From contig SMSO01000031.1 of NCBI GenBank assembly GCA_004764695.1, positions 1,783,048 through 1,847,047 on the forward strand: 64,000 nt of DNA, given 5' to 3'. How positions within the stretch are numbered: the stretch's first letter is position 1; each line of letters begins with the position of its first letter. The notes beneath the pieces are model-generated. The model ran no database searches, was not told the origin of the DNA, and worked only from the letters and a program-made list of their open reading frames with translations. Shown here piece after piece: positions 1 to 64,000 of the stretch. The DNA is from Schizochytrium sp. TIO01 (lineage: Eukaryota > Sar > Bigyra > Thraustochytrida > Thraustochytriidae). A program made the translations under genes and the position numbers.

Positions 1-249
1 AGAAGCGAAGATGAGAGCGGTGTTTCCGTAGACATCTTGCGCATCAAGATTGGCACCTTGCTCGATCAACCAGGCTGCGATTTCTGGCTGCCCCCCCGAG
101 TCTGGGTGGCATGCATACATCAACAGTGTAAAGCCATCACCCCGAATGGGCTGCGTCAAAAGATCTGGGTTTGCCTCCACCTCGGTCTTCAGGTCGTCAA
201 GGTTGCCAGCTGTTACAAGCGCCAAGATATTGACATTTGTCGTAGACAT
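1..249 (-). CDS. Ankyrin-repeat protein, 5' part (runs off the left edge)
   Basis: Read on the minus strand, an ATG at 247-249 opens a frame of 83 codons that continues past base 1. The protein begins MSTTNVNILALVTAGNLDDL and then shows ankyrin-type helices and turns: a DGFTLLMYAC segment, then EIAAWLIEQGANLDAQD, then YGNTALIFAS at the edge. The spacing (about 33 residues from TLLMYA to TALIFA) and the GAN-D--D loop are characteristic of ankyrin repeats, which are protein-protein interaction scaffolds. At least two repeats are visible. Anything beyond the edge (other domains, total length) is unknown, so no specific function can be given. A (C)7 run in the plus strand codes for a Gly pair and does not break the frame. 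Confidence 0.8.
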   Translation of the reverse strand, partial: MSTTNVNILALVTAGNLDDLKTEVEANPDLLTQPIRGDGFTLLMYACHPDSGGQPEIAAWLIEQGANLDAQDVYGNTALIFAS

Positions 250-257
250 TGTTCTTG

Positions 258-270
258 CTTATATATAGAC
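258..270 (-). promoter_or_regulatory. TATA-like element upstream of the ankyrin gene
   Basis: On the minus strand the bases read GTCTATATATAAG, ending about 9 nt before the ATG at 249. The motif is a good TATA-box match but it is very near the start codon, so it works only if the transcript starts inside what I call coding sequence or if the true start codon is further downstream. It may simply be AT-rich leader sequence. Confidence 0.25.
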
Positions 271-470
271 TTTCCGCTTCTAGCTCTGCCTCGCGACAAC
301 TGCAGCTGGTACACACTCCAGGTCTCGGTGCTTCAGTGCAGCTCCACGCCACGCAATGTACAGTCTACTGCAATTCGTCGTGAGGGTCACAGCACCGCTC
401 TGCCAGCGTGAACTGCAAGTCTTGCAAACTCCCTGAGCTACCCGGATGAGTTTCGGGTTTGCTTCAAGGT

Positions 471-520
471 GTTTGTTTGTTTGTTTGTTTGTTTGCTTGC
501 TTGCTTGCTTGCTTGTTTGC
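471..520. repeat. TTTG/CTTG tetranucleotide microsatellite
   Basis: About six GTTT units followed by five GCTT units and one more GTTT. It is the complement of the CAAG/AAAC-type repeats found elsewhere in the window (near 4634, 41577 and 53713). Confidence 0.85.
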
Positions 521-1744
521 CCAACTCCTCACAGCGACTTGCTGCTCTGCACGTGCTGCCTAGTTCTACCTGGTCCACCTAATGTCCGCGACTAAGAAGG
601 ACAGTAGGTAGTAGCACCTCACTCCCTGGAAGTCGAAGAGGACTTCGCTGGCTGCCTGGCCCCTTACGAAAGCACCCTCTGCAGCCGCCATTGCGGTGTA
701 ATCTGCTGGAGCAGCTGGCTAGACCGCAGCGTACGAACCTAGGTGGCCAGGTATGTATATTGTCGCACTTACGACAGACGCACTCTCGCGTGTGAAATCC
801 TCGAGAGCCACTACGACCACCACCACGTGCTTGCTGTTTCAGAAGGACTCAGGAATCAGGATCGGGGTCTCGCGTTCTGGTAGACAGAGATCTTCTTCTC
901 CAGCAGCTGCTCACCGTTTGTAATGGCACCGAGGTAGTAGTGACCAAAGAAGCCGAGGACGGCCTCCTCTAGCTAGCTAGACATGCAAGAACTCAAACCT
1001 GAAAGCAGAAACCCAGGTTTGTTTCGAGTGCATAAAATGCTACCCAGGCGTAGCGGAGCAGAGGAAATGTGCTCTTGCCCAGAGACGAATTGGTGTGAAG
1101 TCCTTTCGTCGCTCAATTGTGTGTTAGCTTTGTGTGATGAGATTTATGAGATCTGAAGTACCTCGTACCTAGTAATAGATACTACAGAGAGGAGCGATTT
1201 TTGTAATTCAAGTCAAATGTACCAGCGCGAGAGGTACTATTTAAATTGAACTCGAGTCAGATCTTGGGTCTGTAATGGCCTGGAAGTATTTGGGGAATTA
1301 GTTTAGGGTCTTTAAAGTATTTGGCAGAGTAAGGGTTTTAGCTCATCTCGAGAATGTTCCCTCGCTCGACAATTCACCATTTTTGGTTTTACTATTTAAA
1401 AATAGAATTTTGTTTAATAATCTTAAAAAAGAAAAAAAGAAAAAATATATAGGGGGATTTAAAAAACTCAAAATTCAACTACTAGTAGTCCCTGCATATG
1501 ATGATATATATATATTTTTTTTTAATTTTTTTTTAAAGAATAATATTTTATGTTGTTTACTCCTAGGCAGGGGTAGGTACTCAGTAGGGAGTGTTGAAGA
1601 TGCGAATACCATGGTTACAATGAATCTGCTTGCCATGCTACGATGGTGCTTGAGTAATAGATTATTTGGTGTCCATTGAAGGGACTCTCTGGCATTGACG
1701 TAATTCGACTTAAACTGCTGAGAGGATTAGAGAGGAAGTCAATT

Positions 1745-4375
1745 TCAAGGTAAATGGAAAAGTTTGTTGATATGCTGAAAAGGTACAGATGAGAGCGCAA
1801 TAGCACTTATGGTGATGTCTCTGTTTCCAGAATCCATCAATATTTCAATATCAGGAGTAGCAATACAAGAGGTATCCTTGTCCAGGATTACGTCGAGAAA
1901 TATGGTAAAGAATGGGACTTCGGCATAGTATGTGGCCTTTGTACGCCATGTGAGAGACTTCATGAGCTTGCTTGAGTTGTAAAATTGCTCAAGGCGGGCT
2001 TTGAGATCAAATATTGTCTCATGCTCCCGGGCGAAAATGGTTAAAATGAAAATGAGCTCATTTGGGTTGAGCAAAATCTTACCATTTTCTTGTTGTTGGT
2101 GAGTCTGCCTGAGGATTTGACCATCTTCATCGAGATCCTCCACCAAAAACCGAGCGGGAACATGTTTTCGAGCAAACACACACATGCCATCGACAGGGCA
2201 ACCCTGAGGAAATGCCATGAGCAATGGAAGACTCGAGAGATTATCAACTTGTATGATCCCATCTGGAGTCCAGGTTGCCTCATGATATTCTCGCTCAAAA
2301 ATATAGTCTGTTTGGGTTTCATGACTTGACGCCAAACAAGGCGTATGTAGACTCATCTCTCGGACTGATAGAGTTGAGTATTTGCCAGGACTATGAACGC
2401 GTGGGTTGAAGAGCACAAGCTCGCGAACATCTGCTAAAGATGCTACGTGCCCTGGAACATCTTGACACGCAGCGGCAGCTAGAAGGCGAACTCGAAGGGA
2501 CTCAACTGCGCAAATGGATCGTACATCCTCGCGAAAATTGCAGAGGCTATTTCGATGAACAAGATGAACTTGCTCATTTAAAGCTGCAATGAGAAGAGGC
2601 GGAATCTCTACCACAATCTGCGACCCTGTGTCGAAGCTTACTTCAGCTAGATTCATGCACAAAGACTCTAAAGCTTTGGAATCTTGCAAGGTCATATCTA
2701 ACATGTCATGGCAACCTGTTAAATCACCAAATATCCAGTTCTTTGACACTGGCATTCGAGTAAGAGCCAGCAAAATGAGTTTTCGAAGCGCTTGAAACGC
2801 TACATTGTCAACTTTAAGATAATAATCTACGGATTGTGAAGGATAACACTCAACATGCAAATGCTGTGCAATCAGAAGTTCCCATTTTGCAAAGTTAAAG
2901 TCAGCTAGTACCGCATCAAGAAGTTGCGAGCGTTGAAATTCAGCTTCAAAGACATCGACGACTTCCCAAACGATAGTTTTGCTATATCCCTCAGAAAGCT
3001 GGTCTAACAGAAGAGCAGAGTATTTTAGATGCCCATCAATCTCATCCATGAGAGTCACAAAAAGTGGATGTTGCAAGACTGCTTCCACCTCACCACTTGT
3101 AATGATACGGCTTGCTTTGTTGACACGATGAATAAGCTGCTCTGCTATTTGCCTCTCTAACGCCATCTTCGCTTCAGGGACGAGATTCGTGAAGCTCGAT
3201 AAATTTACATTATATATACTCGGGAGTGCGTCTAGGTCGAAAAAAGTTGTTAGGTCATTGCTCTCAGTGCCAGAAGAACTGATTAATATGGGGTAGACTC
3301 GCGTAATACAATCCATCTTTCCGAACAATAGACTCTCAATGCAAAGTTTCAACAAAGCGCTTATACCTGCAACATCATTACTATCAACATCGATTTGGAG
3401 AAATATTAAATCTGTTGCATAAACCCTGTGCATAAGACGAAGAAAGCCTGCAAGATCGAATTCGAGATGGTCGCACATTAAAAGATTAAACACTTCTGGC
3501 TCCATCAGAGTGTCGACTCGCGTTGCGATGAGCAAAGTAGCCACAAAGTACGCTAAAGAACTGACAACCTGCTCACCGGAGGTGTTAATCTCAGAGTACA
3601 AAGATGAGTTCAAAACCGGAATCGAGTTCATGTGAGGACAAATAAAGACAGCCGAGTAGTTAAGGGCCTGGGCTGTCTCAATACCACAATTGGCGAGTTC
3701 AAAAGCAAGTCGTTTTTTTCCAGATCCGCTAGGACCAGATATAACTGGAAACGCAAACGCATGAGGGTTCTGACCTTCTTGAAAGACCCTCCGGACAGAG
3801 CTTTTGGTTCTGCGAAAAGCTGCCTCAGTCATTGTGGAGGCAACAAAGTCAAATGCGAAGGCTTCAGTTCTTGACGATGATTCCTCAAGTACCATCAGAT
3901 TGATTGGAGGCAAATCAAGGGCATCAAGCGTCAATCTCGACACATTCAAGTCGCTTTCCTTGCTCATTCGCAGTGAAAGCGACTCTACAAGCAACTCAAG
4001 TTGCTCTGGGTCATATTCATCAGACATCTCAAATATATCATTTAATATTACCAAGAGGACTTTCTCGAAGTCCTGACCCTCCCGAATGTGCTGATACAAG
4101 AAAAACACTGTCGCCCGAACTGCCATCGCAATATTTCCTGGGAACATACTTGCTGTCCAGAGAATAAAATTTTCTAAATGATAATTTTCGAGGGCTGTGT
4201 TGATCAATCGCTGTTTGGGAAACACTTCACGAAGCCCACTGACGATTAAGTCAATTTTTGTAGGATCTATGTTATCCACTTCATGCTCCTCCACGAACTT
4301 AATCACATCCTTCACGATTTCCTTTACTTTACTTGTGTAAAACCGACTCTCCTTGTGCCTATGTATTGCGCTCAT
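1745..4375 (-). CDS. Large protein with degenerate P-loop; possible RHS/Crinkler-associated ATPase
   Basis: An uninterrupted frame of 876 codons starts at ATG 4373-4375. Residues 214-221 read GPSGSGKK, preceded by a hydrophobic strand (FAFPVIS), which is a Walker A loop whose last position is Lys instead of Ser/Thr. About 110 residues later LIFLQIDVD (323-331) is a plausible Walker B strand. The rest is mixed alpha/beta with no transmembrane segment, signal peptide or repeat that I recognise. The layout (helical N-terminus, P-loop module, long C-terminal region) resembles the STAND-like ATPases of the RHS/Crinkler effector families, and a decayed nuclease-kinase gene of that type lies 1.6 kb away. 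That assignment is inference; a lineage-specific AAA+ protein is the alternative. Intact length argues it is a working gene. The gene is on the opposite strand from the decayed gene, with 5' ends facing each other. Confidence 0.75.
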   Translation of the reverse strand: MSAIHRHKESRFYTSKVKEIVKDVIKFVEEHEVDNIDPTKIDLIVSGLREVFPKQRLINTALENYHLENFILWTASMFPGNIAMAVRATVFFLYQHIREGQDFEKVLLVILNDIFEMSDEYDPEQLELLVESLSLRMSKESDLNVSRLTLDALDLPPINLMVLEESSSRTEAFAFDFVASTMTEAAFRRTKSSVRRVFQEGQNPHAFAFPVISGPSGSGKKRLAFELANCGIETAQALNYSAVFICPHMNSIPVLNSSLYSEINTSGEQVVSSLAYFVATLLIATRVDTLMEPEVFNLLMCDHLEFDLAGFLRLMHRVYATDLIFLQIDVDSNDVAGISALLKLCIESLLFGKMDCITRVYPILISSSGTESNDLTTFFDLDALPSIYNVNLSSFTNLVPEAKMALERQIAEQLIHRVNKASRIITSGEVEAVLQHPLFVTLMDEIDGHLKYSALLLDQLSEGYSKTIVWEVVDVFEAEFQRSQLLDAVLADFNFAKWELLIAQHLHVECYPSQSVDYYLKVDNVAFQALRKLILLALTRMPVSKNWIFGDLTGCHDMLDMTLQDSKALESLCMNLAEVSFDTGSQIVVEIPPLLIAALNEQVHLVHRNSLCNFREDVRSICAVESLRVRLLAAAACQDVPGHVASLADVRELVLFNPRVHSPGKYSTLSVREMSLHTPCLASSHETQTDYIFEREYHEATWTPDGIIQVDNLSSLPLLMAFPQGCPVDGMCVFARKHVPARFLVEDLDEDGQILRQTHQQQENGKILLNPNELIFILTIFAREHETIFDLKARLEQFYNSSKLMKSLTWRTKATYYAEVPFFTIFLDVILDKDTSCIATPDIEILMDSGNRDITISAIALSSVPFQHINKLFHLP

Positions 4376-5933
4376 CCTTGATTTTTCGACGCATTACATT
4401 GGAGGACTGCCACAGCTCGGGCGCTTGCTGTCTGCACGCACGTTCACCACGAGATTCGTTTAAGTCATCAAAGTGCTCTTTAAAATTTGTGTTAGGTACA
4501 GGTACAACCTCCTAATAGGTAGCTCGCTGCCCAGGCACTTGTGCTACGGGTTGCTTGACCTACTCGTAGAAGCGGCTTTCGTAAGTTTTGTGAATACCCA
4601 CCTACTTCTACCTGATCATGCTTGACAACTGACTGCAAGCAAGCAAGCCTTCCTAAAAGCAGTGCTACGTCACAGTACGGAGGTACCTAGGTCCCCTAGG
4701 CAGGATCCTAGTAGGGCTTGCGGAACCGAATGACGACTAGGATCTATCGCCCACTGCTGCCAGCATATGCATAGTTCAACTTGACGCATATTCATTGGAT
4801 TATCATGGATCGCAGCGCTGCTCTTCTTTCCCTCAAGTTTGTCCAGTCGAGCCGTACTATTATATATCGTAGAAGCCCACGTGTTTCTAGCTAGTTTAAG
4901 TTTATCATATCTCTCATCGCACATCACCCGGAACGTCGTAGCACTTCACTGCCGTGGCCATTCAGATTCTTCATTTCGGATTCATTCAATTGCACATACT
5001 CAAACTGTCGGATTCCAGGTAGATCACTCCAGTCGTTATGATGTCGTGATGATGATCACTATTGTCATCGCATTACCCCTCCGTAGGTGGTAGATACTTT
5101 CTTCCTAAGAAGCCGCGTGCTACCAGAACCCCAGGGACTGGTTGTCCAAGGCCATCATGGTCATCACAATCACGATCGTGATGGTAAATAAATTCGTAGG
5201 TCGGTACTAGTACACACAACTTCGAGTCTGCAAACTTTCAAAGTGAAGAGCGGTCAGTTCTCGCGTCGAACAGGTTCTGCACGGGGTGCATCGCAGCGGC
5301 AATCGCGCTTAACCTAAAGCCAAATATGTCTATGTTTGCACCTGCTCGATCAACCTGTATAGACTAGCAGTGTACCTATTACTACCTATTTCCACTGCCG
5401 TTGCTGTTGTTGCCCTCGCTCGTCAATGGCATCTAATAGCTATCTACTTGCATCTGAGTCTGCTGCGAGTGATCACGATTGGTGATGAAAACTGCTCTTG
5501 GGAATTCCAACTTGAAGGATCTTCACTTTTGGGAGCTCCTCTCTCCAGATTGTATGCGATAACCTCAGTTCCATTGAGTCGAGAGGATGGTGTATTGAGC
5601 AGTTAGAAGCCTTAAGAGATGGACAAACAACCATTGTAGACAAGAAAACACTCCGTTTAGCATGAGTCGCACTATTCTTTTTTTCTCGCCCCGGAGCAAT
5701 TCCTTTCTCTACTGGCGGGAAACGATCTCTCCATGTCCATCCAACTTTACTTGATTTTTTAAGTCTTCAATGCAAGTACTTTCAGGTAAACTTTTCTCAT
5801 TTCAACCTCAGATCAGTTGCACGCGCGATTTTAATTCTCACACTCACTGAGTGAGGGAGGGGAAAGCTTCAATTGCAGCAAAATCATCAGCAGCACCAGC
5901 AAAACGCAAACGACAGCTAGGCCAGGTGATAGC
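4376..5933. other. Intergenic region between divergent genes, no gene recognised
   Basis: Lies between the 5' end of the P-loop gene (minus) and the start of the decayed nuclease-kinase gene (plus), so it probably carries both promoters. A palindromic AGGTACCTAGG word is at 4681-4691 and CAAG repeats at about 4634-4648. The short open frames inside show no protein-like composition. Confidence 0.5.
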
Positions 5934-7838
5934 ATGTCGGACATCGACGACAGCTTCGATGGCCTCGATGAACTTGATTCCGAATATGGTGATCTACAAC
6001 CACCTTCGTACGACGAGGTACAGGCAATGACTGATGAAGACGTTAAGCGATAGATCGGGCCGTTTTGATACTAATGGAGAACAAACCTCTCCTATTTCTC
6101 TTCAGACAAAAGAGACTTCAACTGACGCAAACGTAATTCGCGACGATTAAAGGTGTACTCCGAGTGAGACGGAGATACCAGCAGCGAGCCATACAAGAAG
6201 GCATTGCTAGCACTCGGGAGACCGTAGAGGAGGCGCTACAAAACTACCTCTTCCCTAACATTGTGTGTGTACCGGCAATGTTGACCATGGCAACACCATC
6301 AACATGAGGTTTGCCGTTGACCTCAATCAAGCCGTGGAGTGACTTCGATGATGAAGTGATTTCTGATCCAGACTTTCAGAACTCTAACATTTTAGAAAAA
6401 ACGATTGCAAAAATCATTTTCGATCCCTTGCGCAAGGAATTTATTCAACATTTGTGAAAATGCCGCCGAGGCGAAAAGATATTTTATACAAAAGGTCTGT
6501 GTGCCACTTGGAAGCATTGGGACAGAAGTTGATGCCTTTCCTGAAATTAGTACTTACTCAGCACGAGAGATGGGTCTCGCATTAAAGTTGGATATCAACC
6601 TATCGGCAGTATAAATGGAAAACGGAGAGCAGGTTTCCAGGGTTTTCTGTGTCATCGACGTGAATCGACCAAATCAGTTATTGACAGAGCATGGGGGTGT
6701 AATTAATCAAACCGTGGAAAATCACAGGAGGAGAGCATCAAATGACAGACTACACGATAATGCTCGCTGCACCCGTCACGTACCGAAGGGTCTCTGCCAG
6801 TTGCTTGGATACATGGTGATCCAAGGCCTGAAATACGGAGTTTTGACATCTTTTGAGCTCACGTACTTCTGCAAGCGTAATGAAGAAGGTGAGATGTGGG
6901 TATCAAAGGGATTCTACGGAATCCAGGATGATGGCGGTATTGGTGTCAACTTTGCGATAGCGGCATTCGTCTTTAAAATCCTTCACGATGACCAAAGAAG
7001 GCTCCCCTATCCATCCATGAAGAGCGAGTCCGTTAAAATACAGGGGTTCTATGAAGTTTGTCAGAAAGTTTTTTGTTTTTTTTTGGGGGGGGGGCAGGTC
7101 GATAAGAATAACACCTTCGAGATTTTGGAGGAGAGGATTGAAAAAGATTGCGCAGATTTCATCGGATCTACAATAAAGAGAGTGGCCAATCGGTCTGGCC
7201 AGCAAGATGAGATACAGGCTCTCCGCGATAATGTCGCCAGCATTCTACCCCTGGACAATGAGGAGTTCAGCATGCTTCTGCCATGGGAGGAGGATTTAAA
7301 GCTTGTGGCGGAAGGCGTGGTGAGGATTCCTTGGATCTCCTATATAGGTTTCACATGGGACGTCTTTGTCAAGACCATGCGCATTTCGAAGGATTGGTCG
7401 AAGTGGGATTTTGAGGAGAGCAAGAAGTTGTTTCTCCAAGAAGTTGAGGTCTACAAGCCCCCCCCTGCTCAAGTTGCAGGGTCTCTACATTCCTTTCTTG
7501 GTGTATGGCGGGGTGTTCCACGACCGAATAAATAATCGCCACGACTTCTTCAGGTGTAACTGCGAAAAAAAAAGTTGATGATCCGTCACCGTGATTAGGC
7601 GCCCCATTCGATCAGAGAATCACTTGCGCGCGTGCATCAGGCCGGCGTCTTGCACGGCGACATCGCATGGCGCAACAATGCACTCAACCCAGAGTCCAAG
7701 ACTACGCATTTGATTGACCTTGGCTGCGCCAACCAACATAAAGACCCCAAGGAGTTTGAGAAGTTACAGGCTAAAGAAAAGGAGGTGCTTGAGGACTTGC
7801 TATCCCGTGTCAGCGCGCGAAAACGTCTCCACAAATAA
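5934..7838 (+). pseudogene. Decayed nuclease-fold plus protein-kinase gene (Crinkler/FunK1 type)
   Basis: Coding-looking pieces follow one another in changing frames. An ATG at 5934 opens 39 acidic codons beginning MSDIDDSFDGLDELDSEYGD and stops at 6053; a helical piece sits at about 6170-6300; others lie at 6405-6614 and 6615-7535. In the last, QLLGYMVIQGLKYGVLTSFE (about 6798-6857) resembles the core of restriction-endonuclease-like domains placed before kinases in Crinkler and FunK1 proteins. FVKTM then supplies a beta-3 Lys and LQEVEVY an alpha-C Glu. The frame shifts at a C8 run (7458-7465), after which LKLQGLYIPFLVYGG continues the kinase N-lobe. The catalytic loop HGDIAWRN and a DLG motif appear at about 7650-7720, after another break. 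These kinase residues survive although the gene is broken at four or more points. Some breaks may be introns or homopolymer errors, but not all. Annotated as fragments only. Confidence 0.65.
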
Positions 7839-8173
7839 TTCACGACACCCGAAGAAACACTTAAGGTGTAAAAATTGAACAATATTGATTCCTATTCTTT
7901 TAATGCCCATACTCTATTGTGAAGAGGGTCTTTCTATTTTATTTATTTTTTATTTTTAGATAGTAATTTATTTTCTTTTAATGCTTCGAAGGAAAGCTCG
8001 CTATTGCTATGAATAGCTTCGATACGATCCAGCGGAACCACAAGAGCGGTGGTCGGTCTTGATGGCGATCGGCAGAGTGTGATCCCTTTCTTTGCTACGA
8101 GTCCGCGCTTGAGGCTCTCTGCTGCGATGCACCGCCGTGGCTCTGATATCAACTGTCGTTTAGCTTCACAAGA
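7839..8173. other. Spacer between two decayed genes
   Basis: AT-rich to about 7985, then a more GC-balanced stretch. A minus-strand open frame (7943-8152) is present, but I find no motif in it and do not call it. Confidence 0.4.
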
Positions 8174-10298
8174 TTAATGAGAATACGACTGCAAATGACT
8201 TTAATACTCTCACCTCCACTGCGTCTTCCGTGGTGATGGATGGTAGTGCGTTTAATCCACTTGTGCTTGCTAAGCAGATCAAGGTCCGTTTGGTGGAGCT
8301 TGGTTACCGCGAGAAGTGGTCTCAGGGTGTTTTGATCAGCAGCTATATTATGATCTTATAGTCTTGGTATGAACTTCCAAATGGGACATTTATCTCCAGT
8401 TCCAAATGTGGGGTCTTTCTTGACCAGGGGATAGAAGTACCGACGACTTGGCTTGACTTGGGCTTAGCCGCATGGCACTGCGAACCTGTTCGAGGTAGCT
8501 ATATGGCAGTTTCACTCAGGACTAGGCGAATAGTATTGCTGCAGATGATTGTGAGATTCCGTGTTCTTACAATTTGATTTCCAAGCTTGGTACGCAGATT
8601 GAATGCGAGGCTTGCGACCAAGTGCTCTCGTGATGTAGATGCGATCAATACGATGGGGTTGATGAATATTACTTGCACGAATGCTGCGACGATCAATTTC
8701 GCAGTTCGGTACTCTACGGGTGAGGCGCTTGGAAGTTGTGCGTTGAACGGTGCTGTCAAGGCAGAGGTGGGGAGCTCCAGTATGCATCTGAGGCTGCCAT
8801 GCAGTTGGGTGTGACTGCTGCAATCACAAAGTTATCTGCTTATATGACTTATATTTCGACGGCAAGGGTTTTGCATGGTGCCACGTTTTTAATGGTTTGC
8901 ATTGAGCTTGCTTGTTCTGCGATGGTTTTACTTTGTTTGATAATGTACTTCCTCCACTATGCTGCTCCTTCGCGTGCGAAGCGTGGGCTTGCTTTGGTTC
9001 TCATTGGTGATTTGTTTCTGGCCTTTGTGTTTTGGTATCCTGGTTACTTTGCTGTGCGGAAGGGCATGGCCCCTTGGCCGTTTCCTGGTAGTCAGGTGAA
9101 GTCTGGGGTTGCTAATGGTTCTACGATTTGTCAGGATGCTGAGTTGACGGAGAAGAGTGTTCATACGAATTATTCTCTCATTTGCCAGCAGACAGATTCC
9201 AGTCTATTGGAGGCTACGACTGGGGAGGACTGTGATGGTTCTCACCACCACTTGGCATGTGTTTTGTTTTCTCTGTGTGGCGACGAGGCTTTTACCACCG
9301 ACAAGGCTACTTGGGACCGTGTTCCTGTCAACGTGAGTAACTCCTGTACTGCTTTGTTTGTTGCGAATGCGATTTACAAAGTCTCTTACCCTGGTTGTTC
9401 GTCTTGCGATGGGATGCCTCTCCTTGTTGAGGGGGGGGCAAGGATTGTGGTTCTGTGCCGACGAGTTTGTTGGTTTATGGTGGTTTTGGTGAGGTGGTGA
9501 CGACTGAGGGTACGATTGTAGACAACTCGTGCGAAGCCACTGCTGCTGCGAATGGGATTTGCATTGCTTCTAAGGATGCTTTATGATTATGCTTATCCTG
9601 GTGAGTCTTTGTCGATGGCTTACCAGCACTTGTGCAAGAGGTTGCTGGCGGGTCATTTACAGGGTTGCATCGATGTGGATAGTACTTCCAAGGTTGCTGA
9701 TCCATCTTTCGCTACTTTGGCTGAGAGGTGTCCTCTTGATCCTTGTGATTTCTTCAATTGTGATCCTGATACTATGCGCTGTGCGTACACTTCTGTCAGT
9801 GCTAGTAAGTGTACGAATAGTTTGGATGGTTGTGAGGGTGGGAATTACATTTTTGATCAGCTTTTGGACGCGATGTTGGCTTATAAATGTGTGGTCTATT
9901 ATGCACAGTGGGAACTTTACAATGATTCATGGCTTTACTTCACGCTAGGTCTCTATGTGGGGGCTTTGATTGACCTATTTCTACTGACTATGTGTAGGTG
10001 CAAGGATGCGCAGCCGTCCTTCTTGGCTCCTCTGACGGGCATGCGGAGTTCCATTTGGGTTTACGAGTTTATATTTCTCATCTTGGATTTCATTTTTTAT
10101 CATCTGGTTCTTCTTTTTGTTTGCTTGGCCTTGCTTATCAGATGGAGCCTTTGTATGGCTCTGATTCTATGTTTGCTGAGTGATTACTCTAATGAGGATT
10201 TGGGGATTACTTGGGTGCTTACATTTGCCTGGAGTTGCTGCAAGCCATCCTCTCTCGTGGCTGCTCAGGCACAGAGAAGCGCGGCCTCTGTGCAATAG
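8174..10298 (+). pseudogene. Decayed cysteine-rich multi-pass membrane protein
   Basis: Protein-like sequence runs through all three plus frames. An early piece at about 8210-8340 is followed by a Cys-rich piece at about 8543-8630. A piece near 8630-8770 shifts into the open frame 8736-9500. That frame carries two strongly hydrophobic helices (about 8868-8955 and 8980-9050), then a Cys-rich, N-glycosylation-bearing ectodomain (NGS, NYS, NVS sites). At a G8 run (9431-9438) the sense moves to another frame that holds more Cys (about 9440-9585), then returns to the frame 9552-10298. The latter has a second Cys-rich stretch and further hydrophobic segments at about 9940-9995 and 10045-10150. I do not recognise the family. 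The pattern (paired membrane helices alternating with Cys-rich loops) suggests a surface receptor or adhesin-like protein. At least four frame changes make it a pseudogene unless the assembly is error-rich here. Confidence 0.6.
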
Positions 10299-11093
10299 CA
10301 GCGCGCTGTTTTGTTGGAGCGTGCTTTTTCAATCTCCCTCTTCTTCTTCTTTTTCCGGATTATAATCTTCAATTTTCTCTTCAAAAAGTTCTTCGACTTG
10401 ACTTTCGCTTTTCTACTCCTTTTTAATTTCAAAGTACTACTCATATAATAATAAATTGCTAAATAAAAGAAAAAGTTATGCTCGATGAGTACTTCGTGGC
10501 AGAATCCTCTATGGGGGACATTGGCAGGAGCTGTTTTGGTTGCTTTCGTTGTGGCTGCTGAGAGTGATCACTTAGAGACTTGCCCATGTCTGATGAAGCG
10601 CCCGTCGGCTACAGTACTAATGAGGTGCTGCGTGGTAGTTCAGTTTTGAGTCAGAGCGAGCTAGGCTTCTGCGAAACGATAAGTCGTTCGTCCATGCTCA
10701 TTCGGAAATTCGCAGTGATGTGTGAGCAGTGTCTACACATCTATCCTTCAATTTGCCAAATTCTATAAAGGCGAATTGCGTCGTTGAACACCATGGCCTT
10801 TGGAGTTTTGCACTTGCTCATTGCCGTTTTGCAAAATCATACGATTGAGTCTTGATGTAAACTGGAGCTCCAAAGAGCAGTCAGTGCCCTTCTCTCCAAA
10901 TGGTATTTCCAATGCTTCAAAGTCCTGAAGCTATAATTGTCTCGCACGACCACCGAGCACCGCGCAAGTATCAACCCATTGCGAAGCACAAAGTACGTAA
11001 GAGCGTCTCACTGTCTGACAAGATAATGACTCAGTGTCAAATTGCCTCAATGGCAGCTCAAGTCTCAGTGAATCTAACCACCGAAACCTCAAG

Positions 11094-11134
11094 AGGCAGA
11101 GGCAGAGGCAGAGGCAGAGGCAAAGGCAGAGGCA
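11094..11134. repeat. AGGCAG hexanucleotide repeat
   Basis: About seven units of AGGCAG with one imperfect unit (AGGCAA). All purine apart from C. It produces arginine/glycine-rich or leucine/proline-rich artefact frames on both strands. Confidence 0.85.
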
Positions 11135-11268
11135 CAAGCTCAAGTGCCTCCTTTCTAATTTTTGCAAGCGTAGGCGATACCTTGCGAGAGCGATAGCTTG
11201 CAAGTTGAGAGGCCCAACCATCAGCCGAACTTGAGGTCAATTCAAGGCCAGCTTAGCTGATATTTGCT

Positions 11269-11294
11269 CAATTCACCTACCTATAGGTGAATTG
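11269..11294. repeat. Inverted repeat, 11-bp arms with 4-nt spacer
   Basis: Arms CAATTCACCTA and TAGGTGAATTG are perfectly complementary around a CCTA spacer. A partial third copy (ATTCACCT) follows at about 11300. It could be a hairpin or a binding site for a dimeric protein; it lies 1.1 kb upstream of the lipase gene. Confidence 0.7.
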
Positions 11295-12413
11295 CCCAGT
11301 ATTCACCTCGTTTGAAGTCCTGAGCCGTGAAGACATTGCTTCATGAAACCCCCGAACGAAAGATCACCACTGATGCCGGAAGGTAGGCAGGTACGAATCA
11401 AGAGTCGGAGGACTCTCTTTGGTTGGAACTCGGAAGTCGTCCTTCAAGTTGAGGGTTCTGACAAGGCCGAGAAGATTGCCTCTTGATTGAGGCCAGCCAA
11501 ACTTGCCTCCTTCCGTCTCCAGTCAGATAAGAGAGTTCCTCAGCTCGTCGCTCAAGACGAAGCGGTCTTCAAGACCTTGAGGGCCTGCGTCGTCCATTGG
11601 CATGGCAGGCAGAACGAGTGAGAAAGAGAACACAATGACATGAATGAAAGTTCGACTTGAACACTCTTTTTTGACCTTTTCATTAAATTTGGAAGCGCCA
11701 TGAACTTGAAAGAAAGAAAGTTAGTGGTAGGTATTGCTAAGCACCTCCTATGGGTGAATAGAGGAAATTACACCCTTGCAATTGCATCATTTGCATCATC
11801 ATCGTCATCGACATCGCAAGACACTCGAACCCCACGAAGGTCGCAAACGAAGAAGTGCCACTGCGATCTAGCTGGCAAGAATCGCCTGGGCTGGGCGAAG
11901 ACCTTTTATCGTCCAGCGGGTGGGTAGCTGCTTTCGGGAGCGCGAGCAAGCTCTGGGGCGAAGCACAGCACTGAGGGCAAGCTTCGCAATCAAGCATTTT
12001 GGCAGAGGGTCTCTGCTCTAGTCCTGTGGAGTGTTCGCCGCAAGAGTTTTACAGGCTAGCAAACGTAAAAGAAGAGAAGCAGGCGTTAACCCAAAGGTTC
12101 TTCTGGCCGGGGGTGACACTCTTTAGCTCGGAAAGAGCAAAACTCCAACGCAAGTTCGCACCAACATACGTACCCGGCGTGTACCTTCCCTGCAGGATAT
12201 AAACCGCCATAACGAAGCAGTGATACTACCTAGCACTACGAGGACTACTACGGTCCGCACGTTACCTAATCCAAAACCAATCGCTTGATAACGATTTAGT
12301 AGAGACAGGTGGCGACCAACAAATTTGCGAAGTACTCTGGAATCAACTAGGTGTGGCCCTCATCGTTCTGAAAGGGGTTTGTAGATCATCATTGCTTCAT
12401 TGCCAGCCCTCAC

Positions 12414-14060
12414 ATGATGAAGCCAATCAAATCAACTCGGGCGTACCTCCTGGTACTTCTCGTGAGTATGGGCTACTGGTTTAGGCCAGAGGATCCACAA
12501 GGGATCGTTCAAAATTTGGCAGAAACAGCTAACTTGGAGGATATTCTTTCAAATCTTTCTCTTACGGATGTTCTCTCTCCAGAATTTGTGTTGGGCCCCT
12601 CATATTATTCACTGTGGACAAAGTTGAACAAAGCCATGAGCGCGGCGATCCTTCACTTTCAAGATGCACCGAATGTCCCAGTATATCGCTTACTCCCGCT
12701 CCTGAAGCTCCAATTCGAGTACATTGCAGAACATCGAATGGACAAGCACGTGGTCAAACGCGAGTATGACATGTTTGGGGCACGACACACTTCATTAGAA
12801 AGGCTCGAGGCATTCGAGGAGATGGAGGGCTTTGCAGAAGCTGCCTATACAAATGATCTGGCAATTCGTGCATTTCTCAGCTCAACTGGCTACGATCTTT
12901 TACAATTTGAACCAGCTGTAACCTATGAGAAGCCTTCCTACTTTGTGGCCTTTAACCCGCATCGTAAACATGCCATCATCAGTGTAAAGGGCACCTCGTC
13001 AGTTAGTGATCTATTGACAGATGTCTTGCATACACCTGTGGAGTTCTTGCATGATTCGTGGGTTCACTCCGGTATGCTCAACGCGGCCGTGTACATTGTA
13101 AATCGAACAGATGCCATGATTAGCCACTTATTTGGACCCCTTGGTTATCGTGTCACATTTACTGGACATTCGTTAGGGGCTGGCACGGCACAACTAGCGA
13201 CGCTTATCTACCGTTGGGAGCGAGCAATGACAAATATTGATTGCGTTGTCATTGCACCACCTCCTACATTAAATCGCCAAGCATTAAACTGGACGAAGGA
13301 CATCATTTGGTCCGTAGTTGCAGGCGATGATATTATTCCTCGCTGGAACTTTGGACTCATTTCGGCCAATGCACGCATTCTTGCAGACGTTGATAAGGAA
13401 ATGCAAGAAACAGGTATGAGTCTTGAGGAGTTTTATGAAGAGTTTGACTATTTGACAATGATGCAAGAGTATCGCAAAACGATCGAGGAGGTCGCGACAT
13501 CGAAAGGAGCTCACATAGATATGCATATTGCAGGTGATATCACCTACATCACACGCACCCATGAAGGGTTTATGGTGCGCGATGTTGAGGCGGATTTTAG
13601 TTCTCTGAGGCGAATTGAGTTCTCCACTACAATGCTCTCAGACCATACCCTTGATTTCTATCGCCATGCTGTCTCAACCGTTGCTGAACAACTACGTGAC
13701 CCTAATATCCATGATGATGGCGGTCTTATTTTTGACATGTTAGATCTCGCTGATGAACTCCACGATGATTCTTTCGACAGCGACAAATCATCAGGTTGCG
13801 CGAACCTGAACACTATGGCTTCGCGTGCCAACTCGGTGGGAGAACAGAGTGAAGAGGATGACCTTCAAGATGCTGATGTTGGTGAACAAGCTGAGCAACT
13901 TCGTCAAGGTCATAAGGGTTTTCAGAAGGATCAAAATGTCGTAGAGGGCATTCTTGAGGAGGCAGAAGAGATAAACGCTCAGCGAGTCAACGCTAAGGAG
14001 CCAAATTTAAATCCTGATGATCATGCTGGAAATATATTTGTTGATCCCATTTCAGCGTGA
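12414..14060 (+). CDS. Class 3 (diacylglycerol lipase-type) lipase
   Basis: A single frame of 548 codons. It hydrolyses glycerolipid esters if active. The N-terminus has a hydrophobic stretch (AYLLVLLVSMGYWF, residues 10-23) that may be a signal-anchor. The alpha/beta-hydrolase core shows the beta-strand HAIISVKGTSS, then TFTGHSLGAG with nucleophile Ser253 in GHSLG (251-255). GDDIIPRW follows with Asp305/306 as the catalytic acid, and MLSDHTLDFY gives His411 as the catalytic His. This triad order and the GTSS oxyanion strand are those of Lipase_3 (PF01764) members such as sn-1-specific diacylglycerol lipases. The last 110 residues are acidic and probably disordered. Two ATGs are adjacent (12414 and 12417); the first is taken. 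The exact substrate cannot be read from the sequence. Confidence 0.9.
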   Translation: MMKPIKSTRAYLLVLLVSMGYWFRPEDPQGIVQNLAETANLEDILSNLSLTDVLSPEFVLGPSYYSLWTKLNKAMSAAILHFQDAPNVPVYRLLPLLKLQFEYIAEHRMDKHVVKREYDMFGARHTSLERLEAFEEMEGFAEAAYTNDLAIRAFLSSTGYDLLQFEPAVTYEKPSYFVAFNPHRKHAIISVKGTSSVSDLLTDVLHTPVEFLHDSWVHSGMLNAAVYIVNRTDAMISHLFGPLGYRVTFTGHSLGAGTAQLATLIYRWERAMTNIDCVVIAPPPTLNRQALNWTKDIIWSVVAGDDIIPRWNFGLISANARILADVDKEMQETGMSLEEFYEEFDYLTMMQEYRKTIEEVATSKGAHIDMHIAGDITYITRTHEGFMVRDVEADFSSLRRIEFSTTMLSDHTLDFYRHAVSTVAEQLRDPNIHDDGGLIFDMLDLADELHDDSFDSDKSSGCANLNTMASRANSVGEQSEEDDLQDADVGEQAEQLRQGHKGFQKDQNVVEGILEEAEEINAQRVNAKEPNLNPDDHAGNIFVDPISA

Positions 14061-15191
14061 GCAAAAGATGAACGAACATCTACAAGTATCATCTACCTTT
14101 CCCCGGGGGAAGGTTTTCCAATAGAAAATGAAACAAAAAAAGATTCCTAGAAACTTCACACACTTCTACGGTATCCTGTATAATCAAGCATGACTAATCA
14201 AAGAATATGTGAATTATATAATCATAAAACGTAAAGTCTGTTCAAACTTTCCTTTGAATTTGATCTTGTGTTGTAAAATAACAACAACAACAACAACAAC
14301 AACAACGAAGAAGCATATTGTGATAGCTCACCGAGGCAGCTCAGATTGTCATCCATCATTCTACAGCGTCTTTCTGTTTGTCTTCTGAAGTATTTTAGAC
14401 TTCAATGCGTTTGTATTCCTTCGTGTCGTCTTTCCTTCACTCTTATAATTTGAAAGACCATGTGCAATTAATTTGTGGGCTCGACACCTGCAGATTCTAG
14501 CGCACTTAATTTTTTTTAATATAGGAGTGAAGGAAATGAAAACTATAGAGGAAAAAAAGAGCAAGAAAAAAGTAGAGAGTTGTCTGCGCATTCACTTGGG
14601 AACCAAGTAATCAGAGAACTGTTTAAAGTGCTCGTAGGACAACTCCACTTGTGAAGAAACAAAATCTTCGTTGATTTTTATAAAAGACGTCTTTAAAAGG
14701 TGAAAAGTGGACTCCAAGCTAATACGGATTGAAGGAAAGAAAGCATAAAGGGGCAAAGGAAGGGGAAGTAATAGGGAGACATATTCACGAACAAAAACAA
14801 TAGAGTATGTATGAAGACGCATCACTGAAGAGGCGAACTGATGGTGTACGTAGATAGGCTGGTGCAACCAACTCTTTGCCACAAGAGCTCATAAGGTTGC
14901 TTAGCTACAGCGCGAAGCACATGTGAGTCTAGCGCAGGGAGTTGGAAGCAGGCTTGAGTAAGTAATGTACGTGCAGTTGGTGGATCCTGTCTCTGATGAT
15001 GAGCACGGCCAGGAAGCAGCAAAGCGGGACCTTAAAGACGAGAATATTTAGCACGTTAGGCACCAAGACATCAAACCCCTGAAATGGTTAATGTATGCAC
15101 TGATAACATGCCAAGAAAATCGCGCTTGATTGCAAACCCCTAAGCAAAGTTGACTTTGCAGAACAGGCACGCAGTGGTCCCAGCGAGCGCT
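14061..15191. other. Intergenic region, no gene recognised
   Basis: 3' flanks of the convergent lipase (plus) and superoxide dismutase (minus) genes. Holds an AAC trinucleotide repeat (14278-14306) and an AT-rich part to 14560. Two minus-strand frames (14592-14882 and 14822-15022) have ordinary noise composition. Confidence 0.5.
14278..14306. repeat. AAC trinucleotide microsatellite
   Basis: Nine to ten perfect AAC units, 218 bases after the lipase stop codon and probably in its 3' UTR. Confidence 0.85.
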
Positions 15192-15647
15192 TTAAGCAGA
15201 CTGGAGGCCAATGATACCACAGCACTTGCGGCCGCCAGCGTTACCGGTGGTCTTGGAGAGCTCGTGACCGCCAGCGCCAAGGTCATCCTCACCCTCGTGC
15301 ACAACAACGGCACGGCCGATGATCTCGGGGATCTTGAAGCCGGCATCAACGATGTCGATCTTGGCGACACCCTCGCCGTTGGCCTCGATGTTGCCGAGGT
15401 CACCAGCGTGGCGCTCGTCATCGGTGGGAGCACCGTGGGTCTTGCCGGCGGGGTTGTAGTGGCCACCAGTGCTGGCGCATCCGGAGCTCACGTCACCGAA
15501 CTGGTGAATGTGGAAGCCGTGCTTGCCCGGGGTGAGGCCGGAGACCTCGCCGGTCACCTTGACGGAGTCACCCTCGGGGGTGAAGACGACGGTGCCCATG
15601 GGGCCATCGGCGCCGATGAGGGTAACGCAGGCCTTGTCGGAGGACAT
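15192..15647 (-). CDS. SOD1: Cu/Zn superoxide dismutase
   Basis: A complete frame of 151 residues starting [20 protein letters not shown] at ATG 15645-15647. It converts superoxide to H2O2 and O2. All metal ligands are in place and the numbering up to residue 83 matches human SOD1: His46 and His48 (GFHIHQFGD), His63 bridging, His71, His80 and Asp83 for zinc. A later His ([11 protein letters not shown]) is the fourth copper ligand. Cys57 and a Cys in the C-terminal signature [13 protein letters not shown] form the intrasubunit disulfide. The conserved Arg in that signature (GGRK) guides superoxide. There is no signal or transit peptide, so it is predicted cytosolic. Codons are strongly C/G-ending, unlike the AT-rich flanks, as expected for a highly expressed gene; this also creates a long antisense frame that is not a gene. 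Confidence 0.98.
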
Positions 15648-17513
15648 TTTTGGTTTTGTCTTTCGTTGAGTTGCTTGGATTCTAGCAAGTGGTCAAATTC
15701 AGAAATTCACAACGCAGATCCTCCATCAGAAGTGAGTCATGGCCAGAGGGGTTCACGGGAGGGGTCATATACATTTATGTGAAAAGACACCGTTGTTGTA
15801 GAGTGCAGCAGCGATCGATAGTTTGTTACGATATCATACCAGGTGCGTCGTGATGGGTATCAACCATCGTCATCGTCATGATTTCACAGCACAGTTTTTG
15901 GGCGGAGGCGTACGAGGGGTAAAAGAGTTAGTTTACATTTTCAACAGTGTGTCATAGTGTGGCGATGCCAGAGTATTGGCAGGATGGGGCCGTTCGTCCA
16001 TCAGTATCCGCAAGCACGTACCTGAGTAAGCTTACTTTCGATTGCGTTTTGATGCTCCGATTGTCGTCAATCCTTCTTCTCAACTCTTTTTTTCTTTCTT
16101 TCTTTCGTTCTTTTACTTCACACTTGCTAATACTTATCTAATTATATAATAGGCCCAATACGAGGATTTTTTTTAAAAATATCCAATATAGTAAATACCT
16201 CTAACCTCAACACTAATCATCGTGATAATGATTCATAGCATCGCCATTAGTATGTAAAATAAAGTTTGTTTTTATATAAAATAATCAATAGTAACAATAG
16301 TATCTTTAATTATAATTGAATAGAAAATAATAAGTGAAAACAAGAAGATTTCAGTTGTCCAATAGATAAATCAATCTCTATTTAACAAACAACTAAGAAA
16401 GTCGTATCGTAGCTCAACGATTCTTCTCAAAGTTTCCTTTCGAAGTTCACAATACCTACCCAAATCGCTTTTTGTATGTATGACGAGCCTTTCGCTTGTG
16501 AGAAGATCACATCTACTTTCATAACTGTGTTGTCTTAATCTATTCTATGTGACTCTCAGTTTCCTTTCAAGAACAGAAAAAAACTTTTATTTTTTTTTAA
16601 AAAAAGGCTTTCGATTAAATTGTTATTGCCTAATTAGTGTGTGGCATAATCAAAGCACCTTCTGAAAAAAGGCTTCTTCGTGAGGCTCTGCGAACCGAGT
16701 CGTCATCTTCAATACAAGTCTCGTATCAAGTCATCTGCAGCACTTTTCTCTATTTGCTCCCAAATGCCTCTTTGAAGTATGGGTACTTTTCTTTGCCCCG
16801 CTTTGACCACCCTTTTGAGGGTCCGGGAACCCTGCCTGAGGGACACCTAGCCTGCGTTTGGGGGTTAAATACAAGCTTACATGGAGACCCACGATTGTTC
16901 TCTATTCGCCCATAGTAAGTCCGCCTTCGGATCTTCGCGAAGTCGCTCCGTGGGCTCCGCTCGATCGCACAGCCACTTTATAGGCCTCTTTTAGCCCACA
17001 CCTCAATGCAGATGGCCCCATAGTAATCAGTATAGTCTCTCGCTGGATTATTTATTTTATTTATCAGCTTATGAAATACTACTATGATATATGGTGTTTT
17101 GTATTTTATAAGCTTGTACTGTTTATTTTCATGTTATTTTTATTCTTTTTAAAAAAGATTCGATGATAACTATCGTGTCAACGCGCAAAAGGGACTCGGG
17201 AAGACCAAGATCGCGCGAAACGACAACTGTTCTAAGCTGTGCTTTAACCGAAGTGAAGCAGACGCATATGGCAAACCCTTTCTTCCTGTGTGCATGCGAA
17301 TCATTCCAGAGAGCCCGACTTCTATTAATCAGTAAAGGTAGGTACCTCTAGAGAAAACAACGCTTTGTTCGCAGGGCGTTCATTCGTTTCGAGATACACC
17401 AGGTCCGAGCTGACCGCGTCTACCCTCATTCCGGTACATCGGACCCTCAGTTCCTGTAACACTGAGTTAACTTCCAGCGCACTATCGGTAATTTGGAGAA
17501 CTCTTAAACAATA
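15648..17513. other. Intergenic region, AT-rich, no gene recognised
   Basis: SOD promoter side to about 15950, a TTTC repeat at about 16087-16115, then very AT-rich DNA (16140-16640 and 17030-17165). An island of higher GC at about 16780-16980 has no supported reading frame or RNA fold that I could verify. A palindromic GTAGGTACCT word lies at about 17337-17347. Confidence 0.5.
15733..15739. promoter_or_regulatory. TGAGTCA (AP-1/bZIP-type) site upstream of SOD
   Basis: A perfect 7-base TGAGTCA lies 86 bases upstream of the SOD start codon. bZIP factors of the AP-1/Yap/CNC type bind this word in fungi and animals and control oxidative-stress genes. The match is short and could occur by chance; use in this lineage is inference. 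Confidence 0.3.
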
Positions 17514-17996
17514 TTAACAGACTGGGATGATGATAGAATTTACTGTGGTGGTGCACTGCAGCATGCTTCCCATATAATTGAAACTTGAATTGCCTCTGGC
17601 TAGTACCATGGTTGTGAAATGGGGTACTTTAGATAGATCTTTGGCTCTTGGAATTGGTGCCAAAGTCTTTTGCTTTGGCATGAATAGCTTTGGAACTGCT
17701 TTACAGTTGCTTTGGAATTGCTCTGAAAATGCGATTTTAAGGTTCATTGAGCTCTCTCTGGCCACCGGGCTTTTAAAGGTATGAAACGTTCCCTGACCTC
17801 GGCATTTCCTGCACCATGAATTTGCAAACCTGCAATCTTTTGTTTTATAATGACGACGGATACTCATCACATATGCGCAAACCCGTTTGATATCCTCTTT
17901 GCTCAGGGAATTGCTGTCTCTAAGACCGGGCCGAGGCATCTTTTCTTTGAGCATGCTGGCAATCGCATTGGCATTAATCTGCGCCAACGCCTTCAA
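17514..17996 (-). mobile_element. Possible Gypsy-type Gag zinc-knuckle relic
   Basis: An open frame of 160 codons whose middle reads KDCRFANSWCRKCRGQGTFH (about residues 53-72). In Ty3/Gypsy Gag-Pol proteins of the K02A2.6 kind the nucleocapsid has the form CRFK--xC--CGK-GHIAKVC, and the Cys spacing (CRF, 6 residues, C, 2 residues, C, then G-G--H) is close to that. The final Cys of the knuckle is missing and no protease, reverse transcriptase or LTR is found beside it, so this would be a worn fragment. Start at ATG 17994-17996 is only the first ATG of the open frame. A host zinc-finger fragment or chance frame is the alternative. Confidence 0.35.
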
Positions 17997-19422
17997 CCTG
18001 AACGAATCTCAATCTGAATTGCATCTTCAATCCCCAATTCCGCTTCCAATGTTTTGGCTCAAGACGCACTTAAAGATGCGCAAAATAGGACGTTCACAGG
18101 TCCTTACACCCACCAAAAGACTGCACTCCTCGTTCTCACCTGCCCAATGCCAAGAGGCAAAGGCAGAATTTCACGCACGCTTATCCTCAAATCGCCTCAG
18201 TTTCGATCGAGCAGCACAAGAGAGAAATCAAGACTTCTCTTCGCAATCTAAACTAAAATCGATCCCCAGAAAAACGCGGTACCCTTCACAGTCCTACTCA
18301 GTACCCAGGCTTGCCCCCACTACCATAAAAGCAACGCAAGGGTCAGAACACGACCAAATAAACAGGCCTATATGTTGTGATAGGCCGCACGGTCGCTTCG
18401 CGGCGCGCGCCAGGAATGAGCGGCCAGAAGGGAGAGAGGATTTGCTAGGGAGAGCAGAGGAGAAGTGGTGATAGCGGTTAAAGAGAGCGGGCTCTCGGCA
18501 GGCTCTTGTTCGTGATCCTTTGCGAGTCCACTCTCTGTGGAAGGACTGCTTTGCGTCACTCTCCTGGAGCTTGGGCAAGCTGGCAGTTCGTTTGGGATGG
18601 CTGTTGCTGGATTGGGTCCGCCTTCTTAGGAATAATTGCGGCGACGAAGACGATGAGGACTGTAAGTGAGGCTGTGTGTGGAGAAGTAGAGAATAGATAA
18701 TTGTTGCGTATGTTGCAAGTAGACAATCCAGAATAGTCTATAGTAGAAGGCTCGAGTTGGACTGGAGAGGTCGTTAGGTATGTTTTATTTCTGCTGTTCT
18801 GCGCCGTTTGCCGTGTCATTCGCAGCCTTAGGACCTCCTGAATAGGCCAGCTCCAACGGCGACGTTTGGATCAATGTCGTTTAGTGGACACGCACCTATT
18901 ACATTGGCGGGTCTTCTTCCTTCATTCATTGATTCATTGACGCATGCATCCATGCACTAACCTGTTTATTCATTCATTCGCCCGATCAATCAACGATCGC
19001 ATGACCTCCTCCTCCACCACTAGCCTATCCTGATATACTTCACTTATGACGCTGTATACTCCACTTTGGGCTCCTGATGCAAGTGGGTTATAGCATCCAC
19101 AAGTGGGTTATCCGTATCTGCCAGCAATCGATCTCTCCATCATTAAGAAATGCGTGGAAAGGCAACAAATGAATGAATAGTGAATTTAGTGATCATAATT
19201 AATATAGAATATAGCGAATATAGTGAATATAGTGAATATGATAAACATAGCGAATATAGAGAATGAGTGATTGAATGAGTGAGTGAGTGAATAAATAAGG
19301 TGACTAACACCGCTACAGACATTCAAAATCAAACATCAGACGTCGACCGCCGCTAGGTCCTCGTCTCTTCCGCCTTCCGCCGCTCGCACCAGCAGCTTCG
19401 CAGATTCCCAGGCAGCAGCAGG
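17997..19422. other. Intergenic region, no gene recognised
   Basis: Contains ATTC-type runs at about 18909-18990 and a nonamer/tetramer repeat block at 19206-19292, and ends in the eIF3i 5' UTR. Overlapping short frames at 18290-18820 show no motif. Confidence 0.5.
19206..19292. repeat. GAATATAGT nonamer array running into GAGT repeat
   Basis: Five to six imperfect copies of GAATATAGT/GAATATAGC are followed by GAGTGAGTGAGTGA. It ends about 130 bases upstream of the eIF3i start codon. Confidence 0.75.
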
Positions 19423-20701
19423 ATGCGGCCTCTGATTCTTAAGGGCCACACTCGCCCTCTGACATGCGTCAAGTACAACACTGAGGGCGACCTTCTCTTC
19501 TCTTGCTCCAAGGACAGCCAGCCGACCATCTGGCGCTCTGGCAATGGCGAGCGCATCGGCACCTACACCGAGAACGGACACCGTGGTACTGTCTGGCACC
19601 TCGATGTGACTGTGGACTCCAAGTACCTCGTCACCGGTGGCGCCGACATGACCTGCAAGGTCTGGGAGGTTGAGACTGGTAAGAAGATCTTCGATTTCCC
19701 GCACACTGGCCCCGTTCGCCACGTTGAGTTTTCCGAGGGCTCCCAAATGATCGTTACCGTCGCAGACCCCTTCCGCGGCTCCCCTGCCTGCGTCAGCGTC
19801 TACGAGTTCGACCCTGAGGCAGAGCAGCCTGAGGGCCCCAAGTTCATGTGGGAGGTCGCAGGTCTCGAGGCCGGCAAGAAGCTCTCCAAGGCCACCTGGA
19901 TGCCCCTCAACAAGAACATCCTCACTGCTGACGAGTTTGGCGCCATGCGACTCCACGAGGTCGAGTCTGGCCGCGTCATTCGCGAGGTCCAGGAGCACAC
20001 CAAACGTATCAACGCCATCACCTGGAACAAGGAGAAGTACCTCTTCATGACCGGCTCGGCTGACTGCACTGCTATTCTCTGGGATGCCGCGGAGCTCAAA
20101 CCGCTCAAGACATACCCCACTGAGCGCCCTGTGAACGCTGTAGGAATCTCTCCCATCAAGGAGCACGTTTTCGTGGCTGGAGGTCAGGATGCTCGCAGCG
20201 TGACCACCACCTCATCCAGGGTTGGAAAGTTCGAGACCAAGCTCTTCCACATGGTCTTCGCAGATGCTTTCGGAAGCATCAAGGGCCACTTCGGACCCGT
20301 CAACACACTCGCGGTGCACCCCGAGGGCACTGGGTAAGTTTCAGTTCAGATTTATCTTTCGAGCTGCTTGCATGTCTTTTCGTAGGCATGCACATTTGCG
20401 TTTCCATGCGTGGGAAATTCGCATTTGCACTTCTGATTAGAGACATGCGTGTTTCAATTTCTTGCTTATTTTGATCACACTTTGCGCTCGAACCGCACTT
20501 GTCACATTTTACAGATGACTAACCATTCTGCTTGCTTCTTTATCATACGAACCTTTATATGTAACACTGCGACTTCTTTACAACAAAAACAGTTTCACCA
20601 GCGGCAGTGAGGACGGATACGTTCGCGTCCACGAGTTCGACCCATCCTACTTTGAGATGCACTCTGAGCTCGATGACCTGTCAGCATTGCAGACCATTTA
20701 A
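19423..20701 (+). CDS. EIF3I: Eukaryotic translation initiation factor 3 subunit I (WD40), two exons
   Basis: Exon 1 (19423-20333) and exon 2 (20593-20701) give 339 residues; the human protein has 325. It begins MRPLILKGHTRPLTCVKYN, the classic eIF3i N-terminus. WD40 blades are visible: DLLFSCSKDSQPTIW, KYLVTGGADMTCKVWEV, a blade with KRINAITWNKEKYLF ending in ILWD, and HVFVAGGQDA. Exon 2 supplies the last blade, FTSGSEDGYVRVHEFDP, and stops after LQTI. eIF3i is a seven-blade propeller in the eIF3 b-g-i module on the 40S ribosome. Exon 1 read alone would run to a stop just after 20337, so the intron is needed for the last blade. Codons are strongly C/G-ending. Confidence 0.96.
20334..20592 (+). 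other. Spliceosomal intron in eIF3i, 259 nt
   Basis: Starts GTAAGT and ends AACAG; splicing after two bases of a Gly codon keeps the frame and restores the conserved last WD40 blade. It is T-rich compared with the exons. It is the only intron I could define in the window. Confidence 0.92.
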
Positions 20702-22473
20702 GTATGCGAATCCGCCTTGCTTACTTGCTTGCTTGCTTGCTGTTTAAGCAATGACCCGGCTATCGGCAAATGGCGATGAAGAACGAACTAGCAATAAATG
20801 CAAACTACAACACATTCAACCACCTGTGCGCACATGAACGAGAGGAAGTATATTTTTTTGTGTCCCTTTTGTTGTCGATTGCTCTGTCGCTTGATGTGAT
20901 ACTCTGGACTAACATACTGTTTGCCAAGCTCTTCCTTACTCTCCCCGCCTTAGGCTCTGCTACGAGCTGCGTGCGAGGAGGCTACACAATGAGATCCCAA
21001 CCACCCAACAACCCGAATACCACGCTGCTATCAGTGAAACACAGCTATTTTCTTTTTTTCTATTCTCTTATCTTCTTGGTTTGTCTCCCAAATGTTGTAC
21101 TGAAAGGGAGTAAGTAACTTCCGTGTTCTTTAAAATCTCATTTCCAATGCTGCCATGGCTGATCCCACCCCACCATCATGTTGATGTTCAACTCAAGTAC
21201 ATATTGCTGAAACCATTGTGCGCGGAGAACTTGTGTTTTACTTCTTTCAACCTGAGTTTTCGCCTTAGTTAAGGCTGGACAGACACAGCTTCTGATCGGT
21301 GAGAGCGCTTGCGATTAGCACTCTTTCTTCACGGTACGTAGGGACTAGGTAAATAGCAATCAGTGATATTTTAAACTGCATTGCAAACTTTTAACTTTTT
21401 TTTTAAATCATCAGGAAAGAATATAACTCCCTACTTCATTGTGCGTCGCTCTAATTTTGGTATACTTGATGACTTGATGCTTCGACTTTCCAAACTGTTA
21501 CTAACCTTTCACAGTCACGTGTACTGTGTACATTACAAACGTCTGCAATTGCGTTTTAGAACATGGCTGATGAATTTGTTTTGTGGGGAGAGGAGGAGTG
21601 CTGAATTTTGCCAGGATCAGGATCTCTCTAAGTTTGTGGGTTAGGTTACCTTGACTGATATGAGTGCTTAAACTTTTAGCTTATCGGCAATCTCTTATAC
21701 TCACAAAAGTGTAGGTACCTAGTACCCGATTTCTTCAAAGTTTATTCTATGATAAATATCTATTTTGTCTTTGGGCAATTTGGCGAACAAGATATTATGT
21801 TTTGCATGGTTCCAACATGGACAGAGGATCCTTTCATTTTCTTGGGGAAAAGAAATGCGTGCATAAATCAAGAATTAAAGAAAAAATCTAAGGCAAAGGC
21901 AAAAGTAGAATGTCACCTATTTTTTTCTTATCATTCTATAGTGTGTGGAAGGGTGAATATCATTGGTATGGAAGAGGGGCAAATAAAAAGAAAACAAAAG
22001 AGAGGGAACTCCAGCGGACCTCCGTACACTGTGCTACACTTCGAAGGGCCCGTACTAAGGAAGCTCCACAACGAGCAGAAGCTCACTCGTTAACCAATGT
22101 TCAATTTGTCTGACCGCCTATAAAAGGGACGCGAGCCAAATAAACTGGCAGTAAAGTAAAAGATATGGTGGAAAACACCTCTGACCCGTGTTGATCCGAA
22201 TAAGTTTGCTCGACTTCTCAAAAGAGAAAATCCAAGCACAATAATGTCGAGAACAAAAGTACAGAGATGGGAAAATAGAGAGTTGTCTTCCAAGAATACC
22301 ATCCAGAGCATGTTTCATGTTGACTTAGCTTATTGGCTAGCTAAACATGAACGCAGTTTCAAGCACACCAGCCTGCTTATGGTCTCCGTATCTGGACCCA
22401 TGCACTGAAATGAGATAGAGGAAGCTCTGGCTAGTCATAGTACTGAATAGCCAGACAGACAGCTATGACTCAC
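20702..22473. other. Intergenic region, no gene recognised
   Basis: 3' flanks of eIF3i and of UDP-glucose dehydrogenase (convergent). CTTG-type repeats at 20717-20741 lie just after the eIF3i stop. TAGGTACCTAG occurs at 21712-21722. Short frames on both strands have no protein-like character. Confidence 0.5.
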
Positions 22474-23874
22474 TTACACGACCTTGTTCTTTCCGAGGGC
22501 AAAGACCTCAAAGCCGAGTTCGCGGAGTTCCTGGTGGGCAAGAATGTTACGGCCATCAAAGATGAAGGCCGGCTTCTCCATGGACTTGTAAAGCTTCTCA
22601 AAATCAAGCTCCTTGAACTCTTTCCACTCGGTAAGGATCACAACGGCGTGGGCATCAGCAGCAGCCGCGTAGGCATCCTTGGCACGGGTGATCTGCTTAT
22701 CCATGCGCTCCTTGTCGCACTTTGCGTAAAGAAGCTCACGCTCCATATCGTCAGCAAGAACCTTAGGGTCGTACACAGTGAGGTTGGCGCCCTCCTCAAG
22801 GAGGAAGCGGCACACGTCAGCCGCAGCGGTCTCGCGGGTGTCACCGGTGTCAGCCTTAAAGGCGAAGCCAAAGATGGCAATCTTCTTGCGAGTCACAGTG
22901 TTAAACATACGCTTGACAATGGTCTTGGCAAATCGCTCCTTCTGGAGTTCGTTCATCTTCACAACCCAGTTCCAGTACTCGGCAACATCGTGGAGACCAA
23001 AAGACTCGCACAGGTAAACCAAGTTGAGAATATCCTTCTTGAAGCAGCTGCCACCAAAGCCAACACTGCTCTTGAGGAAGTGCTTGCCAATACGGTAATC
23101 AGTTCCAACAGCACGGGCAACCTCATCAACGTCAGCGCCGCTCACCTCACAGAGAGCAGAGATAGAGTTGATGGAACTCACACGCTGCGCAAGAAAAGCG
23201 TTGGCAACGAGCTTGGACAGCTCAGAGGACCACAAGTTAGTGGTGATGATACGCTCACGAGGGACCCAGTACTCGTAGACCTCCACAAGGCGCTGGACAG
23301 CTGCAAGACCCTCCGGGGTTTGCTCACCGCCAATGAGCACGCGGCTAGGCTCAAGGAGATCCTCAACAGCGGTACCTTCGGCAAGAAACTCGGGGGAGCT
23401 GATAATTTGGTGCTTGATGCCCTTCTCGTTTGCAGCGAGAACGCGGCCCATGCTCTCTGCAGTGCGAACGGGTACGGTGGACTTCTCTACAACAATCTTG
23501 GGCGAAGTAGCGACCTTGGCGATGTTACGTGCCACGAGCTCACAGTTAGAGATGTTAGCAGCACGTCCAGCACCGATACCGCTAGTCTTGGTCGGCGTGT
23601 TGACACTGACAAAGATAATGTCGGCCTTTGCAATGGCACCATCAACGTCGGTGGAGAAGAAGAGGTTCTTGTTGCGGCGCTCGAAGACGAGCTGATCGAG
23701 ACCCGGTTCGTAGATAGGGAGTTCGTCAGAGTTCCAGGCAGCAATCTGCTTCTCGCTGATATCCACAACGGTCACAGTGATGTCGTGGCACTTGTAGGCG
23801 ATCATCGCCATGGTGGGGCCACCAACATAGCCGGCACCAATGCACACAATGTGCATGCCTTCGCACTTGCCCAT
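22474..23874 (-). CDS. UGDH: UDP-glucose 6-dehydrogenase
   Basis: A complete 466-residue frame starting at ATG 23872-23874; animal enzymes have about 494. It oxidises UDP-glucose to UDP-glucuronate with two NAD+, giving precursors for wall and extracellular polysaccharides. The N-terminal Rossmann motif is CIGAGYVGG (G13, G15, G18). VSVNTPT and VEKSTVPV are the family strands around the cofactor, [10 protein letters not shown] is the substrate loop, and [10 protein letters not shown] carries the catalytic Cys277 (Cys276 in human). [14 protein letters not shown] and the C-terminal VILTEWKEF complete the UDP-binding domain. No targeting peptide is seen, so it is predicted cytosolic. Codons are highly biased to G/C endings, which creates a 480-codon antisense frame that is not a gene. 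Confidence 0.98.
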
Positions 23875-24262
23875 TATTGTTCTTGTTCTTTTTTGCTTCT
23901 GTACTAAATCAAAGCAGTACCCTCGCTATGCATAGCAACAAGAGTTCGTTTTGAATTTGTAGCGCATTGGTTTACGTATTGCCCACAATTGCACATTCCC
24001 CAGTTAGTCATCAAATGAAGCCTATCTTTAAATTGTCTCGCGGAAAAATACACACCCCCCAATTCACATGTAAACCAAGTCACTATTTCTTTCCAAATCA
24101 AAGCACTCAAGAAATCGCCGAACGCCAGAACTCCCTAAACTAAACCTGCGCTTTTCATCCATGAAGATTGAATTCATGTCCGAATGCCATTACATAGGCT
24201 TGAGCCAATTAATGAACTCAACAGGGTTCGACCTTGCAACTTCACATTGATTATAGAAATAC

Positions 24263-24286
24263 CTACACATACAAATATATGTGTAG
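24263..24286. repeat. Inverted repeat, 9-bp arms, 6-nt loop
   Basis: CTACACATA and TATGTGTAG pair perfectly around CAAATA. It lies about 390 bases upstream of the UGDH start codon and may be a hairpin or a regulatory palindrome. Confidence 0.6.
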
Positions 24287-25426
24287 ATAGCAAGGTGCAT
24301 TCACCTTTGCAATGCCTGTGCTGAGTCCAGCTCTCGGCGGGACTCTCTCGGGACCCGAGCAAGATATACCGCCCACGAGGGGTCCTCCTGAGAGTCAGGA
24401 CTGCCTCAGTCAGGTTTGCAGCGTTTTGCAGTGTCTTGGGGCGGCTTGGTCACGACTGCGTCAAGACAGGTTGGCACACGGCCCATTCAAGGCATCCATT
24501 AACACGCTTTCATCTGCAGCTCCTGAAACAAGAGGTTTCCCGTAGCCCTTTAGGGCCCAATGAAGCTGCGATGGGCCCTGCAGGCATCTAGCCTCGACTT
24601 GCACGTACCTATGCAGCGAAGTCCTTGCGAGTCGTTGGTAATCGGCGCAACTAGCTCGCAAACTTGGTTTGCTCCCTGCTCAGTATTGTAATGCACGACC
24701 ACGCCCAAGTGAACTATAGCTGCCTTTCCCAGTAGGTTTTTAACTTCGCTGCAAATGGGTTATAATGATATGTTCCACTTATAGACGAGAAAGGTCTACT
24801 GTAAAGGCACCCAATAGCCCACTTGCGAAGACGGTCTTCCGCCCCGTCACTGTCAAGGACTTTCACATTACCCCCCGCGCAAGGTTGGCACAAGACTACG
24901 TGTCATTCTACAAGAGGCCAGAACATCTCTTGGGTATAACAAGGCGAATAAAGGCGGAGATCATAAGAATTCTTTTGTCTTATATTAACGGTGCTATTTA
25001 GGTAGTTATTGTATTATAAACTAGCCCCTATTTTAAAATATGTAGAGTAGTTCATCGGGTATAATCATGTAATATATGGGGCATTATGTAAGTTACGTAG
25101 GTGTATTCATTGCATGAGACATGGGGCACAGAACGATTTAGAGACGAAGACAAGATTCGGGATCCGGGAGCGCAAGATTCAATCTTGTTTCCTGCCAGCG
25201 GTATTAGCGAGTGTGAAGCAGACATCCAAGATAAGCTTTAGCGCCCAAGGTCGAAGAAGATGCAGTCCACAGCCACGTGAGCGTCTTCTGAGGTATCAGC
25301 CCTTCCAGAGCGGCTCAGAAGGGCTGTGAAACGGAAGGCTTCGATGTTCATTCCTGAGAGGTTTCAATATTTTATGTCATGCATGATTTTTTTTGTTGCC
25401 TTTTTGTTTTTAATAATTTTATTTAT

Positions 25427-26059
<633 letters not shown>

Positions 26060-26815
26060 GATAAAAAGAATAAAAGAAAGAAGTATAATTATAAAACTGA
26101 GAGGTGTTTTTCCGAGTCTTTTTTTGATTCTTTTGTTGCTTTTCTCTACGAATGGAGCATTTTTCAACCTACTACATTTGTAGTTGTAGGTACCTACACT
26201 TCGCCGACGACCGTGGCAGGAAACCAACATGAGCATGGCGGCCTTCGCAGTTTGCAGCCGACGATGCTGTAGCATGGAGCCGAATAAGTCGCCTTCTTCG
26301 CGGGGTTTACAGTTGAATGTTTGTTCTAAGTCGAAGCGACATTGTTCAGGTGAGTTGTGTTTCTGTTGGAGATATGTTGGCGCTCCACTTTTGGCACCAT
26401 TGTCCTTCAAGGTTCTGACACACCACAGGAAAACATTTACGGAAGAGGGTCACCTTTTGTGGCCTGAGAATTGCAGGCGTGCCATAAGAAACGCACGCGC
26501 TTTTGACTTGAGCTGATGCACAAGTAAAATGGTTTAAAGGAGTGATTAGTGAGAGCATCATGGCAGTGCAGCAGTGGAAGAAGGTACTGGGTACTACCTG
26601 GTTCTGCTGGGACCCGTCCCCAGAGTCATTGCACGACTAAGTAAGTACATAAGAGGATGTAGACCTGGGTTCCACACCTTGAGAAAGCGTATGCGATTAT
26701 AGGAACACACGCGCAACCCGCAGAAGGCTACCTTAATCACAACATTAACAGTAAACAACAAATTACATCAAAAATCGTGTTGATTATGCTTTGCAATCTC
26801 TATTTTTTTTTTTTT

Positions 26816-29800
26816 TTAATTAGCTGTGATTTCAATGATTGACACATCGTCGGGCTCAGAGTCATCGGAGTCAAGATCTTGCATGTCAAACTCCTCGTTC
26901 TCAGCATCAGAATCCTCCATACTGCTGCTATCGTGCGAGCCATGATCGGAGTCTGCTTGGCGCTCTTCCTCTGCATTCTCGTCTTCTTCAGTGATAGCGC
27001 TGCTCTTACCGGTGATATAGCGAAGGTACCTCTGACTCTGACAAGCCTGCAACATTGCATTTGAACCGAAAAGATCTGTTTGGCCATTGCTATCCCGATC
27101 TGCTTCTGACCTTTCACTCGCCATACGCCAGGACAGCATACGCTCTTCCAAAGTACCTCTAGCAAAATAACAAATTGTCTCTACAGGTCGTGTTTGCCCA
27201 ATGCGGTGCACACGATTGATAGCCTGTTGTTCCTCTCCAAGCTTAAGAAATGGTTCAAAGAGGATCACCCGAGTAGCTTCCGTCAAAGTCAAGCCAGCTG
27301 CTGCACTTGAGCTCTGCAGGAGTAAGATGCGAACATGATCCTGCGTCTTGAAAGAATCCACGGCAGCACGAAGTGCTGGAATACGATCGCCTTTTACAAT
27401 GCGAGCATGTATAATCTGATTCTGATCAAGAATTTTAGAAAGGTGAATCACTGTGTTCCGTTGTTGTGAGAATATCACTGTCTTACCTTCTTGGGTCGCA
27501 AATGACTGAAGATCGACTAGAAGTCGACTAATTTTAGATCCATAGATACCAGCGAAATCGTGCGAAGCAGGGGCGTTGGGCTGGAGACCTGTGACGGCTC
27601 TAAGAACCTTCACAAAGTTTGCATTAAGAGCTTCTGTGAGCACCCGGGTCAAACCTTCATCTGAGAGACCAAGTGCAGCTTGTGCTAGAGCTTGGTTAGA
27701 TTCATTCTCAGAGACATATTGTACCCATTGAGCTGCTGTCGCAATCCCCACAGACTCGACAACTTCCCCTTGTGGGGGTCTAGTAATATTCTCGTTTTGC
27801 CCATCAGTAACAGCCTCATCTGTTTCCCTAGCTTGCACACCATTCCTCCTCATATGACGCGTGACCTTTCGAGTTGCCGTTGATTTCGCAGATTGACTAG
27901 TGGATTGTGCTTTCTCTAAATCGTCCTCGCCCTTGTTCTTGTTCTCAATCACTCCTCTCGGTTTCAATACTCGGAAAATCTCAGGACGAGTGAGCTGGCG
28001 CCGGCACAAGGGACAAGCAAATCGATACGGTGCAAAATGGGATGAATTGACTGCGATGTGCTGGGAAATACAGGTTTCGCAAAACAGGTGGATACAGAGA
28101 GTGCATGTTGGAGAAGTGAGCTCTTCCAGGCAGATCCCACACTCAGGCGTGTTCGTTTGGTCAATGAGTTCCTGTAAAGCGCGCAAACCCTGACTCTCTA
28201 AAGCATCTACACGTTTTGCGCCTCGCTTCAGCGCAGCCTTCAGAGTATTTGCGTATGTTCGAAGATCTCGAGCAAGAGCTGATTTTCCATCTACTACTTC
28301 TTTCAGCTCGGAGATCCGATCCTTCTTTCCCTGAATTGATTCATGGACATTTTTGGACACAGGCGTATGAACAATGTTGCTATGATCGGCATCTGGCAGA
28401 TCAAGGATTGCAATATCGAATTCCTCAGGTAACCCATTATCAAGGCGCAGAACAGTAACTTTTTGCTCTTCATAATTCACAGAAAGTACATCGTTTGCAA
28501 GAATATTTATGCTGGAGGCTGGAGTAAACTTTAAACGAGCAAACTCCACAAGTCCTCCGTCCCCATCAAGGAGCTTCACAGACTCCTTGCTAGAAGATGA
28601 TCCCTTCACACGTTTCCGGGCGTTGGCTGCCAAATCTGTGAAAGGACCCGAAGCACTGGCCTGTTTTGCAGATTCTTCTTCCACCACCAAAGCTCGCTTC
28701 TTTGATGAGTTGGATCTTCTTTCTGTAGTAGCAGATACTTGGATCAAAGTTGCTTCTCCAGACTCAAAGTGGATTTCGCCCCAGGGCACCATACGCACCG
28801 TTCCATCTTCTAGTTTAAGCTGGGATGCATGCAAGTCGTCAAAGTCAGAAATGATCTTCACTACTCGTAGCTGAAAATGACGGTTTGACCTTCGGTATGG
28901 CGAGCAGTCATAAACCCTTGCAAATATTGTGACATCTGGCTTGCTCAACAGTGACCAATCCGGCTTCTGCTCGTTCTCGCCTTCCAAAGAGTTGCCTGCC
29001 GATGAGCCGAGAGTTGAGGTCTCTTTCAGGCCAAAACGAATAGAAAATGATGGGTAATCCAAATCACTTGATTTGGTGCATCCATAATGTGCAAACGTAG
29101 CTACTAAGGCCTTGCGTTCGTCCTCATTCTTAATTCCAATATGACTACACAGTTTTTCAAGTGATCTGGGGACCTCCGAACTGCAGTACCATTGGCGAAT
29201 GCGATCCCGCAAAAGCTTACTTGAAAGCAGCCGATCTTTCAAGCAAAGTTCAAGAACATGCCTGTGTACAACCTTCATGAGACGATCAAGACGTCGCTCA
29301 GCAAGTGTGTCATCCCGTTCTGATGTATGGCCCACATCATCACTCATGAGCTTCTGTAGCTCCGCACGGTCTAATGTATGAATGCGGAGCAAAGGAGTTG
29401 ATGCAAGGTCTGCTTCAGCTGCTGCAATGCGTTCTATGGATGTTCGGTTCACCTTGCTTTCTCGGCAAAGTTCCAGCAATGTGATCGCTACTGTAGATTT
29501 TCCCAGTGGCGTTGGGGAATCTGCATTCGTCATTTCAATATCGTCCCGCTCTTCAGAGGACGATGAGGTCATACTAGACTCGCTGGCTGGGAGCGTCGGA
29601 GACATACACCGTACGTCTTGTGTTGACAGCAGCCTGACTTCACCGTCAAGAAAGCGTACCTTTACAGTACTGGAAAGTTCATCAACCTCAAGAAGATCTT
29701 GCACAGGAACAAACACACGCTTTCCGTCGCCATTATAGCGTGCTTCAAAGTCAACAGTAGCAAGTTTGAGCGCGAGAGGTAATACCGGTAATTCCAAACT

Positions 29801-32800
29801 TATACCTGGGCTGCATTTCGTTTGGAAATCCTCCTCAAAAATACGTATGAGTAACTGAAGAGTCTGACACCAGAAATTAGAATTTGCGATTTGATCTATA
29901 ATCTGCTTCCGCAAGCGAACTGGATCATCACTCAGCATTATTGGAGAATCTTGATTATTGAAACATAGTTTCAAGTCTTCTTGCTCTCGCCCTCGGTGAG
30001 CTTCAACTAAGGATGTGTTCTGTCTAAGGACCACTTCAAAGCTGAAGTTTGACGTCAATGATGCCAACTGAGAGCACAACATACGCGTAGGCATCCGCTC
30101 ATAATCTTTAATAACGGTCTCGAGGTGACTGCGAGCTTTCTCTAGCTTCATTGTACAACTAACAATACGTACTGCTTTTTGTGCCTGAATAGTGAAGGTT
30201 TGGGTCTCGGTTTTCATCAACCGTAAAACTTCACGCCTAAGAATTGGATCAATTTTACTTCGCAGCAAAAGCAAAGCAAGGTATTTGCCGCTCGTAATTG
30301 CTTGAATGGCCCAACGCCAGCGAAGCTTGGGAATACTGCCTCCTCGAGCGGAGCAAAAGCCCTCTTTGCAACCGGATTCAGCTGCTTTGAGTTTTTCTTC
30401 AGTCTCCTTCAGACGCTCTGCAATGTGCTCTCTCATAGCGCCCGCAGATGCGCCAGCTCCGCTGGCGGCAGTCACTGCATACTGTTGTCTGCTTTGGGTG
30501 CTGACCATCCCACTACTTTGCTTCGTACCAGTAGCATCTCCAGAAAGTAAAAAATCACGCAGGTCATCGCCAGGAAGCTCAGAAAATTGAGAAAATAGCA
30601 CAGTAAACTGATTTGGGTGTACTATACCTCGTCGATGAAAAGATGTGAGAATTTCTCGAACACAGTTGTTCATGCGACAGATCATCGGGGCTGCCCCATT
30701 TCCGCCATTAATAAGGTATGGTGATGATGCAAGGAGACGAAGCAGTTCAATAGCCACAAACCAAGGGCGATTAGCAGCATGGTTAAATCCTCGATGGCTA
30801 CGGCGGTTCTGCTGGTGTGGGGTATACATATCAAGCGCTTTGACAGCCAGTGCCTCAAGATACTGATACAGGGCTCTTTCGCGATATTCCATCGGGATAC
30901 CTACGTACCGGGTTGTCGCAGTAGGCAAGTGTAAGATTGTGCGTTGGCTATCTGTTACGTAAGTTTGGTTTTTAGAATGCCGCATCATCACGTGCTCAAG
31001 AAGCAAACCTAGTCGTTCAAGTGCTATGGGGAGTTTCAATTCAAAAGGTCTTTTGACACGCTTGCTCCAAAATCCATCGGCATTGTCCGGACATGAAAAC
31101 GGAATAATACCAAGAAAGTTGAGCTCTCCATGAATATCATCAATTCCCGTGTAGATCGGTGTACCAGAAATCATCCAGCGAGAGCGAGCTGAAAGATCCC
31201 TACACATTCGCGCAAGGGATGTTGTGGAACTCCTAATCTCTTGCATTTCATCCAAACAAATACGCCGCCAGTGTATACGTTGTATAGATAAGGCAACATT
31301 CTGGATATTTCGGTAGGTGGTGAGCACAATGTCGCACTTGGCTATCTGTTCAGTAGCTTCATCGATAGCCTTGGAATATCTGAATTTGACTCTCTCAAAC
31401 AAGATCTTATCTCGGGGGTTTCCAATCTCTAAAGATTGCCCACCATCTGGATTGGGCAAATTTTCAACTGAACGATTGTCTGCATTGCTTGACTCGCTTT
31501 CCGAGCTACCCTGTGTAGTCTGCTGATGGTGAGCTTGCAACTCAGATTCAGTCAGACAGCATGCGAGTTTTCTCAAAGTAGCGAAGTAATGACCGTGGTC
31601 ATTAACAGTATCAAGCGTGGCTATGCAAAGCTTTGTGGGGTCATTGAGGCATTTTTCGAACTCATGAGCCCATTGCGGCAGTAAAGCGTCTGGTACCACG
31701 AAAAGAGTGGCATTTGATGCAATAACATCTTCTTCAATCTCGAATTCGGGCTCTGAAACATTTTGGTCATGAAGGACGAGTGAAATAAACTCAAGAGTTT
31801 TACCGAGACCCATCTCTTCGCATACAAGACCTCCGCGAACTAAGGGAGGGGCTTTGAGGCGTACCTCACCCAAAGCAGGTGAAATGTAGAAGCTCCCTGC
31901 CCCAGGGTCAGCAGTCCATTGACGCTCCTCCCAAAAGCAACCATTTAGCCCCCGAGGAAGGCGTTCTTGATCAATCATCCACTGTAGAGTCTGCAACTGG
32001 TAGTCTCTCATCTTAAGCTTCAACCCTTTAGGGTTTCCCGGGTACTCCTTGTAACCTAAGCTTTCATGCGAGCGAAGAAGGGCATCAGTGTTAAACTGGT
32101 TATCCTGAAGATGCAGTTCTTGGGGGACACTACGGTTGAACACAGCGTCTACCTTAGGAAGACTTGATAGAGGACCAGAGATCGGAGATGAAGCTACCAA
32201 GTACTTGATAAGTGTCCTCAGCGAGCGATTGGCAATCATCCAGAATATGAGGCGACTGACATACAAATGGATACGGACGCGTAAGCACTTGGAAGCGACC
32301 TCTTCAGTCTGCGATACACAACGTACTAAGGGCGCTTTCCACGGTGAGGTGGTCGGGTGCTGATACGTGAAGACAGCATCTATCCATTCAAAAAGCTCCT
32401 CAGGAGTGGCGGATGGAGAGTTACAATGGGAGAGGGATACTTTCCCTCCATCAATTGCTTTTCGCAGTAACTCCACTGATACTGGTGTATCCACACTCGC
32501 AGGTTCACCTGAATTGCTCTTCCACAAAATTTGCTTGTATGACAGAGGTTGCTTGGAAGACTTTCGCGGGGGAGGGGTGTACTGAAGAATCCTTTTCTTG
32601 AAATCCGATGCGCTACTAAACGTGATGTCCATATCAACATAGCCAATTCGGCGAAATGTATCAAACCCCTGAACAATGTCCTTGTCAAAATGTGTCTCGT
32701 TGACACGTGTAATTTTTCGCATCACGTCATTACATTGTTTTATAAACTTTGCTGCATCATTTGAGCATTGAGAATCACTCCACCACGCCGGTGGCTCTAC

Positions 32801-33463
32801 AGCCTTGCCAGTTAGAAATGAGATACTGTCTGGCACGGGCGAGCCAAATTTCTCGTATAAGTTGCGATGGAGTATCTTAATATACTCGCTTGAGGGGAGT
32901 CTGGTGCCTGAGGACGGATTTTCATCATCATCCTGGTTTATCTCTTGACTCGCTTCCAATTTTTCTTGAACGATGATTTCTTTGTTCTTAGCTCTATCTT
33001 TGTTTTTGGGAGGTTCGGTCTTACCAAATTCTTCTGCTTTCGGTGGTCTAGTCCTTCTTGTAGACCTTCTCAAAACTGTGCCTTCTTGCGGTCCTGTATC
33101 CGTACCATTTGCGACGCTTGAAGGTACGTTCGGCGAGGTAGAGGAGGTTGCTGTACGATTCTCACGTGTTGATCGTATCGCCCGCGTCGAGACACCTGCG
33201 CATGACTTGGACCTTGTACGTGAAGCTGTTACCATCGCGCCAGCAGTATTTGCAGAACTTCTTGAAGATGCCGACGAAGGTTTAGTAGACCCTTTGCCTT
33301 GAGTTTGTCTCACTGCCTGGGACTCTATTGTCAGGTCTGTGTCTGAGGCAAGTCCCGGTGCTATTGCAGGGGTCGTGTTCACAGCTGTCTCCGAGATATC
33401 TTCCAAGGTATCTTCGAGTTCTCTTTGCTCCCTGAGCCTTGCGGATTTGCGGCGAGAACTCAT
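26816..33463 (-). CDS. SHPRH/Rad5-like SNF2 ATPase with RING E3 ubiquitin ligase domain
   Basis: An intronless gene for 2,215 residues; the first ATG in frame (33461-33463) gives MSSRRKSARLREQ. Longer readings would need a TTG start. Residues 551-556 are MGLGKT (SNF2 motif I) in GGLVCEEMGLGKT. Motif II reads LDEMQ where SHPRH has DEAQ, and RWMISGTPI is motif III. A long insertion splits the two helicase lobes. In it a C3HC4 RING (Cys1775 to about 1820, CGICLEEL and ACPLCRRQ) precedes the second lobe, which ends with INRVHRIGQTRPVET near 2087. This order (SNF2_N, insertion, RING, helicase C) is that of SHPRH, HLTF and Rad5, which polyubiquitinate PCNA at stalled forks. SHPRH fits best by motif II and insertion size, though I see no PHD or H15 domain. 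The C-terminus is very acidic and ends near VSIIEITAN. Confidence 0.9.
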   Translation of the reverse strand: MSSRRKSARLREQRELEDTLEDISETAVNTTPAIAPGLASDTDLTIESQAVRQTQGKGSTKPSSASSRSSANTAGAMVTASRTRSKSCAGVSTRAIRSTRENRTATSSTSPNVPSSVANGTDTGPQEGTVLRRSTRRTRPPKAEEFGKTEPPKNKDRAKNKEIIVQEKLEASQEINQDDDENPSSGTRLPSSEYIKILHRNLYEKFGSPVPDSISFLTGKAVEPPAWWSDSQCSNDAAKFIKQCNDVMRKITRVNETHFDKDIVQGFDTFRRIGYVDMDITFSSASDFKKRILQYTPPPRKSSKQPLSYKQILWKSNSGEPASVDTPVSVELLRKAIDGGKVSLSHCNSPSATPEELFEWIDAVFTYQHPTTSPWKAPLVRCVSQTEEVASKCLRVRIHLYVSRLIFWMIANRSLRTLIKYLVASSPISGPLSSLPKVDAVFNRSVPQELHLQDNQFNTDALLRSHESLGYKEYPGNPKGLKLKMRDYQLQTLQWMIDQERLPRGLNGCFWEERQWTADPGAGSFYISPALGEVRLKAPPLVRGGLVCEEMGLGKTLEFISLVLHDQNVSEPEFEIEEDVIASNATLFVVPDALLPQWAHEFEKCLNDPTKLCIATLDTVNDHGHYFATLRKLACCLTESELQAHHQQTTQGSSESESSNADNRSVENLPNPDGGQSLEIGNPRDKILFERVKFRYSKAIDEATEQIAKCDIVLTTYRNIQNVALSIQRIHWRRICLDEMQEIRSSTTSLARMCRDLSARSRWMISGTPIYTGIDDIHGELNFLGIIPFSCPDNADGFWSKRVKRPFELKLPIALERLGLLLEHVMMRHSKNQTYVTDSQRTILHLPTATTRYVGIPMEYRERALYQYLEALAVKALDMYTPHQQNRRSHRGFNHAANRPWFVAIELLRLLASSPYLINGGNGAAPMICRMNNCVREILTSFHRRGIVHPNQFTVLFSQFSELPGDDLRDFLLSGDATGTKQSSGMVSTQSRQQYAVTAASGAGASAGAMREHIAERLKETEEKLKAAESGCKEGFCSARGGSIPKLRWRWAIQAITSGKYLALLLLRSKIDPILRREVLRLMKTETQTFTIQAQKAVRIVSCTMKLEKARSHLETVIKDYERMPTRMLCSQLASLTSNFSFEVVLRQNTSLVEAHRGREQEDLKLCFNNQDSPIMLSDDPVRLRKQIIDQIANSNFWCQTLQLLIRIFEEDFQTKCSPGISLELPVLPLALKLATVDFEARYNGDGKRVFVPVQDLLEVDELSSTVKVRFLDGEVRLLSTQDVRCMSPTLPASESSMTSSSSEERDDIEMTNADSPTPLGKSTVAITLLELCRESKVNRTSIERIAAAEADLASTPLLRIHTLDRAELQKLMSDDVGHTSERDDTLAERRLDRLMKVVHRHVLELCLKDRLLSSKLLRDRIRQWYCSSEVPRSLEKLCSHIGIKNEDERKALVATFAHYGCTKSSDLDYPSFSIRFGLKETSTLGSSAGNSLEGENEQKPDWSLLSKPDVTIFARVYDCSPYRRSNRHFQLRVVKIISDFDDLHASQLKLEDGTVRMVPWGEIHFESGEATLIQVSATTERRSNSSKKRALVVEEESAKQASASGPFTDLAANARKRVKGSSSSKESVKLLDGDGGLVEFARLKFTPASSINILANDVLSVNYEEQKVTVLRLDNGLPEEFDIAILDLPDADHSNIVHTPVSKNVHESIQGKKDRISELKEVVDGKSALARDLRTYANTLKAALKRGAKRVDALESQGLRALQELIDQTNTPECGICLEELTSPTCTLCIHLFCETCISQHIAVNSSHFAPYRFACPLCRRQLTRPEIFRVLKPRGVIENKNKGEDDLEKAQSTSQSAKSTATRKVTRHMRRNGVQARETDEAVTDGQNENITRPPQGEVVESVGIATAAQWVQYVSENESNQALAQAALGLSDEGLTRVLTEALNANFVKVLRAVTGLQPNAPASHDFAGIYGSKISRLLVDLQSFATQEGKTVIFSQQRNTVIHLSKILDQNQIIHARIVKGDRIPALRAAVDSFKTQDHVRILLLQSSSAAAGLTLTEATRVILFEPFLKLGEEQQAINRVHRIGQTRPVETICYFARGTLEERMLSWRMASERSEADRDSNGQTDLFGSNAMLQACQSQRYLRYITGKSSAITEEDENAEEERQADSDHGSHDSSSMEDSDAENEEFDMQDLDSDDSEPDDVSIIEITAN

Positions 33464-34338
33464 GATCTTTTGCAGAGTCCACCTACTCTTTGTCCAATTC
33501 AATTGAGTTAGAGGGAACTAAGGTATATTCTTCGGAGATTAGCAAAAGAAATTTTGAGAGCGCGTCCTATACTTTACGTATATACCTCCAACGTGCAAGG
33601 TGCTTTAGGCTCCCAGAGCTTGGTGTTGGTGATGAGAGCGCTCACTTCAAGCCCCTCCAGGCTCTTGACCAGCCTCAGCTCAAAGTTCCCTCCGATACTC
33701 CAGCACCTCCGGTTATTTCAAGGAGGGCTGCGTCCTCTGCTTGCTTGCAAACAATTGTTACAGAGGTTTCTTGCGCGAGTTTTGGTTCTGGCCCCTCTTG
33801 AGTAGGCAGGCCTGCAGCGAGCTCTTCAATTAATGCTACTCATCGGTGTTCCGCTACGCTGGGATTTTGTTGGATAAATTCCAACAAATTCGGCTTCACT
33901 CTCCCCTTGGGTTTCGCAACCCAACTTATTACAACCATTATTATTATTATCATTATTATTAGATAAATGATTAAACATTACGAATAGGTAAGATAAGAAA
34001 CAATAGATAGATAGGAACCACTCGAAAAAAGAAAGAAAAGAGAATGAACTTGCAGTATTTTACTTTATTTATAAATTATCTAATATTTATTACTTCTAAA
34101 AAACGATAGTGTTCTATTATATAACAGTTCTAGCAGCTTGACAGAAAAATAAACTTGAAAAAGGAAAAAAGAAAACTTCCTAGTAGTATAGTAGCATTAA
34201 TTTAACGAGCCAAAGATATCCAAAGAACCTTGAAGATTTCGACCATCTAACTTAATCTTCAAGGATCATCGTTGAGACTTCACTGAATCAGCAACGCTCC
34301 CAGTCGGTTGCCGCTTTTGTAAAGCCAACACCGCATCC
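33464..34338. other. Divergent promoter region
   Basis: Lies between the start codons of the SHPRH-like gene (minus) and the GxGYxYP gene (plus). GC-balanced to about 33850, then AT-rich with an ATT repeat (33937-33961). No gene is supported. Confidence 0.5.
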
Positions 34339-35979
34339 ATGAAAAGGCTTTACAGCTTTTTGATTGTGGCTCTTGCTACTACTTTTGTGCTCGTTGACAA
34401 CGCACGTGCACTGGAGGTTGTGAACGTGACCCATGCAGCACCAGAACTTAGACTTGCAGTGCAGGCTGCTGCAGGACTTGCAAATCGTGATGCGCCAAAT
34501 GTCTATGTAGTGATGGATGATGATGATGCCTTTTGGCTAAGTGAAATCGTCGGTGATGGACCTCTGCAAACGACATCCGTTTCGGAGTTTGTTCAAGACG
34601 CTGCCAAGCGCTATGGTGTCATCTTGTACCCTCCTGGGAGGATCGACGATACTTTGGATACTGTTGTTACACTTGCTGGCGTCTTAGACGCAATCCCAAT
34701 GGTTGCAGTTGAGCCTGCCAGCGGTGTTCACATCAAGGTTGATGCAAGGTCGTGGTCAAAGGCCCGCGCTCTCGCGGAAGCTGAGGCCGTGCTAGCTAAA
34801 ACTTCGTCACTTGCCGTCCAAGAAAGCGCAATGCTTGCCAAAGGTGAGCTTGTGGACTTTATTGTGAAAAACCGTCTTTTTACAAACTACCTTCCACTTG
34901 GTTGCGTGCCAATGACCGCTGAGCACACCTACCTTAAGCGCATTGTAGACAACGCGCCGTGGCGAAAGCCTGTGCGAGTGTATGGCTATAACACGCAAGT
35001 TCGCATACTCGGAGGCTTTACCTTTGAGGCCGAGACTGATTGCTTGCCTACGTTAGGGCAGATTGCAACACAACATGCCAGAAACCTGGCGTTTTGGAGC
35101 AGTCGAGAGCCTATTGAAAAAGCCTTTACACAAACGTCTGCTTCAGATGTCAGTTACGACCCAAGTGTTTCCTATGTTGGTCTTGTATACGGAGATATGG
35201 ATAACATTGATTTTGTGCAGGGCTTTGCACGTAAACATATGGAGATCCGCGCAGATAGATGCCTAAAGTCTGCAGCAGCAAACTCTTCCAATGATTGTTT
35301 CCCACTCACCTGGACTCTTTCGCCAAATCTAATTCGTATCGCTCCAGATATTTTGCGCTGGTACATGAGAAAAGCTGAGAAAAGTGGTAATGACTGGTTC
35401 ATCTTTCCTCCCTCCGGTACATTGTACTCTTATCCAGGAATGTTTAATGACGCTGATCAAGAGACATATGTAAGGCAGATGGACGCAGATGCTGCATTGA
35501 TGGATACGTCTGGAAGCATTCATTGGGAGTGGTTTTCGAAATGGACAGCTGCTTTCGGACATTATTTTCCGCGCTTTGCAGGCACTGGGCATAAGGTCAA
35601 GTCATTTTTCTTGAACAATGTTCCCTGGCCTATTCCGATTGCTTCTATGGCTCTTCGTGGGGAGACCTATCGTGTTATTGGAGGGCCTGAAGAGCCTGTG
35701 GTAGCATTTAAGCCAACCTTCAATTGGGCACCAGGAAACCCCTCTGGCGGCCTTGACGTTTCTCCTAAGACTTGCGCTAATATGCTAGGACTCTTGCCCA
35801 AAGGTAGCGTACAATATATTTACACTATTCAAACGACAGATGTAGCGGATCTGTTTGACTTGGCAGATGATCTTCCTGAGCATGTGCGCTTGGTTTCTTA
35901 TGAGCAACTGGTGTCGCTTGCCCTACAAAAAGAAGCTTATCATAGCCATCATCAAGATTCCACGATGGCTCAACAATAG
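34339..35979 (+). CDS. Secreted GxGYxYP-family protein
   Basis: One frame of 546 codons. Residues 1-25 are a classic signal peptide (MKRLYSFLIVALATTFVLV, then NARA before a likely cleavage). The N-terminal third (ELRLAVQAAAGLANRDAPNV, then SEIV) matches the start of GxGYxYP proteins, where this segment lists an ageing-like run of Ala before a NRDAP-type turn. The naming motif appears at 360-366 as GTLYSYP, with Leu in place of the second Gly. SYVGLVYGDMDNIDFVQ and the WTLSPNL piece are also typical of the family (PF14323), found in bacteria and some protists and thought to be linked to carbohydrate processing. No biochemical activity is established, and the catalytic residues are unknown to me. 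Seven or more Cys residues in the ectodomain fit secretion. Confidence 0.7.
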   Translation: MKRLYSFLIVALATTFVLVDNARALEVVNVTHAAPELRLAVQAAAGLANRDAPNVYVVMDDDDAFWLSEIVGDGPLQTTSVSEFVQDAAKRYGVILYPPGRIDDTLDTVVTLAGVLDAIPMVAVEPASGVHIKVDARSWSKARALAEAEAVLAKTSSLAVQESAMLAKGELVDFIVKNRLFTNYLPLGCVPMTAEHTYLKRIVDNAPWRKPVRVYGYNTQVRILGGFTFEAETDCLPTLGQIATQHARNLAFWSSREPIEKAFTQTSASDVSYDPSVSYVGLVYGDMDNIDFVQGFARKHMEIRADRCLKSAAANSSNDCFPLTWTLSPNLIRIAPDILRWYMRKAEKSGNDWFIFPPSGTLYSYPGMFNDADQETYVRQMDADAALMDTSGSIHWEWFSKWTAAFGHYFPRFAGTGHKVKSFFLNNVPWPIPIASMALRGETYRVIGGPEEPVVAFKPTFNWAPGNPSGGLDVSPKTCANMLGLLPKGSVQYIYTIQTTDVADLFDLADDLPEHVRLVSYEQLVSLALQKEAYHSHHQDSTMAQQ

Positions 35980-36232
35980 CAAGTGTAGATCAGAGATAAA
36001 GGCGCTGCATAAAGAGTGTAAATTCACCTTTGTGCACTTGCATAATGAAAAATTTCTCAGATGAAAGGGCTCAAGGGCCGAATTTGACATACGTTGTAAA
36101 TGGAAAGGTATCCCAGGGAGCTGATTCTAAGATCATAAATTATGTTCGATGATATCTGTTAGTTAGATCTTGACTACAAAACAACACGCCCGAGGGCTAC
36201 ACGGATGTGAAAAGACTCTCTACACGACACAA

Positions 36233-36652
36233 TTACTTGGCAGCCACAGTCTCATTACCACAGTCAACGAATGCCTGGAGCGACTTGAGGCAGCTCGTCT
36301 CGTCGTTATTGCGAAGGCACATGAAGAAACGGGCGTGCACAGCGGGAACATGACCTTCAAGTTTGTCTCCGCAAGCTTGCATGACCTGGCGTTTTCGCAT
36401 GGATACCATTTTATCGCATCCCAAGTAGCACTCGGCTTGCTTCACACAGTTTCCAGCACCCTCGCCGCCTTCAGCCACACGAAGTTGGCATTTACGCAAG
36501 TTCAGTGCAGGGATCTCGCAAGTTGGCAAGATTTTGTTTACGTTTTGCAGAAGGCCTTCCGCCTGAGCCACGTTTGCTGCGCTCACAAAGTTGCTGACGT
36601 TAGCGTCAGGATTCATGGCGGGGTCTACCTCGCCAATGACCGGGCACGACAT
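36233..36652 (-). CDS. Cysteine-rich protein with three CX9C motifs (CHCH-like)
   Basis: A complete frame of 139 residues from ATG 36650-36652. Cysteines lie at 45 and 55, 69 and 79, and 121 and 131, each pair separated by exactly nine residues; more Cys are at 3, 75, 94 and 112. CX9C pairs on helices are the mark of CHCH proteins of the mitochondrial intermembrane space, which are oxidised by Mia40 and serve in respiratory-chain assembly or structure. There is no N-terminal presequence, as usual for this import route. Most family members have two CX9C motifs, so three are unusual. I cannot match it to a named subunit; a larger complex I subunit of the NDUFA8 type is a possibility because that protein also has more than two CX9C pairs. 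Confidence 0.75.
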   Translation of the reverse strand: MSCPVIGEVDPAMNPDANVSNFVSAANVAQAEGLLQNVNKILPTCEIPALNLRKCQLRVAEGGEGAGNCVKQAECYLGCDKMVSMRKRQVMQACGDKLEGHVPAVHARFFMCLRNNDETSCLKSLQAFVDCGNETVAAK

Positions 36653-37983
36653 CTTTCTCGACTTTTAACACACTACCAAACGGTAAGCTTTCTTTGAGTG
36701 TGCCTTCGCAAGAAAGTCCTCGTAAGAAGACCCAGACTATCCAACCAAATGTAGGCCAGGACTTGATGTGATTCGCGTTTTGGTTCTACTTTTATTGTGA
36801 AAGTGATCCTGGCATTGCTTCACGCAATTAATATTGCTCAATGCATACATAGAGTCCCTCTACTCAAAAGCCTATTAGTAAACTTCGGCATCACTCTGAT
36901 AAAGCGAAATTAGTACCCACGACTATTCTAAGAGCGCTCCAATATCTTGGAATGTGCTGGAACAAACTAAAACTAGATTTATGAAGCGGCGAGTGATTTC
37001 CAAGGAGTCGCGCAGACATTTTCATGGGAATTAATAAAAAAAGGTTTACCCCAAACCCTCAAAATAAAATGTGGCAGGTCAGAGACGACACTTCGATTCA
37101 TTTAGTCTACTAGAAGCTCATTAACTTCAGCAATTGCCTAAACCCAATCAGTAACTTTCCATGAAGATAGCAGAGGTCTTACTTATTTCCCTTTGATCTT
37201 GCCTGTTGTACCCGAAAAGTTAAAGACAGATAGCTCATGTTTAACAGAGTTAATTTACCTTCAACTAGGTTTTGAGAGATACCTCGTGCTTCCCAAGCTT
37301 CATCGTTCTTACACGCGAATTCACTATCATCTTTGGCGTGCCCTATGAATGTCTACTCCACTGCGACGCCGTAGTTGAAGAGTTGGCTTGACAAGAACCA
37401 GGAACAAATTCCCACAACCATCTGACAAAATTGAGTTTTTAAAATTAAAACTAAATGAAGCAGTAGATGCGTACTAACTAGATTGTATAACCTAAGGGAA
37501 GGCTAATCTTGAAGACACGTTGGTTATTCGGCATCTAAAACTCCCTTCTATTTCCTCAACTTTCAGCGAGACTGGGGTGCGACCTTCATTGGAGCATTGA
37601 TGGGAGCACGTAAATTCTATCCACATCTTCGCGAAGAGAAAAGAGCTTATCAACAGGCTCATCGAGACACCGAAACAATTTTTAATTCGAGGTGCTATGA
37701 AAAGCTCATTTGAGTTCTGTAGAATCTCACAGTGGACCCTCAGTTGATTTGGCTATTTTTAGCCTGCATCTTTCAGGTATGATTATCTATTTTAAAGCTT
37801 CCTCACAACAGTAGGTAGGTACCGAAGTACTCGAAGATGCAAGTCTTTCAAAAATATCTTATATTCAAGCCTTCCCTTTCTGTAGAAAAAGAAAAAAGAG
37901 TAAATATTGGTTTAAAGCATTGAGAGAAGACCACCAAGGAATATTTTCCGATGTGACGTAAATTCAACAGGGCCTAAACATTT
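36653..37983. other. Intergenic region, no gene recognised
   Basis: Upstream region of the CX9C protein and 3' flank of the enoyl-CoA hydratase gene. Moderately AT-rich, with GTAGGTAGGTACC at about 37811-37823. No frame stands out. Confidence 0.5.
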
Positions 37984-38808
37984 TTATAGTTTGCTTTTCT
38001 TGAAGCCCTTTTTTACGTACACCTTGAAGGCAGGGTCTTTGATGGACATTAACTGCTGTCGATCTTCGAGAGCGATCTGGCTGTGAAGGTCTGGAGCGCT
38101 GTAGGAAAGATTGATTGCTTCCTTCGTCATGAAAAGGGGCATAGGCGCCATAGTCTCAATCATTGTCTGAATGATCTCTTCGCCTGCTTTTAACATTTCG
38201 TCATACGTATCATGAATAGAAACAGCAAAACCAAGCTGGTAGGCACGCTCAGCTTTAAGAAAACGTCCAGTAGTCATCATCTCAGCAGCAACGGCAGGCC
38301 CTACAACACGCGGCAAAAAATACGAAATGCCGACGTCACCCCCTGTGAGGCCAATCTTGGCCATAGCAACATTACAGCGAAAGTCCTTTTGGATAAGGCG
38401 AATGTCTGCAGCCAAAGCTAGAGCGAGACCAAAGCCAGCTGTGGCACCCTGCAACAGGGCCACAATGGGTTGCTTAATTCTTCGCATTACCATGATAATT
38501 TGGGCAATACGACGTTGTGAATTAAAAAAGTACGTCCCATGGGCTTCATTTGTCTCGCCTTCACTACCTTCTGTGAGATCAAGGCCAGCGCAAAAGGCTC
38601 TTCCATTTGCTTTGAGCAGAATAGCCCGTGGAAAGGGCCCGCCTTTCTCGTGAGTGACAAGCTCATTGGTCTCAAGATTGGAAAAATACGTCAACAGCTC
38701 AGTCATGAGCCTCGGGCTCCCTGCATTGAGCTTTTGAGGGCGATTCAGGGTTACCACGTCCCAGCCGTTGGAGTTGCGCTCCACAGTGATGGTCTCGAAA
38801 TTCAACAT
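37984..38808 (-). CDS. Peroxisomal enoyl-CoA hydratase/isomerase family protein
   Basis: A frame of 274 residues from ATG 38806-38808 (MLNFETITVERN). A six-codon longer reading would need a TTG start. It is a crotonase-fold enzyme: VTLNRPQKLNA at the start, then AFCAGLDL around Cys73 with Ala74-Gly75 as oxyanion-hole residues. QGATAGFGLALALAADIRL is the second oxyanion segment, and GGDVGISYFLPRVVG carries Asp158. The DVG-LPR pattern is nearest to delta3,5-delta2,4-dienoyl-CoA isomerases, whose catalytic Asp sits there, but the Glu that precedes it in those enzymes is not obvious. The last three residues are SKL, the canonical PTS1 peroxisomal signal. The likely role is auxiliary beta-oxidation of unsaturated fatty acids in peroxisomes; plain hydratase activity cannot be excluded. 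Confidence 0.9.
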   Translation of the reverse strand: MLNFETITVERNSNGWDVVTLNRPQKLNAGSPRLMTELLTYFSNLETNELVTHEKGGPFPRAILLKANGRAFCAGLDLTEGSEGETNEAHGTYFFNSQRRIAQIIMVMRRIKQPIVALLQGATAGFGLALALAADIRLIQKDFRCNVAMAKIGLTGGDVGISYFLPRVVGPAVAAEMMTTGRFLKAERAYQLGFAVSIHDTYDEMLKAGEEIIQTMIETMAPMPLFMTKEAINLSYSAPDLHSQIALEDRQQLMSIKDPAFKVYVKKGFKKSKL

Positions 38809-39558
38809 GCTTACAGCTCCGCTCAAATCTCAATCCTTGCCTCTGGTTGAGGGCGGCGGAGGTTTCCAAATTGGATTTACTAACCCAAGAACATTACACA
38901 TCATAGATTTTGATCTACGACGCATGGTATGAATCAAAGTCTCCGTTTTACTTAGATGTTCGTAATAGTAGTGGTCTCGGAGTCCGACACGCTATCTCCT
39001 AAGTCCGCCCAGATGCGAGTCCACAATGTGCCCCTAAACTATTGATACACAATATATATATATATATATCAACCCCAAGGTTAAACCCTTATGTCCCAAG
39101 TCTTCGTCGCAGTAAAAGCGATAGCAGGGAGCTTGTTATGATGGCATCTATCTTTCCATCCAACACTTTTGGACAGTAACTAGAATATTGAAGGGCGGAA
39201 CCCTAGCGGAAAGGCCATAGGAGAATAGCACATGGAGCATTGCCCCTTCAAGACAAGGAATGAAGTCTGGCGAGTATTTGTGCTGGATATTTGCTCTATG
39301 CTGCATTGTGAAATTGAACTGTGAACACTCAGTGAGCGTAGAGATCTGGCCACTTCGAGCCTATAAAACGTGCTGAAGCCAAAACATGTCTTCCAACTTG
39401 GATATAGAGGGCATTTTGCTGCAAATTGTACTAGACACCCAGATCGTCCAGTTTAACGAATGGTGTGAATCTTGTGAATCTTGTTCACGACTGATGTTCT
39501 TCCATCAAAAAGTAGAGAGAATAAATAAGTTGGATCACATACCCCAAATGGTGCTTCG
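38809..39558. other. Intergenic region with AT dinucleotide repeat
   Basis: Promoter side of the peroxisomal gene. A perfect (AT)9 run occurs at 39052-39069. No gene is supported. Confidence 0.5.
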
Positions 39559-40242
39559 ATGCAGTTTCTCCGTGGCTTTTGGAGGCTAGATGTTTTAAGG
39601 GGCATTTCACGCATACAAGCTCTTAGTTGTACCAGTAGCAACTCACTCAAGTTCCACGCTCTTATTTCTTTTAACGTGTGCTCTATCACACATCAAAAGC
39701 TACCATTTATCGTGCTTACCGAGGCGGAATCTCGTCGATACTATCCTGAAAGCCCGCTGGGACAAGGTCAGAGCAGCTTCACTCCGAATGATCTGGTTGC
39801 CTCTAATAACCCATATGCAGTCACCAACCATCTATATTCTTCTCCTGATCTTCAACGTCTCGAGTTACTTGTTCTCCAAGTTTTAGGCATAATGCTGTCT
39901 CGCAATGGAGCCATTATCTTTGCTCGGCACTTCTCAAAGCGCTCCCGAAAACCTGTCAGCCTCAACGAGCATCCTAATAGTGCACTACGAGTCAACCCTA
40001 ACCAGGTGCTTTTACTTTTATACTCTATAAATCCAAAAGATGCCGTCTTTAATTACCAGAAACAAGTGCGTTACTTACATTCCTCATGTGATAAGACACT
40101 ATCAAAAAGCGCCAAGAAGATCCAGTACAACCCATGGGGGTTCGGAATGTCTGACTTCAAGCGTCGCGCAGGGTTCATTCATGCATCGCCTCATTTCGCT
40201 ATGATCATCAATGAATCAATGAATCAATCAATGAATCAATGA
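39559..40242 (+). CDS. Hypothetical protein, 227 codons, doubtful
   Basis: An open frame from ATG 39559 with no family I recognise. The middle (about residues 45-210) has a protein-like balance, for example SPDLQRLELLVLQVLGIM and VSLNEHPNSALRVNPNQV, and there is no low-complexity sequence until the end. The last codons run into a tetranucleotide repeat and read as NESMNQSMNQ, so the stop may not be original. It has no signal peptide or membrane helix. A frame this long is uncommon by chance at this GC content but not impossible. It could be a fragment of an older gene. Confidence 0.3.
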   Translation: MQFLRGFWRLDVLRGISRIQALSCTSSNSLKFHALISFNVCSITHQKLPFIVLTEAESRRYYPESPLGQGQSSFTPNDLVASNNPYAVTNHLYSSPDLQRLELLVLQVLGIMLSRNGAIIFARHFSKRSRKPVSLNEHPNSALRVNPNQVLLLLYSINPKDAVFNYQKQVRYLHSSCDKTLSKSAKKIQYNPWGFGMSDFKRRAGFIHASPHFAMIINESMNQSMNQ

Positions 40243-40268
40243 GCCAATCAATGAATCAATGAATCAAT
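40206..40268. repeat. AATC/AATG tetranucleotide repeat
   Basis: About fifteen AATC, AATG and related units in mixed order, overlapping the end of the doubtful 227-codon frame. Confidence 0.8.
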
Positions 40269-41612
40269 TTATTTATATTGATTTCTTAGTTTGATTGTCT
40301 GTTTTGCTAAGCTTAAGATCTGTCGAATCCAATCGTTGTGCACTAGCACTTGGCCAATAGAACCACTCAATAATAATTACACTAAATGGAAGGTCGGGGA
40401 TTCTTGCAAGTACTGCCTCCTCCAACATCGACCCATAGACAGACAAACAGACACATTTACTAACGCATAGGCCTCCTTCCTCCACAGACGCCGCTGTCCC
40501 GATCCAGCCAGCACCAGGACGGATCTCGATCAATCCTCCCATCCCACCTCACGAGCCTCCAAGGCGAAACCTCTTCTCCACCCTCCACAAACTCTGCAAC
40601 TTCAACCTCAAGTACTTCAAGAAAAGATCGGCGCCGATCCTATTCTTTTGTAGGAAAGGCAATCAACAATTCAACAACTCAACAAAGATAAATAACTATC
40701 TCAGAATTCATTCAATACATCAATCAACGTAGTAAGTACAACATCTCAACGCAGTAAGTACAGCGTAGTAAGTATCATCTTCTGAAGTATGCATGGATGT
40801 ACATGATATAAATTATCATGATGTATGTATGTATCTATGTTTGATGATTATACATCTTTTTTTATTTTTTAATGAGGCCTCTTCGCTGCAGTCAGTCAGT
40901 CCTACCAGGTGCTAGGACCTTCTAGCAGCCAAGAAGAAGAAGAAGCGCGTTTTCAGGAGCTTCTCGACGAGAGAATCGAATTGTAGAGCCGGAGCAGGCC
41001 TTTAGCTGCTTAAGGCTGAACCAAACCCTCTCTGGTGCTGCACTGGACTTGTTCTGTCCTTACTGCGGCCGGCTCGACCGCAGAGTTGCACCGTGCTTGG
41101 ACTTTCGAGAACCCTTGAACAAAAGGGCGAAGATAGATAGACAGAGCCAAAATACCTACCTACCAGCGTTAACCGCGCGTTAGCGTTTACTATAGTTTCA
41201 ACTTCAGTATGTCTACTACTTTTGACTTAGAGAGTCGGGAGTCTGAGGCGACAGCGACATAAAATCCCATTATAACCCCCTTTGTCTAGAAGAGCTCTGG
41301 CACGGTCTGTGGATAGAGGGGGTGGGGAGGAAGTGTTGATTTGTACTTTGCACCTGGGGAAAGGATAGGGATGACCCGGTTTACCAGACTAGGTGTAGGC
41401 ATCTCGAAGGATACTAGGACTTGGATAGGGTGTGATAGGAGGCGTGGTTCTTGGGAGATGATTGCGATCTTTTGCTCATGTCTTCGTGTGATGAAGATGG
41501 TGAGCGAGGTTGTGAAAATTGGAGATCGCGAGCTTGCAAACCTGCAACTCATCCGCGATCTTCAGAAAGAGAACAGTAAGCAAGCAAACAAGTAAACAAG
41601 CAGCCAAGAACC
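40243..41612. other. Intergenic region upstream of the GST array
   Basis: No gene supported. Contains a GAAGAA run near 40930 and ends in a CAAG/AAAC repeat (41577-41605) just before the first GST start codon, which should be in its 5' UTR. Confidence 0.5.
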
Positions 41613-42281
41613 ATGACGATCAAGCTCACCTACTTCAACATCCAGGGTGTCGCGGAGAAGATCCGCCTCGCCTTCACCCTCAATGGCGTTGAGTTCGAGG
41701 ACCACCGCGTGAACCACGAAGAGTGGACTGCCATCAAGCCGCAGTCCAAGTTCGGCCAGCTGCCTTTGATGCAGATCGACGATGGCCCCGTGCTCGCCCA
41801 GAGTGATGCCCTCCTCCGCCTTGCCGGTACCATGGGCGCTGGCAAGCTCGTGCCTTCTGACCCCATGGAGCAGTTCAAGGTCAACGAGGCCATCAACCTC
41901 ATCGATGACCTTGCTCGCTCCTGGGTGCCTGCTCACAGCCTCGGCATGGCTCCGGAGAAGTTTGGCTACACCAAGGAATTCATTCAGTCCGAGGAGGGCA
42001 AGGCCAAGATCAAGGAGCTCCGCGAGAAGTGGTTTGAGACCGAGCTGCCCAAGTACGCCAAGCTCATCGAGGACCTCATCAAGGCCAACGGCGGCGTCTT
42101 TCTCGCTTCCACTGAGGGCCCCACTATTGCTGATTGCTACGCTGTGCCCTACCTTAACCAGTTCCAGCGTGGCTTCATTGACCACATTCCCGCTACTAGC
42201 CTCGACCAGTTCTCCGAGCTCACTGCCTACATCAAGCGCTTCTACGAGATCCCGGAAGTCGCCAAGTACTACAGCAAGTAA
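41613..42281 (+). CDS. Glutathione S-transferase, sigma-like, copy 1
   Basis: A complete 222-residue frame. It conjugates glutathione to electrophiles or reduces peroxides. The N-terminal thioredoxin-like domain begins KLTYFNIQGVAEKIRLAF with catalytic Tyr7. Trp38, Gln49-Leu50-Pro51 and Gln63-Ser64-Asp65 (QSDALLR) are the glutathione-site residues. The all-helical C-terminal domain has the N-capping box PTIADCYAVPYLN. The LTYF-RG-AE start and the EWxxIK turn place it near sigma-class enzymes. It is the first of four copies in the same direction and the most C/G-ending in codon use, which suggests the highest expression. It ends KYYSK. An antisense frame of 242 codons is a by-product of that bias. 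Confidence 0.97.
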   Translation: MTIKLTYFNIQGVAEKIRLAFTLNGVEFEDHRVNHEEWTAIKPQSKFGQLPLMQIDDGPVLAQSDALLRLAGTMGAGKLVPSDPMEQFKVNEAINLIDDLARSWVPAHSLGMAPEKFGYTKEFIQSEEGKAKIKELREKWFETELPKYAKLIEDLIKANGGVFLASTEGPTIADCYAVPYLNQFQRGFIDHIPATSLDQFSELTAYIKRFYEIPEVAKYYSK

Positions 42282-43216
42282 TCTAGCCATCCCTCGATGA
42301 CCTTTGTTCGGTCCGGTAAATGCTGCCTGCAGCAGCTCAGGACATTTAGTGCGATCAAAGATCTAGCATATGAGAACTAATCATGTCAAAAGTTTTGTTC
42401 AACTAGTAACATCATCATTTTTTGCTCCTGCAAAGATTTCATCCTTTTTCTTGCAACACGATGTTGTGTTACACTTCTTTAGATTTTCAATGAGCCATCC
42501 AAAGATCGTGGGAAGGAGACTTCTGCTTTTCGCGGAGCACTCTGACATGATCTATCAATTCCAGAGTGGTTCACAAAATGAGCTTCACTTCTTCTTTTTT
42601 TTAATTAAAACTTTAATTATAAAAATGAAAGGAAAAGGGGAAAAGAATTGACTATGTTATATTTTAAAGACGAGTCCAGGAGCTTATTCCGAGCCGAAGT
42701 TGTACGGCATTAACCCCGTTCTTTCACTACGGCCTGGCTGAATACACCAATCCTGCTGCTTCTACTGCATCCTGCCCATAACCCGACGTGCCGTTAGTTT
42801 GTTCAATCTTCACATAAGTGTGGTTAGGTGTCTAGCTAGCTGCTACTACTGCTTACAAAAAGTGAAAAAAGGAAAAGAAATAGAAATGAAAAGAGTTCGT
42901 CGTCATCACTCGTGTGAGATAATTACTAGGTATGCTTTTGCAGAATGCTTGCGCCAGACCTTCGCGACCTAATCATATGGTCATGCGTTCTCTGGTGACT
43001 CACATTTGTGGAAGCGGTTCGCACAGTAGATGCGTCTACAATGTTGGGCATTCTAGCACGAAAGAGTAGTATTCTCGAAAGAGTGATAAAGCCTAGTATA
43101 GTAGTAAGTAGTAGAAAATTGCAAACTTGAATGATTGACAGCAAAACCAAAAGATAGCAGAACCCGAACACCACCAGCTGAAGACATAGCAGCAGAGCAT
43201 AAAGGATACGACAACG
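42282..43216. other. Spacer between GST copies 1 and 2
   Basis: 935 bases without a gene; AT-rich at about 42590-42670. No remains of a further GST could be seen. Confidence 0.5.
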
Positions 43217-43891
43217 ATGGGTGTCGAGCTTACATACTTTGATATTCATGGGGTGGCGGAGAAAATCCGTCTAGCGTTGGTGTTAAACCATGTCGAGTTT
43301 GAGGACGTTCGTGTGGGTATGGGAGAGGAATGGGAAGAACTTAAGCCCAAGACCAAGTATGGCCAATTGCCGTTCTTAAAAATTGACAATGGCCCAGAGC
43401 TGCCCCAAAGTGACGCCATTTTGCGATTGGTTGGTACAATGGGAAAAAACGCCCTCTACCCGCAGGATCCTGCTGAACAGTTCAAGGTAAACGAAGCCAT
43501 CAACGTCATCGACGATATGGCCCGTGCTTTTCATCCAGCGTATTACTTTCAATGGACGCCGGAAGCATTTGGCTATGCGAAGGACTTCCCTGAGTCTGAA
43601 GAGGGCATTGCTAAATTTAAAGAGTTGCGTGAAACCTTTCTGGCAGATGTTTTGCCGACACATTTGAAGAATGTCGCGATGCTTCTCAAGGCAAACGGGA
43701 ACAAGTTTATTGCGTCAAGTGCTGGCCCTACAATCGCGGATTGCCATACCGTGGCATTCTTAAACCAATTTCAGCTTGGCCAACACGAGCATTTCCCTAA
43801 AGGTTGCCTCAGTATCTCACCAGAAGTTGCAGAGTATATTGAGCGCTTCTTGGCGATTCCTGAGGTTGCAGAGTGGTACAAGACCCATTAG
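43217..43891 (+). CDS. Glutathione S-transferase, sigma-like, copy 2
   Basis: 224 residues, starting MGVELTYFDIHGVAEKIRLA with Tyr7; the glutathione-site box is Gln64-Ser65-Asp66 (QSDAILR), shifted by one residue relative to the other copies because of an extra residue in the loop before EEWEELK. GQLPFLKIDNG and PTIADCHTVAFLN are conserved. It groups best with copy 1 (shared NHVEFED/NGVEFED, EQFKVNEAIN and FGYAKDF/FGYTKEF) but is the only one that does not end YSK (it ends YKTH). Codon use is much less biased than in copy 1, so it is probably expressed less. Confidence 0.96.
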   Translation: MGVELTYFDIHGVAEKIRLALVLNHVEFEDVRVGMGEEWEELKPKTKYGQLPFLKIDNGPELPQSDAILRLVGTMGKNALYPQDPAEQFKVNEAINVIDDMARAFHPAYYFQWTPEAFGYAKDFPESEEGIAKFKELRETFLADVLPTHLKNVAMLLKANGNKFIASSAGPTIADCHTVAFLNQFQLGQHEHFPKGCLSISPEVAEYIERFLAIPEVAEWYKTH

Positions 43892-46504
43892 TCAGACCCT
43901 TTCAATAACTCTGTTGATTTATGCAAAATATAAATAGATTTTAAAAAGTTGTCTGATACTATCCTTGCACGGACCGACGAGTAATGGAACTTCAATTGTA
44001 TCCTACTTGGTACATGTCTTCGTCATTGTGGCAAAGGGTTAAAGTCACTCAGCTGATGAAGCAACTTCCCGTTTATGCTGCCAATATCTAGAGGACTCGA
44101 GGCTAGAACTCTTCCGTCAGTTATAAAACTCCCTAAATAAATACATAAATAAAGATGGACATTTTTTCTATAGTTATTCTTTCGACAATGGGCAATCTAC
44201 TATAAGAGGATACTTTGGGCATCAAGATGTCATCAGTGCAAGCTCTAGATCACGAAAGTAGTTTATGTCAACGTCAACATAGTAGAAAAGATTGACAACT
44301 GATCTTTAAAAAAAAGAAAAGAAAAAAAAAGCCAACAAAATGAGCTTTGAAGAGAAGTAGAAACTATGCTATCAAGCTTCGTTCTTTGCACCCTATTCAA
44401 CCCTGTCGCTAGGATTTCTAGTCAAACGCTACCTAAACATTGGTTGATACTGCACATCAAGAGAGCGTATTTTGGAGAAAGGTACCAGTACATGTTCGTT
44501 ATTGTGATGTGACGTTTTCAAAAATTGGGCAACGAGCGAAGTATAGTTGGACTATCTTTGGCAAATCATTGAGCGAGAAGGACAGGCAATTTAACTACAA
44601 ACCTTTGGGGCCAGCCTGATGCTGAAAAGCGGTTCGATAGCGAGTACATCTACAAGGGTAACAGAGCACGCACAGGTAAAAGCACAGAACTAACTCAAGG
44701 GCTAGTAGGTCCACCTTTAGGTACTCGTGTGAATTCCGCTGGTGTAATTACTAAGATCATAGCTTGGTTATCTAAACATGAAATTATAATTAAGCTACGT
44801 TGTATATGCTGACAACTGGTTGGCGGAGTTAAATACGAGGGCCATCCGCCTCTTCTTTGTTCATCAAAATTCCTTGATCAATTAGTTTCTCGAATCTTGC
44901 CAGCTGGCATTCGGACGTTCTTGGTTTTTCAGAAGTACTTGGTTCTTAACTTATGACGACATCACTATCGTTTCAAAATCTCGAAAGTGTGACTATCGGG
45001 ACATCTTCCATGGTTCTCCCTCGTAGTTTCTGCAATTTATGAAACTACTTCACTCACTTCAAGTTCTCTTCGGGGCTGCTTGCGAGTGGCACCGGGAGTC
45101 CTGTAGAAAGTGTCCTGCCTCATTGCCCGCGTCTGCAGCGATATGGCTCGAGCCGTTGCCATGTCTGTTACTGCACGGCCTTTGTTTCAGGATCTTCCGC
45201 ACAGAGAGCACAACTTGGGGCTTTCCCAGGTGCTCGAAGAGGAATTTCAGGTCATGATGAAGTGCCCCGAAGACTATTACTAGCCCCACTCTCATAGTCA
45301 GAGGTAACAAGTTAAAATCCTTTGCTTGGGTAAAAACTCAAGCCAAAACAATCACTTCCTTAGCCCTGAAATTCAAGTTCTTTGTACTTGTCGCTCTTAG
45401 AAGAACCCTTTTCTATTCATTCATCCAAAGATAAGTGGTTTTCGTGATTTGGCGAAGAACCGGATCATAGCACACTATTATGGGTAGGTACCATACGTTC
45501 GAACACTGCAGTTTACCCGACCAATGTTTCAAGAACTTCAAAGGCCTTTGAAATCTATCAGAGAACCGCTTCAAACCCGTGAGGCCTTGGAGCTGATGAG
45601 TGAGCAGACAATAAGTCCACTATTGTCGATGCTTAATCATGCTGAGGAAGCAATCCTTATCCCAAAGCACCAACGTTTTCAGTGGCTGGTATACTAGGTA
45701 GTACCTACACCCTTCTCTTAGGAATTGGTCCACTGGTACTAACAGAGGACTAGGCTACTGCTTGTAGGCACTTGCGCACAAAAGCACTTGGAGATTCCAA
45801 AATGGTTAAAAAAAAAGTGCTATCTGGCTCAACCTTCAGAATTAATTGCAGCTCAGGTGCAGACATGGAGTGGCGTTGAGTGTTGAGCGATAAAAGGCCC
45901 ACCTGCGAGAGAACAGTGAACTGCAAGTTGCTAGTCCGTGACGCGAAACCAACTCAGTTAGTTCTGCCAGGGATTCTTTGATCTGGGAACTTCAGCTGAA
46001 AGGAGCTTCTTCTACCTGTCTACCAACTACCGTGACCGTGTAATGCAATCATTAGGCCAAAAGTGAAACGACACTGTCTAATACGCATCGCCATCATAAT
46101 TGTAGACCCGAAGTGCCGAAGACGCACGCTTTCACAACCGGGGCTGCAATAACTTGCTACGATACTAGGGCATCAGCTGTGACGCGTGTTGAATGATTCC
46201 ACGGGAAAGGAACAATATTCGTTCTCTGTACAACTTTGGAAGTTCAACGTAGTACCATCTCCAACTTCGAGTGGCTAGAGTGTAAAGACTTGTAGATTAC
46301 CTCGGAAGTTGGCGTTGAGATTTGCCGAGCAAAGATACAAGTGCAAGGCTACCTATAATTTGCGAGCATTTAATTAGCACCGGGAGGCCAAGCACGATGG
46401 AGACCTGATGCAGAACCTGAACTCAACCGACAGCACAGCAGACCAAAGCAAGAGGAGAAAGCGCTAGTTTTTGTGAACACAGCGAAAGACTAAACTTCGA
46501 GAAA
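43892..46504. other. Spacer between GST copies 2 and 3
   Basis: 2.6 kb with no gene supported. I looked for remains of a GST in the conserved blocks and saw none. GGTACC words lie at 44481 and 45487. Confidence 0.5.
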
Positions 46505-47173
46505 ATGACTGTCAAACTTTCTTACTTTGATGTCACTGGCTTGGGCGAGCGTATTCGTCTTGCCTGTATCCTCAATGGAGTTGACTTTGAGGATAACCGC
46601 GTGCAGCGCGAAGACTGGGTCAAGATGAAGGATAGTACAAAGTATGGCCAAATGCCGCTGCTCGAACTTGAAGATGGTACCACGATTGCGCAAAGCGATG
46701 CCATCCTTCGCTACGTTGGCAGCCTTGGGTCTGGCAAGCTTTACCCACAGGATCCACGCGCCCAGGCCAAGGTGAATGAGGCTCTTGGTGTCAGTACGGA
46801 CTTGTTCCATTCGGTCATGCCCAAGTTCCGCATCGCAATGGAACCAACGAAGTATGGCCACAGTGAAGATTTCGCTGAGACTGAGGAGGGCAAGGCCAAA
46901 TTGCAGGCTGTCAAAGAGAACTGGGTGGCTGAGGAATTGCCCAAATTTGCAAAGTTCTTTACCAACCTTTTGAAAGAGAATGGCGGTGAATACCTGGCCT
47001 CCACAGATTATCCGACCATCGCTGATTGTAGTGCAGTTTCTTTCTTGAACGAGTTTGGCAAAGGGTTCGTTCAATTTGTTCCGGCTGACTGGATTGAGGA
47101 ATACCCGGAGCTGAAGGCCTACATCGACCGCTTTATGGCCCTTCCGGAGGTCGCCGAGTGGTACAGCAAGTAA
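46505..47173 (+). CDS. Glutathione S-transferase, sigma-like, copy 3
   Basis: 222 residues, beginning MTVKLSYFDVTGLGERIRLA with Tyr7. GQMPLLELEDG and Gln63-Ser64-Asp65 (IAQSDAILRYVG) form the glutathione site, and PTIADCSAVSFLNEFGKG is the C-domain N-cap box. It ends WYSK. It pairs with copy 4, sharing QMPLLEL-DG, IAQSDAILRY, PQD, AKVNEALGV and LFRS/LFHS. It carries Cys21, which the other copies lack at that place. Codon bias is moderate. Confidence 0.97.
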   Translation: MTVKLSYFDVTGLGERIRLACILNGVDFEDNRVQREDWVKMKDSTKYGQMPLLELEDGTTIAQSDAILRYVGSLGSGKLYPQDPRAQAKVNEALGVSTDLFHSVMPKFRIAMEPTKYGHSEDFAETEEGKAKLQAVKENWVAEELPKFAKFFTNLLKENGGEYLASTDYPTIADCSAVSFLNEFGKGFVQFVPADWIEEYPELKAYIDRFMALPEVAEWYSK

Positions 47174-49172
47174 AATTATGTTCCTACAATTAAACTAATA
47201 AGGAAAAATATCATAAGTTCTAGATTTTGTTTTTTTATGCAGGTATGCCAGATGATAGGTGACAATTGCAGAGTGTAGTCGATTCATTCGGAGAAATCAT
47301 TGATTAAAATGAATTTGGACGAACTAGGGGTGGGGATTTAAGTATCTGAACTGAAACTCGCGATTTTGGAATACATACGTTCAACAAACAGATGTAAATC
47401 ACAATTTTGACTATCACCTTTGGAGTTGTTGAAGTGCCAGCAGATCACCAGCTTTAAGGCTTCAACTCAGAGCCTTTAAATTCTAGTTTGCGTTCCAAAG
47501 TCTAATCTCATTCTTCTTAGTCAATCCCAACCTCATACTTGGGCAATCCCTGACCTTCCGCTTTGAGTATGTAAGATTGTGAACCAATTTAAACACATAA
47601 ACCTATGGTTGGTGAACGTGAGGTAGATTTGCGATTTTCAGCAGCTTAGCTTGCAGAGTAAAGGTTGATAATTATGTTAAAGAAGGACTTGATCTAATGT
47701 CGAAAGGGCTGAAGAAGTGTGTTGTACTTCTTGAATAAGAAGAGATTCTTGAACCCATGATAACTTTGTTCAAGGCCTCTTCTTGAAGGAGAGGTGGAAG
47801 CAGTATATTTACATGACTTTTAAATATAAAAGAAGTTAAATATGTACTTGTTTGATTAAGACATTCAGCCATTCAGCTCAGAGAATGTTGTGGTTTCCAT
47901 CCTCGCAATGATTTATAGCTTCATTTGATGACGCTGTAGACTCTACCCTTTGCCATGATTTATAGCTTCATTTGACATTGCTGTAAAGTTTATCATCAAC
48001 AAAATCTTACCTGTATTCGAGCGGTTTCTAAATTTAAATTGATTGATCAATTGAACGCAACTTCAATTCATAAGCACGCACTAAATATGAGATCTCGTCA
48101 TCTCACGTATTTATAATATATATGTATAACACTAGGTGGTTCATAGAAGACAGAGAAAACGTATGTTAAACTCACCATCTCCCTCAATGTTACTGACTAA
48201 AGACGGACCTTTGTAGACGCTACCACACATCCCAAGGTTCTTCCACGTCATATTGCAATACCTTCGGCTGAACTTGGAAAAAACCCTAAAGCCACTGAGC
48301 TGGTAGGTTGAGCGAGGAAAGATTTTTGCGGCGAAATTATGCCTTTCTCAACTATAGTGTACAAGCAGGTACGTGAGAAATTACCCGCTTCCTTTCATAG
48401 CAAGATGTACAGCGTAGCTTCTCAATGAATCACATTGAGCTTATTAGCGAAGGAAGCCCTACTGGAGGTGCTGAGTTTTGATCAAATTAGCCGGCCACTC
48501 TGCTATCTTTAAATGCCACACTGATGAACGAATCTATGCTAATTCCAAGTTGCCACCATAAAGCTGAGCATCGTAGCAACCGGCATCTTTGTTCGGAGTT
48601 TCTAAAAACTAGAAACGTGGAGAAGAGTGTCTCATTCATGAAAAAAAAAAAATTACTTATGATAAATCCCGGCCCACCTTATATGTGGGTCCTAGACTTT
48701 ACACTAGAAGCCCACCTCGTTGCTCACAGGTACTAGTGGTCCAGAGGCATAATGGGAAGCAAGTAGTATCCTCCATTTTGGTGTGCAAGAAATGCTCGGC
48801 ATCTCCATATTGCATGCGCGAGAGGAAGGCGTTCGTATCTTCATCCACCAGTTCGCTAGGTATCTCCCTTGTGCGGAACATTGTTGAAGGATTTTATGAT
48901 TACCGGCCCCCGTACTTTCTATTGGTAGATAGGTACTGGGAGAATTTCTGATGTCTGAAGTTCATCATGAACATTGCACCTGGAGACATCAGCGTCGCGC
49001 ATTTCCTTTTGAACTTCAGCTCAAAAATAAGCAGGGCTCGGGCTTCCAATGTCAAGTTTGCCCGAGATGCTGATGATGTGGAGAAGTGATTGAAGCAAAG
49101 CCACAGCAAAACCGTAATCTCGATTTGCTTCTGGACCAGAACAAGAGTAGAGAGTTTTAGCAATCAGTAAAG
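47174..49172. other. Spacer between GST copies 3 and 4
   Basis: 2.0 kb without a supported gene. Includes a 33-bp direct repeat (47908-47987), a 9-A run near 48642 and a small hairpin (CCCAC-GTGGG) near 48675. Confidence 0.5.
47908..47987. repeat. Direct repeat, two copies of about 33 bp
   Basis: Copies 47908-47940 and 47955-47987 share ATGATTTATAGCTTCATTTG and then GA-G/T-CTGTA with a few differences; the spacing of 47 bases from start to start shows a recent local duplication. Confidence 0.8.
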
Positions 49173-49841
49173 ATGACAGTCAAGTTGACCTACTTCAACA
49201 TGCGCGGTGCTGCCGAGAAGATCCGGCTCGCGTTCATTCTTAATGGTGTAGAGTTTGAAGATGACCGTGTAGAGTTTGCAGACTGGCCCAAGCTCAAGGG
49301 CAGCACCAAATTTGGTCAAATGCCTCTCTTGGAGTTGGATGATGGCACTGTGATCGCCCAAAGTGATGCGATTCTGCGATACGCCGGCTCTGTTGGCGAG
49401 GGCAAGTTGGTTCCGCAGGATCTCAAAGAGCAAGCCAAGGTGAACGAGGCTCTTGGTGTCCTGGAGGACTTGTTTCGCTCTGCACTGGGTAGGTTTTTCC
49501 TTGCTCGCGACCCTACCGCCTTTGGTCATGAGGACGAGGTCAAGGAGTCTGAAGAAGGTAAAGCAATGATCAAGAAGATGCATGACAAGTGGGTTAGCGA
49601 GGAGCTTCCCAAATTCATTGGCTTCATCGAAAAGCTCCTTGAGCAGAATGGAGGCGACTTCCTTGCTTCCAAGGACTTCCCGACAATCGCAGACTGCTTC
49701 GCAGTCTCCTTGTTGAACGAGATGGAAAATGGCTTTTTGAGCTTTGTACCGTCGGGCTACCTCGATAGCTCTCCCGCCGTAAAGGCATATGTGCAGCGTT
49801 TCATGGAGATCCCAGAGGTTGTTCAGTGGTACAGCAAGTAA
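49173..49841 (+). CDS. Glutathione S-transferase, sigma-like, copy 4
   Basis: 222 residues, beginning MTVKLTYFNMRGAAEKIRLA with Tyr7; this is the copy nearest to the sigma-class consensus (LTYFNMRG-AE-IR, ADWPKLK). GQMPLLELDDG and Gln63-Ser64-Asp65 make the glutathione site; PTIADCFAVSLLNEMENG is the C-domain cap. It ends WYSK and is the last gene of the array. Confidence 0.97.
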   Translation: MTVKLTYFNMRGAAEKIRLAFILNGVEFEDDRVEFADWPKLKGSTKFGQMPLLELDDGTVIAQSDAILRYAGSVGEGKLVPQDLKEQAKVNEALGVLEDLFRSALGRFFLARDPTAFGHEDEVKESEEGKAMIKKMHDKWVSEELPKFIGFIEKLLEQNGGDFLASKDFPTIADCFAVSLLNEMENGFLSFVPSGYLDSSPAVKAYVQRFMEIPEVVQWYSK

Positions 49842-50755
49842 GGCCAAACGCATTTGTTTTTCATGGTTACCGATGGTTACCGCTTACCTTCATGCATCCC
49901 CCGAGAGATAGAAGATTTAGGAGATACTCCCCAAAATACATGTCAATAAAGTATGAGGTTCTTCTTGCAAAATAAATTAGAAGCCATTTCTCCACTCGCC
50001 AAACAGCTCGATTATCTGAACCTTGTTAGAAACTTGATCATAAATTCCACTTGGAAAGAATTCTTTTTTCCTTTATTGTCATGCATGAGATTGCTGCAAT
50101 ACCAGCTGCAGGCTTGACCCTATGATTTTATGCAAAGTATGAAGGACTCAAGCAGGCCAATCAAGAGATTGACACTCTACAATATGAACAGTTCAACTTC
50201 GTCTACTGAAAGGATTCGTACCCGTTGGAGGTTCTTTCATTATTCTGGAGCTGGCATTGCGTCGCGGATTTTTCCATTCCCTAGAAATATACCGCCCTGA
50301 AAAAGCAATGTGCTCCTCTTATTCATTTCCAGACGCACTAATGATGAGATGATGAGGTATTGTACGGGAGCATTACCAAGGATGACATCGAGTACCTCCT
50401 TTGAGTTTGACGTTGGTTACAGAAAAGAGCGAAAAGTACAAAATGAGAAAATAAGATAAATGAAACACAGTTCTATGTTTTGTGTGTATGATACATGATG
50501 ATTGTAAGCGCGAAGATTGTGCGCATTGGTGCCATGTACAATGCCACCAGGTGCGCCAGTTTAATTATGTGTCCTTTAGCGTTTAACCGATGGAGGACTT
50601 CCGGGAGCCGAAGGCGAAGGAACAGAAACCTCGGCCACTAATGTGCCAGATGTCCTCATTTGCGGCGATATGTGTGAATGTGTCTACAGGTTGTGAGTGA
50701 TTTTTGCTACTGTGCTCGTATTGGTGATTTGTGCACAGTCTAGAGCGTTAATTAA
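49842..50755. other. Intergenic region after the GST array
   Basis: No gene supported; moderately AT-rich, with nothing remarkable. Confidence 0.5.
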
Positions 50756-50935
50756 TTATAAGTCAGATTGCTCCACGGGCTTGGGCTGTGCATCGAAGAT
50801 TGGGAGAATGCCCGTCGTAATAACACGTTCCCGCCTGCGCTGAGTGCGCTTGGTGGCAGGGCATGGTCGTCGGTCACATTGCAGGCGAGCAGGGGATGAA
50901 GGAATCATGGTAATGGCGGCCGGGCTAGGGGACAT
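50756..50935 (-). CDS. Possible small protein, 59 residues
   Basis: An ATG at 50933-50935 opens 59 codons, MSPSPAAITMIPSSPARLQC at the start and GILPIFDAQPKPVEQSDL at the end, with an Arg/Lys-rich middle (KRTQRRRERV). The segment is clearly richer in G and C than its surroundings, as the well-supported coding regions here are. No family is recognised. It could be a true small basic protein, the end exon of a longer gene, or chance. Confidence 0.3.
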   Translation of the reverse strand: MSPSPAAITMIPSSPARLQCDRRPCPATKRTQRRRERVITTGILPIFDAQPKPVEQSDL

Positions 50936-51462
50936 TTTGCAATGAATTGTTGTTGCTGCTTTTACAAAGTCTGGCTGACTTGTGATCCTCAACAACTGAT
51001 CGGTTGTATGATGAATGATTTCTTCAAGTTGATAGCTATATTGCAAGCCAACAAACAAGCTTTTGTATGCCTTTCAGATATCAGTGATTGAGTCTTGCTC
51101 GATAGTCTCCGGAGTTGCGGGTTTGCTGCAGGCCGCACGATGCATGCTCGTTGACCGTCTTATGAGGAGGCTAGGAGTCTTAGGAGCAGGCCTTTTCGCC
51201 ACTATCTTTGAAGGGAGCAAAAATCATCTTCTTGCCCCCTTTTCAATACATTAGGGGTTGGCTTTCTTCCTTTCTTTTAAACTTTTCTTAATAAAATTAT
51301 GTAAGTTCCAAGTTACTTTAGGAAAAGCACACTTGTTTTCTTTTTCAAATGAATAATAAACAAAGTAAACATGCTTTTGGAAACTCCTACGGGTGGGCCA
51401 TCATACGGAGGGGGGCTGGCGCGCAGTGCGTTCCACTTTACTTCTTTTCACATTAAATAGAG

Positions 51463-51490
51463 AATAAAATAAAATAAAATAAAATAAAAA
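51463..51490. repeat. AAAAT pentanucleotide repeat
   Basis: Five to six units of AAAAT/TAAAA, in an AT-rich area. Confidence 0.8.
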
Positions 51491-53286
51491 ACATTAAAAC
51501 TGAAAGAGGGCTGCCTGTTTGCTGCCAAGTCTTTTTTTACTTTTTTCACTTTTAGGCACTAAAAACACTAGATAAATGAGAGAAAAATAGAATAAAATAT
51601 TTGGGAAGCGTGGAGCGAAAAGCCATTTCATTTCATCTCATGTCATCCATCTCATGTCATCGTATGTCATTTTCTTCAAGTTCCATCGATTTGAAGAACG
51701 GCAAGCAACCTCAACGATGGGTGCCCTCTGTGCCTAGCTCCACTTCTATCGAGGCTTCGCTCCATCCCGCAGAGCGCTGATTAAAAAACAAAAACAAAAA
51801 CTTTAAAACTTTAAAAAAGCGAGGCGAGCAAAGCTCTCACTGCTCAATAGCCCTAAAAGCTATTTATAATCCTGCTTCTTCTCTTTTCAGTTAGCCATCT
51901 CTCGCAATCGAAGACGACTTTTATTTTCTTTTGTTGACTTTTTACCTTTCGATACGTATATATATATGCCCCCATGGTTGTCAGCTAATGAATGAATGAA
52001 AGAAACTGAAGAGCGCCTGCCTGGACTCCTGCACCGGCGATAGCGGCAGAAAGCCGAAGCCTCCGGCGCTGCTAAGGGCCCCAGCTCAGGCCTTTTCCAG
52101 CTGCCTCGAGGTCCTCGCAGGCAGAGGCAACGGGGTCCTGGCGAAAACCCGCTTTGCGTCAAGATGATCAATGGAAACCCGTGGAGCGGCCTCGCGAACG
52201 AAGCTCGTGTCGCATTTTCACAAGGGAGCTCGAGCAGAACCTCGGTTCTCCAGAGAGAAGTCAAGTTCTCTCGAAAGCGCGATCTCACTGTTGCATAGGC
52301 TCGAAACGCTCGAGGTGAGACTGAGACACGCTTCTAAGAGCTGAGTGAGACCACGCATCTAAGAAGAAATATTTGTCTGTGTGTAAGTCTGTACGTGCGA
52401 GCTTGTTTGTACTACAGTTGCCTTACTTTGGCTGGCGCTCCGCTGCTTGCGCCTATACCGATAAACGCGAATGTGCCTGAATTGCACATCGTGAATATCT
52501 CCAAAGATCAATCGCCGGCTCAGAAGGATGGATGGCTGGCACCTTCAGGTCGCACCTCTTTCGCGTTCTTGTGGCGAGGATGCGTCTTTCGGCTCTTGGG
52601 TCGTCTGCAGGACGATCAGATGAGATGATGAAATCCATCTGATCGCCGCTTTCGAGGAGATTTCTTCACGTCGATTTGGGAGTGGTGAGAATGTTTAGTC
52701 GAAGCTTTTACATCAACAGCAGCACCGGAAAACGATGAAAAGTCGCGCATGAACTGCAAAGTGCCTTGCAGTCGCCTTCGTTCCGAAGAGGGCCATACTT
52801 GGGACGACGATGAGCCCATCCAGCAGAACTGCAGACCTGCCATCCGTCTATTTCTTCGCTGGTTCGAGGTCCTCTACTTTATCCTCCTTTTCATTGTTAT
52901 TGTTAGTAGTATTATTATTATTGTAAAGTTTCGAACATCGAAGTCCATAGAAACAAGAAATTGAATTAAAAACTAGTTAAGAATTAAACACTCTTTCGAA
53001 AAAAGAAAAAGAAAAAAAGAGAGGATCCTTGCTGAAAAGGAAGGCCAAGGGCGCCTTCAGCGGTATGCTATATATGAAGAGCCACTACGTTGAGGCGGGC
53101 TGAAAGCCTGTCTTTTAGCTGACTTACTGGCTGGCTGGATGGCTGGCTTGAACTTGACCCACATCTTGCTTCTTTCCTCCTCTTAGCTTTCGTGCTTCCC
53201 TCATGAGGTTAGGATCAGCAGGGCACACTCATTTTGATTGCTTCTTATTTCCCCGCAGTCACAAGCTGGTGGGGCAAACCTGGACT

Positions 53287-53305
53287 GCGCGCGCCGCGCG
53301 CGCGC
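53287..53305. repeat. Alternating GC tract
   Basis: Nineteen bases of alternating G and C with one CC step (GCGCGCGCCGCGCGCGCGC), in otherwise AT-rich DNA. Such purine-pyrimidine alternation favours Z-DNA. Confidence 0.75.
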
Positions 53306-53712
53306 TGTGCCCCTTTATGTATTATTTTTTATTTTACTTTTTAATTCACTTAATTTAAAAAAAAAAAAATGAACAAAAATGAGGAAGAGAGAAACGTGAA
53401 AAAGAAAAAAATGAGAGAAAAAATGGGGCGTCGCGTCTCGAAACTTCCACCTACAAGCAAGTTTCAAAGCTATAGCTTGTCAGGGGTGGGCCTTTCATAC
53501 TCAGTAAAGTACCACAGTCCACATCTGTACTCGAAACGCTTCAAAACTTGAAAGCTAGTTGCTTTTGTTAGCTTCCAGGAACTAGCTGGCCGTTCGGCAA
53601 CGACAAGCAGGAGCAGGTAACAGGAGGGGGCCATCATGAAATGTAAACGCGTTTCGTTTCAAGTCAGTCCTCGTCCTCCCTAACCCTGCGCGAACCAGGG
53701 ACTTGCTGCAGA

Positions 53713-53757
53713 CAAGCAAGCAAGTAAACAAGCAAGTAAACAAGCAAGTAAACAAGC
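53713..53757. repeat. CAAG/AAAC-type 12-bp tandem repeat
   Basis: More than three units of AAGCAAGTAAAC. The same words stand in the first GST's 5' leader (41577-41605). Confidence 0.85.
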
Positions 53758-56700
53758 CTCATACGCAGATGCTGGGTCTCTACTTATCAGCCCGCAGCAC
53801 TTCGCCAGCTAATCGTATATTGAGCTCTTTGCGCTCCAAACTTACACATTAGATATCCAAATAAATAAACATCAGCTTTTAAATATATAATTTAAAGAAC
53901 TTTCTTTTTCTTTTCCTTTTATTATCATTATCAATTTATATTTTCTAACTAATGAAAATACTACATATATATAATTAACATAACAATATACATAGGAATT
54001 CCACTATCTAACTATAATAGTTACACTTTTACAAAAGTAGGTACTAATAGGTACAAGTGCTACGTGGAATAATATATATAATAGACCTACTTTCAAATTG
54101 AAAAGAGGCTTCAGACCCAGGACCCAGGCTTATAACCCTGCTCATATTGATACGATCTAGGCAACTCCCGGGTCACCGGAGCCTGGTCCAGGCGGTACAT
54201 TGGTCTTAATGGAAGCTAGCCACCAATTGCTTAGTATGGAGATAGTTGAAACTCGTCTGTGGTATGACGATGATGTATTTAAATTAAAAACTTAATAACA
54301 ACATCAATATATATGTATATAATTATAAACTATGAATGGGCAGCTAGATTTCCTCCATATGTGGAGAACAGAAGAAGAGGCGGCGCAGAGCTTTCAAGCT
54401 CGAAAGCGAAGTGGGCCGTCTTTAATCTCTTCATGTCTTCCTCCATCACACCGCGTTTAAAGAAAGAACTCTTTCGCGTTACCCTCGCACAGACAGCTGT
54501 CCAGATTCAATGGAACTAACGGGGTTTGAAGGCACTTCCTTCCACCACGTTCTATCTTTGGGTAATCCTTGATCCGGCAGGCGTCCCTCCTCCTTCTCTG
54601 AGAGAAAGCTTAACCTGTCTATCTATGGTCGTCGATCCGGAATTGAATTGCGTACTCCGTGCCTGAAAGAAGGAACTGCACCGGACTTCTGCGACGGTCG
54701 CGCAGATCTCCAAACTCCGTAGCGTCTGCGGCTCTTCATCAGCAGCTTCGATCCTTCACAAAGGCCTCCTTCGCTCAACCAATCAGGCATTCCAACCTTT
54801 GCGAGGGATTCTCTGAAAATCGATCGTTCTGTTGTTGCCAAAACTGAAGATGTTGATTGATACAGAACAGCCTTATGTCTTTTTGCGTTAGTATATATAT
54901 ATTATAAGAGCTACTTAAAAATAAAATAAAAATCATTTGAATTAATAACAAACAATCTATTCATTACATCAATAACGATATTTAATAAAAACTTTTGTTT
55001 TTTAAAATAATGAACATAAAGAAAAGAAAAAAAGACGTGTATATGTAAGTATATATGATCAATGGGACAGAAAGTTCGCTGTGGCGGTGAACGTGGTCCT
55101 GAAAGTGCTGTCCAGCTTGTATTGCTGGTGCTTAACGAGCTCTCGATGCATTTATGGGACCAAATATGAAGCTGGAGCTAGCATTCATCTATTGCCTGCC
55201 ACACCCCTTTCCGCGTCTTTGCATTACCATTAAGCTGCACTTTTGTGCAGAGCTTCTTTTGCCTTTTTTCTCTCGCCTTCTTTTTAAAAGTCGTGGTATG
55301 TGTTCTGAAGGATGAACGAAAAGCCTGGTACGACAAGGCAATAGTTGGCGCTGCTGCTACTTTTTGATACAGATCGAAGCGTAGGGAGGGCGTTTCGATC
55401 GTACGAGAGCGCGGAAGATAGCTGGAGTACACAGACTTCTAAAAGTACAAGAACGAGTTTAGACATCCGACCCTCGCTTGAGAAGTTCAACGCCCGGGAC
55501 TTTGTTAACTGTACTGACTGATGATCCAAAATCTATCAAAAGCAGCTGCCATCAGCCAAAGCTAACTAGCTGGATAATCAAGAAACACACCCCAGTTGTC
55601 CAGAAACGCCGACTTTGATCTAGTCTAGTCCTACATTTCAATTTAAGTTGCTTCCTCGCCACGAAGAGCGGGTGTTTCTCGAATTTGCTGCTATTTTGTC
55701 TCGCTTCGAGTTCTTCACAAATGATCACAAATGATCGACTTACAAGCGAACACACGGAGGGTCTTGCGAACGAAGAGCGATAACTCCTGCGGCTTCGAAG
55801 AAAAGTACCGCGGAGGCTTGGAGACGGCACTCTTTTCGGCTGCGAAGTCCGCCTGATGAGCCGGCGTCTTTTGGAGTCTCGCGTGCATCGCGTGGCGGCA
55901 GAGCTGACTTCGATCTTTCGTCTCGCAAGGCTGGAGACAAATGAGCTAGCAGCTTCGGGCTCGAGGCGCTGTGGGGAAGGTAGCAAGCTGAAGGCTTCTC
56001 CCGTAGCTTGAGAGACACGAGAGGGCGAAACGAGTCCATAAAACTTTGTGAAATTAGCTTTCCGAGTACACACGCTCATCAGGGCTGACTTTTCCAAGGG
56101 AGTCTCGACCTTAAGCTCGTGCTTCGGCCCGGCGTGAGAGGCAGCAGGTAAGTTGCAGCGAGGCGCTTGATCGCTAACTCTCTCACTCTCACGCACTCGC
56201 TCGCTCGTTCTGCGATCGAGATATTGAGCTCAGAAGAGTACCGGTTCTAGGACAGGTGGGCTCAAGGCGAGCAGGTTTTGGTGCGCAAAGCTGTGGCTGG
56301 ACGAGCTTCCAGGCTTGCTATAGCTCGAGGCTGAGTGTAGGACAACTTTTTTGTCTCTTCGTGGCTTTTGGGGCTTTTCTCAGGTTCTATTTAGATTCTT
56401 TCCCTTTTTTTTTTTTCTTTTTTTTTTCTAGCTATCAATTCTTTTTTTCATTTTTGTTTTATTTCGAGTTCTTTTTGTTGAGTTAGATGAGCCTAGGAAA
56501 TAGGACTGATTGAAAGAAAAATGAAAGAATGCTCGCAGAAAGGTGTTCTCTGGTGTAACGTGAAATCTCCACAAAGTGATGATCAGGTCGACCGCCTTTT
56601 CTGCACCCCCTCGTAGCTTTTCAGGCCAGCTCTTCAGCTTCTTGAACAGCTTCTTCGATCTGCTGCAAATCATGCTACCAAGGTGTGATAAAGTCTGACT

Positions 56701-59401
56701 GCGGCTGCTCCGAATCGTTGTTGAGCCTTACGTACAGCATTCCAGGTGAGAGAGGTCACTGCCATTGTAGTCCCATGGTAGTTTGTAGAGATGCTTTTGA
56801 CTTGGCGAAATTCTCGCATTCTTCTAATTTCCCGTTATGGTCTTTCGGAGCCTCTTAAAATTCATGCGAAAGCAGCAGCTTTCTCTTCAGGTTCAGAACC
56901 GTCGGCGAGAAGTCTGCTCTAGGCCATCCTCCTCGCATTCCATTTGATCTGACGCAACCTAAGGAACTTCCTGAACCGATCTTTGTCGTTTCTTCGCTAG
57001 GTTGACGACACCTGCACCGATTGGTCTCTCTGCATTATTAAGTGCCACTTCTGGCAGGGGTACTAAACAATCATATGATGGTGAGAAACCGGCTCATTTG
57101 CAATATTTGCTAAATACTAGCCACCCACTACCAACCCAGTTCAAATCGCTTTTTTGAGGAATTGACCGGTAGCTAAACACTCAAAGCACCATTTGATGAC
57201 CTTGCAATGCTTAGATCATTGCTTTCCTCCCATAGCTGGGGACGAAGTTTTTACAAAGAACCCCTCCAGTGTGCTCAATAAAGGGTAGCTTGGCTTTAGT
57301 GGCCCTCGTAAGCCCACACCAAGTATCGCAACGTAATAGCTGTCAGGTTAAACTGCCTTGAAACCAGAACATAATTACGATTACAAGGGGAGACCCAAAT
57401 ATACAGGAAAATAATAAAGAAAACTGGAAAGTGAGTTTCTTGCCTCTGATTTGATTTACCCTTAGAAAAGAGCAAGGATAATTCAATCTTTTTGGACGCA
57501 TGCTTATGCTTCAGGATAACTTAAAGCCATGAATAGAGGTGCAACATTTCATTACATACTCATCCAGTATTAGACAAAAGTAGAATATTACATATATAAT
57601 TAAAATTTAAAAAAATGTTTTTTAAGTTTTGGAATATTTAAAGTAGGAGTGCCAAGTTTGGAAGGAAAGTGAAAAAGTAGCGCGCGTGGACAACAGCGGA
57701 GATTTTTTGACGTTGTGATACACTTTATTTCATCCGCTTCCGATGCACCCGCTGTCTCTATAACAGTAACAGCCTGATTTAAAAGTTACCATAATGTAGG
57801 CGCTGTTCTGTTGGCACATTGCAACGTTTAGTTTCATATTATAATAAAATGGGATTAATATTCATAAGCAATAAGAGAGCAAACAATGCCTTAGGTACCT
57901 GAAATGAAAAGTACCAAGTCCCCATTACTTCATTTCTTTTTTTTTTATTGACCTGCTCACTCGGCCAGTGTTGTACTTGGGCTGGCATGCATTGATTGAA
58001 TGGTCCGCTCAGGCTGCTGGTTTAGAAATCTATAAAACATGTTGACAACTTGAAGTTTGGAATGCTATATTTACTTTACAGCGCCACATACTCTGAGTTC
58101 TTTCAAGTATCGCACCCATAATGGTTTGGAAATGTAGGTAGTTTCCGCACCTTGAAGGTAAGAGTAGCATCTATTTCGCATGCGGCTGATGGCCTATGCT
58201 CCTCAAATGCGAGGCGACATTCTAGACTCGCGCCGTAAGACTTACACTGTAGCTTCTACCTGTGATTTGGCTGTGACAAACAGCTTTACTAAATTAAGAT
58301 ACCTATTTACCCCAAAGTACCTGTACTCTACCTTTTCAGTAAAACAAATCCTCCCTCTGGCGTAGCTAATTTGCAATAGTAGGTAACAAGGTCTATCTTC
58401 GAAGACGAACGATGAAATTGGTTTATTTATCATATATTTAGGATTTCAAGTTTCCTGCAATCGGGGAACCAGAGCAACAGGATCGAGTTCTTGAGCAAGA
58501 TATACGGCCATCTGGCTGTGCTGCCACGAGCAAGCAAAGCAGATCACCCCTCCCGTGTAATCTCACCTGCTGCACCCACGAAAGCAGCGTCCCTCGCAGC
58601 GTAGTATACTTAAAACTTCCTGCCGTTGCTCTTAGTGGTCCGTCTCTTCTCTACTGCTACCTGCACGCTGATGCATGCTTTATCTAATGGGAATATTGGA
58701 GCACATCCTGTTCTTTATGAATGGTTGGTTATATACTTTTTAAAATAAGTTTTTTTAATGAAATGGAATATTTCTATTAGGCCTTATATTAGGTAGCCCC
58801 TAGTTGCTTCCATAACCTTTTCCGTTGGGCCGCAAATGTGTTGTTTTCCAACTCGTGATTTTATTTTTAAAAGAAGATCCACAAAATTGACAGTTGCGAG
58901 ACCTCAAACTGGCCCCACATGAGTCGACGCCAGGCACCAATCTATTCGCAAGGTGCCATTGAGCAATCTTATCGTATATGAAAATGAGACAGTTTCAGTA
59001 TGACGCCATTCGATGCTGAGCGACCTTCTGAAGAAATGAAAAAGGCAATCTTTCCAAGTCTCATTTGAATCTTCTAGAGAGGATGATAATAATAGTCCAT
59101 CCCTGCACGGCTACGCTCGAAAACATCTCTTATGAAATGCCGCTGATAGTGTCGAATCTAAAGCTCCGACGCAGACTATGGAATTTCTGATCTCTGACCA
59201 TTAATAATATTGAAAATAAATTACTCTAATCTTACTAAAAGTTGACTTGCGCCAACTTTCTCTTCAAAGGACAGGAGCCTCTCTATCTGGAAAATAAACC
59301 TCAGGGCCGCAGCCCTATTTCAATCAGGGCTAACTTAAGATATAGATGGCCCTGCTCGATTGCAAGAACTATTTATTCAACTAGGCCTCTCAGCAGTTAT
59401 C

Positions 59402-59518
59402 GATCCATCCACGAGTCCCAAAATGACTAATTTCCATTGAAATATTTAACAACACGGATTGATCCATCCACACTCCCAAAATGACTAATTTTCATTGGAA
59501 AATTTAACAACACGGATT
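59402..59518. repeat. Tandem duplication of a 59-bp unit
   Basis: Copy 1 (59402-59460) and copy 2 (59461-59518) both run from GATCCATCCA to AACAACACGGATT with a handful of differences and one base of length difference. GATC of a third copy follows. Confidence 0.9.
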
Positions 59519-61453
59519 GATCTTCTCAGTCCAACCTAATCCTTGTGTACGATTGAACAAGCTAAATGCAAAATCACGTGTCAATATTTCTGAAACTCTT
59601 AGTTTCTTTAATTTTTTACAGCACTGGTGAATCGCATTTCGAGCTAAAATGAAATTGTACGGAAAAAGTCTATGGTATGAATACATATACAAAAAGAAAT
59701 GAATGATACGTATCTTATTTTTGAAGCGAGGCTAGTACATTTTATCTATTCGAAATAAGTAAATCTTGCTTAATCCCATCAAAATTTGAATACTGCATAG
59801 TTCATTTCATGTGAATACGAATTTAGAAATTGGCGTAAATTTTTATGACAACGCTCTATCTAAATTTAAGTATACGCATGTAAAATACAAATATCTCTTA
59901 TGCGGCACCTGGATTTCTAATAAGGGAGGAAACATTGACGTTTTGAAATACCAATATGCGTATAGTAACAAAACTCTTCAGGGAATCAGGATTCATAGTC
60001 CTTCAAAATCCATAATCTTCGCATTGTGTGGTTATAATTATTTTGGCCATTCTTAAAATCCTACGACAGAACGAGCTAAGGTGCATCTGCTTGCGGAAAT
60101 CATATCTTTGCTTCACTGTATTTCTAGATGTGCTAATTTTCTGGTTCAAATGGGGCAGATTGACTTTCTAAGAAAATTCTCTTATTTGGGATGCGTTGTT
60201 GTGATTTTTACCTTACCTCGGCGGCTCATTTGCACCATACGCTTTGAAGAGAGAAGAGAATTCGAGTTGCTCAACGCAGTGGCTTCTTGAACAACTCAAG
60301 GTACAACTAGCTATTTGAAGCACATCTGTACAGCCAACAATCTTCGGCATTATACTTATGTCAACCCTCTGAGTCAACTCGGTGGCAATCTGTGAGCAAG
60401 TTCTGGTTTTGGTCACATCTCAAGGGTATGTAAGTACCTAGTACTAGCTAATCCATCTGCCCAAGTGGTACCGTACCGCGTTGGTACGATAACTCAGCGC
60501 ACACATGATTTAGATGCAGCACACCAAGTATCCTGTTTTCTGAGATTGAAGACCGACCCTTGGTGCTTTGAGAAATACTTTCATGAGAAGGATACCTAAC
60601 GCTCTAGCTTACTAAAGGTTTTACGTCCAACACCCTCGCGCGCGATATGAATGACACTCTTCTGCACGATTTCGTGGAGTTACCATTCCTACAATCATGT
60701 AAATCTTACACTCCTAGAACCACATATTCAGGTGCTAGTGAGGTGAGAGATAGATTGGAAAAACTATTAAAGCTATGAAGTGTTAACAATGCGTAGGTAT
60801 TACTATGACGTATAAGAAGCACCATAGGTCATTTGTATAGGAAAGAAAGCTTTATTCTCCATCTCAGGACCAGCTCGAACTCTCTCTGGTCATACCGTAA
60901 ACGCATCCGCTCTGAGGACCGGCGGTGCATTTGCGGAGGCCTTTCCAAGTCTCAACGTCAACTCCAACACTGTCTCAAGTGCCTCCACCACCACTGTTTG
61001 CTTGCAGCTCCACTTTTGCAAAGAGGCTCATCCACTCCACTTTATGGATGACTACCTAATTTGACGATTTCCTCCTTGAGCACGCTTCGAGCCACGTATC
61101 GTCCTGAAATATATTGAGTTGGCAGCAGGCCACTCTGCGGCAAGCCAGACTAGGGAACTGTGAAGACTTACGCTGCGCTTTCATTTCTTAAGACTAACTG
61201 GAGGCCTTCCCTCACTTGGTGTTTTCTTACCTCCCATCGGCATCGTCTTGCACGCGCCCATATCTATCCGCACCTTTTCGCCGTCTCTTACAAGTACGAT
61301 TGCTTTAAAACTCTCGACAGACAGCTTTTACAGCGACGACAGTGTTTCGATCAAGACTCCCACAACTGATTTCGAGAGATAGCCCCACCGTAGAGACCGA
61401 AGGGCTCTGCGCTTCAGACTTGGGACATTAGAGAACAAGATATCATTTCCGCC

Positions 61454-63616
61454 ATGACGACTCATGGGTTTTATAAAGAGGTGGCTCCTGAGGATCTTGC
61501 ACGTGACATGAGCATTGGTCTCTCAGAACCTGTGTTGTGTCGAGATGGAGCGCAAATTCCGGGTCAGAGCATGCCCCCGGCGCACTCTGTACCTTCTGAT
61601 TTTGTTGATGTCATAGGCGCAGACAGGCTTGTCACAGTGCTTCAGAACACTGAGGAGCGCGAGATTATCCTGCCTTTCGGTGAGTGGGTGGCATATCTTG
61701 ATGACACAAATGCTCGCGCTGCATCAGAGCAGAAGGAGCTCAACATGGTTAGCTTTGATGTACGCCAAACAGCGCTTACAGACCTTGTGGAGCTCCCTGA
61801 TTTTTGGCGCGACCAGGACCTAATTCGTATGCTCAACGAAGACCTGCATGACAATGGCCCACATATGGGTTCGCATAATCCTCCAAATACTGCTTTGCTT
61901 GGCTACGACGGCGGGGCCGCACATTCTGCTGCAACGTGGCGGCTTGAGATTGCAGCAGAGACAAACTTTCAGAGTACAATTGGGTTTGCACAACGCCTCA
62001 GCCAACAGGACAATTCAAAGCCCAGGGAACCTACCGCGCCACAGCAAACCCCTTTATTTTGCACAATGTGTACGTCAGGCTGCTATTCCGATTTCTTCAT
62101 CCCGTACGGAGGCGCTGCAAGTTACTTTTATGTTGCTTCAGGCTCCATGTGGATTTACTTAGTCGAGCCGACACCCACAAACCTACAGAAGTATGAGCAG
62201 TGGGTAGCTACGGGCAATATGAAGTTTAAGTTCTTTGGCGATTTGGTCGAGCGCCACGAGAAGATGGAACTCGAAACCGGAGCCAGCGCATACATCCCTC
62301 CCGGTTGGATCATTGGTACATTCTGTCCAAATGATGCGATCGTTTTTGGCTCTAATATCCTTACGCCTAAAACTCTTCCTACCCACCTTGATACCTACGC
62401 CATGGAACGTCGTCTCGACGTACCATTGCGTTTTCGCTACCCTGGCTTTGAAGCGATCATGTTTCAGATCATCATGTGGCTTCGTGATCGAGTCAAATCG
62501 TCAAATCTCGCAGATGATCTTGAGACATCCCAACATCAAGCAGATGACTATATGTTTCTCTTGCGTTCGATCCTGCTCTGGGTCCGCGAATATGACTACA
62601 CATCTCAATACAGCCCACTCTGGCAGCTCGAGCAGGAACTGTACTTCTCACCTGAGTTGCGATCTGCCTTGCAGCAGCTAGACTCAAACTTACACTTTTC
62701 ACCTATGGGTCAGATTAATGACGAGTCTCGCGAGGCAATCTTCGTTCGGTCGTGGAAAAGCGCTGTTACTCGTGCAAACTCTACGAACAACGCTGGCAAT
62801 AATCATAACAATATCAGCAACAATCAAGGCGAATCTAATACTGCTGCCTCGCCGCTGGCTTTGCCACAACGGTCACCTCCCGAACCTTCGACGATTGATT
62901 TGGTGCGTGCCAAGGCAAGCCTTTTGAATGGTGATTATGAGTCTATCAAACATCTCATCCGTTCTAACTCCTCAGGCAATTACGCAAACAACCCTCAAGC
63001 GGCAGCTGCAGCAGCAGCGGCGGCGGCAGCAGCAGCAGCAGGAGGAGGAGCAGGATACTTTCCTACTTCACAGAACTCACAACACTCTGCGGTATCTCCC
63101 ACTATCCCCCCTGCTTACATTCTTCCCGCTGGAGCTGCCCCACGCCCTGATGACATGATTGCCATGGCTCAACAGGGTGGAGCTGCAGGTCTTCATCGTG
63201 TAAACGAACAGTTGCAATGTGATAAGTGTCTCGGCTATTTCAGCAAGAAGGGTCTTGGCCCACATCGGCGTTACTGCAAGGGTGAAATGAAGAAAGACTA
63301 TAGTCTTCATCGCCCGAAAATCAACATCGGTGCTGATGGAAGTGAATCTGTCAAGGTTCAGAGTGCCACTCATCGCTCTTCATGCCATCGTTGTGGCAAC
63401 CTCCGCAAAAAGGTGGTTTTGTGCCCGCGCTGCCCCAATATTTATTGCCGCAAGTGCAGTGAAAAGATGCGTGAGGAGCACGGTCCTGACGTCTTTGAGA
63501 CTGGGTGTCCTTTTTGTAAATCACTATGTTGTTGCCATGGCGAGCGCACTCGCAGCTGCCCTCGGAAGTACCACTGCTACAAGAAATGCCCCGTCTCATT
63601 GGCACCTGTTTCTTAA
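61454..63616 (+). CDS. KDM2/7-like JmjC protein lacking Fe(II) ligands, with C-terminal zinc fingers
   Basis: A single frame of 720 codons. Residues 50-130 match the segment before JmjC in KDM2 (VIGADRLVTVL, then MVSFDVRQTALTDLV). The JmjC core is clear: CYSDFFIPYGG (210-220), EPTPTNLQKYEQW, then YIPPGWIIGTF. Active KDM2/7 enzymes have TDFHxDFGG and GWIHAVY, so the ligands His, Asp and His are here Phe215, Pro217 and Ile287, and the 2-oxoglutarate Lys (GGK) is Met232. It should not demethylate by the normal mechanism. A flexible part with Asn-, Ala- (about 516-535) and Gly-rich runs leads to a C2HC finger (Cys589, Cys592, His604, Cys608). A RING-like/4CXXC finger (Cys644 to Cys713, CHRCG, VVLCPRC, YCRKC, GCPFC) follows, like those in plant KDM3-type JmjC proteins and CDCA7. 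Likely a chromatin-binding scaffold in the nucleus. Confidence 0.9.
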   Translation: MTTHGFYKEVAPEDLARDMSIGLSEPVLCRDGAQIPGQSMPPAHSVPSDFVDVIGADRLVTVLQNTEEREIILPFGEWVAYLDDTNARAASEQKELNMVSFDVRQTALTDLVELPDFWRDQDLIRMLNEDLHDNGPHMGSHNPPNTALLGYDGGAAHSAATWRLEIAAETNFQSTIGFAQRLSQQDNSKPREPTAPQQTPLFCTMCTSGCYSDFFIPYGGAASYFYVASGSMWIYLVEPTPTNLQKYEQWVATGNMKFKFFGDLVERHEKMELETGASAYIPPGWIIGTFCPNDAIVFGSNILTPKTLPTHLDTYAMERRLDVPLRFRYPGFEAIMFQIIMWLRDRVKSSNLADDLETSQHQADDYMFLLRSILLWVREYDYTSQYSPLWQLEQELYFSPELRSALQQLDSNLHFSPMGQINDESREAIFVRSWKSAVTRANSTNNAGNNHNNISNNQGESNTAASPLALPQRSPPEPSTIDLVRAKASLLNGDYESIKHLIRSNSSGNYANNPQAAAAAAAAAAAAAAGGGAGYFPTSQNSQHSAVSPTIPPAYILPAGAAPRPDDMIAMAQQGGAAGLHRVNEQLQCDKCLGYFSKKGLGPHRRYCKGEMKKDYSLHRPKINIGADGSESVKVQSATHRSSCHRCGNLRKKVVLCPRCPNIYCRKCSEKMREEHGPDVFETGCPFCKSLCCCHGERTRSCPRKYHCYKKCPVSLAPVS

Positions 63617-64000
63617 TCATGTGTTGATGTTATCATCAGTCAGATTTTGCACTCCATCGCAACTTGTGAACAAAGTTGATACAAGGAAAAGTCGTGAAGC
63701 TCTCTTCATGCGCTGAAGCGATCACGTCCAAGCATATACTCTCTTGTGCTTCTGTGTATTCGCAGCAAGCCAACTTTAAGTTGTTATTCTTTCCTTCCTG
63801 CTTTCCATACAAACTGCCACTACCCCAAATTAAATTTGCACATACGAGGGCCTTCGGGTCCTCTATTTCGTTCAGAGAGAATGAACCCTGTACTGCAAGA
63901 TTCTATTCAGAAAAAGAAAAAAACGAAACAAACAAAAAGTATATCTTTTCTTTGTTTGTTGTTTATCCGTAAGAAAATCATGGTGTCGCTTTAGAAAGAT
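63617..64000. other. 3' flank of the JmjC gene
   Basis: No gene supported up to the window edge; becomes A-rich at about 63910. Confidence 0.5.

Follow-up and report, generated by a model that had tools for sequence, protein, structure and literature searches.

A KDM2/7-type JmjC protein of Schizochytrium sp. TIO01 with substituted iron ligands, probably a pseudo-demethylase

Results

A KDM2/7-like protein has non-ligands at its iron-binding positions

We found that a 720-aa protein of Schizochytrium sp. TIO01 aligns throughout its JmjC barrel with the KDM2/7 demethylases and lacks every Fe(II) ligand of that family as well as the lysine that binds 2-oxoglutarate (2OG), and we consider it probable that this is a pseudo-demethylase, most likely serving as a chromatin adaptor and not as an enzyme. 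Its gene lies near the end of the window, the whole stretch of 64,000 nt that was analyzed, and comprises the following features.

61454..63616, plus strand: whole coding frame, uninterrupted from ATG to TAA (720 codons, 720 aa)
61454..62047, plus strand: N-terminal KDM2/7-type half (aa 1-198), with a weak first phmmer stretch of 12.7 bits and structural alignment from aa 4
62048..62362, plus strand: pseudo-JmjC core (aa 199-303), with Ser212, Phe215, Pro217, Phe225, Met232, Ile287 and Asn301 at Fe(II)/2OG positions according to sequence alignment, structural alignment and model
62366..62689, plus strand: helices resembling the Jumonji helical domain (aa 305-412), aligned in the model to PHF2, KDM7 and PHF8 as far as aa 412
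62705..63205, plus strand: Asn- and Ala-rich linker (about aa 418-584), identified by composition and by a pLDDT mostly below 50
63218..63277, plus strand: possible C2HC finger, CDKC...H...C (aa 589-608), read from the sequence and without a Pfam match
63383..63589, plus strand: Cys-rich module (aa 644-712), CxxC-x9-CxxC-x4-CxxC-x16-CxxC-x3-CxC-x7-C plus two more Cys, with a spacing like that of class III zf-4CXXC_R1

When the protein was compared with the PDB using phmmer, it matched KDM2A (E = 2.2e-33), PHF8 (E = 1.8e-31) and PHF2 (E = 2e-28), and its JmjC barrel could be aligned with KDM2A and PHF8 by both sequence and structure. H212, D214 and H284 of KDM2A correspond to F215, P217 and I287, leaving the Fe(II) triad HxD/E...H absent at the aligned positions, and the 2OG-binding lysine K229 is replaced by M232. 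Conservation of these columns was counted in 121 rows, namely KDM2A and the best 120 of 330 homologues. All 121 rows have His at column 212, so that none of the 120 listed homologues (His in 120/120) shares the loss there; column 214 holds Asp in 93, Glu in 25 and a gap in 3, column 229 holds Lys in 120 and Gln in 1, and column 284 holds His in 88, Asn in 27 and Tyr in 6. The last of these counts indicates that the third Fe(II) ligand is variable within the family, as in the GWIY of PHF2. We take N142, T209, Y222 and N298 of KDM2A to be 2OG contacts. N142 and N298 are kept as N97 and N301, T209 is conservatively replaced by Ser212 and Y222 is replaced by Phe225; column 298 is itself variable in the same 121 rows (Asn 87, His 33, Trp 1). 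His, Asp or Glu occurs at none of the eight aligned site positions.

A sequence-only reading of this DNA had named Phe215, Pro217, Ile287 and Met232 as the substituted residues and had proposed alignment with KDM2A and PHF8 as a check. The alignment places non-ligands at all four active-site positions, and on rechecking the letters the four residues proved to be correctly named. The wider statement of that reading, that all Fe(II) and 2-oxoglutarate residues are replaced, is accurate for every Fe(II) ligand and for the 2OG lysine but goes too far for the remaining 2OG residues, two of which are kept (N97, N301) and one conservatively changed (Ser212). An intact gene here carries a JmjC fold with substituted catalytic residues, the combination that marks pseudo-JmjC proteins of the JARID2/Epe1 kind. 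The Pfam JmjC profile (PF02373) was not reported on the protein at E up to 10, and the gene is not among the 18 places in the genome matched by that profile; nor did Pfam report zf-CXXC, PHD, F-box or LRR domains on the protein.

Domain layout and structure model

The model of the whole protein, which relies on an alignment of KDM2/7 proteins, has a mean pLDDT of 60 and a pTM of 0.57. It is confident for aa 201-320 (pLDDT of 84-95 as ten-residue means) and of middling confidence for the helices past aa 320. A single-sequence AlphaFold control did not recover the fold (pLDDT 37), although the succession of strands and helices, judged by eye, was similar to that of the first model. The N-terminal half holds Asn97, the counterpart of KDM2A Asn142, and contains an insert, at about aa 136-194, that is modelled with low confidence. 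A Jumonji helical domain following the JmjC domain is indicated by structural alignment up to aa 412, while its Pfam profile (JHD, PF17811, aa 311-365) is borderline, at 20 bits against a cut-off of 23.4 and at 23.4 bits in a genome-wide search. The phmmer matches, the confident core and the structural alignment agree with the KDM2/7-like fold claimed beforehand, and the structure model that had been suggested as a check, taken with that alignment, supports the prediction of a KDM2/7-type fold whose Fe(II) site has been abolished.

The C-terminal Cys-rich module

The Cys-rich tail was modelled with low confidence. Its Cys 1-10 follow the order of zf-4CXXC_R1 and its 11th Cys is displaced. A class III 4CXXC-like pattern, drawn after the sequence had been seen, was matched by 1 of 200,000 shuffled tails. 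No Pfam profile matched the tail, PF10497 (zf-4CXXC_R1) included; the sole PF10497 match in the genome (E = 0.754) is at another locus, and the best PDB match of the tail is a ribosomal protein (E = 0.03). PMC10538959 gives the CDCA7 motif as CXXCX10CX4CX7CXXCX19CXXCX3CXCXXC and states that the JmjC proteins of class III are shortened by deletions in the Cys 4-5 and 6-7 intervals. In our protein the 4-5 and 6-7 gaps are 4 and 16, whereas relative to CDCA7 it is out of register, with a 3-4 gap of 2 instead of 4 and an 11th-Cys gap of 7 instead of 2. We therefore speak of an architectural likeness between the tail and zf-4CXXC_R1, as read from Cys spacing, and not of established membership. A PHD-like Cys pattern also matched the tail, yet it matched 1655 of 200,000 shuffles and none of the 120 homologues (best 120 of 330), most of which bear a PHD according to Pfam; because it missed these proteins, it is invalid as a PHD detector and was discarded.

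The regular CxxC pairs might suggest that the tail is the working part of the protein, for example by acting as a ubiquitin ligase of RING-like type or by binding DNA, with the JmjC barrel merely holding the tail or its partners. A precedent is provided by JMJ24, a plant JmjC and 4CXXC protein that acts on the methyltransferase CMT3 through its RING, as described in PMC10538959. However, the RING, PHD and PF10497 profiles were all without a match, no credible PDB match was obtained and model confidence in this region is low, and we consider this explanation unlikely.

Integrity of the frame and extent of divergence

The start codon stands in the context ccgccATGa, the closest in-frame stop upstream of it is 21 codons away, and the frame closes with TAA. 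At the local base composition, 720 open codons would arise by chance with a probability of 4e-18. Codon preference, trained on 12 neighbouring frames that were assumed to be genes, is +0.20 bits per codon in this frame and negative in each of the remaining five (-0.23 to -0.63); the value for this frame falls inside the range of those 12 neighbours (0.14-0.48). The improbability of the open frame and the in-frame codon preference both confirm that the 720-codon frame is intact, as the earlier reading had it, and constitute evidence against an old pseudogene.

We then considered whether the loss of the site exceeds the general divergence of the protein. Near-invariant columns were defined as KDM2A-mapped columns with at least 95% agreement among the rows having a residue; there are 62 of these, and catalytic columns 214 and 284 fall outside them. 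The protein keeps 28/62 and has changed 34/62, with a few of these columns touched by the uncertainly aligned loop at aa 136-194. Near-invariant Gly and Pro are kept in 13/15 cases, as opposed to 15/47 for other residues (p = 0.0003). The catalytic positions are kept in 0/4 cases, compared with 27/57 other near-invariant columns (p = 0.12) or with 21/35 columns within the JmjC core (p = 0.037), and for the eight site positions, of which 2/8 are kept, the values are p = 0.28 (all columns) and p = 0.12 (JmjC core). The barrel is thus preserved and the chemistry is not, but the loss of the site goes at best weakly beyond the overall divergence.

Searches for orthologues, by a method that needs shared short words, were negative: none was found among the 7993 scored candidates sharing most words with the whole protein, among the 212 candidates for aa 195-360 or among IMG/VR viral contigs. 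Adding KDM2A, PHF8 and PHF2 to the query returned 330 proteins, and the best 120, which were used above, are mostly vertebrate by name and are not orthologues.

A relaxed or recently abandoned gene, which has lost its site, is drifting toward loss and is still open only because little time has passed, would be consistent with the change of more than half of the near-invariant columns, with a site loss that is not in clear excess of general divergence, and with protein-database and IMG/VR searches that yielded no orthologue to show constraint. Against this stand a frame that is open over 720 codons and shows codon bias in phase, the retention of near-invariant Gly and Pro and the confidently predicted JmjC core; moreover, free drift extensive enough to alter half of the near-invariant columns would be expected to disrupt the reading frame as well. 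We regard abandonment as improbable. The initial proposal of a non-catalytic role in place of decay is accordingly upheld to the extent that the intact, codon-biased frame speaks against an old pseudogene, but the loss of the site does not stand out clearly from the general divergence.

It is very unlikely that the protein works as another kind of enzyme or sensor, one that relies on alternative ligands, on a different metal or on metal-free chemistry and that uses Asn97, Asn301 and Ser212. These residues are kept or conservative at the presumed 2OG contacts, but Phe, Pro and Ile stand in the ligand positions, Met stands in place of the lysine and the eight-position site is devoid of His, Asp and Glu. 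An assembly or gene-model error that conceals a normal site can practically be dismissed, as nothing was found in its favour in the one assembly, the changes affect four positions that lie apart, together with their neighbours, within one uninterrupted frame, and the gene is a single match in the genome that holds the window (64.06 Mb, 37 contigs).

Other JmjC and chromatin genes in the genome

Elsewhere in the genome the PF02373 profile matched 18 loci, of which 17 exceeded the cut-off. An HxD/E motif and a distal His are present in 16/18, including two loci that are KDM4/5-like by eye and keep HTE...H (L002 and L003); L015 shows the distal half only and L018 is without ligands. Our gene is the only one in the genome matched by the JHD profile, and the KDM2A core query retrieved it together with L008 (E = 0.036), which has an ordinary HxD...H. 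No second KDM2/7 homologue was detected in the genome at the sensitivity of this six-frame search, in which exons can be missed.

L018 (also L029; G000:C34:3059934-3060236, minus strand) may be a second pseudo-JmjC protein, of KDM6-like type (KDM6B, E = 7.4e-07). At its aligned ligand positions H is replaced by R, E by G and H by F, with a posterior of only about 0.8 at the first two. It sits in an open frame of 2398 codons, and a CxxC...CxxC zinc-finger-like stretch comes after it.

A methyl-DNA reader role for the 720-aa protein was considered and is not favoured, because both cytosine-C5 methylase matches (PF00145) in the genome are DNMT2-like. SET-domain matches number 20 places at E <= 0.001. 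The chromo-shadow (HP1-type) profile had no match in the genome, but its control was also silent, hence absence is not shown. NCBIfam gave a chance match only.

Several observations concern other genes. Ten tandem acyl-carrier (PF00550) matches, mostly 324-330 bases apart, lie in one open frame at G000:C4:611495-614707, an arrangement that is a mark of thraustochytrid PUFA synthase and fits a thraustochytrid host. Within the window, four similar frames of 222-224 aa follow one another at 41613-49841 on the plus strand (starting at 41613, 43217, 46505 and 49173) and are glutathione S-transferase-like by eye, and a 2215-aa frame at 26816-33463 on the minus strand appears by eye to combine an SNF2 helicase with a RING finger (SHPRH/RAD5 kind). 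A simple repeat at 25344-26272 (local GC 0.33) yields poly-(LFIY) in more than one reading frame and is unlikely to be a gene. At 22465-23907, a 480-aa plus-strand frame overlaps, in antisense, a 466-aa frame resembling UDP-glucose dehydrogenase by eye, and is probably a codon-bias shadow.

Discussion

The explanation that we favour is that the protein is a pseudo-demethylase, descended from a KDM2/7 JmjC-JHD enzyme that would have retained its barrel and helical domain while its iron and 2OG positions turned mostly hydrophobic (H to F, H to I, K to M and Y to F, plus D to P). Binding of Fe(II) in the manner of the family would then be impossible, the pocket would be filled, and it is very probable that the protein performs no Fe(II)/2OG catalysis. 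The JmjC-JHD barrel may have become a surface on which a histone tail or partner protein docks, with the Cys-rich module binding nucleosomes, DNA or partners; by analogy with known systems, we think it reasonably likely that the protein acts as a chromatin adaptor through barrel and tail, and it would presumably be localized to chromatin. Since Asn97, Asn301 and Ser212 remain, the protein may still bind some small molecule.

A more general and distinctly tentative idea, which we do not expect to hold in full, is that this lineage retains two demethylase classes, KDM2/7 and KDM6, solely in the form of non-catalytic chromatin proteins, the eraser fold being kept as a reader or scaffold, its chemistry discarded and its pocket filled by hydrophobic side chains, with the KDM2/7 member having its own Cys-rich module. 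A KDM2/7 homologue without any iron ligand or 2OG lysine, in a genome where no other was detected, means that natural mutations have uncoupled binding by the fold from catalysis. Thraustochytrids can be transformed, and a non-demethylase role of the KDM2/7 barrel becomes a testable question in a protist. Our literature searches found no JmjC protein described as a "pseudoenzyme" and nothing relevant on a thraustochytrid histone demethylase.

KDM2A and the KDM7 proteins (PHF8, KDM7A) combine a JmjC barrel with a Jumonji helical domain, and the 720-aa protein has these in an identical residue register. It differs from them in lacking the lysine for 2OG and every Fe(II) ligand, and Pfam reported no zf-CXXC, PHD, F-box or LRR domain on it. 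In KDM2 the JmjC domain is N-terminal with no PHD ahead of it; the layout here is KDM2-like, with an N-terminal JmjC domain and no PHD found ahead of it by Pfam. PHF2, whose PDB entries 3pu8 and 3pus contain Fe(II) and Ni(II) according to their titles, retains H, D and K, whereas all four positions are lost here. Neurospora DMM-1, one of the fungal forms with an N-terminal JmjC domain and zf-4CXXC_R1, and the plant class III proteins likewise join JmjC to a diverged Cys-rich module, as described in PMC10538959; DMM-1 and IBM1 are likened by description only, and PF10497 fails to match our protein.

The closest functional parallels may be found outside the KDM2/7 family. S. pombe Epe1 is a JmjC protein with a natural substitution in its iron triad (Y370), which opposes heterochromatin non-enzymatically and in which JmjC mutations disturb Swi6/HP1 binding (PMC7192584). 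Compared by that description, Epe1 has one natural substitution named, whereas all ligands are lost in our protein. JARID2 has conserved catalytic substitutions in its JmjC domain and an essential non-catalytic role, and is KDM5-related with JmjN, ARID and C5HC2 domains, unlike the KDM2/7-type protein described here (PMC11241480). Epe1 and JARID2 show that a demethylase fold can function without its chemistry, and they are our working models for the 720-aa protein.
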